From Xanthostigma xanthostigma (taxonomy: Eukaryota; Arthropoda; Insecta; Raphidioptera; Raphidiidae), in assembly GCA_963575645.1 (NCBI GenBank), contig OY754464.1, forward strand, positions 78,838,948-78,902,947: a DNA stretch of 64,000 bases, read 5' to 3'. Numbering within the stretch: the first letter of the stretch is position 1; the number at the start of each line of letters is the position of its first letter. A program made the translations under genes and the position numbers. This document shows, piece by piece, positions 1 through 64,000 of the stretch. The notes under the pieces are model-generated. The model saw nothing but the letters and a program-made list of their open reading frames with translations. It did not search any database and was not told the DNA's origin.

Positions 1-435
1 CACAATGGCCATATTCAGAAGCGCACGCGCCGTGAAGCTGTACGGACGTGCAGTATTTTTGTGTCTGTGCTGTGAGCGGGAACTGGAACAATTACTATTG
101 AAAATGAATTGGGACAATGAAAAAGTGCTAAAATTCCTGGAATTTTGAACCTGCGTTTTGCTGCCAAATGTTTGTGTGTTTGCTATTTGACTGCCATGTG
201 TGGATGGTCGTATTTGCCTCTATTTGCATGTTTGTCTTGAACGTCATATATTTTGCCAAATACAACAAACACTCAATAGCGAACAAAAATAGCCATGTGA
301 AGTGCCACCTTTACGCATTTATCGTTTCTGATATAAATTATATAACCATAGCCTCCTGATTCAAGAGAGAGATTGTGGATTATTAAATCCAAAAGGACGC
401 AATCAGCAACGCTATTATGATTGTTTTATTCTAAT

Positions 436-904
436 GCAGAATGATTTTTGAGTTGATTCTTTTTTTTAACAGCGTGTAGAAATCAAATAGACGAACAAAT
501 ATTTTAAAAAACTTTTTTATCAAAACTCAAAAATAAGAGAAAAATCACCGTTCGAATCTTTCAATTTTATTTAATTAATTCAAAAGCCCGGTTAACCCAC
601 GCGTAGAAATGATAGCACGAATCGAAAATGCATTCCAAATAATTCGCGGAAGGCCCTTATCGCTACTACAAGCATGGCTACGACGCACGCATCTTTGTGG
701 AACAACTTCGAACAATTTCTGTGAATACTTGATAATGACATAACATAATTCCATAGTGACATAACATAACGCCAGGTCCGACCTCAAAATTTAATAAAAC
801 TTTGAAAGCCCGTTTCTCTTTGATTTTCGAGTTTTGATTTGTTGGTCTATTTGATTTCTACACGCTGTGAAAAAAAAAGAATCAACTTAAAAGTCACCTG
901 TATA
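436..904. repeat. Foldback MITE, family 1 copy 1
   Basis: Long imperfect inverted arms: the left side from AGTTGATTC through CAAATAGACGA, the right side mirrored and ending ACCTGTATA. A better-preserved copy is at 32066-32570. Positions 1-435 show no gene. Confidence 0.75.
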
Positions 905-2700
905 CAGACGTAAAATAACGTCCATCTTATTTCAATTACAATAATGTTCAAACACAAAATTGACTATCTGAATCTAAAGTTCAGAGATAAGATGTGCATT
1001 TTAGCATCCTGTGAATGTCTGTATTTTTTTCTTTCAAAATGCAGTAAGTATATCTTTTTTCAAACCAACTTTAACAATAAAAACAAGTTCGCAGCGAAAT
1101 GATACAACAAATCGCAGATTTCTAAATACGTAACATTATGGGAAGAATAAGAACGAATTATTAGTTCTTTTTTATTTACCGGTTTTCTAAAACGACTACT
1201 TTTTCAGTGTAGGATTTTATTAAATGTTTTAAAGTGCTTACCGAACTTTTCCGAAGTTCTAGATTTATGCCACAGAGATATTACAATAGAAAGTGTCTGC
1301 AATTAAGAGAGAGAACAGTGCCTTATCTTTACGGTAACTAATGATGCAAAACAATGCTGATTCGAGTAAACAAATCTCTAGTTTTCTGCAGCGTTCTCTC
1401 TCTTAACTGAGGACACTCTCTTATGGCAAGCATACGCACTAGCGTACTCTAGACACCTTTATACTTTAAATCTAGATTTAAGGCTGAAAGCCATATCAAA
1501 AATCCAGCATACTAATGAACTCAATTGTCAAGCGTCTGTAATCTACATTCTGTCCCTCTCAACAATAAAATGTTCTACTAACAATGAAATACTGCATTTT
1601 GAAACAAAATTACTTACAAATTATAAATATTGCACTTGTATTCTATCATAATATTATTTTATAAGCGAACTATAAACTCTGCTATTTTATATTTTAAAAT
1701 GGATATTGGCACAATTCATAAGAAATTGGCCATATTAACCTACAAAAGTTATTAAACTGTTTGTTTCAATACTGAAATTCTGTTTCAGCGCAAAACAAAA
1801 TGATTTCAAAGGCAACTATTAATGAATTGTTACTTTTAACGAAAATTCAAAGAAAATACGAACAAATTATTTGTAACAAATACGCTTTCAAAAGTATTGT
1901 TTTAAAGCTATAGCTTGGTAATTACTGGTGCTTATAAAACTGTTTTGTGTGTTTAAAATTTTTGTTGACACCTGAAACAAGTCAACCATCAATGACTCGT
2001 GTTTGCGAAAAATTTAGGAACTTGACTTTTTTACAGTTGTCGCGACCAAATGTCATATATTTAATAACTTCTATATTGCTAGTGGCCCATGAAGTGAGAC
2101 AACAAATTACTGTTCCTATCTTTTTTTTCTTACTTGACTCGTTGTGTGCAAGTGTCGCGTCTGTAGTGGGGCAATAATTTAGTAAGTGGCGCTTCTCACA
2201 GCTTAGTTCCATGTGCAAACTGACGCGCATCCATTCACGGACATGCGCATGAGACTCACAGTATAATAAGTGAGACAGACTTATAAATGTCTGAACCGTA
2301 GTGTTTAAGTCTTTCTCCCGATCTTTGCTAGCAATACAGAGGGTATTAATATATGCAAAATGTATGTTTGCACCGGGGATGTTACAGATCAATGTTTATT
2401 TGTCAAATGAAATAAAAGGGGTTATTATTATTATTATTATTATAGATGCAAGGCCCGGACCCAACCGATTTTCAAGGGGTGGGGGTGTTGTCTTCCGCCG
2501 GAGGAGGGCGATCGGTACGTTATGGGATATTCTCTGTATAATGGAAAAAAAATAAATAGTTGGCAAAACCAAAAGTGCACATCCCGCAAGTTTTCCACTG
2601 TACATATTATAGGTAATGAAAAAAAAATGAGAAAATAGATTTAAAAAAACCAATTAAAAAAATAGAAAAAAAAAATAAAAATAATATGGAATAGAAAAAA
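905..2700. other. Intergenic, no gene found
   Basis: AT-rich. It holds an imperfect inverted repeat at 1289-1421 (arms with GAGAGAGAAC / GTTCTCTCTC) and an ATT microsatellite at 2424-2446. No convincing exon. Confidence 0.5.
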
Positions 2701-2707
2701 AAACTAC

Positions 2708-2779
2708 TTGTGTCAGCGGGAATCGAACCCGGCACCTTGCTATGGACACGCTTTTAACCGCTCGACCATTCCGATACAT
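2708..2779 (-). tRNA. tRNA-like sequence (pseudo-tRNA or SINE head)
   Basis: The minus strand has an A box (TGGTCGAGCGG), a B box (GGTTCGATTCC) and a mostly paired acceptor stem (TGTATCG/TGACACA). The anticodon stem pairs poorly and position 33 is not T, so a functional tRNA is doubtful. Confidence 0.4.
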
Positions 2780-3279
2780 CGCAGATTGCGTTGTTATTGT
2801 GGTATAGAAGTGTAGCAGTTATTCTACGTAATACACTACATATTTTATAATAACAGTAATAGGTATTTTCTTGTTTTTTTAAGGTTTTTTATTTTAACTA
2901 TTAGCTGTCAAAAATAATAAAATAAAACTGTTTATAAAAATTAAAATACTGAACACATTTATGTGAATTTAAATAGGGTTCTGGTCTGATACTAAACAAA
3001 GTGAATAAAATATAACCCAAGGCAATCCGACCAAAATTGCGATCTGTAGAGTCGTGACGTACATACGTACAGACCAACCGACAACTGCTGTTTGTAATTT
3101 TCAATTACAATTTTAATAGTATTTATGAACTCGAATTGATTTAAAAATGGTTCTGTTTTATAGATCAGAATCTCCTCTTTTCAAAAAGCTTCAATTTGAA
3201 TGGATTTCGTGTGAAATTAACTTAGATATAACTTCTTATATGAACGAAAGTCAGCTCTGATGCACAAAGCGACAATAAA

Positions 3280-3308
3280 GCACATACCGCTAGTTTAGCG
3301 GTATGTGC
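3280..3308. repeat. Perfect 13-bp hairpin, 3-nt loop
   Basis: GCACATACCGCTA, loop GTT, exact reverse complement. Function unknown. Confidence 0.8.
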
Positions 3309-3815
3309 AATATACAGCGCTTGAAAACTTCTATATAGGCTATTTTAAGCGCAATCAGAAATGCGATTATGACTGTTTTATTTGAATATATCAACCAACA
3401 AAATTTTAAGGGCGCCAGATTAGACTCTTACCATGGACGCCGATGAAAATAACACTGCAGCGCTTTCAGGATTAAGATGATTTCTCAAAAGTTGATAATA
3501 ATATACTAATCCCCATTCGTCAAATAATCAAAGAAATCGAGCACGCCCCCGCTGATCTTGTCGTGATTTGCACGACTTCTGCAAAAGCTCCGCTACGACT
3601 GTTGCGGATGCAGACGTCTGCAACATCCCTGGCGTTGTGGAATAAACGTACATTTTTCGTCGGACATTGGAAGAGTGAAATGCAAATAGTTGGTAGCTGC
3701 CTTGTTAAAGGTTGAAACTTACTTTTAGCCCTGTTTCAGTGTGTTATTTCGCTCGCACCCAACATTATTTACCTTTGACCAAACATTCGTGGACTGCTCA
3801 ATCAGTATCTTTTAA

Positions 3816-4053
3816 TTCGGAACCCAAAGGAATGGTGAGCGCTCTGGTGAGAAATGCGCCGAACTGTAAGGGAGGTTTTTGACAGGTAAATATTAATTTA
3901 GAAAAGCATGATGGAGGCTAACACTTTATTTAGAAAAGCATGATGGAAGCTAGGTTAGCTTTTCTAAATCAATGTTTACCTGTCAAAAACCCCCCTTAGG
4001 ACAGTTCGGCGCATTTCTCACCAGAGGTCTCATCATTCCTTTGGGTTCCGAAT
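3816..4053. repeat. Inverted-repeat MITE
   Basis: Arms of about 90 bp, opening CGGAACCCAAAGGAAT and closing with its complement. The centre duplicates an AGAAAAGCATGATGGA motif. Confidence 0.8.
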
Positions 4054-4777
4054 AGAAACATGCAGCGCAATTATTCAGGCCTGGCAACTGAGACACGCGC
4101 CAGAAGCGAAAAACCCCAGACGGCGCAATCAATGAAAATTAAAATTATCACTAGACGTTTAAAAAAAAACAATGATTATTCGTTTGAAATTCAAATAAAA
4201 TTTTAAAAACGCACAAAACAGGTAATGTGTAATATAATAATATAAAAAATAACAAAAATACCAAATAGACTAAGCGAAAATATTTGATTTTACAAAGAAG
4301 AAAAACATAAAATAACGCTTAGTATCTTCAAAACAAGGTGTTTTAAATACAACTTACAAATTTACAATAGCATTATGAAATATTTAACATTAAATTAAAT
4401 AAATTTAAAATGCTGAATAACAAATAATTCAAGTTTACAATAGTCACCTGTATAAATACACAGCGAGATTGATTTTTTTATGACCGAGACGGTAACTTTA
4501 CAAACAAAAATATAACTATGAAGATTTTAACGGACAATGTATCAAAATAATTAAAACACTTAAAATGACACTGGAAAACAAGAATCAACATGCAAATAAT
4601 TAATTTTTGGATGCATAACTTTTCTTATGACAAACATTTCAGTAAATATTAACGCCTTGAAACAACCGATTTGGTTCAGAAGCTTTGCCTAAGTTTATTA
4701 AAATATTAAAAAAAAATTACAGACAACAGCCATATTGTTTGCATTTATCAGTTCTAGTGTAGAATTGGATCAATGTA

Positions 4778-5121
4778 GGGTATGTTCCTAAATATAACCC
4801 AGTATACTGGCCGGTGCTAATGACGTCATGAATTCGACGCCATAATTATACTGGTGCACCACCATATTGTACTGGTGAGACAGATGTGACGATCCATAGA
4901 TATTTAACTGGATGTGTGCATCAGATTTTGTGGATTTTTTTATTTTATTATTTGTTATTGACAATGATGTAATGCAATAACAAAGTAAACAATTACTTTT
5001 GGTGGACGAGGGAAATAATAATAAGTTAACGCGCTGGCCAGTATACTTTGGAACGAATCAACATTATGGCGTCGATTCATGACGTCATTAACACTGGCCA
5101 GTTATATTTCGGAACACACCC
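4778..5121. repeat. Inverted-repeat MITE with TGACGTCA-bearing arms
   Basis: The arms match from GGGTATGTTCC to the complement GGAACACACCC; both include ATGACGTCAT and a CTGGCC block. DNA between here and the ERMP1 stop has no gene. Confidence 0.8.
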
Positions 5122-5586
5122 AATAGAAAACTTACATTCGTTTTTTTAGGTTATATTATCTTTCTTTTGTTTTCCAATGTTTTACTTTTCAAGGTTGTTT
5201 AATTTCATAGTATTGGATTACCGCTTTATTAGGCAAAGAAAAAAACGATAACTTTCTGCATTATATGCCTTCAGTTGAGAAAATAATTCGGCATTAAAAA
5301 ATCAACCGCAGTATTGTATACCAATTTCAAATAGTACAATAAATACAAGAATGTTGTCAATTGATCGTTTTACAAATTATGATTCAACGGGATATCAGAT
5401 ATCCGATACTTTAAAATAATATTGTAATATTGAAATTCTTTCTACTGATTTGACTACATAGTGAATTCCGTTGGGATAACATTTTTAAGTCTAAATAAAT
5501 ATATCTACCTAAAAAAACTATATGGCCGGTTTCATCTTATGGAAAAAAAGTAATTAAAAACTGTTAAATTTAATTCAAGACTTACA

Positions 5587-5757
5587 TTAAACTTGGTACG
5601 ATGTGTAAGTAGCTGTCCAATCGGTGACAGTCGTCCAATGTGGAAACTGTGACAAAAACTTTTTGAATTGTGAAGATTCTTTATTTGTACCGTGTAAGAA
5701 ATGACTTGTTACGGCTATATCAATTACAGGGTCTGCGGTATTATAATGAAGCGGTAC
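5587..5757 (-). CDS. Ermp1: ERMP1 exon 10 (C-terminus and stop)
   Basis: Acceptor TTAATTTCAG, 56 codons and TAA. Encodes residues 835-890 with VTSHFLHG and FPHW, matching the family C-terminus. An ATTAAA lies at 5569-5574 and a canonical AATAAA (minus strand) at 5225-5230; either could direct polyadenylation. Confidence 0.92.
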   Translation of the reverse strand, partial: VPLHYNTADPVIDIAVTSHFLHGTNKESSQFKKFLSQFPHWTTVTDWTATYTSYQV

Positions 5758-8700
5758 CTGAAATTAAAAAAAAATAACACATTATTTGAGTTTCTTGAGA
5801 AAAATAGATCCAAAAGCCTCCAAATAATATGAGCAAAAAAAATTGAAAAAGTGCGCATTTTTTCAATTTTTTGTTAACTTTAAAGAATTATAATAAACAA
5901 TTTTCAAAAGCTCTTATATCGTGATCTTGTTAAGTATATATGTATAAAGGGCTCCATGAAGCAAAAATTTATAAGCCAATTATATAAACATTTTTTATTG
6001 TTTTCAATGGACAGGGTTCTTCAAAAAAAAAGTATTTAGTTAACAATAGCCCCACTGTTTCAAAAATAAATTTAAACATTTTTTTTCAACGGAACTTTTT
6101 TAATTCAAGTGTTAAGATGACACCAAAATTTATTCAGATTTTTTAATCATTAACAACAGGCAGAGCGCTCGAGCTGTAATGGCCGCGCGGAACCCTATTT
6201 TCAACGTTAAATTAAAACTATAAATAATAGAGTTCCGATAGTGGGACTCTATTATTGGAATTTTTCTCCTTTTTAAGAATCTTTTTTTCAATTTCCGCTA
6301 TCGCTTATAGTTTTTGAGTAGCTGCCAAAAATCTCATGGGCTTTTTTTGTTTTTTCGTTTTTTGTTAATAACAAACGCAATTTTTGTCGGCGAAAAAAAT
6401 AAAAAAAATGTCTATTTCGGAATATTTTTCCGAATCGAATAAGCTATTGCTTATATTTTTTGGAGACTTGGATCTATTTTTCTCAAGAATCTCAGTTTTT
6501 GACTAGGCTATTTAGCCTATTTATAAGTTTTCTTTTCATTATATAACTGATTCATTCCGTATTTATCCAAAAAAATATTCCAAATTAGTGTATAATACGC
6601 GCCACGGATCTAAAAGGTTCGGAAGTTAGTCACAAACGGCGTCACAAAGGCACATTTTAGAGCCGCTGATACCCCCACAACCTCCTAGCTACCTGCACGG
6701 AACGTGCGCTCGTCGGTGATTGGTCGTGAACGCTCGTTGCCTTTGTCACTTTCCTGCTTTAAAGTACAGTCGAGTACGCTATTGTCAAGTTGTTATTGCT
6801 ATTTTAGTTTTGTTGAGTTGCGAGTTTGTAGTTTTTCAACAGACTGTACAAGCGCAAGCCCGCATTCGCATCTAACTTCCGAGCCCTCTAGATTCGTGGC
6901 GCGTATTATATTATTATATTTACCTTTAAATCCATTGAAAATGTTAAAGGCACTGGTTTGGCAGCATAAGCGTAATAAATGAAATATGTATCTCTTCCTT
7001 TCCATTTGGGGCCCGCCAATGGAGGCAAGTCAATCAAACTCCACGACACCAATTTAACATCTGGAAACGGTGCTATCATAACACCAATATGATCCGGACC
7101 TGTTTGGAAAAAAACAATGAGTTATTTGTAAGTATCTAGTGCCGGTGGCGATTTCTCAGTGAGCGCTGCAGAGCTGAAGAGCAGCCAAAATTTTACGTAC
7201 TTCATAATTTTTGGAATTAATTGTATTTTCCATATTTAAGCAACGTTCAATGTCAGGAAATCGCGTAATAGTTACACAATCAACGCTAAAGACTAACACC
7301 CGCTGACAGACTACAAAACTTGTTTGTGTTCTGTGAGGCAGACTTTCTTGCGTTAAGGCACCTTCTGAGCTCTGAAGCAGCACAATACATACAATATTCA
7401 CCAAATTTATCTCATGCAGTCAACATCTTTGACGACTTTGGGTCGGAGTACATATGTCGTACATACATGATATACGATACACGGCTTATGGCAGCAGTGA
7501 CTAGTGTTACAGTGTATAGTGTAGTTCAGGGCTGCCCAACCTATTAGTAGATGCGATCTACTTTTTTTTAAATAGTGTCATCGCGATCTACCAATATGCG
7601 GGAAAAAATAATACTCGCTTTTATAACGTTGCAAATATAGAAAGTTTATTAAACATTTAAGTGGGAACAAAAATGCTCATCACTTAAAGAATTTCGTATA
7701 TCTGATTTTATAATATTCATATTAGAAAATGCTGATTTCGCCAAATACGTAGAGCCAAAACAAGACATCAATTTTTGTGCCACAATTGTTAAGATTGGGT
7801 ATTTATCTTTAGTGTATTTTCAAATACGATCTTTGGACTTGAAATATAAATCATTTCGAAGTTTGATTATTTCCAATTCTAATTCATCCTGATTTGATTC
7901 AAATACTGTGGAGATTTCACTATACTTCGATTTAGTTTGAAAATTGAAATTTTGGATGTCAGAATAGAAAAAGTATAAAGATCTACTTAAAATTAAGCCG
8001 CGATCGACCGGTAGATCGCGATCGACTGGTTGGGCACCCCTGGTGTAGTTTGTCGTCAACAGTGTTAGAAAAAAAGTTAACAATAAAAGCATCATAAAGA
8101 TGGTTGCGACTCATAATTTTATTAACACATTCCCCCATTCTTAGTTAGGAGGTACTGTTTGACGCTACAGAACACATTTTAAATGTTAAAACACCGCCAT
8201 TGGCTAGTAAAGCTGTAACAAACCGTATGTATTCGTTACTGAGTAATGGGTACATCGTCTGATTCGAAGTAACGAATCGTTACTTACAAATTCATTTCGT
8301 TACTCGCATCTTTCGCATCCATGTCAGTTCGACTCGTTTGATGCGGTTATATGTTATACGAACGAAGTCATATCGTATCATGTATGCGACGCGCCTCGTT
8401 GCGATGCTTATACATGCTTGATGCTAGTACACGATTGTATGCCTTATGAAAAGTAACGAGTAACGTAACGATACGAAAGTAACGGGTACTGGTTCTTTAA
8501 GAAACGAATACATGCGGGTACACACTTTCTCGTTACTTTTACAGCTCTACTGGCTAGTGCTCGTTACTTTGAGCCTAGCGAAACCAGGTTTAATAATTAT
8601 ATCGCGATTCGATGTAAATTATATATTACCTGTGATAGTAACATTCAATCTGATGACGTCTTTTTCTATGAACTTTTTGCTGACAACACTGAATCTTGTA

Positions 8701-11700
8701 GGTATTGCGATCTTTGGAGGCGGTCCGGGAATCCAATGAGTTTTCCAGATGAAATTCTGTACCGGTAAAAGGTATGGCAAGCCACAATACAGTTCGTCTT
8801 TACAGTCCTGATCAACAGAACGCGCTTGCGATATCTCTGGCACCAGAAATTGCACCGAGTGTGGACTGTTTATGTCCAAGTCGACAATCCAATAACCGGT
8901 TTCTTGATTGCGTATGTTACCCGATACATCCAAATATGTACGGTTTGTATGCTAAAATATAAAATTTTAGATTTTATAAAAAAATTATCCCAATTAAATA
9001 TTTGAATACTAGCGGTCCATCCCGGAATCACCCGGGCGCGATAGGCATATTTTGTGTTATCGGAAAATTCTGCAAAATGTAATGAAAACGACTGCAGCGC
9101 AAAAATGTCTGAACTAATAGTTTTGAGCAAACTCTATCAGATTTGCTTGTGAACTAATAGCTTTGAGCAAATTCTATCAGATGTCGCTACATGGTACCAA
9201 CACTGTTTTTTTGTTTGCTTCTGAACTAATAGCTTTTAGCAAATTCTATCAGATGTCGCTACATGTTACTAAAACAGTTTTTTTTGACATAGCACCGTAA
9301 TTTTGTACAAAATATTTAATAAAAACTATTCTATAGTGTAAGTTAGACCAAGCAAGACATACAGTGTAAACTCTTTATAACGTCCTTCGTTATAACGAAA
9401 AACTCCCTATAACGTCGAAATTTTTACGATTTGGTTGGTTTACCTTAAAACCTATACATTAATACCCTCTTTATAACGCAACAGCCATTCTCTATTACGA
9501 AGAAATATGTTCATATTTAGGCGTCAGCAAATGTTTACAGACATAAAGAGGACCATTCTGAACCATCACCATCTATTCAACAAGCACTTGATGACGCCAA
9601 ACTATAGGTATATGTGTTTGTAATAAATTAATTTTGTGAAAATTGGTTATTTTCTTTCTTCCCTCCATATAACGAAAATTCTTTATAACGAAAAAAATGT
9701 TCGGTCCCTTAAAATTCGTTATAAAGAGATTATACAGTATATTGAAGATTATTGTTAATTTGGTTGTTTTTCTTTCTTCACTCCATATAACGGTAACTCT
9801 CTATAACGATAAAAAATGCTCGGTCCCTTGAGTTTTGTTATAAAGAGTTTACACTGTATTTACAAAATTTCATTAAAATCAGTTCGTTGGTTTCGGAGAT
9901 TAGCGCGGACGATCATCGTGACACGAGACACACAAAAAAAAAAATTCTTTCCATAAAACTTACCACAATCATAAACCTTTGCGGAGACAACGAATTAGGA
10001 TCGCCCGAATACGGAAATCCTAGTGGCGTCAAGATCAGCATTCCCATTGAAATTAAAAACACTCCAAGAAGCAAACTCAGTATTCGTTCGGGATTTTTTA
10101 CAACTGTTATCAGTGGAAATACAAAACTGAAAAGCATGCTGAACAATATGCCAATCATGGCGGCCATCATCATTTCGGAATTATTTCCAGCACCGGATCT
10201 TCCCATAATTGGCACAAACAAATATAATGTTCCCAAAATTAAGTAAAAACTTTGAGTAAACGGTATGCCTATAGAGGCCACGTGAAGAATTAGCCATTTC
10301 CAATCTGGAATATAAAAGTAATAAATGTCTTTTTGACAAATTATTATAAAAAAAAATTTTAAAAGACAAATTTCTGTTTTTTTGAAGTGAAAATTATATC
10401 TTTTCGATTCTCTAAGTTCTATATTATTCAATTATGTTTCTTATTTTATTGCTTTTTTTCTTTCTTTTATATATATAGTTTGTAAAGCAAAGTGCTGCAA
10501 ATGTATAATAATTATTGTATAATATTGAGAGCAGGCTTGTTACTGGACATTGTCTGTTAGCCTGCCAGATTTACAAATAAAATAAAAATAAAAAATAAAA
10601 ATAAGCAGTCGTATAATAAAAAAAAAAAAAATGACAATGTGAGACTCGCGTGTTAGAAGTGAAACTTCATAAGGTCTAGCATTTGTTTACGATTTACTTA
10701 TTTTTAGGATTAGAAAATGGGTGAAATTTGCTATTGTAGCTAGAGCAAATGCTGCGGATACACACAGTACACACGCTTTGACGGAGAGAGTAGATACAAT
10801 TCTCCCACTCTTTCCTCTCGATTGTCAGTTGAAGTAGGAGAAGAAGAAGCGTGTCACTTTTCGTCTGATCCGGGCCAATTTATCCCCCTAGAGCGCCTAA
10901 AAAGTTTCACTTCAACAAAGGCAATTAATAGTTAAGTTCTAAAATCTGTATAATCGTTATATGAAGTGTTACGAAATTAATTTTACAATACTATTTTAGA
11001 AATAAACACAATTTCAATGGAGGCCGGCGGAATTGCGTGGAAAGAATATCGCGGCCGGGAATGTTTGACCCACGCGGCGGCAGACGATATAAATAGAATG
11101 CGCCTACAGTCAGTAGGGGAGACGTGATTGAGACGCGATGAAGTGAAGACGTGGATTATGATTACGAAATAAATAAATATAGCTGTGTGGTTATTAGACC
11201 ATTAAGTGCAGATATAAATTAGAGTGCGAAGATAGATTTTGTCTATATGGACACTCAGTGTTCTAGTGCTTCGGTGTATATAGACATTCAGTCGTGTTAT
11301 AGTGTTTTGGTGCATACGGACTTCCAGTCGTGTTAGTGTATATGGACATTCAGTGTTATAGTGTTTTTGTAAATAGACATGAAAGTAGTGAAGTGTTTTT
11401 GTGTACATACAGATTGTATCAAATCAAAACAGTCCATAGAACATTCTGTGTGTAAGACAGAGACGATATTATATAAAGCACTAAAGCAGTAAGTAAGAAT
11501 GAGATAAATGATAGCTAATATAGTTACTGTGGTTATACAATCTGATAGTATCGTCTTTGTTTTCTACAGTAAAAATCACAATTTTATCAAATGTCAGTAT
11601 TCACTAGTGAAATTATTGATAAAATGGCTATTTATACTGTTCGTGAAAAAATCCAAATAATTAAATGGTTTTATGGTGGTAATTCAAACACCAACATAAT

Positions 11701-14700
11701 AAATTTACTTGTAGTTGTTTTAATTGATAAATTGGTAAAAAGATTTACAGTGTACGTAATTATTTATTTACGTAACCACAGTAACTATATTAGCGATCAT
11801 TTATCTCATTCTTATTTACTGCTTTAGATCTTTATATATCGTCTCTGTCTTACACACAGAATGTCCTATGGACCGTTTTGATTTGATACAATCTGTATAC
11901 TATTAGTAGTGATTTTGAATTCTTATTTTATTACTTAGTTGTTTTTCTGTTACGGTATTGTTTTATTTTATTTTACGAGAAAAGTACTTTTAGTTTGTCC
12001 GTATGTTTGTTATTCGTTTTGTTAACGTTTTTATAAGTGTAAATAAATATTCACCACCACAGAAAGAACGGTTTTATTACACTATTAAATTAGCTAACAG
12101 TTGTGCATCCCTGATTTAATGGCAAAACACAAAAAAAAATCAATAAAACAAACATAAAAGTACAAGTAGTTTATCACACAGAGCAAATATATTCTGCATT
12201 ATTATCTATCTTTTAACAATTTGTACAAATAAAGCTTTTAGGTGTCCTTATAATTTTGTTTCATTTTTTTTAAGGTAGGTAAACAAACCGCGTCCATGAT
12301 AACAGATGTTGTATATTAAGTTAAATTGATATGCTGTTTAGTGTTTACATTCTTCTAGAAGTATTTTTAACGCAAACACTTCATTAAATGCTGCATCATT
12401 AAATAAAGAAAAAAATTAATCGATTATAGCATTTTGCTATAAGTTTTTTTTATACAAAAAATATTCTTAATGCCAACATTAATTAATTAATTAATTTTTA
12501 AGCAGGTTTATATTGAGCTCTCTTATATTTGAAGGGTACACGGGAAGAAGGCGGTTTGTCAAAAAATGTAAATTGTGCAGGAGAGCATTTTGAAGTGTTT
12601 AAGATCGTACCATTTACTTGCTGATGCATTTCTTTCAACGCTTATAACTTTTGACCTAGCGTATTCTTGTCTAAAATGAATACACCAAACAGAAAGGTAC
12701 GACTTTTGGCTACAAGATAGCATAAACAAATTAATTTCGAATTTTTACTGACAAATCGCCTTCTTCTCGTGTACCCTTCATTTGTATTAAAATGTCACAG
12801 ATGAACGCAAATTATGCATGCAGGCATCAGCAATTACACAGAAAAAATAAAAAGTTTGATAACGTTCCGACTCACCACGCCAGTGTTTGAAGAGAGCCTC
12901 GCGTATTAGACTTCCGATCGCTGGAAACACAACCCACAATAGTGGAATAAAACCGGAACGAATTCGCAAAAAGACAGAGCACAACAGTACAAGAGTCCAA
13001 ATCAATTGAATCCCATCGTAATACAGTTGAAACATGGTCCATGGCTTGAGATCCTACAAGAAATTGTTAAATTTTATAAAACTGTCGACTGAATAATTCT
13101 TATTAACAAGCTACCACACGCTTTCGATGTAAGCCGAAGTTCAGTTGTAATTCAATAGTTTTTAAAAGGTCATACGACTACGAAACTAATTGTTATTTGT
13201 ACTGACCACCCAGAAAAGTTCCCCGATAAGAGCAAGCGGAAATTTGCTACATTTCGATACAGAATTAATACCGCGGACCGCGGTTTGTATCTGGACCGCA
13301 GGTAAGTGTTTCATGGACTGTGATGAAATCGCGTCTAAAGTTTTCAGGACCGCGAAAATTCGACAATATTTAAACGGACCCACAGGAAAAATAACTGCTC
13401 TAAACGATCAATTGCTTCAGAGTATGGTAGCCGTTAAAAAACTCTAATACATACAGTTTGTCTTTTCGATGCCAACAAATACACAAACATACCAACGCAC
13501 AGCGTTGGACATATGTACAAAAAGAGTAACCAAACGGGCCTGGAATACCAACTCATCGTTCGACCAAGAGCTGTCAAAGATGTCGCTATCAGAAGTCCTG
13601 TTATAATAGTTAATATCCATATTGACAATAATAATCCCGAACAAAATATTAACCGCTTCATGTAGACTTTTCTTGGTAATTCTGAAAAAAACAAAATTTG
13701 TCATATTCAACCTATCATAGACCCTTTTATTACAAAGTCAACTAATTTTAGAATGAAAATCACGTTTGAAAAAAAATCCCAGCCATTTGGGCGACCGAAC
13801 CGTTCCAACTTCAAAAATATTGACATTTAAACATATAATAAAAAAAGAAAATTTGTTAGTGCGTGCGGTGACGCGGGTAACGGCTAGTATTAAATATTAT
13901 ATGTGTGGTTACCTAGTACCTACATATTATGTTAACGCGTCATATAAAAATTAACCGAAGTATGCTAGTGAGCTACCTAATTTCTTTTTGACAGATCTAC
14001 AGAACAAAAGAACAGCTGATTTTTTATTTTCAAAATATTTCCGAAACTATAAAGTTTGAAAAAAAATTCTACGAAAGTTTCTTGTAAAAATAAATAGAAT
14101 AAACCATTATAAAAATTATACCAGTTCCTCCAAAAACAGGGCTTTTCATATTTGTATATCAAACAATCTCCCAAAATTTGATTTCAATCCATTCATCCGT
14201 TTGATCTGTATCGTGTTCACAGACAAAACAGACGCACAGACTTTCCAAAAATATGTTTTTGGGCCTCAAAACGAAAAAATATATTAAAATTTTGAAAAGT
14301 GAATTTTGACCTAAATTAGTATCATTCTGACATTTGTGATGTTGAAATGGTAAAATCGTCAATACTACAGTATAAAGTGAGGCATTGTATTCAATTACAA
14401 TTTATTATATACTGTAATTATTGTATAGATGGAATGTCAAGGTTCGATTTAATACAATTAAACCATTTATATAAATTACAAATAAAAGAATATCAATTCT
14501 GTCATTGTATGTTTGCAAAACGTACAAAAAAATGTTTGTATCGCAGCAAACAATATAACTTTACTACCTGAATTCAAAACAAAAGAGGTTTTAAAAACAG
14601 ACGAGCGCGTAACAATGCCATTGTTTATATGGCTTTGCCATAATTCCTCTATTAGAATCCTCCCAGTTTCCAGGTTTTAGCCCGAGAGCAGAGAAGATAT

Positions 14701-17700
14701 ACTGTATAGAAGTTTATTTCTAATGAAACAGTGTGGCCGGAAAATTTAGTTTGTCTTGTTTCTGTTAGATGACAGAACGATCGAGGTTTAGTATCGGCGT
14801 ACAGAGGTGGGGGACGTATATTTCTATCTCTCATCTTCAGAAGTAAATTTGAGCGTTTATCTAAACACCGTAGAAAATAAATATAAGAAATTCATCAATT
14901 TCTGTCGATTTTTTTAATGAAAGATTATGAAAAAATAATGAAAAATTATGAAAAAATGCAATGATTAAGGTGTGAAGCTGAAATTATTAATTGTCGCCAC
15001 CTGGCATTGCGGTTCCGAAGCTTGAGTGCGCCGCATCGCAATCTTGATAATTGGGGTGGGAATGGCTTTGGGGTAATCACCAAATATAACACAGGATTGA
15101 ACTTCTATACAGTCTCTCTTCTCTGCCAAGAGCTAGTTAATGTTAATTGAATAATTTTTAATTGATCATTAAAAAATAATAAATTGAAAATATGAATGAA
15201 AGTTGGGTCTAAAAAATATAAAAATTAACGAACCTTTTGTAGCAGCTATCATACTTCGATAGATTGTCAGCAGCGATAATACGACGCTACTAAGATTAAT
15301 AAAATCTGACAAATATTCAGACCATCGTACAACGAACGCTCCGAGGAAATCAAAAAACACCAGATTGCCAGATCGGAACTGTTCAACATCCGATAATTTG
15401 TGAGAGCTGGACAGACCACGAGCAAGCGCTAAAATATTGTCACCAGTTCTTTGTAACGATCCCAACGGAATTTGATAAACATTATCAAATTTCGTGTGAT
15501 AAACGTAACCATTTGTAGCCCAGGCGAAATCAAGACCTAGAGAAGAGAAAAAATAGCTTAAGTGAATTTCATAGATGCTTAAACTTTATTACTAAACTTT
15601 CAATTTTCAAAAAAACGTTTCATGATGCGATTTACAATTCAAAGGCTGGTTCTGCCGCTAGATTCGCGGCTTGATCTCGCTGTTATGTTCCAAGCATGCT
15701 GTGGTGCTGGATTTTGTGACGTTTGTATGTATGTGCGCGCGCAGTGACAGTTCTAATGTTAACAAAAGTGATCGTTTATTGTCTCTGAACAGAATACACA
15801 CTATGACGCCATGTTTGTTTATGACGTTTGCATATGTCGCCCGCGTGACAATATACTTTTTTCTGATTGGTACTTGCTCAAAGCCAGCAGAGAATCAAGC
15901 TCAAAAAATAGCCTCGGTTCTAATTTTGAGATCCAGCTTGTGATCACGCAGCGAAGTTTGCAATGACACCATTTTCTTCCTCGTAACAAACACAAGTCCC
16001 AGCAGCGAATCCAGCAGCAAAGTCAGCCTCGTGTACAGCGGCCTCTAGACAATTATTTAACATGCATTTTCATGTTTTGAATGATCAATCCTAAACCAAA
16101 ACTGCAAATTTCATTCGAAAGTTTTCCCAACAATTTTTTGTTTTCATAATAGAGTTATTGACAAAATTTCAAAAAGTATTTAAAATTAAAGAATAAAGGT
16201 ATATGTACCCATAAAAAATATTTTTTCTCACAAATATAACAGATTTGACTCATAATTAGTTGTTTTTTATTTTGATTTTAAATTCTGCGCCAAAACGTCA
16301 ATTGACCTTGACAGCCATGTTTACTGATTGCCTACGTCACAGTAGGCAATCAGTAAACACTAAGCAAGCGGGTACAACGTGACATATAGCATTATAACCA
16401 ACAAAGTGTTGCATTTAATATGATTGACAGCTGAGTACAATGAATACACCAGAGAACATACACTGAACAGAGATAACGAATACACATGGCAGTCAGTGGC
16501 ACACAGCTACCGGCCATGTTGACTGATTAATGACGTCACGCGCTGTGATTGGTGTTTGAAATCACGTGACGCATAGGTTAAAAATCGTGATTTTATTTAT
16601 TTATTTTAATATATTTAACGCACTTATTTAATAAAAATAATAATTCTAAACGATATTTTAGACCATAAACTTTCATTATAACACAGTTTTATATTTAATT
16701 TTAATCACTGTCAATAACCCTATTAATGTTTTTATGTTTTTAGGCTTATTCTATGTTGAACTTTGTCATTATTAATATAGGTATATACCTGAAGCATTTC
16801 CAAAATCTCTGAATATTCTATAGTCAGTGTCGCCGGGAATGATTCCGCTTTGAAATATTTCTTGAGCAACGGAAGACGCAAAAGGATAAGGCACCGATTC
16901 CGAATACGTTTCCAATATCCAAGGGTTATTCGGACCGGCCTGAAACAAGATCTCTCTTCCGCCGGCTCCGCAAGCTTCTAAATTAATGAAAGCGCGGACA
17001 CCCTTAGCCCACGGATGTTGCGTTACGAATCCGTGAGATGCTTGCATTAAATTTTCTTCAGCACCGTTGAATAAAAATATTATGTTATTGCGAATGATTT
17101 TATGGGAATGCGTGACAACTCGTAACATTTCCAACATTACGGCACATCCGGCTCCATCGTCGCTTGCACCTGATTATAAAAAGATTTGTTATTGATTTAT
17201 TGGAATTTAAAATGTAGTACACTAACGGCAATGTGAACATTCGATAATGTGACAAAATGTAGCGATCTTCGGCAGCTGTGGCCGATTGCCCAATAACACA
17301 CAAGATATTTTATCGATGTTGTCGATAGTGATAAAAGTAAATATATTTACACAAAATCAGTTTGAAATTACATAAAAACATTCGCAATATTTTGGAACGA
17401 TTTCGCGTAAAATAAATGCCACATAAGGTAATAAATTTTTGCTTTAAATAGTTCACATTAGCGCAAGCAGCAGCGGGTTGACACAAGTCTCCGCTTCGAT
17501 TTTCTTATTTGACTCCAATCTATTGTCATACCACAACAACAAAAATAATGTTTGAGAAGGAAATCAAGTGGTAAGAGTGGTATCATTGATTTAAATAAAT
17601 AATAATGGTGGTGACTTTTAGGTAACCTCAAAAATAATTTAAGACTACATAATGAACATAACATAGTGACTGTGATATAAGAAATTGTTATAAACTATTA

Positions 17701-18959
17701 TGAAAAAGCGATTGTGCACTAACATGAATCAAAATAAACCTGGGAAAAGTTAAAAGTTCCACTGAAATTTAGTTACTTTTGTTACTTTTAGTTAGTTACT
17801 TTTTTATCCAACTCAATTCAGATGGTAATACTGATTTTGTCAAATAAGTTTCCTATCTAAAAGCCTTGAGTGTCAACCCGCTGATCGCAAGTGTACCTAC
17901 TGTCGAAAGTTTGTTGAAAATGAAAACAAGTTAACAAACCTGGACTATCGGCAACAGTATCGAAGTGACAGTTAATAAGTAAACTATGTGGAGATCTTAT
18001 TTTCGACCCAACTTTAACGATGACATTTTGCACATCACGGTACACGTTCGTCATGCCATCGAGGAATGTGAGCGGAAACGCACCGCTCGATTTCTGTACA
18101 TCTAGTTCTATGACATGCACATCTTTCGCTACAGATATAATAGTCTTAATTTCGTCTAGTAACAAATTTACAGCGACCACTTCATTCTCATAGCTACCGG
18201 CTATACGCGGACCTATCCTGGTCAAATTCAGCAAGTGATTCATAGCACGCTCTGCTATGAACCGATCCGGATAAGATTTTTCATCCGATATTTTTAACGC
18301 CGGTGGCAATTTTTTCTCAACGACTATAGTTACTATAAATAATGTTATTATTGCAATAAGTACTGCAATCAAATGTGAGGTTGGTGTTGGTGAAATAAAT
18401 TTACGATTAGAAGATAAAATATTTGAGCTTGAATACTGATCTGGATAAAAATCCCCTGTAAAGGGTTCTCGATTGCGTTGTCTCACTGTAGACATCTGAA
18501 AAAAATTAGTTAAATGAAATGTAAGAACTACCAAAATCACCGAACATCTGACGTCCGTTAGAACTTTATAACATTTAAACAGAAAATTAACAAATCAAAC
18601 AAAAGAAGTACCGTGATATATATTTTTTTAATTTGTTATGTAGGTACTTATTACACAATTTTTTTTATTAAATTATCACAATTCACTGTACATTTACAAA
18701 CTTCATTGTTTGACAAAAGAAACTGCACACAAAGTATTTTATGAGCAAGCAAGTTTTGTCATCGCATTGGTTTCTGATTACGAATTGTTTTTAGTCACTC
18801 TAATTCTAGTTAACCTCCCAACACACCTAACCTTAAAATACACTGCAATTACATAAACTGATGAATGGAAATAAAATAAATAACGAACAATATAAATAAA
18901 GAACGATTTAAAATATTCAAACAAAACACTTATAGACCTACCTTTCCTCTCCGCGACAT
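5587..18959 (-). CDS. Ermp1: Endoplasmic reticulum metallopeptidase 1 (M28 family), 10 exons, 890 aa
   Basis: Membrane-bound zinc metallopeptidase of the ER. Exons, in transcript order: 18959-18942, 18495-17940, 17169-16789, 15536-15234, 13681-13455, 13053-12876, 10304-9964, 8951-8630, 7099-6924, 5757-5587. All junctions are GT-AG and the phases agree, giving 890 codons, close to the usual ERMP1 length of about 900. Residues 48-65 form an N-terminal membrane anchor. The M28 domain follows, with His183 (HFDT), Asp195 (ASDDG), Glu229/Glu230 (NGAEE), Glu256 (NLEA) and His332 (YHTKFD) matching the family's metal and catalytic positions. A multi-pass region spans about 385-670. A soluble lumenal C-terminus (about 670-890) ends in the conserved FPHWT…YT pattern. 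By family knowledge it acts in the ER membrane; its substrates are not established. I see no frameshift or missing catalytic residue, so it is probably functional. Confidence 0.95.
5787..6495. repeat. Foldback element in ERMP1 intron 9
   Basis: Outer arms TTCTTGAGAAAAATAGATCC and complement about 700 bp apart; AT-rich interior. It begins about 30 bp from the exon 10 acceptor. Confidence 0.7.
6591..6910. repeat. MITE, TIR TATAATACGCGCCACG, copy 1
   Basis: Terminal repeats of about 40 bp (TATAATACGCGCCACG… and complement). Related copies are at 24973-25299 (inverted) and 20490-20613 (partial). With 5787-6495 it fills nearly all of ERMP1 intron 9. Confidence 0.85.
6924..7099 (-). CDS. Ermp1: ERMP1 exon 9 (lumenal C-terminal domain)
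   Basis: Acceptor CCAAACAG, donor TTAAAG/GTAAAT, phase 0. Encodes residues 776-834. The donor lies only 13 bp from the end of a MITE (6591-6910). Confidence 0.88.
7527..8042 (-). mobile_element. hAT transposon remnant with transposase tail
   Basis: Ends CAGGGCTGCCCAACC and GGTTGGGCACCCCTG, flanked by an exact 8-bp target duplication GTGTAGTT (7519-7526, 8043-8050). On the minus strand about 7820-7935 reads [13 protein letters not shown], resembling the C-terminal region of hAT transposases of the GTF2IRD2/ZBED type. Internally deleted and inactive. Lies in ERMP1 intron 8. Confidence 0.85.
8209..8550. mobile_element. hAT-type MITE
   Basis: Short inverted ends (AAAGCTGTAAC / complement of GTAGAGCTGTAA) with an exact 8-bp duplication TGGCTAGT at 8201-8208 and 8551-8558. 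The interior is rich in CGTTACT repeats. In ERMP1 intron 8. Confidence 0.8.
8630..8951 (-). CDS. Ermp1: ERMP1 exon 8 (lumenal C-terminal domain)
   Basis: Acceptor ATATTTTAG, donor ACAG/GTAATA, phase 1. Encodes residues 669-776 with the [10 protein letters not shown] motif, equivalent to the C.GFPWYLPV stretch of animal ERMP1. Confidence 0.9.
9011..9930 (-). mobile_element. Helitron-like non-autonomous element (interrupted)
   Basis: In reverse, it runs from CTCGTGTCACGAT to an end with GGACCGCTAGT, matching copies at 50556-50966 and 60262-60625. A pogo-like element is nested at 9362-9856. It fills most of ERMP1 intron 7. Confidence 0.65.
9362..9856. mobile_element. pogo/Tigger-like MITE
   Basis: Begins CAGTGTAAACTCTTTATAACG less its last base and ends with the complement; TA on both sides. 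The CTCTATAACG motif recurs inside. Confidence 0.75.
9964..10304 (-). CDS. Ermp1: ERMP1 exon 7 (transmembrane region)
   Basis: Acceptor TATTCCAG, donor TTGTG/GTAAGT, phase 0. Encodes residues 555-668 with the conserved FVPIMGRSG motif and several membrane helices, then the FPYSGDPN segment that leads to the lumenal domain. Confidence 0.93.
10653..10915. repeat. MITE, TIR TTAGAAGTGAAACTT, copy 1
   Basis: Ends TTAGAAGTGAAACTT and AAGTTTCACTTC. A related copy lies at 24679-24950 and shares the internal GAGAGTAGA and GTCAAAGCG blocks in opposite orientation. Confidence 0.7.
10969..12108 (+). mobile_element. Possible solo LTR-like element
   Basis: Opens TGTTACGAAATTAAT and closes …GCTAACA. It contains TATAAATA (11089-11096) followed by a TCAGT initiator, a degenerate ~40-bp minisatellite (11230-11400) and a foldback with ~130-bp arms (11399-11535 / 11772-11905). 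No target duplication seen, so the borders are uncertain. In ERMP1 intron 6. Confidence 0.35.
12531..12779. repeat. Inverted-repeat MITE
   Basis: GAAGGGTACACGGGAAGAAG and near-perfect complement 249 bp apart. In ERMP1 intron 6. Confidence 0.8.
12876..13053 (-). CDS. Ermp1: ERMP1 exon 6 (transmembrane region)
   Basis: Phase 0 acceptor TTCTTGTAG, donor CGTG/GTGAGT, phase 1. Encodes residues 496-555, with YYDG and two hydrophobic stretches. Confidence 0.9.
13455..13681 (-). CDS. Ermp1: ERMP1 exon 5 (transmembrane region)
   Basis: The acceptor TTTTTTTCAG is strong. The frame encodes residues 420-495, hydrophobic, including SWY. The donor ACT/GTATGTA at 13454 was chosen over GTATGTTT at 13492, because only the former leaves phase 0, which the next exon needs, and because the extra residues match the family. 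Confidence 0.8.
14160..14330. repeat. LINE 3'-end-like repeat
   Basis: Shares CAAAATTTG.TTTCAAT…GTTTGATCTGTATCG and ACAGACTTT blocks with 36560-36785. No reading frame remains. In ERMP1 intron 4. Confidence 0.5.
15234..15536 (-). CDS. Ermp1: ERMP1 exon 4 (last metal-site His, start of membrane region)
   Basis: Begins at TTCTCTAG. Encodes residues 319-420 with the YVYHTKFDN motif carrying His332, then RTGDNILAL, typical of the ERMP1 family, and the first hydrophobic segments of the multi-pass region. The donor AAAAG/GTTCGT is in phase 1. Confidence 0.93.
15640..16047. repeat. MITE, 'GCCTCGTG.ACAGCGGCC' family, copy 1
   Basis: Right end GCCTCGTGTACAGCGGCC; interior GCGCGCAGTGACAGTTC. Other copies at 43856-44150 and 63369-63783. 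The left border is unclear. Confidence 0.6.
16318..16359. repeat. Perfect 18-bp hairpin, 6-nt loop
   Basis: TGTTTACTGATTGCCTAC, loop GTCACA, exact complement. ERMP1 intron 3. Confidence 0.85.
16789..17169 (-). CDS. Ermp1: ERMP1 exon 3 (catalytic core)
   Basis: Encodes residues 192-319, the heart of the M28 fold: [32 protein letters not shown] and the SGIIPGDTD segment. The acceptor is TATAATCAG and the donor TTCAG/GTATAT, phase 1 at both ends. These motifs identify the gene as ERMP1 rather than another M28 peptidase. Confidence 0.95.
17940..18495 (-). CDS. Ermp1: ERMP1 exon 2 (anchor and start of peptidase domain)
   Basis: The acceptor TTTTTTTCAG directly precedes ATG; the donor CCAG/GTTTGT is in phase 1. 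It encodes residues 7-192: a hydrophilic tail, the membrane anchor at 48-65, the IGPR…GS.EN motif and the zinc ligand His183 in HFDT. The open frame upstream of 18495 is intron read-through. Confidence 0.93.
18942..18959 (-). CDS. Ermp1: ERMP1 exon 1 (6 codons, start)
   Basis: A short first coding exon, M-S-R-R-G-K, ends at a GTAGGT donor in phase 0. The next exon also opens with ATG directly after its acceptor, so translation could start at either one. The upstream ATG has a reasonable context (CACAATGT). The choice changes only the first six residues. Confidence 0.7.
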
Positions 18960-21411
18960 TGTGACAGGTTTGACATCTGTCATCGAGTGAAACAGGTCGT
19001 CAGACTCAGTTGTAAGTGGACTACGACATTTTATCACAACTCAAACTGCAGATTATAATATTTATTTCCAGCTCACTGTTTAGTGATTATGCACTAATCA
19101 CTTCGAAACGCACATTTATCTTGACCATGTTTTTATGAGAACTAATTAGTTCTTAACACTAATACGCGTTTGTTACATCTTAGCACTTTTGTATGTGTGT
19201 GCAATCTGACGTTTATTAAAAGACATTACATGAGGCGTCCCCATTGTCCCCATGACAACTGTATATAGTTATGTAAGATAAACTCCCTCATAATTTTGAG
19301 TGGGAGAAGCTGCATTGGTACTGCAGCAAAATGCTTACCTCTGCGTCGCGTCCTTTAAACAGGCTCGGACTGTTTTTAAATGTGTACTTATTTTTTTTCA
19401 ACGGGAGCCCCACGCTTTTAAACGTTATACTCTACAACTAAATTTTTTTCTACTTTTCGGTATATTGGTATACGCGTGTCTAATGGATGATGGATTCTCT
19501 TCACCACACTAGCAATTTTCTTATTTTTTTTTTCATCTATTTGTTGCGAGTTAACTCAGAAATGGCTGAATTTTCGTATTATAATTATAGGGAATAGGAT
19601 TGGCTAATAGACCTCCGCGCTTTTACTGAAGAGAAGGGGACAATGCGGGTGAAGAAGGCTACTTCACAATATAGGTAATGCATAAAAACTTCAAATTGTG
19701 CCGCTTATAGGTATTATGTTATGACGTCATTGATAGGTAATTTAAAACAGTTATATAAAAAAATCTAAATGTTTTCGGCAAATACCTATGAGTTTTTCAA
19801 ATTTAACAACAATATAGGTACCGTTAAAAATTAAACCGAATAAGCTCTAAATATTTAATAGGATTAAATATTATGTAAAATCCTCTGTGTAGTAGGTACG
19901 TAAAAATAGCTTTTTGTGGCACGTCAAACTGTTGCAAGGCCGGGTGCTATAATAGGTATATTTACGAAACTCTCACGATAACGCTTATCAAACATTCAAA
20001 TTTATGTAGGTAGGTACTTATGATGTATTTTAACATACCTCAATATATCGACATTCATTTGAAAAAGTTTAATGCACCGATAAATTAAAAAAAATAAATT
20101 CTGCCGTAATATGTACAGATTTGACAATTTTGTACTAACTCATACGTAAATAATTATATAAACGCTAACTTAAAATTTTGTTATACTGAGACATTTTGAT
20201 TCAATTTTGAGGTTTTTATACCTTGTCAATTATGATTAATTTATAAAATAAACAATCATTGCCATGCAGCCAAATAACAAAATACCATATTTTTAATGAA
20301 TTAATTTTCCAAGGTTCAGAAAAATATTTTATTGTTTTTATAGTTTTTTGTAGAAAGTTTTAATTGTTCAAGTGTTCGTATCCACAAACATTATTTGCTT
20401 ATATTACTGTATTCATTGTTTTCTAAAAGAAATAATTAATTGTAAATGAATTTAAATGTAGTAGGTAATGGAATTTCTTTGGCGTCTTAGGAGAAGGCGT
20501 GAATTGGTGAGACGATGGGAGACTTATTGGGGTATGAAACGGCTCAAAAATGTGCCTTTGCGACGCTGTTTGTGACTAACTTCCGAACCTTTTAGATCCG
20601 TGGCGCGTATTATGCTTCGCGGATAGTGAATTATTTATTCTACCTACGCCGTACTTACATAATATAATTTAGTACCATTACAAGCGTTACTAGAATAAGA
20701 AAAATGTTTGTCGGCCGTTGTAAAGGAAAAGATTGAAATTTTTTTAAGAAACGAATCCAGAGGTTAAAATACCCTAATGAAAAAAAATAAAAAATATAAT
20801 ATAGGTAGGTACACGAATTAGCGAATAAACACACTATTTTTTTGACAGGATTTAGTAGTACGACCGGTATTTTAAGGAGCAAAAAGGATACAATATTAGT
20901 ACATAATATTACTTTTTCATAAAAAAACAAGATTTATTTAAAAATAGGTACATTTTTTGCAATTAAATATCTCTTAAAATAAAATATTTATTGATGAATA
21001 TTGCTAAATTTTTTACGTAATCAGGTCCGCTGTAGACGTTTATGTGTTTGATCTAAAATTTGTCGCCCCATATAAGTCTCCAATTTTTCCAATTTAATAA
21101 GTTGAGATTGAGTAAAATTTATCAACAATAAAAGGCCAATGTTTACGTGATTTGCCGCCCCCTGATTGCACACCAACTTACAGCGGCCCTGGAGTAATGT
21201 AATACAATAATATCATAATATTAATAATATATATAGTGATCATTATTTATTTGAATTATCCGTAAGACTTTATTATTACAAATAAATAGCTTTCGTTTGC
21301 TATTTATTTTTATAGGAAACACCTATACCTATACGACAACCGGGTAAGTGGTAAATAGGCCTAAATATCCAGCCATATATAATTTGATCCCGAAATCTGT
21401 TGATGTTATTG

Positions 21412-22452
21412 TTTTTTTTTTAAATAATTATAAATAATGGGAATGCGGCCACATATAATATTTTTCTTTTTATTGCTTACGTTTCAAAGCTCTGTAATAG
21501 AGATTACATAATTATTATTTACAAAACAAATCAAAATAAAAAATTATCGTCAGATTGTAAAATAACAAATTTTTTGAAAAAAAAAGAGCGTTAGCGACAC
21601 ACCATTTTGAAAATAATCATAATTTTAATTATGAAGAGACTTCAATTCTAAACTCTGAACCAAATTACTTTAAGAAACATAAGTGAAATGATCCAAATTT
21701 TCCTACATGATACAGTTAATTTTCGGACGCCAAGAATATTTTCTTCTTAAAATGTCACAAAAAACCCGAATCTGCCGAAAAAACAAATGATTTACAATTT
21801 TTTCACATTTAGGGGCGGTTTACGGGTAAACTATTGTAGATAGGGGTAAAAGGGTGGAGCACTTTTTTATAGCAAATATAAAAATCTACAATTTTTTGTC
21901 GAAACTTTTTTTCATATATCTCATAGTTTGTGAGATAATTAGAAAACAAAATTTAAAGAGGCGGTTTCTACCCTAACTGCAAATAGGAGCACACTTTTTC
22001 ATAGTCAGAATAGTTTCTTGTAACCCCAAGAACGATCACTCAAATTTTTAGCCGTTTGAGATTTTAGGTATTTCACGAAGATCAAGGTCTATAATAATTT
22101 ATTAAAATAATTTAAGTCTCCTAGGTTATCAAAATACTGAAAATTAAAATTCATAGTAAATAACAAAGTGTTGTTTTTAATTTTTTAAATTTGACAATAA
22201 AATTTCAGAAGATTTTTATAAAGTTGAAAATAGATATAACTTTATGTTAAACTTTATTTACTAATATCAAATTTTTTTGGTAAGGTATATTGTTGATAAT
22301 TTTTTATTTTGATTTGTTTTGTAAATAATAATTACGTAATCTCTATTACAGAGCTTTGAAAAAGTCAGTAGTACTGACGAAACGTAAGCAATAAAAAGAA
22401 GAACATTAAGTGTCCGCATTTCCATTATTTATAATTATTTAAAAAAAAAAAT
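21412..22452. repeat. 1-kb foldback element downstream of ninjurin exon d
   Basis: Arms of about 140 bp share AAATAATTATAAATAATGG, ATTGCTTACGTTTC, AGCTCTGTAATAGAGATTAC and complements. The right arm has an extra 17-nt block before GACGAAACGTAAGC. Confidence 0.8.
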
Positions 22453-22489
22453 ATTACGGACGTAAAAATGGAAAATAATAATTATTGTT

Positions 22490-22495
22490 TTTATT
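22490..22495 (-). terminator. Poly(A) signal for ninjurin exon d
   Basis: AATAAA on the minus strand, about 54 bp after the TAA of last exon d, before the foldback element 21412-22452. Confidence 0.6.
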
Positions 22496-22548
22496 ACCAT
22501 TTCATTTACAATTAATTTCCTAATTTCGTCCTCGAAGAGGTTGTCGTA

Positions 22549-22731
22549 TTAGGTACTCTCAGCTGCAATTCTATCCCGCATGTCAAAAACGCCGATAATG
22601 ATATTGACAACGACGGTGACAATATTCAGTGACAAACAAATGTTGTTCCAAACGTTTGCTTGATTTTGGTCATTTTCTTTGTTGATGTTTAGTCTTGATC
22701 CGAGGAACACGTAGATGATTCCTTGCAGAAC
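22549..22731 (-). CDS. Ninjurin alternative last exon d (60 aa)
   Basis: Not an ORF from ATG, so easily missed. Acceptor TACGAAG, phase 0; it encodes three residues, then GIIYVFLGSRLNIN, a polar NKENDQNQ loop and a hydrophobic LNIVTVVVNIIIGVFD helix. Stop TAA; AATAAA (22490-22495, minus strand) 54 bp later. The polypyrimidine tract is weak. The LNIN motif is shared with exon b, which supports common origin. Confidence 0.82.
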   Translation of the reverse strand, partial: VLQGIIYVFLGSRLNINKENDQNQANVWNNICLSLNIVTVVVNIIIGVFDMRDRIAAEST

Positions 22732-25700
22732 CTTCGTATTATGACCACGTGTGTTGATGTGCAGGATAAATAAAAAGAAAACAAATAAATAAATAAATAA
22801 AAATAGATTGGGAAATTAATAACGACAACAAAAATAAACGAAAAATGATTTTCAAGAATAGATGGGAAAGCAGTATTAAAATGAAAAAAGGCGTTGTTTT
22901 AAGAAAGATAATTTTATATTTTGCTAACATGTCAACAAAAATAGCTTCTGAATTAGGTACAACACTATTTTCGTCTTTAAGTTTTCAACTTATTTTGCTC
23001 TAGAAAGTTTCTTATATCTATTATTATTATTACATTAGGTATTATAATTACATCATTATCAACTGCTTAGTTTCTGGGAGAAGGCATGTATTTGAAACAC
23101 GTGAAGACATTTTGAAAAACAGAAACGCGATCATTTTTATAATACTTCATTGCAGTTAATAATGAACAAAAATATTATACATCCTTTGAATGCAAAATCA
23201 TTAGCTGATAATAATCGTATATGCCTGTTGTTATTCTGAAGTTATTAAATTATTTAAACATTAATAAAGATTCTTGCTTTCACACTTTTCATTTACAATA
23301 TTGTATAAAAATAACCGTTTTAGAGTAAGATTTTGATCGTTTTAAAAACTTATTAAGCATCAACCTGCACGACCAGCACAACGCAAATCTCCAACTTGCA
23401 CGACGTTGCTCACTAAACCAGCACAAACCAGCTAATTTTAATGCAGGTTTCGTGATGAGCGGTAAAAATTTTGGCGTTTTCAAGTAGTTTTATCAACTAA
23501 TTAATGGGAATGACACATCACTAGCACCAGCACGGATCGACAGAAATTGCAGGCGACCCCCTGACGGTCATTGCTGGTTGCAGGTCTAATGTACGCTACT
23601 CCGTGTAATAACATTGGATACTTAAACTTTACGAACAGGCTTTTTTGCTCCGTGCTATGCTGGTCGCGCAGGTTTATGCCTGATAATTGTACGCGCTCTT
23701 TTGGAGGAAAATTATTTTGAAATGTACACAGTGCAAATAAAAGAAAGAAACTATGAGAATTGTTTATTGAATTCAAATAAATGATTTTTTTTAATGCGAC
23801 GGCAGTGTCGCGTTGAATTGGGCGACAGCGGGATCTAACCCGAAATTCATTTTAATGATGTCGCAGAACATTGCACCCATCACAAAGCCGAGAGATACGT
23901 GGTTGATGTAAGCCGCCATGTCTTGTGGCTTGCCATCTTCATCCAAGTTCATCAAACTCATTATTACGGCTAATGCGGCTGCGCTCACCTATCCCAGAAA
24001 GTAAACAAGTTTTACAGTCTATTACTTAAAATTAGCCATAGGCGTAGCAACGATTTTATCCTAGGGGGGAGCAAATTTTCAGGTATAACTACCATTACCA
24101 GCTGCTACTTATACATAATTTGAAAACTGTTCGTAGAAGCGAAATCGATCAACACGACTTTCTGGAGAAATTTCACGACAAAGAAAACGTAGATTATTGT
24201 TATTTGTACGTGAACAATTAATATTAAAGGGTGGACCAGGCCCACCTGGCCTCCCCTCTTGCTACGCCAATGGAATTAACAATTATTTAAAGCTGAATGT
24301 CAGTAACGTTTTGAAGCAAGGGTTATTACTCACCGAAGAATAATTTATGAGAAATTAAAAAAAAAATGTTCGTAAACTATCGCTAAGTACTATACTACTA
24401 AAAAAAAAGGTTAGGACCATTTTGTAAAATATTTGGTTCTCTAATTTTTGTCATAGCATCAACGATTCACAATTGGCACATGGGTAAAACCCTGAAGCCA
24501 TTGGTTACGAAAAAAAACGATTCACAAAATGTTTGTGTTTAAAGTTTCCGACCCCACCAATTTGAAAAAAATATTCGGAAGGCATCCTCCAACATTCAAC
24601 ACATAAAAAATAGACTTAGATTTTTGCAGTTTAAGAGCATAAAAATCAGTGAGAAAAAAAAACAGTTACTATCTCAGTTTAGAAGTGAAACTTTTTTAGG
24701 CTCGGAAGAGCAAATTGGCCTGGATCAGATGACAAGTGAAACGCTTCCCCTTCTCAGACTTCAACCGACGCAGTTGAAAATAAAGAGTGGGAGAATCGTT
24801 TCTACTCTCTCTGTCAAAGCGTCATACGCACTCTGCACGCATGCGCAGTGCGTACTGTGTGATTACGTAGCCGTAATATAACCATTTCCTAAACCAGAAA
24901 TAATAAAATCGTCAACAAATGCTATAGAACTTAAGAAGTTTCACTTCTAACGCAATATTTTTTTATTCATTGTATAATACGCGCCACGAATCTAAAAAGC
25001 TCGGAAGTTAGTTGCGAATGCGGGCTTGCGCTTGTACAGTCTGTTGAAAAACTACAAACTCGCAACTCAACAAAACTAATATAACAATAACAACTTGACA
25101 ATAGCGTACTCGACTGTACTTTAAAGCAAGAAAGCGACAAGTGACAAAGACACAGAGCGATCACGGCCAATCACCGACGAGCGCACGTTCCGTGCAGGTA
25201 GCTGGGAGGTAGTGGGAGTATCAACGGCTCTAAAATGTGCCTTTGCGACGCTGTTTGTGACTAACTTCCGAACCTTTTAGATCCGTGGCGCGTATTATAT
25301 CATGTAATCCAAAAAAACAGTGTTAAGGTAGTTTTTCAGGTGGCGCGGCTTGCTCTCTGAGAAGAATTAGCGGTTGGCTGGAGTGTTCGATTCCAAAACC
25401 GGATATGACGACATTAACGACGGATATAACGAATATAAATATAACAATGATGTCGTTTAGCACCTCGGCGGCTGTCTGATCTCGGTCGCGGTTGATATTC
25501 AGACCTCCGATGATTACAAACAATATTCCAACCATTAGCTGCAGCGTCCACAACGAATTTTGCACATTTAATTGTAAATTCATTTATTACCTACAGTCGG
25601 GAGGAAAAATTGATATTTCAGAGAAAAAACATTCAATTATTTACGGATGTTGACCAGCCCCGGATCTACGATTATTTAAATACCTAAAATATTTTTCTTT

Positions 25701-28700
25701 ACGTATAACTAATTATAATAAATCAAATAAAGTTAATTATATCCTTTATCAGGTGACTGATGTTTCCTCAAATTTGCACACTTTTGCGATTTTGTGGGAA
25801 TGTTTGAGGTCAAATCATCTTCATTTCACTGGTCTAAGCAAGCTTGATAGACTGACAGAGGTTCGTGACGTAGGTCGGACAGTTTTGAGTATTTCAGCGG
25901 GAAATTTAAAAATTATTTTAATTTTTCAATTTTTTCTTGAAAATTAAACATTTCTTACTATTAAAATATTTTTTTCGTGTTTATTAGGGGTCTATCTACA
26001 AAATAAAAACAGTTCCGAAAATTAGTCAAGATCTCTATTTTGAAGGACTTACAGAAGAAAATGCAAAATGACAACATTGATTAATTTGTGGATAAAATAC
26101 AATTCGAGATATTACAGCAATATATTACGTGTTTCCAAAATTTTAATATGAACATACTGGAAAAATTCACATAATATTGGATGAACATATTTTGAACTTT
26201 AGCATTAAGTATTGACATATTTTTATATTATATTGTCGGGTGACACAATGTAGGCGTATAAAGTGGTAAAGATGGTCACAACCTTTTGTCGGAATATAAT
26301 GAATAATTGATTAAAAATGTTTACACATTGAAAATGATACGAGTCGATCTATACAAGGAAATAATACAATCAATATCATTCTAATTTTTTTAAGCACGAC
26401 ATTTATGGTACCTACTCCCTTTGGAAAAATTGTCAATTATAGTGACAATTTTCGGAAATTTTTGTCACAGGGCTCATGGGTAGTTAGGGTAAGAGCAGAA
26501 TTTCCAAAATACGGAAGATAAGCAGCTTATCAATTAACCATAATATGATAAGTTGCAATGGTTAATATGTGTTTTGTTTGAAATTTAGCTACAGTGCCAG
26601 GGAGAATCAATTTTCATAAAAACAATAAACAAAATATATTATTTACTTACTAATCTCGACAAATTTTTAAATTTAAAATTATCATAAAACAGTTTTCTTA
26701 TAAAATTGTTCTGTCAATTCTGTTAATTTTAAATTTAAAAATTTGTCGAGATTCATAATAAATGATCATGTATATTAGAATTATTTTTACAATTTACCAT
26801 CTTAACTTGCATTGAGGCCCTGATGATGAAAATATATTTTTCGAAACGTTGGCCACAAGCGATACACTGGTAAAGCTTATTTTCAATTGTTCCTCAACCA
26901 AATAAATCTCCTTCAATAAGTAATAATGTTATTTAAAGATTTTTTGTCCCGAGGAAATTAAATTCAAAAAAGTCCGCCTTGCAATTTTTAAAATACTAAC
27001 TGATTTTAATTATTGAACTACAATTCATGACCTTAATTTTAAAACCAAATATGTTTTATCAGCTCTTTTGAGTAAGAAGGACTACATTAAAAAACAGAGA
27101 TAAAAGCTGAAATAATTTAAATCTTCAAAATTATTTTTGTAGCTATTTGACGAATGAAGATTATTTCATTTCCTCTTTCAATAAGTATATCATATTATTT
27201 TTCAGTAATAATCTATATATATTGTCCTTTGTGAAAATAGTTCATTAGTTAAAACACTCCAAATTCGTTCATCATTTCGTTTGAAATGTTATTCATCATA
27301 AACAAAAATTATATTTCCCGTTTTGCTTGTATATTTTTTTCTGATAAAGAAACGTTAAAATCAATAAATGTTAATATAGCGTAAACTCTATATAGCGACA
27401 CTCAAGGGACTGTGCACTTTGTGGCGTTATTGAGAGTTGTCGTTAAACGGAGAGGAGAAATAATCCATTAATATTTTTTTACTATAATATGTATTTACTC
27501 ATAATATCAGGGCCGGATTTAGGGAAGGGCAACCGGGGCTACAGCCCCGGGGCCTCCACAAAAGAGGGGCCCACACAATAGAGACTTCGGGAAAAAAATC
27601 AAATTTCCTGAGCATTGAAAGTGATTTACTTCGGGAACTAGATTTCAGCGAAATCATCAACGATTTTTCGGCGAAAAAAGCTCGGAAGGTTCCGTTCGTT
27701 AACGCTAAAATTTAATTTCAGATAATTCTTGTTTCCGATTATATTTATATGTTTGTTAAATAATGAAAGAATCTATACTTGGTTTCGCAATAAATTATTT
27801 ATTGGAAAACTCGACTGAAAAAAATTGTCCATTTTATTTGGAAAATAATTTGGGACCAGGGGGCCTCCACTCTTTTGTTGCCCCGAGGCCTCCTGACCTC
27901 TAAATCCGGCATTGCATAATATATAAAATTTACAACTGACCAACATTCATACTATCACAAAGCAGCTGAGCTAAACATATGAAAGATAATCCCAACGAAC
28001 AAAAGAACGAATTTCCTAGAATCTTCGGTACGCATGGTTCCGACAACAAAGCAACAAATTAACAAACAAGTACTATTTATTGTTCAATGCTGTTTAGAGT
28101 GGATATATCGTTATTTAGAGTGTATCGCTGTATGAACAACAAGGTAAACCAACTAGAGTTAAGTAATTTCGACGTTTTAAGGAGTTGCTCGTTATATCGA
28201 GTGACGTTAAATGGTGTTTACACTGTACATAATTCTGTAATCTGTATTCAAAGGCAAAATTAACGATTTTGTATAAACCTACCAAGAATAACAAAAGGCA
28301 TTAGTCGCTAAAAATGTTACATCCAAGAAAATTATTTGAAATTCAGTTATACGAAAAAAAAACAGTTGTGTGTTTTTAAGAAACCACGACTCAAGTGAAA
28401 CTTTTATTGGATTGTAGGCGTTGGATTGTAGACACTTATCCATCACGATTAATTATAAACAACAATATTCACATGAATACACGAATAAAAACATGTAAAC
28501 ACTGTACAGCACTTGCCCGCATGACAGACTGACTATGTTTTATACATACTACACGGTCAGCTGATGCTAACCATGGGCGCCGCCATATTGGCCTTGGCTG
28601 CTCTATACCGAGCGCCTACTCCGAACGCCTTTCACTTTACCCCTACTCCGCGGCCGCCTGTAATGCGACATGCAACAGACGGCCAGAAAAATTCGGGGCG

Positions 28701-31700
28701 ATAGAATAAAAGTTTCACTTTAAAAATTGAGTAGAGCTTATTCATCGAAAGTTATGTATTGCGCAATGGATGGGTCAAACACGGAGATAAGGAGATTGAG
28801 TGCTGTTACTACGAAAGAACAAGCGGTAGTGAAATAGTTGATGAAGTTTGCCGACTCATGATACTCCGCCAAGTGAAGTCTGCAGTCGCGAAGTAAGTTC
28901 AAGCTGAGGCAAAGAATGCCCACGATGACCTGTGCAGGACAAATACGGGGATATTTCAGGGTCAAAGGGAAAAACAAGAGTGCTCAATTTTTTTGAATAC
29001 TCAATATAAAATTAAATTCAACGTATTGCCCAAAGTCTGAAATCCAATTCTTTTTTTCACCCATTTTAAGACATTATGATGTTTTGACTTTTGAGTGTAA
29101 AATTGTAGAACGTTGGTTGTTTTAATCACTCGTGGCGTGACGGATTAAAAGACCGCGCACACTTACCAAAAACATAAACCTGCACGACCAGTACAGTAGA
29201 AACCTGCAATCTGCACGATATATCGCACACTGGTCCAGCATAAACCAGCAAATTTTAGCACAGATTTCGTAATGTGCTGCAGTTTTCAATGAGTTTTATC
29301 AATGCAAATTAAATAATGAAAACGACACATCACTAGCAAACTAGATCGGTCCAGCACGACTAGACAGAAATTGCAGGCGACCGATTGTCGATCGTTGCTG
29401 TTGGCCGCTGTTTGCAGGTGCTGGTCTCTTGTGCGCTACTCCGTTACATTCCATGGGTACCTTCACGAACAGGCTTTTGTGCTCCATTCTGTGCAGGTCG
29501 TGCAGGTTTATGCTTGACAAGTGTGCGCGATTTTTCAATGTAAATTTTAATTCAGTTTATTTACATTATTAAGTTTTATCGAGAATATTATAATATCAGA
29601 TATATTCAACCACTGCTGATACATTGAAGAATTTCTTTGTTCTTGAGATAGCAGGTGTTTTTTTTTTTATAACACGTAAGATTAGTGAATGATCATTTAA
29701 TTAATTATGCGCTTTTGTTTAGTAGAATAAATTGATTATTTATATAGGTACACAGAAGTCAACAGGTTTATGACACTGTTTTTAATTAATTTATTCATTA
29801 GTTTATTTCATTGTTCTTAAAATACTAATAGAGTCAGATAAAAAACTAATCTGCAGAATAATTCTCACCCGATTGAATTTTTGTAAAAGGCTAAGTGTTA
29901 TCGTGTTTAACTATCTTTGAAAAATCCCCATCGGATACCATGGGTGTACAAAATACTTTTACAGGCGTTAAAAGAAGGTGGAATTCTCTACAATATTTTT
30001 TTCTATAATTCAAAGATTTGCTTATTTAAGTTACCCGCAAACAGAGTGGGGCAGTGCTGAGAACTTGGTGCTTGTAGTAATGCATTAAGCACTTATAAAG
30101 GTTAAAGCACTTTGTCAAACTTGATGCTTAATAGTTCTTATCTTCTTATTTCTGATTGAAACATGATTGTGTGAGCGCAATTTAAGATTTTTGTCAAGGT
30201 CGATTTTCTGACGAGTCGCGCTATCACAGCCCTGGATCTACGATTTTTCCGAACTGGGGCAGAAACTTGATAATGACGCCCCCTCTCTCCAAGCAGATTT
30301 AGTAAATCGGAAAAAGGACAGATTGGGTGTGGTTTTCAACTACCTATATTATATTATGATTTTGGCGCCCACTGAAACTGCCACACGGGGTGGGTGCCCG
30401 GGTTTGCCCCCCCTCCCGTAGATCCGGGGCTGGCTATTCAGCACGTTGTCCACCACGTGTGCGGTAATTAACTGACCTGCAGGACAATTGACACGATGAT
30501 AAGAGTGAGCATCAGAGTGTAGAATTCATGCTTCTCGCCGACCGTCAGGACGTATTTGAGCTGTGACGCATTGGCTGTAAGCAGGGCGATGTCCAGCATG
30601 CCCTGCGCAATTGTTTTCTTCGTCGCATAGCGATTGGCGTCCAGTGTCTTAGCCTAAACAAAAGATAAGTGTTATTGAATGATCGATTACTATAAATTAT
30701 TAGAAAATTTAGCGTTAATCATACTTAATATTCAATGATTAAAACCGTAACCGTTAAAACCGTTTCATTTCGGCAACCAAAACCGAAAACACTATAAGTT
30801 ATATGGATTTATGAATTAGCCACCTCGGCGCATTGGGTCAATTTATAATCTATCCTCCTAGGAGGTGTCTTGGCAAAGATGCAATTTGTCAAAAATTTCT
30901 GCCGCTGGTATTTGCCGGTCATTTGGCTCTAACAGAACTGAAAAACCAACCGGCAGACATTTTTTTAAATTTTGACCATTTTTTACCATCTTTGACATTT
31001 TTCCATCGATGTACACATCGAAAAGAAAATTTTCCATTTTGTTAGGTCTGGTTAGAGGTCACTTTTTGTTTAATTCACGCACGAAAAATGGCCCATGTAT
31101 TTTTCTGCTACTGAAAGTAAATTATACCAAAGGGTTACGCCGACATTTTTTGAAGTGAAAATTTCTTTAGCGGCGTTGTACACTTTTTTTGTAATGGGTA
31201 AAAAATGTTAAACTCGCGTCAGGTCACGTAACCGCGTCAGGACACGTGACCTGATCGAAAATTTTTATTTATACAACGTTAGACATCTAGCGTTGAAATA
31301 TCGTACATAAAAATGCAATCTATGATACAAACCATTTTGATCGAAAATTCAGACATCTAGCATTGAAATATCGTACATAAAAATGCAATCTATGATACAA
31401 ACCATTTTGATCGAAAATTCAGACATTTAGCATTGAAATATCGTACATAAAAATGCAATCTATGATACAAACCATTTTGATCGAAAATTCGTAAGACGTT
31501 AATATTCAAGTTTTCACTTCTGCCAGCACTCCCGGAGTGCAACCCGTCTTTTTTTTTCGATATCCCTCCCCCCATTTTCTTAAAATGTGTCCAGATTCCG
31601 CCTATATATCATGTAAGAAAAAATGCTCTAAATTACTTAAACAGCTTATATATCAGGCGGCAGAAAGTTGGGACGACATGTTTTTTTTTTGCGCGTCAGC

Positions 31701-34700
31701 TCCTAACTAAAAGTCAACAAAGTACCTACTTTTGAAATTTGACGTTATAGTAATCGACGTCCATTTTCTTTCTGCATAATTAAAATGTCTTGAAAAAATT
31801 CATTCAAATATTTTGGCCAAATGTAGATGAATTTTCAATAAATTTGCAAAAAATAAATAAGAATTTTTTAGGACACCTGTGTATACATAATCTTCATATC
31901 TAGAATCATACGATTTAAGCTTATGTTGATATCAGAGATATTAAAGAAGAACTTAAATGGGCTACTTATTAATCAGTAATAACTATATCGGTAATATCAT
32001 TGATTAATTTATCATTTTTGAAGACAATGGCATAGCCGTCGATTTATGAAAAATTCTAAATATTTGTACAGAATGAGTTTTAAGTTGATGCTTTTTTTTA
32101 CAGCGTATAAAAATCAAATAGACGAGCAAATATTTCAAATAGTTTTTTTATCAAAACTCAAAAATAAGAGAGAAACAGCCTTTCGAAGTTTAAATAAATT
32201 TTATTAAATTTTCTTTAATTTTGAGGTCGGTCCTGGGGTTATATTATGTCACTATGGAAATATGTTATTATTATCAAGTATTCACAGAAATTGTTCGAAG
32301 TTGTCCCCGTTTTGTTGGACACAAAGATGCGTGCGCCGTAGCCATGCTTCTGTACATGCTTGATAATAACAACTTATTTCCATAGTGACATAATATAACC
32401 CCAGGACCGAACTCAAAATTAAAGAAAATTTAATAAAATTTATTTAAACTTCGAAAGGCTGTTTCTCTCTTATTTTTGAGTTTTGATAAAAAAACTATTT
32501 GAAATATTTGCTCGTCTATTTAATTTTTACACGCTGTAAAAAAAAAGCATCAACTTAAAACTCACCTGTATATACTTATATATATTTTTAATACATTTCG
32601 TGAAATAAAAAAAACTGATTGAGAATAATTAATAATTGAGCTAATGAGTAATGAGGTGGGTCGTTTTTTGGAACTATTATAAGTACAATCCTTGAGGTCT
32701 ACAAGACCAACTTCCCTATAAGATCAATATTGAGTATGAAATATGTAGGTAATCAAATTAGATCCGAGTAATATTTTTCAAGAAATTCTAAGATATGTTT
32801 CTTTACGGTTGAACGGCTGAACCGATTTTGATCATACTGACGTTACTAAGTTTTGATTGGCACTCTAACAAAGTCGATATCGTTTTTGATTCGTGGGATT
32901 TCGTGTAAAATCCACCTTTTTGCATTATTATTTTTTAAGCAAAAAAAAAAAAAACAGCTGGACCGATTTTTATAAAATTTCTTCTGGATTATATTGACGT
33001 TAATACGCTTCGATTGACACCATAGCGAAGGCGATGTTGTTTTTATTTCGCAATATTTCGTGTAAAATCCATTTTTACAGTCTTTTTGTTTAAGTAAATT
33101 TCGATAGAATTTCTTTTAGGTCAAAATTTCTTTCAGATCATATTTACGTTAATAGTACTTATACGTCGATTGGCAGCTTAACGTAGTCGATATAATTTTT
33201 TATTCTCGAGATAGACACACACACCGAAAGAGAGCTATATTTTCAAAAATAGTTTTAAAATAGTGTAAGACCTTGAAACATTAAAAATTTGTTAAAATTT
33301 TTTACTTCGAATCTCGGGTTCATTACAAGAACTTTCCATTGAACTTGGAAGTATAAAATAATAAGTTGTCGACAAATATCATTTCAAGAAATGCGATTTC
33401 GAGATAAAAATATTGTTTCATTGTATTTTTTTTTTACCTTAACGGCCGCGACTAATTCGGCACAGGCACTAATTGCAATTCCGTCTGTTTGAGCTTGTCC
33501 TTGATCGTTTGAAAAGGCATTGTTAGTGCTACCGTGTTCATCTTCCTCTTTTTTGATGGGCGTTGCGCGTGTTCCTTTGCTCATTTTTTGTTAACTGTTA
33601 CAACTTTTTTATTTAAAACACTCTGGGCAGTCTTTCAATTTAATGAAATATATTTATTGCAAAATTCACAATAGATTTTCGTGTCGTAATCGATAAACTA
33701 TGATCATATTATCTTAATTAAGGATAAGATAAAATTTGGATTTATAACAATGAGCATCAATATTTACGTCATGTCGTTATTGTTTTAGTTAGTTAATTTA
33801 CATGTTTATAATTTTATTGTTTCAAAATGGCACTGTCCCAGTTCCTTTACCTTTGTTTGTTGTCGTTTTCTAATTAAAAAAAAAAAATAGTCACATTTAG
33901 TTACGAATTTTATTACATTTTTTTCAGAATATTCTTCGTCTGTTATGCTTTTATTTAAACTTTAAATTCTATCTACATTTTAGCCGAATTTTTAATTTGA
34001 ATTTCAGAACTGTCAATAGAAAATTTAAGAGTAACTGTAAATTGAGTTGTTGAGTTGACATAGAAAGTCGGTTTAATGAGGAAAGTAGTGCAAAATTTAG
34101 TGCTCATCATTCTAGTCTAGGAGCCAGCGACAGCCTTATGGCTCAATGACTCGTAAAATGCTCTAGACAGTTGTTCTATGTAGCATCGTGGCTGTCAGCT
34201 GCGGCACTATCGGGGGAATAGACAACTGTAGCCTCCCACGCACGGTAAAAAAAATAATATTTTTAATCATTATACCTATCGATTGAAAATTTGTCAAACG
34301 ATAGTTATTAATGATCATTTATAAAAAAAAAACGTCAGCTGGCTGTACGATGGTGCATGTTACGTCAGCTGATCATACGATCTTGACGAAATTAAATATG
34401 AATTCAGTCATTCCCTTTCACATGAAACTTTGTCAAAAGATAGTTTTTATAATATTTAAAATAAATAAAATCGTCAGCTTTACAGTATCAGCTGACAATC
34501 TTTCCCCCAATATACAACGGTTTTATTTATTTTAAAATATATTATCTTTTGACAAAGTTTCATGTGAAAGGGAATGACTGAATTCATATTTCATTTCGTC
34601 AAGTTCGTATGATCAGCTGACGTAACATCCACCATCGTACAGCCAGCTGACGTTTTTTTTTTTTTTTATAAAAGATCATCAATAACTATCGTTTGACAAG

Positions 34701-36925
34701 TTTTCAATCGATAGGTAATGATAAAAAATATTATCTTTTTTACCGTGCGTGGGAGGCTTCAGTACTGGCGTAGCTGACGGCGACGATGCTATATGGTACT
34801 TAGAGCATTTTACGAGTCATTCAGTCATAAGGAAATGGACGACCTAAATATGTCGCTGGCTCCTAGGCTATTCCGCAGACACTATGAAATTATTTCGAAA
34901 TTATTGAAAATGGTCCATACTTCTTCATTTATGAAGATATCTAAAAATTTATTGAATAATATTTGACTAGCTTTTTAAGATCTTTTAAATGGCGTACGTT
35001 TAAACTTTTTATATTCAATTAGCTATTTACATGAACTCTTAGCCTGCGTGTGGGAATTGATTAATAATTAGGCACCTAAACACTTTACACGTCGACGAAA
35101 TTAAAAAAAATATTGGAAAAAAATTTGAGAAAAACTTAACTAACATTTACAACTTATGCAAAACATTAACTGAACACTCAACTAAAAATTTATAGTTTTC
35201 TGCCAACATTGGATTTTTATTATGAACTTTTCCACTTGACTATTTTTTCTTTACTAACGAAACCACAATTTTCTAACTACAATAACGTCTTTTTCCCTGG
35301 CTTCTAACTTTCTACACTAAATTTTATAAGTGCATAACCGTTACATATATTTTTTTTACTTCAGTAGGTAGTGAAAGCGTATATATTTTAATCCGATGTT
35401 TCTTTTGTGTCAAGATCACGGCATTGAAATTGGCATTTTGTAATTATTACATCAATATTTTTTATAATAGATATCTTTTCTTTGATTTTTGTTTACCTTT
35501 TACCTATTACTTCCAATTTACTTAGTATTGTTGTACGATAAAAACTAATATTGAAATGAAACTACAACAATAAAAATTAATTATTTAAAAAAGAAAAAAA
35601 TAAGGATCCCGACTGCACAAAAATGAAATTGATAACAATAAAGAGGAAAACAAATCGGAAAATCTCAACATGCAGCAGGTGGAGACCTATTTGGTTTTTT
35701 TTTCCTTTTGTTTTTGAATGGGTCACCACCACCCGCTTCATGTTGAGATTTTCCGAATTGTTTTCCTCTTTTTTGTTATCAATTTCACCTTTGTGCAGTC
35801 GGGTTTATTGTTTTTTTTTTTTTTTTTTTTATAATTAACTTTTTACATTTAAAATAATTTTTATCGTAAATTATAAAAAATTATAAGTACTAATTATTAT
35901 CTATGTTACATAACAGTAGACTATTTTGCAGATAATATATGCAGCTGTTTCGAACTTTAGTTATAGACTTTTTTATGAGGTTAAAAGCACTATCGCGTGC
36001 TTCCGAAAATTGTCTCATTATATTATTGATAGAGGTCAAGTTTATTAAAGTAGGTCATAATAATTAATGTATATTCTTTAAATAGTGCCTCAACACCTGA
36101 AATTTCCTCCTGAAAATACGTGTTCGCCTTTCAAAATCATTTCCAGATTATAACAATTATTGTATCGGGGTATCTTAATTTATATTGGCGATGGAGTGGT
36201 CGACAAAAGTAAATTTATTATACTGATCATAAAAAAAATTATGTATTACTAGCTGTAACCCGCGACTTCGTCCGCGTGGAATTTATATTTGTTCAGTTCG
36301 CAGAGTTTACGAAAAGACTTCCCTATTTTTCTAAGTTACTCCTTATAACATCAGGTATCTAAGTCCCGTCAAAATCGGTCCAGTCGTTTCGGAGATTAGC
36401 CGGAACAAACAGACAGACAAAACATTTAAAAATTATTTTTTTGTTATATTATGTATTTAGTAAGAAGCTGTTATTTTGACATTACAAACCGACATCAGAA
36501 GCTCAAATAATAATTTTCTATTGGAATATTTTTATAAAAAGCTAATAAAACTACTCATAATAGGACTGATCAAAATTTGGTTTCAATTCGTTTGATCTGT
36601 ATCGCGCTTACAGACAGACGAACAGACTTTTTCCAAAAAATTGTTTTTTGGTCTCGGGGGACCACAAAACGAGAAAATAATGCAAAAGTTTAGGAAAGTA
36701 AATTTTGACGCAAAATTAGTGGGTAGGTATACCATTCCCCTTGTGTAGTCTGAACGTTCTGTATTTTTTATAGAAGTATGTGACAAGCTTTAATGATTAT
36801 CTGATTAAATATTCAAATATAATTACTGATAAATTCAGTGTACATAACTGATTTAAAAAAATATAATTCAAATTGTGATAACTCACCCCAAATCCAATAT
36901 TCATCGCTGCAGGCGCAACTGACAT
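22549..36925 (-). CDS. Ninjurin family membrane protein; 2 alternative first exons, 1 shared exon, 4 alternative last exons
   Basis: Ninjurins are small two-pass plasma-membrane proteins. Vertebrate NINJ1 oligomerises to rupture the membrane of dying cells; insect members act in adhesion and tissue stress. The shared exon (30653-30477) carries YATKK and MLDIALLTANASQLK, nearly identical to the family signature. First exon is 33584-33438 (49 aa) or 36925-36887 (13 aa). Last exon is 28929-28738, 25538-25323, 23988-23791 or 22731-22549. All junctions are phase 0, so any combination stays in frame: predicted isoforms are 168-179 aa (long N-terminus) or 132-143 aa (short), near the family's usual 140-170. 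The splice point falls inside the first transmembrane helix, so the last exon replaces half of that helix, the loop, the second helix and the tail. Family identity is very secure; the alternative use is inferred from sequence. Confidence 0.92.
23352..23698 (+). repeat. MITE 'AACCTGCACGACCAGCAC' family, copy A
   Basis: Between ninjurin exons c and d. It shares AACCTGCACGACCAG, ACACATCACTAGCA and GACAGAAATTGCAGGCGACC with copy B at 29152-29530, in the same orientation. Confidence 0.75.
23763..23768 (-). terminator. Poly(A) signal for ninjurin exon c
   Basis: AATAAA on the minus strand, 23 bp after the stop of last exon c. It gives a very short 3' UTR. Confidence 0.65.
23791..23988 (-). CDS. 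Ninjurin alternative last exon c (65 aa, divergent)
   Basis: Acceptor TTTACTTTCTGGGATAG, phase 0, stop TAA, and AATAAA (plus coordinates 23763-23768) 23 bp after the stop. The architecture matches the others: helix half, polar loop, second helix, tail. The second helix contains Asp and Lys (FCDIIKMNF), unusual in a transmembrane span. A real gene segment is likely because frame, splice site and poly(A) signal coincide. Confidence 0.8.
   Translation of the reverse strand: MSAAALAVIMSLMNLDEDGKPQDMAAYINHVSLGFVMGAMFCDIIKMNFGLDPAVAQFNATLPSH
24679..24950. repeat. MITE, TIR TTAGAAGTGAAACTT, copy 2
   Basis: Ends TTAGAAGTGAAACTT and AAGTTTCACTTCTAA. In ninjurin, between exons b and c. Confidence 0.75.
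24973..25299. repeat. MITE, TIR TATAATACGCGCCACG, copy 2
   Basis: Same family as 6591-6910, inverted. It ends 24 bp before the stop of ninjurin exon b. Confidence 0.85.
25323..25538 (-). CDS. Ninjurin alternative last exon b (71 aa, most canonical)
   Basis: Acceptor GACGCTGCAG, phase 0. Encodes VGILFVIIGGLNIN and a second helix FVISVVNVVISGFGIE, closest of the four to the standard ninjurin C-terminal half (NxFI.AFG pattern). It has a longer polar tail. A MITE (24973-25299) begins 23 bp beyond the stop. Confidence 0.92.
   Translation of the reverse strand, partial: LMVGILFVIIGGLNINRDRDQTAAEVLNDIIVIFIFVISVVNVVISGFGIEHSSQPLILLREQAAPPEKLP
26652..26870 (+). repeat. Penelope-like terminal motif with 30-bp inverted repeat
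   Basis: Near-perfect ~28-bp arms (26652-26681 / 26723-26753), then CTGATGA (26820-26826), a GAAAA/TTTTC hairpin and GAAACG (26843-26848). This order is typical of Penelope-like elements and resembles a hammerhead core. Function not shown. Confidence 0.4.
27377..28225. mobile_element. pogo/Tigger-like element with nested hAT
   Basis: Ends GCGTAAACTCTATATAGCG and complement of CAGTGTAAACACC, with TA flanks. Interior GTTATTGAGAGTTGTCG-type motifs. A hAT MITE is inserted at 27508-27914. Confidence 0.65.
27508..27914. mobile_element. hAT MITE (CAGGGCCGGATTTAGG)
   Basis: Ends CAGGGCCGGATTTAG and CTAAATCCGGCATTG; exact 8-bp duplication CATAATAT at 27500-27507 and 27915-27922. Confidence 0.85.
28393..28726. 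repeat. MITE adjoining ninjurin exon a
   Basis: Ends AAGTGAAACTTTTATTGG and complement AATAAAAGTTTCACTT. Its right end is 12 bp from the exon a stop, and its left end supplies the nearest AATAAA on the minus strand. Confidence 0.7.
28738..28929 (-). CDS. Ninjurin alternative last exon a (63 aa)
   Basis: Acceptor GTCCTGCACAG, phase 0, stop TAA. Starts V-I-V-G-I-L, has a central polar loop and a second hydrophobic helix ending LLISVFD. No AATAAA lies close by; the nearest on this strand is at 28402-28407, inside the MITE that begins 12 bp after the stop. Confidence 0.85.
   Translation of the reverse strand, partial: VIVGILCLSLNLLRDCRLHLAEYHESANFINYFTTACSFVVTALNLLISVFDPSIAQYITFDE
29152..29530 (+). 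repeat. MITE 'AACCTGCACGACCAGCAC' family, copy B
   Basis: Terminal inverted repeats: CGCGCACACTT…CATAAACCTGCACGACC and complement. Between the shared ninjurin exon and exon a. Confidence 0.8.
30227..30432. mobile_element. hAT-like MITE (CAGCCCTGGATCTACG)
   Basis: Ends CAGCCCTGGATCTACG and CGTAGATCCGGGGCTG; flanks GCTATCA and GCTATTCA are a probable decayed duplication. It ends 44 bp from the donor of the shared ninjurin exon. Confidence 0.7.
30477..30653 (-). CDS. Ninjurin shared exon (conserved core)
   Basis: Acceptor TGTTTAG, donor CTGCAG/GTCAGT, 59 codons, phase 0 at both ends. Encodes NRYATKKTIAQGMLDIALL, then TANASQLKYVL and the first half of transmembrane helix 1 ending SIVLQ. It covers the amphipathic-helix region and is the best match to vertebrate NINJ1/NINJ2. 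Confidence 0.96.
31147..31557 (+). repeat. MITE with internal tandem array, copy 1
   Basis: Shares TTAGCGGCGTTGTACAC, CCGGAGTGCAACCCGTC and TTCGTAAGACG with the inverted copy at 57128-57352. Confidence 0.7.
31281..31490. repeat. Three tandem copies of a 70-bp unit
   Basis: Units start at 31281, 31351 and 31421 with AGACATYTAGC and end GATCGAAAATTC; they are almost identical, so the expansion is recent. Confidence 0.9.
32066..32570. repeat. Foldback MITE, family 1 copy 2
   Basis: Arms of about 200 bp, ends GAGTTTTAAGTTGATGC and complement. Located in ninjurin intron 1. Confidence 0.85.
33438..33584 (-). CDS. Ninjurin first exon (49 aa, hydrophilic N-terminus)
   Basis: ATG begins 49 codons that are charged and low in hydrophobic residues, ending AAVK at an AAG/GTAAAA donor, phase 0. 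An in-frame stop lies just upstream, so this ATG is the likely start. Variable hydrophilic N-termini are normal for ninjurins. Open frame continuing below 33438 is intron read-through. Confidence 0.85.
34119..34866. repeat. 750-bp near-palindrome
   Basis: Arms of about 330 bp from TAGGAGCCAGCGACA to its complement. Centre near 34490. It contains repeated GTCAGCTG motifs. Between the two ninjurin first exons. Confidence 0.9.
35605..35812. repeat. Inverted-repeat element
   Basis: CCCGACTGCACAAA and complement; interior TCTCAACATG mirrored. A half copy is at 54778-54900. Confidence 0.75.
36249..36425 (-). repeat. Helitron-like fragment
   Basis: Starts TACTAGCTGTAACCCGCGAC and includes the GTTTCGGAGATTAGCC block, a sequence type widespread in insect genomes. 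Confidence 0.5.
36560..36785. repeat. LINE 3'-end-like repeat, second copy
   Basis: Matches the 14160-14330 repeat, with ACAGACAGACGAACAGAC. Confidence 0.5.
36887..36925 (-). CDS. Ninjurin alternative first exon (13 aa)
   Basis: ATG opens 13 codons (M-S-V-A-P-A-A-M-N-I-G-F-G) that end at a perfect GTGAGT donor in phase 0, the phase required by the shared exon. A second in-frame ATG lies at 36904. This would give a short N-terminus in place of the 49-residue one. Support is the donor plus phase only, so a transcript is needed. Confidence 0.5.
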
Positions 36926-37566
36926 GAGCCCTTTCCACCGTTAACCTTTTTAAGTTTAACTTCAAAGCTTTTTTCTGCTAACTCCACATAAGAATGCGTT
37001 TATATCACCCATAAACCCTCGCGTCTCTGTCACTTTTATTGTTACGTACAGAGAAATATATTGATTATTTACAGAACGCAGATACAAACACACGTGACTC
37101 ACTCGCAGTGTTTTGTTTTTTATATGTAAAACAAAACACGATCTTAATTAATTACCTACTGTGTTTTATTTAAACGAATTATTTGCAAGTGCGAATACAC
37201 TGACTAATAAGAGAATGCAACAGCTGTGATTTAACGGTGTTAATTTATTATTAATATAAGTTGTAAAATTCTTCTTCGCGCTCACTGGTCAGTTTGAAAC
37301 TCATTCATAGTTACACTACAACGGTCTTGGATAAAAGCGTACAGTTTGATGTAAATATACAGCAAGCAAAGTAGTACGAATTATATGAATGAGTATTTAA
37401 TCATGCCTTAATCTATTGTAACACTACATTTGTGACTGTGGGTGTACTAAAATTGCAGACGGAAATTTATTGGTCGAAACAAAATTATTATTTCGGAGTA
37501 AGACATTGGAAAATTGTATCTTTATTGAGCTGAAATTTTTAATATTTTAGTTTGTCAGCTACGTAG

Positions 37567-37875
37567 GAGGTCATCCATAAATTACGTCACATGTTAAGGC
37601 AGAGGAAGGGGGTCCACAAAGTGTGACAAGAGGGAGGGGGGAGTCACAGGCTTAGTGACGTCACATGTATAAATAAAAAAAAACTCTTTAAATAGAAACA
37701 TAAATAATTTTGGAAGTGCTGTTTTCATTTAATGATTTCTAAATTTAAAATTGCAAAATATGTGACGTCACACCAGGGGAGGGGGAGACACACAAATGTG
37801 AGCACCTTTGACTAAGACGGGGGGGGGGGCTCCAAAAATCATGACATTCGTGTGACGTAATTTATGGATGGCCTC
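37567..37875. repeat. MITE, TIR GAGG(T/C)CATCCATAAATTACG
   Basis: Inverted ends of about 24 bp; the interior has GTGACGTCAC-like and G-rich segments. The rest of 36926-40200 has no gene. Confidence 0.85.
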
Positions 37876-38254
37876 TAACTACTTAATTACTAATTTCTTC
37901 AGAACAAAAGAACTATTAGAACGACTAGGTGGATCGAAACCAAATTTTAGTAAATTGTTTGACAAGTAAAAATGAAGAGCCCTCTTGTTTTTAGAGAAGA
38001 TGGACGCATGCGCAGAAGAGATATACGTTAGAACTTTGTTTGAAAAACTATTTATTTTTTCACACATCCTTAGTGGGTAAATAAAAAGGCGCAGTCTTGT
38101 GTGGTTCCGATTTAATCATCCATTCTATGTTCTATTATGTATTGTTATTTTGCTTTTGTCGTTTACAATTTACACCCATTGGACCATTCAATATTACGAA
38201 CGTTTTTTTTTCGCTATTTCTGAATCCTCGGCTCGCCTTGAGCATCATTGCGCG

Positions 38255-39065
38255 CAGTGTAAAAATATCAAACTTTCGGCCGTTGTGGTGTAATAGGTAG
38301 GTATACTATTTAAGGGTCGTATTATAATTTATTTTGCCCAAAAACTTAAGCAATTATTAAATACACTATTTCTTACGGTCAGCCAGTGGTAAAAAAATTA
38401 GGTTGGTACCTATAACTTATTCATCAGTTGCGTGTTTTAAATTGAGGGTTATCAATTTTAGGTTTAATTTGTTAGGAAATACGTTAACTATAAGTTTTGT
38501 AATTCGTTTCAAGGTTTAGGGTGTTTAAACACAAAATAATAGTAGGTACAGGATTTCCACTTGATTTTTAATGTCGTCTCTGCAATATCCTACATCCATC
38601 ATAAGTACCTATAATATATTTTGTCTAATTAATACATTGTGTTCGGGTAAAATCAAATATAAACTATCTTTTGAAAATAAATATGTTTTCTTCATACCTC
38701 GATCGAAAGTGCATACTTTCGGCCTCAATTGTAAGGCAGAAAGTCTAACATTTACTCCTTGGTCGGATTACACGCACCAATGAGGGAAGTTCGTACGTTC
38801 GGGCGCTAGTAAAGCAAAAACAACCACTCAATTGTTGTTTAGCTGTCGTTTCCATAGCAACCTTATTACATTTTAACTAATAGTCGCGAACAGCTGTCAT
38901 TCGTGTTTTTACGTATAACCTCAAAGCTTCTTGCTTGGAATTTATCTGTTTTTTTTATGTAATTAATAAGTAATTAATGTATTTAATAAGCGTTCTTACG
39001 ACTGAGGTATGAAGAAAAATAGTATACACCACACTTTCGGCCCTTGTGGTGTAATATACTATTTT
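38255..39065. repeat. Candidate element bounded by TTCGGCC.TTGTGGTGTAAT repeats
   Basis: The motif occurs near 38275 and again at about 39035; a third, partial CTTTCGGCC lies near 38715. Borders uncertain. Confidence 0.35.
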
Positions 39066-39860
39066 GGAAATTCAAAGATGGTGACAGGGACACTATCAAC
39101 ACGAAATTTTTAGATGAGAAGGAGGAGTCATTTTATAACTCCTCTACACATTCGTTTAAAAAAATTGAAAAATTGTTTTCTAAATAGTTAACAGAATAAA
39201 ATGCAAGTTAGTGAATATCTGCAAAATAAATAAATTATATTCTTCGAAACAAACATTACAAAAATAATACATTTACATTTTATAAATAAATCAGTCTAAT
39301 TTCATAAAAATAAAAATAAATGCCTTGGGCAGGACCTAGAAACAAAGAAACCAGATAGATATTGCAAATTATAGACGCTCAATAAAAGGGTTCATTTATT
39401 GATCGGTATTTGAAATTATATCAGTTAATCTTCAAGATCGAACAAATAAGATAAAATAAAATATTTCAAACTTTATAATTGTTCCTTTTTATCCCAGATC
39501 CTGGATTTTTTTTATTTACAAAAATTTTATAATCGAATCAAATATTTTTTCAATATAATACTAAAATGTCAAAACAATTTTTATAGTAATTTTTCTGTGG
39601 CGTTATAATAATAAGCGTATGTTTTTATATTTTTAGTTTTTACGTATTTGGAACAAAAACAGGTATTCGTTATATGAACTAGGTATACCTATACCTGAAT
39701 CTACAATTATTTCACACTATATACATTTATATTTTATTTGTACCTAACGGGTATTCCATTACTAAATTTTTAGCATAAGACAAATCAACTGTATAATTAG
39801 GGAATGTAAAGCTCTAATAATTGTCCAAATCTTTGATTAACGTCTGAATAGAACTCTTCA

Positions 39861-40010
39861 AATTAATAAAATTATCGACGAATTTTTTCAGACTATATAT
39901 TAACAAAAATTAGAAAATTCCGGACCGAAACGTCATCTATTGGATTATAATTTTATCATTTTTGTTAATATATAGTTTGAAAAAATTGGTTAATAATTTT
40001 ATTTATTAAT
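39861..40010. repeat. Inverted repeat with GAAACGTC centre
   Basis: Arms with ACTATATATTAACAAAAAT and complement around CCGAAACGTCATC. Resembles Penelope-like terminal repeats. Confidence 0.5.
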
Positions 40011-40621
40011 AATAATTGTGTTTTACCCGACTACCTCTGAAGAAAGGTACTGTTTTTTTTTTTCAAATCCTGTTTGAAATTATATCAAAACAAAGTTTTA
40101 AATAATAAACTTAGCAAAACCTTGCAACAACAAAAAATAATTCTACTTAAACAAAATATTAATAATATATGGCATTATTTTTATGTTCTTTGGGAGGACA
40201 ACAAAAATATCATTTATGGCTGATACATTATATTTACAGATTTGTCATTAAAATTTCAAAATAGGCATTTTTATTTCACCGTATTAAATTCATTTTTTTC
40301 ACGAGCCCCTATAAAATAGCTGTTTTTCATGCCTGTATAGGTGTATAAAAATGATCCGTTTAGCACTAATGCGTAAAATAAAACAAAAGAAATGCGAAAC
40401 ATACTCATACATTTCCAAAGTAAAAGGACAAAAATTAAACGCAGCCCTTCCTCAAAATTGAACTGTCAACAAATTTTTAAAGCTATGTGAAAATCAGCTA
40501 TTTTAAAAGCGGTACGTGCAAAAAAATATTTGTATTTCGTGCGTGATGATATTATAACTCATGTGACTTTTAAAACTCGCTGTAAAATACGTCACACGCA
40601 TTAGAAACATAACCTACAATT

Positions 40622-42370
40622 TTAATTTGCGACTGAAACAAAATTTACGCGATGGACAACCCGTTTGTGTTTGATAAGACATACTTTTCGAACATAACTT
40701 TTGCCGCAAACTTCACATCGGTTTAGTTCGTTCACATGCAAAAGCTTATGTCGACTTAAGTGATTCGATCGTCGGAAACCCTTACAGCAAATGTCGCAAC
40801 GATACGGTCTTTCGTTGGTATGACAGCGACTGTGTCTTTTCAGATCGCCCGAACCAATGAATCTCATCTTACAAATACTACACTGATGACGTCTAATATC
40901 TGAGTGTATGAGTTTGTGAGTTATAAGATTGCTTTGCGAAGCAAATTTTTTTTCACACACATTGCATTCATACGGTTTCTCACCGGTATGGACACGTTTA
41001 TGTTTTGTCAAATACTGCGTCATTGCAAACCGTTTCTGGCAAATTTCGCATTGATACGGTTTGTCTTTCGTATGCTGGCGACGATTGTGCGAATTTAAAT
41101 GAGTCGATTGTGAAAAATTCTTATTGCAAATATCACACTTGAACGGTTTTGAACCAGAATGAGTGCGTTCGTGTTTGCGCAAGTCGTTTGTTGCTGTAAA
41201 ACGTTTGTAGCATATTTCACATTGATACGGTTTGTTTCCCGAATGGATGCGCACGTGTATGGTTAGACTGTACTTTGCCGTGAAACGTTTGTTGCAAATT
41301 TGACAGTGATACGGTTTCTCCCCCGTATGTATACGTTTGTGGTTTGACAAATGATCCATTCTCGCGAAAGATTTGTTGCACACTTCACACTCGTACGGTT
41401 TCTCGCCTGTGTGGATTCGTTTATGCGTTATTAAATTACCGGCTTCTGTGAAACGTTTGTCGCATATTTCACACTGGTAAGGTTTCACGCCGGTATGAAT
41501 ACGTTTGTGCTTGCCAAGGTCACTCGAACAATTGAACCTTTTATTACAGATTGCACAGTGGTACGGCTTTTGTTTTGTGTGACGAATTTCGTGAGAAGCC
41601 AAGCAACACTTCGTTCGGAAACACTTAGGGCATTCGGTGCAATAGTAAAGTTGCTCACTCGAATGAATAAGTTTGTGTTCTAGTAAGTTGTCTGACGACG
41701 AAAAACATTTTGAGCAATCGTTGCATTGATAGAGTTCACTAGAATGAAGAGGTTTATGTTCAAGTAAATTATTTACAGTTGGAAAACATGTCGAGCATTC
41801 GGTGCACTGATAATTTTTTTCAGTTGAAGAATAGTATTTGTTTGTTTTAAAACTTTTCTCAGTGTTCATCTTGGCTTGTTTATTTACACTGTCGATTTTT
41901 GAAATTACGTGTTTATAATTAGTTTTGAAAACGTACGGACACCTGTGTGGCTCAAAACGTTCTTCAAAACTTTTAAGGCAAATGTGTTGATAATTTTTTT
42001 TTATTTCGACAGGTTCTGTATTTAAGTTCACTTTTGTTTCTTCCACTTCGATTTTACAGGCCGATGTATTTAATGTAGCATTATCATCATTTAAAAAATC
42101 AGACAATTCATGATTTCCTTCACTTTCTAATTTCTGTATGAAACAATCAAAAACTTCCTTAGAAATTTCCTCAGTTTCTTTTATTAAGTTATTTCCAGAT
42201 GCATAATTGTTGTCTGATTCTTTATCTGTTTTTATTGTGTCAATAACTGTGCCTGTATTATTTTCATTGCAATAATCGTACGCTTCAGAGTTTTCAACAA
42301 ACTCTTGATTATTTTTATGTTCTAATGAACTCTGGGTTAATTTGTTTATTACCAAGTTAAGTTCATTCAT
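40622..42370 (-). CDS. C2H2 zinc-finger protein, 14 fingers, 582 aa
   Basis: Predicted nuclear DNA-binding regulator. Residues 1-125 are acidic and polar with no recognisable ZAD, BTB or SCAN domain. From Tyr187 to about residue 573 there are 14 consecutive C2H2 fingers of the CxxC-12-HxxxH type, joined mostly by TGEKPY-like linkers (HTGEKPY, HTGVKPY, HSGNKPY). Fingers 1-3 have shorter or altered linkers. All cysteine and histidine ligands are present; finger 9 and finger 14 have four residues between the two histidines. The main coding block is intronless. An in-frame TAA lies 15 bases upstream of ATG. Targets cannot be read from sequence. A candidate AATAAA lies at 40270-40275 (minus strand). 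Likely lineage-specific, so no symbol is given. Confidence 0.93.
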   Translation of the reverse strand: MNELNLVINKLTQSSLEHKNNQEFVENSEAYDYCNENNTGTVIDTIKTDKESDNNYASGNNLIKETEEISKEVFDCFIQKLESEGNHELSDFLNDDNATLNTSACKIEVEETKVNLNTEPVEIKKNYQHICLKSFEERFEPHRCPYVFKTNYKHVISKIDSVNKQAKMNTEKSFKTNKYYSSTEKNYQCTECSTCFPTVNNLLEHKPLHSSELYQCNDCSKCFSSSDNLLEHKLIHSSEQLYYCTECPKCFRTKCCLASHEIRHTKQKPYHCAICNKRFNCSSDLGKHKRIHTGVKPYQCEICDKRFTEAGNLITHKRIHTGEKPYECEVCNKSFARMDHLSNHKRIHTGEKPYHCQICNKRFTAKYSLTIHVRIHSGNKPYQCEICYKRFTATNDLRKHERTHSGSKPFKCDICNKNFSQSTHLNSHNRRQHTKDKPYQCEICQKRFAMTQYLTKHKRVHTGEKPYECNVCEKKFASQSNLITHKLIHSDIRRHQCSICKMRFIGSGDLKRHSRCHTNERPYRCDICCKGFRRSNHLSRHKLLHVNELNRCEVCGKSYVRKVCLIKHKRVVHRVNFVSVAN

Positions 42371-42505
42371 GCTATTGGTAGTTTATCTTCAATTCCGCAG
42401 TTACTTCAATAAAATAAGGAATCTAGATAAATACAAACAACTGTAATTTAATAATAGCAGAGATAAATCATTTTTATTTGCAGTCTTAAAGATTTTGATA
42501 CTTAC

Positions 42506-42621
42506 ATGAACGGAAGCGCACTTGCTATTAATATTAAACTGAAATTGTCTAAGTTTGTGTTTTTTACACAATGTTTTGTACTATTGTTGGATATTAATGT
42601 ACAGCGGCGGTCTTTCTCCAT
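42506..42621 (-). other. Probable upstream exon of the zinc-finger gene
   Basis: A near-perfect donor (CAT/GTAAGTATC) ends at 42506. The sequence before it holds an ATG at 42621 with 38 open codons plus two bases. Two acceptors are possible. AG before 42403 makes this a 5' UTR exon with an upstream ORF. AG before 42371 (AATAG/C) would fuse its frame directly to the zinc-finger frame, adding 39 residues, but it has a poor pyrimidine tract. Confidence 0.4.
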
Positions 42622-43210
42622 AATTTGAACAAATAATAAACTCCACCGTAAGAACTTTAGACAAAAACATGTAATTTGTAAAATCAAATGTCATTACCTA
42701 TTATGTAAAAATTACACAACGAAGTCAGAGATATATAATTCCCAGTGCTGCCAACTTCAGTGCTTAATAACATTTTGAAAATGATTGAAATAATTTTTGT
42801 TTGAAACTCTTTTTCTTGCTTTTTCTACAATTTTGGCTAATAATGTAAAATGTTATTTTTCATCTAAAGATTAAAAATTAAACAATTACCCTTCGTTCAA
42901 GTATTGTAAAAATTACTCCGGAACTGTGTCGAATTGGTTTTCGTTTTAAAAAACAAATATGTGCAAAATTAAAATTTATTATTGTACCGCGACTGCCTAA
43001 GTGCCTACTAACATAAAAGGTATAGGTACTTACTTACTGTTATTTTTTTTCGACCTAACTTTATTCTGAAAGTTGACAAAATAGTCACTACAGGTTTTTT
43101 TCTTTTTAGCAAAAAATAAAATAATACGGTTGGTTGAAGAGATCGGATAACTGGGTGCGCTGTTAAAAATAGTTATTTTAAGTTCTTGTTTAAAACTTCA
43201 TAAAAAAAAA

Positions 43211-43452
43211 ATTGGTTGTCTGTAAAGTCGGTTTACGGACGATAGTTTTACGTGATAACGTATTCCGCTCGAATATCATATTTAATAATACATAACCTAA
43301 ATTTTTAGCTGTCAAACTTGGGCCGATCGTGCTTCTCTATCGCTTATACTGCGCTCTCGCTTGCACGCACAGGGTCAGGCGGAACGTTACACTTTTTCGT
43401 GCGTGCAGCTGGTGTTTCATCAATAATTTATAAGACGTTATCACGTCAAAAA
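43211..43452 (+). repeat. MITE, 'TTGGTTGTCTGTAAAG' family, copy 1
   Basis: Subterminal GATAACG / CGTTATCACGT inverted ends; interior GCGTGCAGCTGGTGTTTC. Inverted copies at 59344-59952 and 62728-62958. Confidence 0.75.
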
Positions 43453-43855
43453 CTAGCGGCCCGGTTCGATTTTTCCCGTGTAGATTAAATTTAAATAAGT
43501 TGTTTAATTGTGGGATCTCATTCGTTAATATCTTACTTCGTCTCCGAGTTATTGGCTGGTTATTTATTAAAGTTTATGCCTCGTTGATTGTTAAAATAAG
43601 TATATTATAAATATTTGATATTTTGACAATACAAAAATTGCTTACGGCAAATCACCTCACTCTCTTTTGCTTTTAAATGAAAGTGTTTTCGCTAGAGGCA
43701 AACGAAGAAACGTTTTATATATTATTATACCTACACTCTTGTTAAAAAATAAAGCATCACTTGTAAATAAAAGAATGTTTATCTTTTCAAATAATTACTT
43801 GACGGTTAGAGTGCTGGACCAGTATTGCCCAGAGCAGTACTGGTACGTTGCATGA

Positions 43856-44150
43856 AGGTCGCTGCATACGACGCTGAATTCGCCGCTAGATTTGGCCGCT
43901 AGGTTTCAAGCGTGCTGTGTTCGCTTCACACAATGCGTGTATCGAAGCTGGATTTGTTGATGGATTTGGTGCGCACACTATGACGCTATGTTTGTTTGTG
44001 GGCGTTTGCCCGTGTCGCCCAAGTGACAAGATGCTGTTTCCTGATTGGTTCTTGCTCACAACAAGCACGAAAAATAGCTCCGGTTATATAATTTTGAAAT
44101 TCATCTGATGACCACCATCCAGTACCTACAAGTTCCAGGAGTGATTTCAT
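43856..44150. repeat. MITE, 'GCCTCGTG.ACAGCGGCC' family, copy 2 (partial)
   Basis: Begins GTCGCTGCATACGA and shares GCGTTTGCC and TTGCTCAC blocks with the other copies. About 400 bp upstream of the short CSP start. Confidence 0.55.
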
Positions 44151-44550
44151 TCGGTCCAATTTACCTCCGCTAGCGCGCTTGAAAAAGTTCCACTTCAATA
44201 ATGTTTATTCTTATGTCAATTTATGTTCATAACCTTACATTTTTCTACAAGGTATATTTCGTATAAATCCATAATATTTAAGCATTCATTTCCGTTCAGT
44301 GTTCTCTTTTGTAAATGTATTTGTGAAATCCGAAAGTTATGTTTCGATTTAAAAGATAATAAGCGTGTATACATATATCATTATGATGGATAAATGAGCG
44401 CTCTTACTGGTCGCGTTTTAAAAATAACGCGGTTTCTCACAGTAGTGATAAATACATTGGAAACCGATGCTGATGGTTCATTTGTTAGATATACTTTCAC
44501 AACAAAGGGCGCGGAACGTTAGTTGATGCGAAATAAATGAAAAGATCGAA

Positions 44551-44713
44551 ATGAATTCTATTTCAAATAAAACTATTAGATGTTTAATTGTTTTGTCGTT
44601 CGTGTTTTGTCTATTCACGCACAGCACTTTTGGTCAACAACAGTATTTGGAGCGTACTCTCCTATGTGCATTGGAGAAGGGTCCTTGTGACTTCTTTGGA
44701 AATCATATTAAAG
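44551..44713 (+). CDS. Short CSP exon 1
   Basis: ATG, hydrophobic leader and the first cysteine pair (CALEKGPC). The donor AAAG/GTATTT leaves phase 1. Confidence 0.85.
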
Positions 44714-45549
44714 GTATTTAAGTGTATTGTGATTTTTTTTTTACACTTTTCCTGATGTACCTATTTTTAAAATTAGAAATTTATTGTGCATTACCTATCT
44801 TAATTTACAATTAAAGATCCGCAAATTATTATACATATCCAGTGCGAGTGAGAGCATTCGATGGCTTTTTTTGACGGCTTCATGAAATTTAGGTTGTTTA
44901 TTTGTTTCCAATTTCCATGGACTACAGTTCTGCTGTCAAAAAAAGTCATCAGATTCTCTCACTCGCACTCATATGTTTGCATAATAATATCATCGCGCTC
45001 ATACAGCGGACTTTTCTGCCGGGATGTGACAACCGCAGGAAATGTCTGCCATCATAAATATAGGCTTATAATATTACTATAAATAACATATAAGATTTTC
45101 AGGTTACCGCACTTTTGTTAGCGAAATTCTTGTTTAGTCAAAAATTTATTATGTTGCCATTTCCAGGAGAATATATTTATTTTATTTTTATTTAGGTTAT
45201 TTTAATAAAAAGCTGAATAACTTTGGTTGATTCGAAGTACATAATTTTTTTTTACGAAATTAAAATACAGAAGTGAGGTATTATGATTGTTTAAAAATGT
45301 ACATATATTTTGTATTTATGTATATTACAAACAAAACAATTATTGTATTCTGTTTTTGAGACTGGTATTCCTTTAATAATGATATTTTTGTCTATTGTAG
45401 AAACGCTACCGGATGTGATTGGAAACAATTGCAGATCGTGCAGTGCACAACAGAAAGCTGCTGCCAAGCGCATCATGCAATATGTTCAAACTCGATATCC
45501 TAAAGCTTGGGATGAAATCGTCAGAAGATACTCAAAACCTACCCTCTAA
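44551..45549 (+). CDS. Divergent short chemosensory protein (OS-D/CSP family), 2 exons, 103 aa
   Basis: Small secreted, probably ligand-binding, insect protein. Exons 44551-44713 and 45401-45549, joined GT-AG in phase 1 after a Lys codon, the intron position typical of CSP genes. A signal peptide spans about residues 1-28 (cleavage near TFG/QQQ). The four cysteines follow the family spacing: Cys39-x6-Cys46-x18-Cys65-x2-Cys68. LPDVIGNNCRSC and the C-terminal QTRYPKAWDEIVRRY resemble helix 4-5 of CSPs. Odd: the usual segment before the first Cys (YDN.D.DEIL) is missing, so the mature protein is only about 75 residues. Whether this is an old short CSP clade or a deletion is unclear. A MITE sits in the intron. 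Confidence 0.85.
44836..44975. repeat. MITE (AGTGCGAGTGAGAGCAT) in the short-CSP intron
   Basis: Inverted ends AGTGCGAGTGAGAG / CTCTCACTCGCACT. A second copy, interrupted, is at 56973-57386. Confidence 0.8.
45401..45549 (+). CDS. Short CSP exon 2
   Basis: Acceptor TCTATTGTAG; the split codon gives Glu, then T-L-P-D-V-I. It carries the CxxC pair and ends TAA. The open frame upstream of 45401 is intron read-through. Confidence 0.88.
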
Positions 45550-46675
45550 ACTGCAAACTAAATATATTAAGGATTTAAGGAAACAAGTTAACGATTTAAT
45601 CATTTAACAGTGATTAGTGTATGCTTTTTATTGATTTAGGTCATTTTAGTTGTAGGATTTTTTCCGATTATGATTTTGCAAGTCTATGAATGTACGCATC
45701 TAATCACTTGTTAAATCAATTGTTATTTTCAACGGGTATAAAAAAATGAGTTTGTATTACCTTAATCAGTCGCAAATTAAATTAAGGTATGGTTATTGGT
45801 TTGCGTTCGTAGCTAAGTTTCACTTTTCGTTCAAGATGGTTTCTACACATGTGTTTTGATGCCGCCATCTATCAGTCGATGCCTTTAAATATCAGAACTG
45901 CGTAAGCACGTTACTTCCGTTAAAAAAAAGGTTTGAGTCGCGCCTAAAAAGGTTTTACTTCAAAAGCATATTTGTTTAATATGTGTATCTATATTTACTG
46001 CAGAAACTTGACAGTGAAAAAAAAGTATATTAACTATTTGGTATAATAATATTGTCACGATAAAACAGGATATTTAAAATGATTTTTCAAAATTATGAAA
46101 AATAAACAGTTATTTTTTCACATCGATTTCGACTATAGCCCACAGTCGGCCAAAAATGGAACTTTCGGTCGAATATTGGCCGAACGTTGAATTTATAGTC
46201 AAGGGCAATATTGTTGATTATATATCTAGCGTCGTAATGACCTATATTACGAAGAGTTGTACAATTTTAGCCAACATAAATTGTTTAGAATTTCTAGAAA
46301 AAGAGAGCTTAAAACAAGATTACTTAGAGAGGAGTGTACCTACTTGTAGGTTTATACAAATTGTTCAATTTAAATAATTTATTAATATTTTTCTGTATCT
46401 ATCTCTGTAATAAAATGTAGTTTTTATATCAAACTCTCTGACGTGTAAAAAAATTGTGATAAATATTTAATCTGTATAATTTATTTTATTGTAACTTTTT
46501 TCAAATAAAATAATTTGTTGACTTATTTTGAAATTTTGGTGTTGAACTTTCAATTCTAAAAAAAGTATACGTAAGACCCTCGCGCATCAAAAAATAAAAT
46601 TCTTAGGTTCTAGTAGTTATAGGGAACTGACGCGTAAAAAAACCATCTGCCGCTTAGTAATTTAGAGCATTTTTA

Positions 46676-47283
46676 TTATTATACATAAAGCTGAAGAGTT
46701 TGTGTGTTTGTTTGTTTGGTTGAACGCGCAAATCTCAGGAACTACTGTTTCGAATTGAAATTTGTTTTGTTGGATACCCCATTTACCGAGGAAGGCTATA
46801 GGCTATACAATATCACGCTACGGCCAATAGGAGCGGAGCATCAATGAAAAATGTTGCAAAATGTATCTCAAAAATAAGCTTCTATTCATGTGAAATGCAC
46901 TCACTAGACATACTCATATTAGCATTGCGAGTACACAACTCCAGATGGCTCAATCGGTAGAGCATGCGACTGTCAATATCAGGGTCGTGGGTTCAAGCCC
47001 CATGTTGGGCGAATATATTTTTATTTTATTTTTTTTTCTACATTGCTTTCTTAGGCTTACATTTAAATTTATTTTAATTTTATTTAATTAATTAAAAAAA
47101 AATAGTTTAAAAAAGTATAAATACTGCTTTTTATCGACAAAAGCTTTTGAACGGTAACTCCGATCATCATGAAATTTGGACACAACATTCATCTCGGTAA
47201 ACTGAGATGAATGTGTGTACTCATGTTCCTCCCTTCCCCATTCGTTCTTTTACACCCGGGTGGAACCGGACGGGACCGCTAGT
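46676..47283 (+). mobile_element. Helitron-like element carrying a tRNA-like segment
   Basis: Starts ATAAAGCTGAAGAGTTTG and ends GGGACCGCTAGT. At about 46944-47011 it has tRNA-like A and B boxes (TGGCTCAATCGG, GGGTTCAAGCCCC). A copy with the same order is at 56100-56848. Confidence 0.6.
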
Positions 47284-48355
47284 TCATAATAATTCACAAG
47301 CGTCTAGTCGAGAGTCTGGGAGGAAACGTATAATAGGGTATTAGGCAGGGGGGGAAGGTTAACAATTTGAATTGTTACCAAATATTTAAAATTATCCAAT
47401 TATGTAGTTCAGTTTTTTTACAGTGTTTGTCAATAAATAAAAACGATACCATTTTATTTACAACTTTATTATCTTTTCGTGTATGTACGTAACTTCTGTT
47501 ATAACAATTTTACATCACAATAATTAAAAAATATACATTCCTCGATGTATAAAAATATATCACTACAAATGCATAAAATTTGATGACTTTCAAAAAATAC
47601 TCTATCTTTTTCTTCTCTCTCTCTCTCTCTCTCTCTTCGACATAATGAAGTTCTGCTGTCTCCCCTGCAATTCAATCTCAATGATTTGTTTCACGCGTGC
47701 ATTTCAATCCAATTTCGTTGGTTATATTAGTAACAAAAGAAGAAAAGAAACAATGTTTATACAGTAGCCACTCTCAGTAAATCAAAATGACTACATTTCG
47801 TTGGTTAAAAAAAGAAGGAAAGAAACAATGGATATACAGTAGCTACTCTCAGCCAATCAAAATGCTACATTTTGTTGCAAAAGCATGTTAAAAATTATCA
47901 GTATCTCATATTGTTGTTTTCGAATTGGTTTAAATTTTTAAAGAATGCTTTTTATTATTTACATAAGCAGTTAGAATTCGACAAGTAGATTTATTTTGAT
48001 TGTTTTGGCACTATAGATATCTAAAACTTTTCTAAATTAGAATGAACTATTTGTGTAGATGTTTAAATGATTAGAAAAATGACGTGATTTAGAGTGAATA
48101 AGATGAGTAAAATTCGAAAATATGAAAGAAAAAAACATGAAAATGACAATAGAAAATCTATGTACATAAATGTAAATAAGTAAAGATGAAGATTTAATTC
48201 TTATGATTTTCTTAAAGTGTGTATTTATTTTTATGAGAAAATTAGCAGTTTTATGAAAAAATAGAACAAAGCACAGCCAATGAAAAAGATGAGGTTTTAA
48301 GATCGCATAAAAAGTGGGATAAGATGATCCAATGATAGATTAAAGTATTATTATT

Positions 48356-48361
48356 TTTATT
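48356..48361 (-). terminator. Poly(A) signal of the 131-aa CSP gene
   Basis: AATAAA on the minus strand about 160 bp after the stop. The AT-rich stretch 47990-48520 is otherwise featureless and probably partly 3' UTR. Confidence 0.55.
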
Positions 48362-48520
48362 GACATGAAAAAGGTGTCATGAAACCATGATGTCTAGGCT
48401 CTTCTATTTTTTAAATGAGATTAGAGAATCAGTACAAACGTCTAATGATTTAAATGATTGTTAAAAATGACTGATCATGGTGAAAATGATTTCGAAATGA
48501 TTTAATGACGGTGTATAGAA

Positions 48521-48711
48521 TTATTCTGCATTTTGGCCGAATTGTTGTTCGTAGCGTTTCTTGAATTCACCCTTAGGATCATATTTTTCTTGCAGTCTTT
48601 TAAAATCAGCTTGTCTGTGCTGTGATAAATGCTTAATAACTTTTTCAGAAGTTTGGCGTTGTTTTTCACTGCATTTTGAACATCCTGATGATAACGCGTC
48701 TGGCAAAGTTT
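48521..48711 (-). CDS. CSP exon 2
   Basis: Acceptor TATTACAG. The first complete codons read T-L-P-D-A-L. It carries the CxxC pair, the EKYDPKGEFKKRY tail and TAA. Confidence 0.94.
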
Positions 48712-51700
48712 CTGTAATAAAAAAATGTATTTATGTTAAAACGTTGGAATTTTTTTATTTATCTATTTTAAACAATAAATTTTAAGTAATATAATTTTAA
48801 ATTATTTACGGGAGTAGGTTAAAAATACGAAACACTTTCTTGAAGAATCCTCTAAAAATCTAAGATTAAAATTTGATTCCAATCCGAAACAAAATAACTT
48901 CCATTTTCCCTTAGTACACGAGTCACGAGGAGAACTATATCGATTCTAATTAGCTGATTTTAGGTTTTAGAATATACACAAGCTTTTCCCTAGAATATTT
49001 TTTCATTCCTTACCTATACTAATATTATAAAGAGGGAAAACTTGTAAGTTTGGATGTAGGAGGTATATCTCCGAAACTACTCATCCGATTTCAAATTTTT
49101 TTACCAATATTTAGAATGGACCTTCAGGATGGACATATGCTATAAATTATCGCAATTTCGTAACGTAAGTCGACGAAAAAAGATGGCAATCTACAAATTC
49201 GGACAAAGCCGGACCGGGCCGCTAGTTAATAATAATCAAATCGTGTGCATTTCTTGTATAGCTACACTGTATAAAAATTGTTTTATTTAAAACTAAGTAA
49301 CCTATTATGTATAGATAATTTAATAGTGCTCATTTTTGTTCTAAAATATCAGGAGAGCAGAAAACTGCACATATTATATTATTTTATTTGTTGAATCCCT
49401 ATTTACCGCACCTGAGCAGTTAACCACCGTTTATAATTATTAACGTGATGTGTTAAAGAATTAAAATTAGAAAATAGTTATTACATATGACATGGTCTAT
49501 ATTATTATGCATTGGAGTACATTATTAAATATACTTATACTCGCGCGCATACAGAATAAATAATAATAATAATCTGATTGTGCAATAGCCCTCAGGTGTC
49601 GTAAATAATAATAAACACAAATGTTGCGAAATCTAATATAGGTACTTTGTTTATACTTTATGCTAATAAATATATACGTCATTAAACATCCATTGTAAAT
49701 TGTAATTTATAGACCAAAGATCGGCAACCTTCTCAATTTTAATAATGAAAAAGATTTATGTTATAATCTATACCAGAGGCGGGCAAATCTTTTGATCGCC
49801 GGGCCACATAGCTGATGAAAATTTGACCGCGGGCCAAAAATTTGCAGAAAAAAAGTGTCTCACATTTTATTTCCGCATTTGGGGAGCAAAAAAAAAGCTC
49901 CTTAGGTCCTTTTTTCGTCTGTTCTGGCCCTTGCTATTTCTTTACTATTTTTCTAAAATTTATAAAATGCTTCGCGGGCCGGACAAAATTGTGCTGCGGG
50001 CTAGATCCGGCAAAGAGGCAAAGTTTTGATGTAGGAGGTAATCTCCGAAACTACTTATCAGATTTCAAAAATTTGTTCACCACTATGTAGAATGAATCTT
50101 CAGGATGGACATAGGCTGTATATTATCGCATTAAAATAAAAGCGTTTTTCGTGGAGACCAATTAAAAGCCGTCAAGCCGGACCTGTTTGAATCCATACTA
50201 ATATCATAAATGCGAAAGTAACTCTGTCTGTTATCTTTTACGCCTAAACCGCTGAACAGATTTCGATAAAATTTGGCAAGGAGATAGACTGCATCCTTAA
50301 GAAGGACTTGGCCTACCTTTTGTCAAAAAAAAAACCTGAAACAGGGGATGAAAATTTGTATGAAAACAAGTTACGGATATAAAATTCGTATTTAGGCTTT
50401 TGGTAAGAATTGCGCGTTTCAGCGTTTTTGAAAAAACATATACCGCAAGGGGGTAAAAGAGGGGATGATTTCAAAATTCACCAGTACGGTGAGACATGGC
50501 TATAATACCATGTTTCATCTTAATCGAGTGCGGAGCCGCGGGTAATGGCTAGTTTCTATATATATAAAAAATCTCGTGTCACGATGTTCATTCGCGCTAG
50601 TCTCCAAAACCACTGAACCGATTTTAATGAAATTTTGTAAATGTGCTTTGTTTGGTCCAACTTACGTTATAGTATAGTTTTTATTAAATATTTTGTACAA
50701 AAATACGGTTTTTTCTCAAAGAAACAGTTTTAGTAACATGAAGCGGCATCTCATAGAATTCATTCAAAGCTATCAGTTTAGAAGCAAACGAAAAACTGTT
50801 TTAGTACCAAGTAGCGACATCTGATAGAATTCAAAGCTATTAGTTCATAAGCAAATATGGTAGAATTTGCTCAAAGCTATTATAGTTTAAACGCCGGACC
50901 GCAAATTAAATACATTTTGCAGGATTATTTCTATCACGCTCGGGTGAACCGGGGCGGACCGCTAATGTAACTCTACAATAAATGCATGTATATTGTACGT
51001 GTACACCGGATGCTGTTATAAGAGCTTATTGCGTAACCACCGCGGGTCGGATATGGCAAGTTGTCTGCAAGTGAAAGTGGTTAGACTTGTCCGTTGTATA
51101 TAGATTGTAAATTATGGACCTACATAAGTATGTACGGTCAACAATCTGAGATCAGAACTAATAGAAATGTACACAATACCGACTATTTTATATTTTTACA
51201 CTTTATTTTTGAACATGAGCTAAAACCTCGAAAAATTCACTAAAGGCCTAATTCAAATACATGTCATTTTTTAAAAATATTTTTATTTATTGTACGTTTC
51301 GACCAAGGGCGTAGATTTTTTTTTCTGGGGGGGGGGGGGGGTAAAGCAAAAAAATAATCTTTTTTTTTAAGTTTTATTAATACCTATCACGCAAGAATAC
51401 TCAGGAAGGAAGGTGTCAAGCAAAATATTAATTCCCAAACTAATTTTACAAATTCCTTTTCAAAAAGTATTTCTTAATTTTATTTTTTAGCCAGGCATTC
51501 GTATTATAATCCATTTTATATTTTTAATTATTATGATACTGGGGGGTAATTACCCTTTTTACCGTTCTATATCTACGCCCTTGGTTTCGACATCCTAAAT
51601 TAATCAAAATTGTTAAATTGTAAAAAAATAAATCCATAACAAAATTTCTCGTTATGTTTATTTATATTTATTTATTTATATTTTTATTTAATAGAATCTG

Positions 51701-53573
51701 TACTAAAAAATTCTCTGTTTGTATCTATATGTATGTGTGTTTGAACGAATTTAACTGAAAAACTATTTGATGAATTTTTGTAAATTATAATTTACAAAAA
51801 TTCATTCCATTTTATATAGTTACTAAATAATTATTTAGTAACTATATAAAATCAAGGCAGACCGGTATTCCCTCTTCTCCCGCGCCTGTGTCATATGTTA
51901 TCTATACATATAAGTCGTGACACAGCTAGGCAAAGTCATTTGACTTCTGACAAATCGATAAATAATTCAAAGGTTATCAAGGACAAGGGCGTGAAATTAA
52001 TTATATATTAACCGACGTTTCGACTTGTATTTAACCTTTATCGAGATTCTAAATACAAGTCGAAACATCGGTTAGTAAATAATTAATTACACGACTTTGT
52101 TCTCGATTAACTTTGGATCACTTATCAGTTTGTTTAAACTTTAGCGGTCATTTCAATTCGGACATACTATTCCAACGCGTGTAATTTAAGTCAGCGTAAT
52201 TAAATAGCAAATATAAATATTTCATTGTGCTTGGGACTTATCTGAGATGTAGGCATGCCGAACAAAACAAGAAAATACTATGTGTGTAGGCCGAAATATC
52301 GAGTCAAGTGTTGACCGCAGTCATGGAGTCACGCAAAGCTGGTAAAAGTGTACATTCTCATTATGTATTACTTAGTATAACTTACGCATTTTTATGGTGG
52401 AATCTATTTTTCTTGTGCGGATATTTATTTTAATTTTAACTTTAGGTACTAATTATATTTAAAAAGTAATTTAAATATCCTATGCTAGTGATTACCGTAA
52501 AAACTATTTTTTAACCTGTTTTCCATTTCAGTGAACATATGATTTTCAAAAATTCTGTAATTGTTAAATTTAGTTTTTTAATTACATCCTAAGTATGCCC
52601 AGAACCCTAAAAATATTTTATTTCATCGCGAATGAAAAATATGTGAATATTCGTTACATCACTAACATACACAATGGAGGGTAGAGGTTAGGAAGGACCA
52701 TTTCTGTTTACGTAAAAGTGTCCGTCAAAAAGCGTTAAATTAGGAGATCGTCACTGTCGCAAAAGGGTAAATTTTAAAGCAAGCGTATGGAGGATAGAAA
52801 ATTAAACGAGGAAAAAAGAATTTCCGCCTTTTTATGGCGCACTTTTCGAAAGTAAATCAAAAATAAAAAACAATATGATATAAAATTAATGTCATTTTTA
52901 AACGTGCTATTCTGTATTTTATACTGATATGAACAAACTATAAAATGACTAAAAAAATATTAGTAAAAGCTCACAAAAATTAAATCACTCTCAACGCTAT
53001 CTCACGGCAGGTGTTTAGGTTATATTTATTAAATTATTTTGGACTACGTAAACAGTTTAGATTTTATATACTGCAGTGTTATTAACGACTCTAATCATTA
53101 AAAATACTAAATTTTCCAACTCAGCGCACTTCAATTCGTTTATAATCGCTATGGAGGGTAAACAACTGCTAAATTCATTTTATACTCGGATGCAGCGCTA
53201 GCGCCATTCCAAACGATTTTTGCACTGTTATTTATAGCATTTTGAAGGACCCTTTTTCAACTTATCTCCCATATAAGATAGTCCTCCTTACCTCTACACT
53301 TTTGAACAACAATCATCGCCCCCAAATTTCTGTTTAAATATGATTACTGAAAAAATTACGTCACTCACTTTTCAGTTCTCGTCCTTCAGGCGTACAAGAT
53401 CCTTCTTCCATCATACACTTAATGTACTGTGTTAGAATTCTGTCGTTGCCCAGGATCTTATCGACATCTACGTTGTCGTACTTCGATGCGTAATTGCTTT
53501 TCTTCTCTTCCTCGGCGAGTACGACGGCCGCGATGGCCAGTGTCGCCAACATAACGATACAGTATCTATTCAT
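48521..53573 (-). CDS. Chemosensory protein (OS-D/CSP family), 2 exons, 131 aa
   Basis: Secreted helical carrier protein of the CSP family, implicated in chemosensation or in hydrophobic-ligand transport. Exons 53573-53369 and 48711-48521; the 4.7-kb intron is in phase 1 after Lys68, the conserved CSP position. Signal peptide about residues 1-20. The mature protein has the signature YDNVDVDKIL and four cysteines, Cys53-x6-Cys60-x18-Cys79-x2-Cys82, then LPDAL…CSKCSEKQ and the KYDP motif. Length is normal for the family. It converges with the short CSP gene upstream in this window, consistent with the clustering of CSP genes in insects. A TATA box and poly(A) signal support a functional gene. 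Confidence 0.95.
49016..49227 (+). mobile_element. Helitron-like short element
   Basis: CTATACTAATATTATAAAGA at the start and GGGCCGCTAGT at the end, the TC…CTAG style of ends. A truncated relative is at 50025-50180. In the CSP intron. Confidence 0.55.
49781..50012. repeat. hAT-derived remnant
   Basis: CAGAGGCGGGCAAA at the start and repeated CGGGCC / GCGGGC blocks, typical of hAT miniature elements. Confidence 0.45.
50190..50552 (+). mobile_element. Helitron-like element
   Basis: CCATACTAATATCATAAATG start and GGGTAATGGCTAGT end. In the CSP intron. Confidence 0.5.
50556..50966 (+). mobile_element. Helitron-like element (CTCGTGTCACGAT family)
   Basis: Same family as 9011-9930 and 60262-60625, with internal degenerate repeats of CAAAGCTAT.AGTT…AAGCAAA. 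Confidence 0.6.
51304..51583. mobile_element. hAT MITE (CAAGGGCGTAGAT)
   Basis: Ends CAAGGGCGTAGAT and ATCTACGCCCTTG; exact 8-bp duplication GTTTCGAC at 51296-51303 and 51584-51591. Contains a G run. Confidence 0.85.
51771..51852. repeat. Two adjacent perfect palindromes (34 and 44 bp)
   Basis: 51771-51804 and 51809-51852 are exact, loop-free palindromes separated by 4 bp. AT-rich. Confidence 0.9.
51967..52120. repeat. Inverted repeat with GAAAC(G/A)TCGGTT centre
   Basis: Arms of about 65 bp, with CGACTTGTATTTA and complement inside and CAAAGGTTATCAAGG-like ends. Confidence 0.7.
53369..53573 (-). CDS. CSP exon 1
   Basis: Signal peptide and first two cysteines; donor AAAA/GTGAGT, phase 1. 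Confidence 0.94.
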
Positions 53574-53638
53574 TGTTATGTAACCTACTGTATAACCGAT
53601 GTTAACAGTTAATGAGGCGACTCTACGTTCGTCACATC

Positions 53639-53646
53639 TCTATATA
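53639..53646 (-). promoter_or_regulatory. TATA box of the 131-aa CSP gene
   Basis: TATATAGA on the minus strand, 66 bp upstream of the ATG. A TCATT initiator-like site lies at 53611-53615, about 30 bp downstream, the expected spacing. Confidence 0.55.
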
Positions 53647-53904
53647 CCTTAACGAGGGGGCTGTCGAAGTGGGCCCCGGGCCGCTACCGCCCGTTGCCGC
53701 CGTCACAGCAACGAGCTGAGCCGGTGGTGGAGGCACGCGTTACGTTGAATTTTGTTTATAGACGCTCGTCGTTGTCTGTGCGTACGTTGACATACATTAT
53801 TGTTGTTTTTGTTGTATATTATATACTTTCATTAGTATGATATATACAGTGTTGCGTTTGACAACAAAATATAATGAAAATTACTTATTTAAAAACACAA
53901 GATA

Positions 53905-54788
53905 CCCGACTGGGTTAGTCCATGTCAAATCGACTGATTGTTGGAATCGACCCCTTCCGATTTGGATGAAATTTGGTCAGAAGGTTTCTTTCATCCTGAA
54001 TAACAAAAATTTTAACAACGAAAAAATTTTTTTTAAAGGTTATTACAAATTTATAATTTTTCGAATCTTCCAAGTTTATTTTTAGAATATATCGAAAACT
54101 ATTACTTATAGTTGCAAAAATCGACCTTGGTTCATTTTAAAGAGAATATTTGGGGCTACAAAAAATATATATTTGAAAAATTGAACACCTAAATCACAAA
54201 TTTATTTTTTTTTGGCTCAATTTTTATTGTAGACTACCACTATCTGTTCATAAAAGATCCTGAAATTTTCAGAAAGGGTTTTTTTTTGAATTTTTGATTT
54301 TTTAAAAAAAAATTTTTTTTGGTAAACTTGGAGTAAAATAATCTTAAACAAATATTTAAATTCATAACTTTGATCAATAAGCACCTAATTTAATGCTTAT
54401 TGATATATTAAAAAATTTATATCTTCGAAAAAAACACCTCTCAGAAAATTTCAGGGTCCTTTAAGAACAGATAGAGGTAGTCTACAAAAAAATTTGAGCC
54501 AATAAAATAGGTATAAGTTTTTGTACCTATATTCAATTTTGAAAATTTCATGTTTTTGATTTTTCAAATATATCTTTTTTTGCAGACCCAAATATTTTCT
54601 TTATAATGAACCAAGGTCGACTTTTGTAATAAATTATAATAGTTTTCGAGATATTAAAATAAAAAACTTGCAAGATTCGAAAAATGATAAAAGATAAATT
54701 TTTTTGTTGGTAAAACTTTGTTATAAGATGAAAGAAAATTTAATCCAAATCGGAAGGGGTCGATTTGACATGGAATGACCCGACTGCA
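53905..54788. repeat. 880-bp foldback element
   Basis: Outer arms CCCGACTG…CATGTCAAATCGAC and CCGATTTGGATGAAATTT mirrored by GGAAGGGGTCGATTTGACAT. The right border continues into the half copy of the 35605 element. Confidence 0.8.
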
Positions 54789-55265
54789 TAAAAATGAAAT
54801 CAATAACTAAAAAGAGAAGAACAAGTCGGAACATCTCAACATGCAGCAGGTGGAGATCTATATGTTTCTTTCTTTTGTTTTTCAATGAACTTATTTTTTT
54901 AGATCTAGACACGGTTGCTTCTCACATGGACAATTATATGTTGCTTGCTCTAGAGTCTACAAGCCAGACAATCTCTATATCAATGGAATAACAACAAATA
55001 TTGTATACCCACAAGCATTGTGAAATTAAACAGTAGAAAAGTGCGTTTTCTATTTTTTTTTCTTTTCTATTAAACCAGACTGAGCCACAGCAACGCGTGG
55101 TCGGGTACAGTTAGCTTTTTATAAGTAAGCTTGATAGAATAAGAAACCAAATACAGATTCCAACGATATTTATTTTTTTACAAAAGCAAAAAATAAAGTG
55201 TATGTGTGTCAGCTCAGACGCACGACTGGAGTTTACTCCTTAGATACGCTGTGTAATGTATTCCA

Positions 55266-55435
55266 TCTCATTCTCTAGCTCGTTAAATCCTACAGATGTA
55301 TATGTTTGTCACTTTTGTATTCAATCTCATTCTTTCGCACGTTAAATCCTATACAGATATATATGTTTGTCTCTTTTGAAGCGGACGAGCGTAACGCCAC
55401 ACTTGAAGCGGTGGAGCGTAACGCCTCACCAATTT
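55266..55435. repeat. Two tandem arrays (60-bp and 27-bp periods)
   Basis: Units CTCATTCT.…CGTTAAATCCTA start at 55266 and 55326. GAAGCGG.(C/G)GAGCGTAACGCC units follow at about 55378 and 55405. Confidence 0.75.
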
Positions 55436-56099
55436 ATTTTACTACTCATAAAAATTCCGTACCGGGCCTTATAACTCAAAATCTTTTTTTAAGGAGTAAA
55501 AATCAACAAAATAATTTCTTTGAGCTTACTAGAATGTTTATGGACTAGATTTTAACGTCTATCACAAAAATATGTCTTTAAATTTTACGTTTCTGTATTT
55601 TAGTTAATGTCGAATTTGTGCATTGATTTCCTTATTCCCGAAGGTCACTTCTTTTATTTTAATTGCCGGAAATGCAACAATTGCTGATTGCTGCAAAATG
55701 ATGCTATGTTTTGATGACAGCTGTGATATTGATATTCACACCTGCAGTGCTTTAATAATAATAATATTAATAAAAGTTTGTCAAATCGTGTTTACAGTAA
55801 CGTTAGAGAATAGAAAATAGTAAGTATTTGCATAAAAAATAACGTCGAATTGCCATTTTAATATTATTTTTCGCACGGATGTATTGAAATCTCTGGTTAG
55901 CTTCCAAAATAGTCGAGTGTGTTGTTTATATGGCCTTGCCACAGTTCTTTTATTACAAGCCCCCAGTTCACAGCTTTTATAAACCGAGAGCTGGTAAAAG
56001 TGTCAATTTATTATTACTGATAATAAGAGATCAAGATCTACATCCGTCAGACCTACGTCAATTTCAGTACCGCTATGATTTTATCAGTAAATCCATACT

Positions 56100-56848
56100 A
56101 ATATATAAAGCTGAAGAGTTTGTTTGTTTGTTTGATTGAACGCGCTAATATCACGAACTACTGGTTCAAATTGAAAAAAAAATATTTGTTGGATAGCCCA
56201 TTTATCGAGGAAGGCTATAGGCTATATAATATCACGCTACGACCAGTAGGAGCGGAGCATCAATGAAAAATGTTGCAAAATGTATCTCAAAAATAGCTTC
56301 TATTCAGGTAAAATGCCGTAGGTAACTACATATATCAATATTAGGTCGTACATTCACAGCCCGGCTAGGTCAGGCGGTAGAGCATGCGATTGTTATATCA
56401 GGGTCGTGAGTTCGAGCGATTATATTTTTAATTTCTTTTATTTTCTACATTGCTTTCTTCTAAGGCTTACATTTAAATTTATTTTAATTTTATTTACGAC
56501 TAATTAAAATTTAATATATCTAATTAATAGCTCATTTGAAAACTGTTACAACTATAGGTACTTATATAAAAATAATTATCTTACAGTGTTTTCAATTAAA
56601 TATTTATTATATTATATTAATTACAGTAATTATTGATTTAGAAGAAATTTATCACTTACTTACTTAAAAAAACTATAAATACTGCTTTTTATCGACAAAA
56701 ACTTTTGAACGGTAACTCCGATCATCATGAAATTTGGACACAACATTCATCTCGGTAAACCAAGATGAATGTGCGTAGTGCGTACTCATGTTCCTTTCTT
56801 CCCCATTCGTTCTTTTGCACCCGGATGAAACTGGACGGGACCGCTAGC
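56100..56848 (+). mobile_element. Helitron-like element, second tRNA-bearing copy
   Basis: Same order as 46676-47283; the tRNA-like part (CGGTAGAGCATGCG…GGGTCGTGAGTTCGAG) is more decayed. Confidence 0.6.
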
Positions 56849-56972
56849 GTACAATATTTAGTTAAAAACGTATGCCAATTTGCGAGCTTGAAAGCGGTGC
56901 CCTTTTAGAGATAACACGTTCTAAAGTACATAAAACACGTGCTTACCTACGTACGCAATGGCATTATGCATG

Positions 56973-57386
56973 CATATGAGTGCGAGTGAGAGCATTAAAT
57001 GATTTTTTTGACAGCTTCATGAAATTTAGGTAGTTTATTTGTTTTCATGGAGTTTTTCTCTTTTAAACTCATTGACTACTCCGTGTGTGTCTAATCAATT
57101 AAATAACCTACATTCCATGAAGCTAACAAAAAAAAGACGGGTTGCACTCCGGGAGTGCCGGCAGAAGTGAAAACTTGAATATTACCTCTACTCTCCATCC
57201 GTCTTACGAATTTTCGATCAGTTTACCCATACCTCTACTCTCCATCCGTCTTACGAATTTTCGATCCGGTCACGTGTCCTGACGCGAGTTTAACATTTTT
57301 TACCCATTACAAAAAAGTGTACAACGCCGCTAAAGAAGTTTTCACTTCAAAAATCATCTAATGCTCTCACTCGCACTCGGTGCATG
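56973..57386. repeat. MITE (AGTGCGAGTGAGAGCAT) with nested MITE
   Basis: Outer ends ATGAGTGCGAGTGAGAG / CTCTCACTCGCACT. A copy of the 31147 family is inserted at 57128-57352. Confidence 0.8.
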
Positions 57387-57750
57387 TGGACGGCAAAAAA
57401 TCCGCATTCGCATTTCGCATCCGTATCTGCAGATGGCAGTAAAACCAACATCTGCGTATAATATCTTTGGTTCACATGTAACAACAAACATTCTGAGAAA
57501 GTATTAATTTTTCGATACCCGTACTTTCCTCGGTCACTATATAATTTGTTAATATATAATAATAACAATAAAGCTTCTTCGATTGTGTTTGGAAATTCCA
57601 TTATTGTATGGCGAGAAATTATAAATTATTATCAAACATGTTAACTAACTGTTGTAATGCTTAGTCGTATATCGTTTAAATAATGTGGTAGTCAAACTTT
57701 CTTTTTCATTTTTTACGGTTTAAATATACAGTGTTAACCCTATACAGTAT

Positions 57751-58218
57751 GTAAACACGTAAGGTGCACATAGGGAAATTAACATAGGGAAAAAATGACT
57801 GGATCAGAGTGAGCCTTGAAATCTTATTTTTCAATTTGACAGATAATATTCTTTTGCAAAATGAATGTGCATACTACCGAAGAAAATATTCAAATGATTA
57901 CAAGATAAAGACATTGGGTACTGATTTACCAACGCGCATACGTCATACCAGTCAAACAATTTTTGAATGAAATGTTTCCAAACAGATGGAGTTGTTTTTT
58001 TGTTTTATTTTTGTACAAAAAAATTAAAATAATGATTTATAAGAGCTTTTTATTATTAAAAAATCCAAGTAAAATAAAAAAAAATCAAAATAAAATAGAA
58101 ATCCTCAAGATTTACCACGATAATTCAATAGAAATAACAATTAATGCAGTCATGGCTAACTCTGATCCAAGTATTTTTTCCCAATGCTAATTTCCCTATG
58201 TGCACCTTACGCGTTTAC
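57751..58218. repeat. MITE (GTAAACACGTAAGGTGCACA)
   Basis: About 35-bp inverted ends; subterminal GGATCAGAGT…/complement also pairs. Confidence 0.85.
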
Positions 58219-58287
58219 ATTCAGTCAAAACCTCAATTAGTGTCATGTTATACGCGCATTTTAATAAGATTTAATTGTCGAATAAAA

Positions 58288-58443
58288 TGGGGAAAAGCTA
58301 TCAAATCGGAAGTGCTGTGTTGTTGATTGTAAAGATACACCAACTTAAACATCCAGAATTAAAATTCCACCGTTTTCCTGGATTTTCTTATAAATTAGAG
58401 AGGAAAAAAATGGGCTATGCAGCAGTGCTTCGTCAAGGGTAAC
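58288..58443 (+). pseudogene. THAP-domain fragment, frameshifted
   Basis: One frame reads ATGGGGAAAAGC… and later LKFHRFPGFSYKLERKK…LRQG, fitting the HRFP centre of a THAP zinc finger. The neighbouring frame reads KCCVVDCKDTPT, fitting the N-terminal C-x-C cluster. The two halves are in different frames, so the domain is broken once. It ends at GG/GTAACT, a possible donor. THAP domains occur in P-element-type transposases and host proteins. Confidence 0.5.
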
Positions 58444-58548
58444 TAAATTTTATTTTACGTCTGTAATCATTATTAAATATATGAAAAATATCATTATTGT
58501 TATTTTGTTAACAAAAAAAAAATTTAGAAAATTTAGAAATTAAAAATC

Positions 58549-58917
58549 TACTCAATGTGCGGTGAGCGAAGGGAACAAATCGTATCGAAAATATATCAGC
58601 GTCTCTTTCTTCGATGTAATTCCCTGATTTCTCCGATGATAGGATTGGTTGATGTACTTGCATTCAATCTGAATAAAGTATCTCTGTCTCAAAAACTTTG
58701 TCTTTTTATATGACGTTAACATGGGCGTACCCAGCTTTTGGTCCAGGAGGGGGCAAATGACAAATTTATTAAGCCGGGTCCCCCGTGCTTGTTTTGCCCT
58801 TCTGGATACGCCAGTGCTTACGGCGTAAAAAAAAGACAGAAGTATATTATGTTTGCACCTTAATAGTTCGACTGCGATTTTATTCCTATGCTCAGTATAG
58901 AATAAAAGTAGGTATAT
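58549..58917 (+). repeat. Left arm of a large inverted pair
   Basis: About 360 bp, reading CTACTCAATGTGCGGTGAGC… to CAGTATAGAATAAAAG; its inverse is at 61927-62286. It includes a hAT-like GGGCGTACCCAG…CTGGATACGCCAGTG block. Confidence 0.85.
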
Positions 58918-59343
58918 GGGTGCAAAAAAGACTATCTGGTTATTACAGCTTTAGCTTTTTTAAATTAATACCTACGTATCTTATTTTCATTTCGTACAAG
59001 TTGACCACCACTGGTTAGTTTTCTTGCCTCAGATTGATTTTTGTTTGATATGTGATCACTTTCTCGTGTGAGTAGAGGTCATTATTAGTAGGTGTATATT
59101 TATTAGTTTTTTTAAATATTCATTTATCAGATGCCTTTTAACAGACTTAGATATAATATTAAAAATAACGGATAAGTTAATAAATATTACTGCATTTCAC
59201 TTGGAGAAAGTACTGTTAAGACATTTGATATAATATAGAGGACGGTTTAAATCTCTGGTTTAAATTTCTCAAGCTATCAAGAGCGGACAAAAAGCAACAA
59301 CGTCTAGAAAAAAATAATTTTCTATGAGTTTCTAGATGCATTT

Positions 59344-59952
59344 TTGACGTGATAACGTCTTATAAATTGATGAAACACCGGCTGCACGCACGAAAAAGAG
59401 TAACGTTCCGCAAGCGATAGCGCGACATAAGCGATAGTCTCTCTCTTCTCGCGTGACGTCAGAGAGTAGTGTGCATTCAACATTTTTTTCGGCTGTTCCA
59501 GGGAAAGCTACATCTGACAGATGGCCAGATAAATTATACGGTTTGTTAACAAATATATAATATATATACATTCTTTTAAATGTCTTTTATAATTGCTTAA
59601 AAATATGTATTTTGCTTTGGTTGATCAAATTATTAGTTGGTAAAAATATAGTTTGACAGCTACTAAAATTTAGGTTATGTATTATTAAATATGGTCAGTG
59701 GCGGATCCAGGATTACGGCAAGGGGGGGGTCTTGAAAATTTTTTACTCCTTTTGCGGAGAATTCATGAAAAACATGAAAAGCTTTTTTTTTTATTGCGCA
59801 GTAAGATTTTAATTTGGGATTTTTGATTCTCTGGAAGGGGGGGTTTGAACCCGAAAACCCCCCCCGTGGATCCGCCACTGAATATGGTATTCGAGCGGAA
59901 TACGTTATCACGTAAAACTATCGTCCGTAAACCGACTTTACAGACAACCAAT
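59344..59952 (-). repeat. MITE 'TTGGTTGTCTGTAAAG' family, copy 2
   Basis: Inverted relative to 43211-43452; split by a hAT MITE at 59696-59880. Confidence 0.75.
59696..59880. mobile_element. hAT MITE (CAGTGGCGGATCCAGG)
   Basis: Ends CAGTGGCGGATCCAGG and GTGGATCCGCCACTG; exact 8-bp duplication AATATGGT at 59688-59695 and 59881-59888. 185 bp. Confidence 0.9.
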
Positions 59953-60033
59953 TTTTTTTTTATTCGCTACCTGCTTGTACCCGGCCACGCGTTTCTGTGG
60001 CTCAATCTAGTTTGCGTGTAATGCTGTTATGTT

Positions 60034-60235
60034 CAACAGATGACGCTGCCGTTGCGGTAAAATATTTAGTATAGCGAGCGTTGCTTTAACGTCCTACAGA
60101 TGACGCTCCCGTTGTGGTGAAATGTTCAGTTTACCGAGTGTTGGTTTAATGTCCAACAGATGACGCTGTACCTATTCAGCAGATGCTTCTTTCGTTGCGG
60201 TAAAATATGTAGTATAGCGTGTGTTACTGTTAACA
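60034..60235. repeat. 60-bp minisatellite, about 3.3 copies
   Basis: Units start C(A/T)ACAGATGACGCT at 60034, 60094 and 60154; the third is diverged. Confidence 0.85.
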
Positions 60236-60261
60236 AAACATGTTTTCACCTGTCACAGATG

Positions 60262-60625
60262 TGATCGTCTATATATACATAAAAATCTCGTGTCACGATG
60301 GTCGTCCGTGCTAATCTTCGAAACCACTGTACCGATTTTAATAAAATTTTGTAAATGTGTCTTGCTTGGTCCAACTTACACTATAGGATAGTTTTTATGA
60401 AATGTTTTGCACAAAATTACGATGTTTAGTAAAAAAAACGGTTTTAGTAACATTTAGCGACATCTGATATAATTTGTCAAAAGCTATTAGTTCAGAAGCA
60501 AATCTGGTAAAATTTGCGTAAAGCTGTTAGTTCAAACACTTCTGCGCTGTAGTCGTTTTCATTACATTTTGAGATAAGCAAAATGTATCTATCGCAGTCG
60601 GGTGAAACCGGGCCGGGCTGCTAGT
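60262..60625 (+). mobile_element. Helitron-like element (CTCGTGTCACGAT family)
   Basis: TCTATATATACATAAAAATC start, GGGCCGGGCTGCTAGT end. Confidence 0.6.
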
Positions 60626-60939
60626 TTTAAAAAAATCTAATTGCCAACGTTCGGTTTGTATATTGCTTGTGTTTTTCTGATATTAAAATGATTTCCGGCA
60701 ATTATTTATATAAGTGAACTATATAAGTGTAACAGGAATTATTATTACATAACACTTTCTTTGTAAATGATTTGCGTTTTCAATACTGTATGTCTATATA
60801 CACAGTATATTCATACAGATGTACTTATATGTTTGGGATGTGTGTATCAATAAAACAAATAAAAAAGTTGTTCGCTTGAGTGAAAGTTCGATGTAAATAC
60901 ATCTCAAGGTTTGAGAATTGCATCGTGCATAATATTATA

Positions 60940-61380
60940 TATAACCGAGCGGTGTAGCGTAGTGGTGAGAGCACTAGACTCGCATTCGGGAGGTAGCAGG
61001 TTCGAATCCCGACGGGAGTAGATGTGGCTGCGACTTTTTCCTGCTGCCTCTCGCCGAAAAACGGTAATTCCTGTACCGACCATCTTGTTGAGGTTTTCCA
61101 TGGTTTCCCTCAATAATTCCAAATAAATATCGAGATGGTTTCTTATTCAAGGCCATGGCAGAATACCTGTCAAACCTCTATGTTCAAAATTTGCCTACCT
61201 TATCTTAATGTCCTAAAATTCCTTCATTCGCCCATTGCTATTAATTAGTTCAAGTTTTAAAATGTTAAAAATAACGGAAAGTGTGATAGATGGAAAATAG
61301 TAATGGTGCGAATGGCGTCTGTTATTAAATAAAGTCGAGAAACGGACGTTAAACACATTATTATCATTATTATTATATTA
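60940..61380 (+). mobile_element. tRNA-derived SINE
   Basis: tRNA-like head with A box (TAGCGTAGTGG) and B box (GGTTCGAATCC), then a unique body (TGAGGTTTTCCATGGTTTCC) and an ATT-rich tail. About 440 bp. Confidence 0.8.
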
Positions 61381-61926
61381 TATTATATACAACCGTAATT
61401 AATTAAATTTTTTAGTTCGAGCGTTATAATTTTCTCCTGAATATACACATCGTGATGAAACATATATTGTGTAATTCCCCTCATTCAAACGAAAAGAACG
61501 ATGTATGCTTTATCACGATGTGTGCGAATTAATACACTCAATCCGGTAACACAAATTTTTTCCTTCCTTCATTTATATATAGATTAATTATTTTCAATAG
61601 TATTTATTAAAAAAAATTTGGCTTCAAGCACAGGCACAGACCCCCCCCCCCTTTTACCTACATACGTTTTAAACATTTTTGCTCCCATATATTTTTGTAC
61701 CGCGCTGTCAGCGAAAAAATACTTATACAATACTTATATTTTGTTTATTTTTGTGCATCATTCTGGCACTATCATTATATTTTCTTTTTCTCCATTAAAA
61801 ATTTTTTTCCAGACCGCTAAAAAGATTACAAGTTTTAAAGGTATTCAACTCAAAAACAGTTTCGTTAAATTAGTTGCATACCTACAGGGAATATAATAAA
61901 ATAATTAATCTAATTTTATTCATATA

Positions 61927-62286
61927 CTTTTATTCTATACTGAGTATAGGAATAAAATCGCAATCGAACCATTATAGTGCAAACATATACTTCTGTCTTT
62001 TTTTACGCCGTAAGCACTGGCGTATCCAGGAGGGCAAAACAAGCACGGGGGACCCGGCTTAAGAAATTTCTAATTTGCTCCCTCCTGGGCCAAAAGCTGG
62101 GTACGCCCATGTTAACGTCATAGAAAAAGACAAAGTTTTTGAAACAGAGATACTTTATTCAGATTGAATGCAAGTACATCAACCAATCCTATTATCGGAG
62201 AAATCAAGGAATTACATCGAAGAAAGAGACGCTGATATATTTTCGATACGATTTGTTCCCTTCGCTCATCGCACATTGAGTAGATA
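61927..62286 (-). repeat. Right arm of a large inverted pair
   Basis: Reverse complement of 58549-58917 with few differences. Confidence 0.85.
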
Positions 62287-62727
62287 GACAATGAATCATA
62301 TAGTAAATTATTAAATATATGATTTTATCTGATAGCACAAACGCCGAACGATTTGTTGCATGTTTTCTATTATTACAGGACGAGATATTAAGGTTTACCA
62401 ATGTTTATAGATTATTTATTTTAAGTCATGAACTTTATTTCCAAATTATTATAAGAAGAAGTATTGTATAGCAAATCTTTAATTTTTGAACTTTTTAGCT
62501 TAAAATTGGTCATCAATAGACTAGGCGCAATATATTTTAGAGTGGAAAAAATTCAATTCAGATTATTTTTTACATAATTGGCCACTTAGGATGTTCTCAA
62601 GAAATCCTGAAATTTCTCCACTCCAAAAAGGGTCACTACATTTGTGAGAAGAAACGAAAATTATATTTTATCGGATAATGAGCTTTCTTTAACTACATTT
62701 CCTACCAAAAAAATACTCTTTACCTAT

Positions 62728-62958
62728 TGACGTTATAACGTCTTATAAATTGATGAAACACCAGCTGCACGCACGAAAAAGTGTAACGTTCCTAACGTTC
62801 CGCTTGACCTTGTGCGTGCAAACGAGAGCGCAGTATGCTTCGGCCCAAGTTTGACAGCTACTAAAATTTAGGTTATGTATTATTAAATATGATATTCGAG
62901 CGGAATACGTTATCAGGTAAAACTATCGTCCGTAAACCGACTTTACAGACAACCAATT
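62728..62958 (-). repeat. MITE 'TTGGTTGTCTGTAAAG' family, copy 3
   Basis: Same orientation as 59344-59952, uninterrupted. Confidence 0.75.
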
Positions 62959-63368
62959 TTTTTTTGTTAGATTCTTATTTCTGCAAAATTTTCAGTGTTT
63001 CGTTTTCTCTGTCGGACTTCTTATTTTTATAAATAATTAATTTTTATTTTATATAGGTGGCTCTTTAGACCAAATCTATTTTTACAGCGTAAAAAATAAA
63101 ACACTTGAATCAAAAACATTTGTATTTTTAAAAATAAATAACAATACATTTAAATTTTAAAATATAATAAACCTAAAATTACAGATAACTTCACAAAACC
63201 ATAAAATAACTTATACTATAATCAAATAATAACATAATGTTAATACTTATAGATTAAAATATCTTAATTAAGATGTAAGCAGAAGCACTTTAGTAAAATG
63301 TGTCAATGAAATACATATTATTCTAAATACAAATTATATTCAGTCAAAATAAAGAGGGTTTTATCCAT

Positions 63369-63783
63369 ATGCTGCACACGAGGCCAGAAATGCTGCTAGA
63401 TTTGCTTACTAGTTTTCTAGCGTTGGTTTTCTTGATTGCTGTTATGTGCTCGCTTCACACGAGACGTCTTTTCAACCTTGTTTTGTGAATAAATCTGGTG
63501 CGCGCGCAGTGACAGTTCAAATATAAACACAGAGCAAAGCGTGTCTGTTATCTGATTCTGGGCAGAATGACGCCATGTTAGTTTGTGGGCGTTTGTTCAA
63601 GTTGCCTACGTGACAACATACTGCTTCCTGACTGGTTCTTGCTCATACCTAGCAGCGGACCTAGCAAGGAAAATAGCCCCTGTTCTAATTTTAGAAACAG
63701 GCGAGTCCGCAGTTACGTCATTTCCAGTTTTGTAGCCAGCCTACCGGCCAGCAGTGTTTCTAGCCTCGTGCACAGCGGCCTTT
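63369..63783. repeat. MITE 'GCCTCGTG.ACAGCGGCC' family, copy 3
   Basis: Ends GCTGCACACGAGGCC and GCCTCGTGCACAGCGGCC. Most complete copy in the window. The remaining DNA to 64000 shows no gene. Confidence 0.7.
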
Positions 63784-64000
63784 ACAAAAGTTGGATTTCA
63801 AATTTTTTATGCCTGTTACTATGCTGATTTTTAACGGAAAAACAGTATCTTGTCGGCAACATGAGCGAATGACATGAACAAACATGGCGTCTAGTGTGTG
63901 TTCTGCTCACAAATTTCAAATTAAAGCTGATTTTCAAAGAATCCCAATTTCAACAAAACAGCAACCAAAGTAATCAGTTCAGGTTTCTCACACAAAAAAT

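Follow-up and report, generated by a model that had tools for sequence, protein, structure and literature searches.

The minus strand of the window, the 64,000-nucleotide stretch of Xanthostigma xanthostigma DNA analysed here, carries a ninjurin locus. Proteins of the ninjurin family rupture or glue cell membranes. The locus can be described as one core exon with a single donor, followed downstream by four segments, a, b, c and d, each of which has a phase-0 acceptor and its own stop codon, as read from the sequence only. When the sequence was read again, all five segments were open and were found at the coordinates given by a previous sequence-only reading (Table 1). Each of the four ends is immediately preceded by AG, keeps phase 0 and runs to its own stop. 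The GC content is 0.39-0.48 within the four ends and 0.31-0.38 in the DNA between them.

Table 1 Features of the ninjurin locus in the window.
Feature	Position	Strand	Description
Candidate alternative first coding exon	36887..36925	-	13 aa, MSVAPAAMNIGFG; phase-0 donor GGG/gtgagt; predicted
Candidate first coding exon	33438..33584	-	49 aa, polar, MSKGTRATPIKK...; phase-0 donor AAG/gtaaaa; predicted
Shared ninjurin core exon	30477..30653	-	PF04923 match; donor CAG/gtcagt
Alternative C-terminal exon a	28738..28929	-	63 aa + stop; core+a 122.6 bits
Young repeat behind exon a	28354..28727, edges approximate	-	40 genome matches including itself
Alternative C-terminal exon b	25323..25538	-	71 aa + stop; best-scoring end, core+b 138.6 bits
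Young inverted-repeat (MITE-like) element behind exon b	24973..25299	-	Inverted arms; near-full copies; empty site
Alternative C-terminal exon c, divergent	23791..23988	-	65 aa + stop; AATAAA +22
Alternative C-terminal exon d	22549..22731	-	60 aa + stop; AATAAA +53; core+d 132.5 bits

The core exon comprises the region of amphipathic helices 1 and 2 and the first half of a transmembrane helix, and it ends with ...IVLQ. As had been stated, it stops in phase 0 within this transmembrane helix, which is helix 3 in NINJ1 numbering. It scores 92.7 bits against PF04923 in the genome search and 93.4 bits as a protein, and K45, D53 and Q91 of NINJ1 are conserved at its aligned positions. It is the sole core found in the 64 kb by tblastn and by a profile search of open frames 25 or more residues long, and the same searches found no core relic between the four ends. 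For the start of the protein, segments running from an ATG to a phase-0 donor were collected between 30660 and 40600. Three were obtained, two of which are listed in Table 1 as candidates, while the third, 32925-32842, was set aside. The candidate closer to the core has the start context caaaaaATG and a single genome match in a protein search. Both of these phase-0 exons are guesses at the first exon.

Whole ninjurin genes do get duplicated in this genome, since the C10 locus holds three tandem pairs of a core and a C-terminal exon. The four ends could thus be the remains of a tandem whole-gene duplication in which the downstream cores were lost, leaving orphan ends outside any working unit. 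We consider this very unlikely, as tblastn and the profile returned no core relic in the window, and an orphan end without a core would have no reason to keep its frame, its phase and its similarity to ninjurins. An origin by loss of cores, with later capture of the ends into one gene, is possible. That some ends belong to separate genes, in which each has a promoter of its own and is joined to unrecognised upstream exons other than the core, is hardly credible. The ends begin partway through a transmembrane helix, at the point where the core breaks off and in matching phase, and neither tblastn nor the profile detected a second core in the window; nothing direct speaks for such genes, although the spacing of 1.1-3.2 kb between the exons would allow them. 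The four segments are probably alternative last exons of one ninjurin gene. This reading is preferred because the window holds a single core, four intact in-phase ends and no core relic between them, and also because poly(A) signals lie near three of the four ends once a repeat is discounted. The sequence-only reading had likewise proposed a single core and four alternative C-terminal exons; its proposal is retained as the best reading, with the membership of exon c moderately supported and the use of the exons predicted.

When joined to the core, each of the ends gives a protein that covers the whole PF04923 profile with a score (115.1 bits for core+c; Table 1 for the others) far above the curated cut-off of 26 bits, of which the core alone supplies most. 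Taken alone, exon b (35.0 bits, E 1.4e-8) and exon d (29.8 bits, E 5.8e-7) exceed this cut-off, and exon a falls under it (20.1 bits, E 6.1e-4). With our own profile, built without sequences from the window, the gain is 32.8 bits for exon a, 45.3 for exon b and 31.7 for exon d, while the best of 1019 unrelated frames adds 11.0. Furthermore, exon a is 38% identical to a C10 paralogue, and five near-full-length solved chains of NINJ1 or NINJ2 match core+b with E-values of 1.4e-23 to 1e-20. The ends had been called clearly paralogous, which holds for a, b and d when each exon is run through Pfam by itself; exon c by itself has no Pfam match. In the region of helix 4, the best 19-residue hydropathy is 1.88 in a, 2.90 in b and 2.50 in d, and 1.43 in c, where D and K lie inside the segment. 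When the window was scanned with the profile for a fifth end, only these four were strong. The next best match, covering 13 positions on the plus strand at 11994-12116 (E 0.007-0.017), was taken for chance. Viral contigs and bacterial/archaeal contigs, scanned once each, yielded no ninjurin relative.

Exon c adds 9.8 bits with our own profile, less than one of the 1019 unrelated frames, and a C-terminal profile built without it misses it (E 57). Against the C10 and C8 paralogues it aligns no better than shuffles (p 0.15-0.64), and its similarity to NINJ1 (p 0.026) and NINJ2 (p 0.016) is marginal. However, exon c contributes +21.7 bits when it is joined to the core in Pfam, a gain reached by none of 26 controls (at most +14.0 for 12 shuffles and at most +7.2 for 14 decoys). 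It also aligns with exon b with z of 4.6 and 3.9 against locally shuffled controls, none of 500 in each direction doing as well. The membership of exon c is moderately supported.

These results bear on whether only some of the ends are used, namely b and perhaps a or d, with c and possibly one more being a chance frame or a dying copy, so that the gene would have one to three ends. The weak profile scores of c agree with this, and the acceptors are unremarkable. When exons a, b or d were changed neutrally in simulations that ignored indels, they stayed free of stops in 18-48% of the runs, and open frames alone are modest evidence for the ends. On the other side stand the Pfam gain of c over all of its controls, its alignment with b, its nearby AATAAA and its raised GC. 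Moreover, the terminal branches of the four ends in the tree have lengths of about 0.5-1.9 substitutions per site, so that all four frames have stayed open through extensive divergence. We regard the use of only some ends as rather unlikely. In the IQ-TREE analysis of the ends, six of seven supports are below 70, and the tree does not establish the four ends as one group. Between the exons, agreement is far higher at second than at third codon positions (for b and d, 0.64 versus 0.31), a contrast that is inflated by the shared hydrophobic make-up of the ends.

The predicted acceptors are not strong. They were compared with 927 minus-strand AGs at 19-40 kb, taking the best pyrimidine run within 42 nt upstream of each AG. 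The acceptor of exon a is matched or beaten by 7% of these AGs, and those of the core, c and d by 21%, while that of exon b is poor, with 93% being equal or better. A second AG 52 nt upstream of exon b, spotted by eye, has a better pyrimidine run and is out of frame. When pyrimidine content is taken over the final 17 nt instead, the acceptor of exon d is also poor (63%). The acceptors are ordinary for c, weak on one measure for d and weak for b.

Two of the ends had been reported to have AATAAA close by, and such signals are present past the stop codons of c and d. Behind exon b, a MITE-like element lies 23 nt past the stop and separates it from an AATAAA, which is found at +28 with the inserted element left out. 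The element has inverted arms of 45-47 nt and at least 40 near-full copies (itself included) among 1782 candidates, the others at 95-97%. Without this young repeat, AATAAA follows the stop at a distance of 22-53 nt in three of the four ends, with a background of 0.127 per 60-nt window. For exon a, the sole AATAAA within 600 nt of the stop, at +329, lies inside a young repeat that was inserted about 8-15 nt past the stop. Its edges, at 28725-28729 and 28354-28359, were placed by comparison with five copies, and its other genome matches are 94-98% identical. Repeats were considered as the source of the exons and rejected; exon c has no other reported copy in the genome, exon a has only weak partial matches, and the repeats flank the coding ends closely without entering them.

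The interface of NINJ1 and mutants of it have been described (Degen et al. 2023, PMC10307626), and residues G93, G95 and G124 are kink residues required for lysis (PMC11564778). Positions K45, D53, I84 and Q91 of NINJ1 fall in the core, while G95, T123, F127, I134 and A138 fall in the swapped part. The fourth residue of the ends is Gly in a, b and d, as had been noted, and Ala in c, and the same residues occupy the position of G95. At the position of F127, exons a and b have Phe, exon d has Ile and exon c has Met. Exon c also has Asp at N133 and Lys at I136. G95 and F127 form the top co-evolving intermolecular pair of NINJ1. The splice point places both in one swapped exon. The contact is therefore supplied by each end in a version of its own, and isoforms may favour partners of their own type when polymerising or adhering. 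The suggestion that the same core with different second halves could perhaps make different oligomers fits the published NINJ1 structure.

For first exons, splicing, expression, isoform-specific assembly and the role of exon c, we infer the following model. The minus-strand gene would have one or two upstream first exons, then the single core, then four last exons. The core donor after Gln (Q91 in NINJ1) would be joined to one of the four phase-0 acceptors, and the last exons would be mutually exclusive. Each last exon would provide the second half of helix 3, a loop, helix 4, a tail and a stop, three of them with a nearby poly(A) signal. Helices 1 and 2, the first of which links neighbouring protomers in NINJ1, would be common to all isoforms, which would differ in their helix 3/helix 4 surface. 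Exon c departs at both G95 and F127, and isoform c may be a non-polymerising, dampening or regulatory subunit. A bolder proposal, which we think unlikely to be right, is a small self-recognition code for a protein of membrane rupture or adhesion: the common helices 1 and 2 would admit every isoform to the chain, the helix 3/4 pair would pick the partner, c would be a built-in poison or cap subunit, and the splicing choice would set whether a cell is open to rupture.

In mammalian cells, rupture of the plasma membrane is carried out by NINJ1 (PMC10307626), and over-expression of NijA in flies leads to non-apoptotic death (PMC3460944). If the model holds, a polymer interface exchanged by splicing, with the rest unchanged, would serve as a natural experiment to reveal the contacts that matter. 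It would provide isoforms to compare and suggest that ninjurin activity is regulated by splicing, and work with a single cDNA of such a gene would cover just one protein out of several.

At the other ninjurin loci identified in this genome, each core has one end. The genome Pfam search recovered the place of b but missed those of a, c and d, and thus gives an incomplete survey of ends. The three C10 paralogues share the phase-0 intron after Gln in helix 3, with gt/ag borders; however, they are three separate core/end pairs, and the window gene has one core with four ends. The core and every end align with NINJ1/NINJ2 (PF04923) across the whole domain, while the window locus has four C-terminal versions. 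Insect gene models may list several ninjurin isoforms. The Drosophila ninjurins NijA, NijB and NijC, which have two transmembrane helices and a variable N-terminal ectodomain, are three genes, NijA being drawn with four exons in PMC3460944, and the available parts of PMC11664169 and PMC3460944 make no mention of alternative C-terminal exons in them. The available parts of PMC4528696, PMC6262927 and PMC8376254 have no bearing on exon structure, and a term search of PMC13093763 found neither 'isoform' nor 'splice'. The arrangement had been thought uncharacterised, and among the matches listed, open-access papers report no alternative C-terminal exons for any ninjurin.

In the insect genes lola and fruitless, common 5' exons are spliced to a single 3' terminal exon chosen from several. 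The window gene would resemble them in having a shared core and alternative last exons. However, lola and fruitless swap the zinc-finger ends of transcription factors, whereas the swap in the window gene would cut a membrane helix and replace an oligomer interface. In Dscam, duplicated, mutually exclusive exons, which are internal and mostly encode the ectodomain, diversify a membrane adhesion protein. The use of duplicated exons one at a time to vary such a protein would be common to both, but the exons of the window would be terminal, would encode transmembrane segments and are only four, compared with the Dscam exon clusters (PMC1397879, PMC3364881). A shared core with alternative last exons is thus a known architecture, predicted here in a ninjurin.

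A ninjurin locus of Xanthostigma xanthostigma has one core exon followed by four candidate C-terminal exons, a, b, c and d. The sequence-only reading had placed these five segments correctly, and each end was confirmed to start directly after an AG, to be open in phase 0 and to have its own stop codon. Beyond the donor of the core, read-through into the intron gives only two more residues before a stop. No second core or core relic was found across the window. Three phase-0 candidates for a first exon were found upstream of the core, two of which were kept. Since an ERMP1-like gene and a frame with many zinc fingers lie on either side, the ninjurin gene is probably contained within about 22.5-40 kb of the window. 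Near-identical tandem units of ~70 bp, at about 31283-31500 upstream of the core, and two large imperfect palindromes, at about 32060-32600 and 34160-34900 in the stretch that separates the core from the candidate first exons, were noticed by eye.

Features of the window and ninjurin loci on C10 and C8 of the same genome
Feature	Position	Strand	Remarks
Core exon	30653-30477	minus	ends in phase 0 at ...IVLQ, donor CAG/gtcagt
End a	28929-28738	minus	63 residues
End b	25538-25323	minus	71 residues
End c	23988-23791	minus	65 residues
End d	22731-22549	minus	60 residues
Candidate first exon	33584-33438		49 residues, phase 0; one match in genome
Candidate first exon	36925-36887		13 residues, phase 0
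Repeat behind a	about 28727-28354		39 other matches, 94-98% identical
Inverted-repeat element behind b	25299-24973		95-97% identity to the 39 other near-full copies that were scored
ERMP1-like endoplasmic reticulum metallopeptidase gene, pieces	8619-17173	minus	Pfam Peptidase_M28, ERMP1-TM, ERMP1_C
Long open frame, many C2H2 zinc fingers	40622-42382	minus	
Three tandem ninjurin genes (L009, L010)	C10:21635745-21644110	minus	
Intronless ninjurin copy	L011:4988-5326, C8:10797 kb	minus	
Second C8 ninjurin gene	L012:5075-5898, C8:41347 kb	minus	coding part interrupted earlier, near ...TVAQG

The Pfam ninjurin profile PF04923 scores the core by itself at 93.4 bits and matches all four joins over its full length, with 122.6, 138.6, 115.1 and 132.5 bits for the core joined to a, b, c and d, respectively. 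A second profile was built from seven sequences, all taken from outside the window: three NINJ1/NINJ2 rows, the three C10 genes and a single C8 gene. Each of 1019 AG-bounded, phase-0 open frames of 40-95 residues, taken from both strands of 124 kb with ninjurin frames included, was joined to the core as a null set. With this profile the core alone scores 74.5, and b, a and d add 45.3, 32.8 and 31.7. These gains are reached by 15, 17 and 18 frames, respectively, each end itself counted, every one of which is ninjurin sequence; the highest gain by an unrelated frame is 11.0. By sequence, a, b and d are ninjurin ends.

End c gains 9.8 with the same profile and is not separated from chance there, and it was missed by a C-terminal profile built without it (E 57). 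In its favour, its Pfam gain is 21.7 bits. Two hand-made shuffles of c gained +2.3 and +11.8, ten scripted local shuffles between +5.3 and +14.0, four decoys between +1.1 and +7.2, and ten of 16 hydrophobic decoys between -5.0 and +5.1. The alignment of c to b has z values of 4.6 and 3.9, reached by none of 500 shuffles in either direction; alignments to NINJ1 and NINJ2 are marginal (p 0.026 and 0.016), and the shuffle test gave no clear alignment to a, d or the paralogues. End c is thus a probable ninjurin end.

The GC content of the ends is 0.39-0.48, whereas that of the stretches between them is 0.31-0.38. Agreement between the ends is much higher at second than at third codon positions (0.64 versus 0.31 for b/d, 0.68 versus 0.30 for a/b and 0.56 versus 0.22 for b/c), a contrast that partly reflects the common hydrophobic composition of the ends. 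A tree of the ends, with long branches, was not resolved and did not show the four to be one group. Because a, b and d stay stop-free in 18-48% of neutral simulations (400 runs per setting, without indels), open frames alone are not strong evidence, and retained ninjurin similarity is the better argument.

Ends c and d have an AATAAA 22 and 53 nt past their stops, respectively. Behind b it is found at +355, and at +28 once the 327-nt inverted-repeat element, which starts 23 nt after the stop, is removed. Behind a, the sole AATAAA within 600 nt (+329) is inside a repeat that begins about 8-15 nt after the stop, with edges at 28725-28729 and 28354-28359 when compared with five fetched copies. 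The two repeats differ from each other and both are young, being 94-98% identical to other copies. A further inverted-repeat element, at 24951-24678, has AAGTGAAACTT ends resembling those of the repeat behind a and is absent among that repeat's listed matches. The chance of an AATAAA in one 60-nt window of the region is 0.127, which gives by arithmetic a probability of about 0.08 for at least two of four ends and about 0.007 for at least three. The signals thus support reading the ends as terminal exons and not as internal ones. The best pyrimidine run of the acceptor is good for a (reached by 7% of background AGs), fair for the core, c and d (21%) and poor for b (93%).

A Pfam search of the 623 Mb genome gave ten ninjurin matches, two of them within the window (core and b). 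The C10 cluster accounts for six of the others, three cores and three ends; the remaining two are an intronless copy of one C10 gene, lying on C8, and a second gene on C8. All three C10 genes are interrupted after Gln by an intron in phase 0, which makes the splice point a feature shared within the family; among the loci found, one core with four ends is seen only in the window. The intronless copy is near-identical to the second C10 gene, with its two coding parts fused precisely at the splice position, and appears to be a young retrocopy. The second C8 gene has helix 3 without interruption at that point. In the third C10 gene the core extends upstream into a long Pro/Gly-rich stretch, probably an ectodomain, within a single frame of 335 codons.

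In a study of NINJ1, helix 1 (44-55) extends to the neighbouring protomer, and the core of the filament is made up of helices 3-4 (79-103, 114-138). Lysis and filaments were reduced by K45Q, D53A, I84F, Q91A, G95L, T123L, I134F and A138L, and G95-F127, the most significant co-evolving pair, connects helix 3 of one subunit with helix 4 of another (PMC10307626). The splice point directly follows the residue aligned with Q91, so that every isoform would share helices 1-2 and each end exon would supply both halves of its own helix 3/4 contact. At NINJ1 positions 95/127 the alignment has G/F in a and b, A/M in c and G/I in d. Moreover, c carries D in place of N133 and K in place of I136, where the other nine rows always have N, and always I or V, respectively. 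Ends a and b may therefore yield ninjurins of the ordinary type and d a modified protein; c may yield a subunit that polymerises differently or not at all. Under this proposal, the choice of end made by splicing would lead to assembly specific to each isoform.

The layout is real and unusual and is no artefact, and we consider it likely that a single ninjurin gene has the four ends as its alternative last exons. Among the open-access papers listed, no description was found of a cut in a membrane helix that exchanges the oligomer interface in a membrane-rupture family; an alternative-last-exon layout of this kind is already familiar from other genes.
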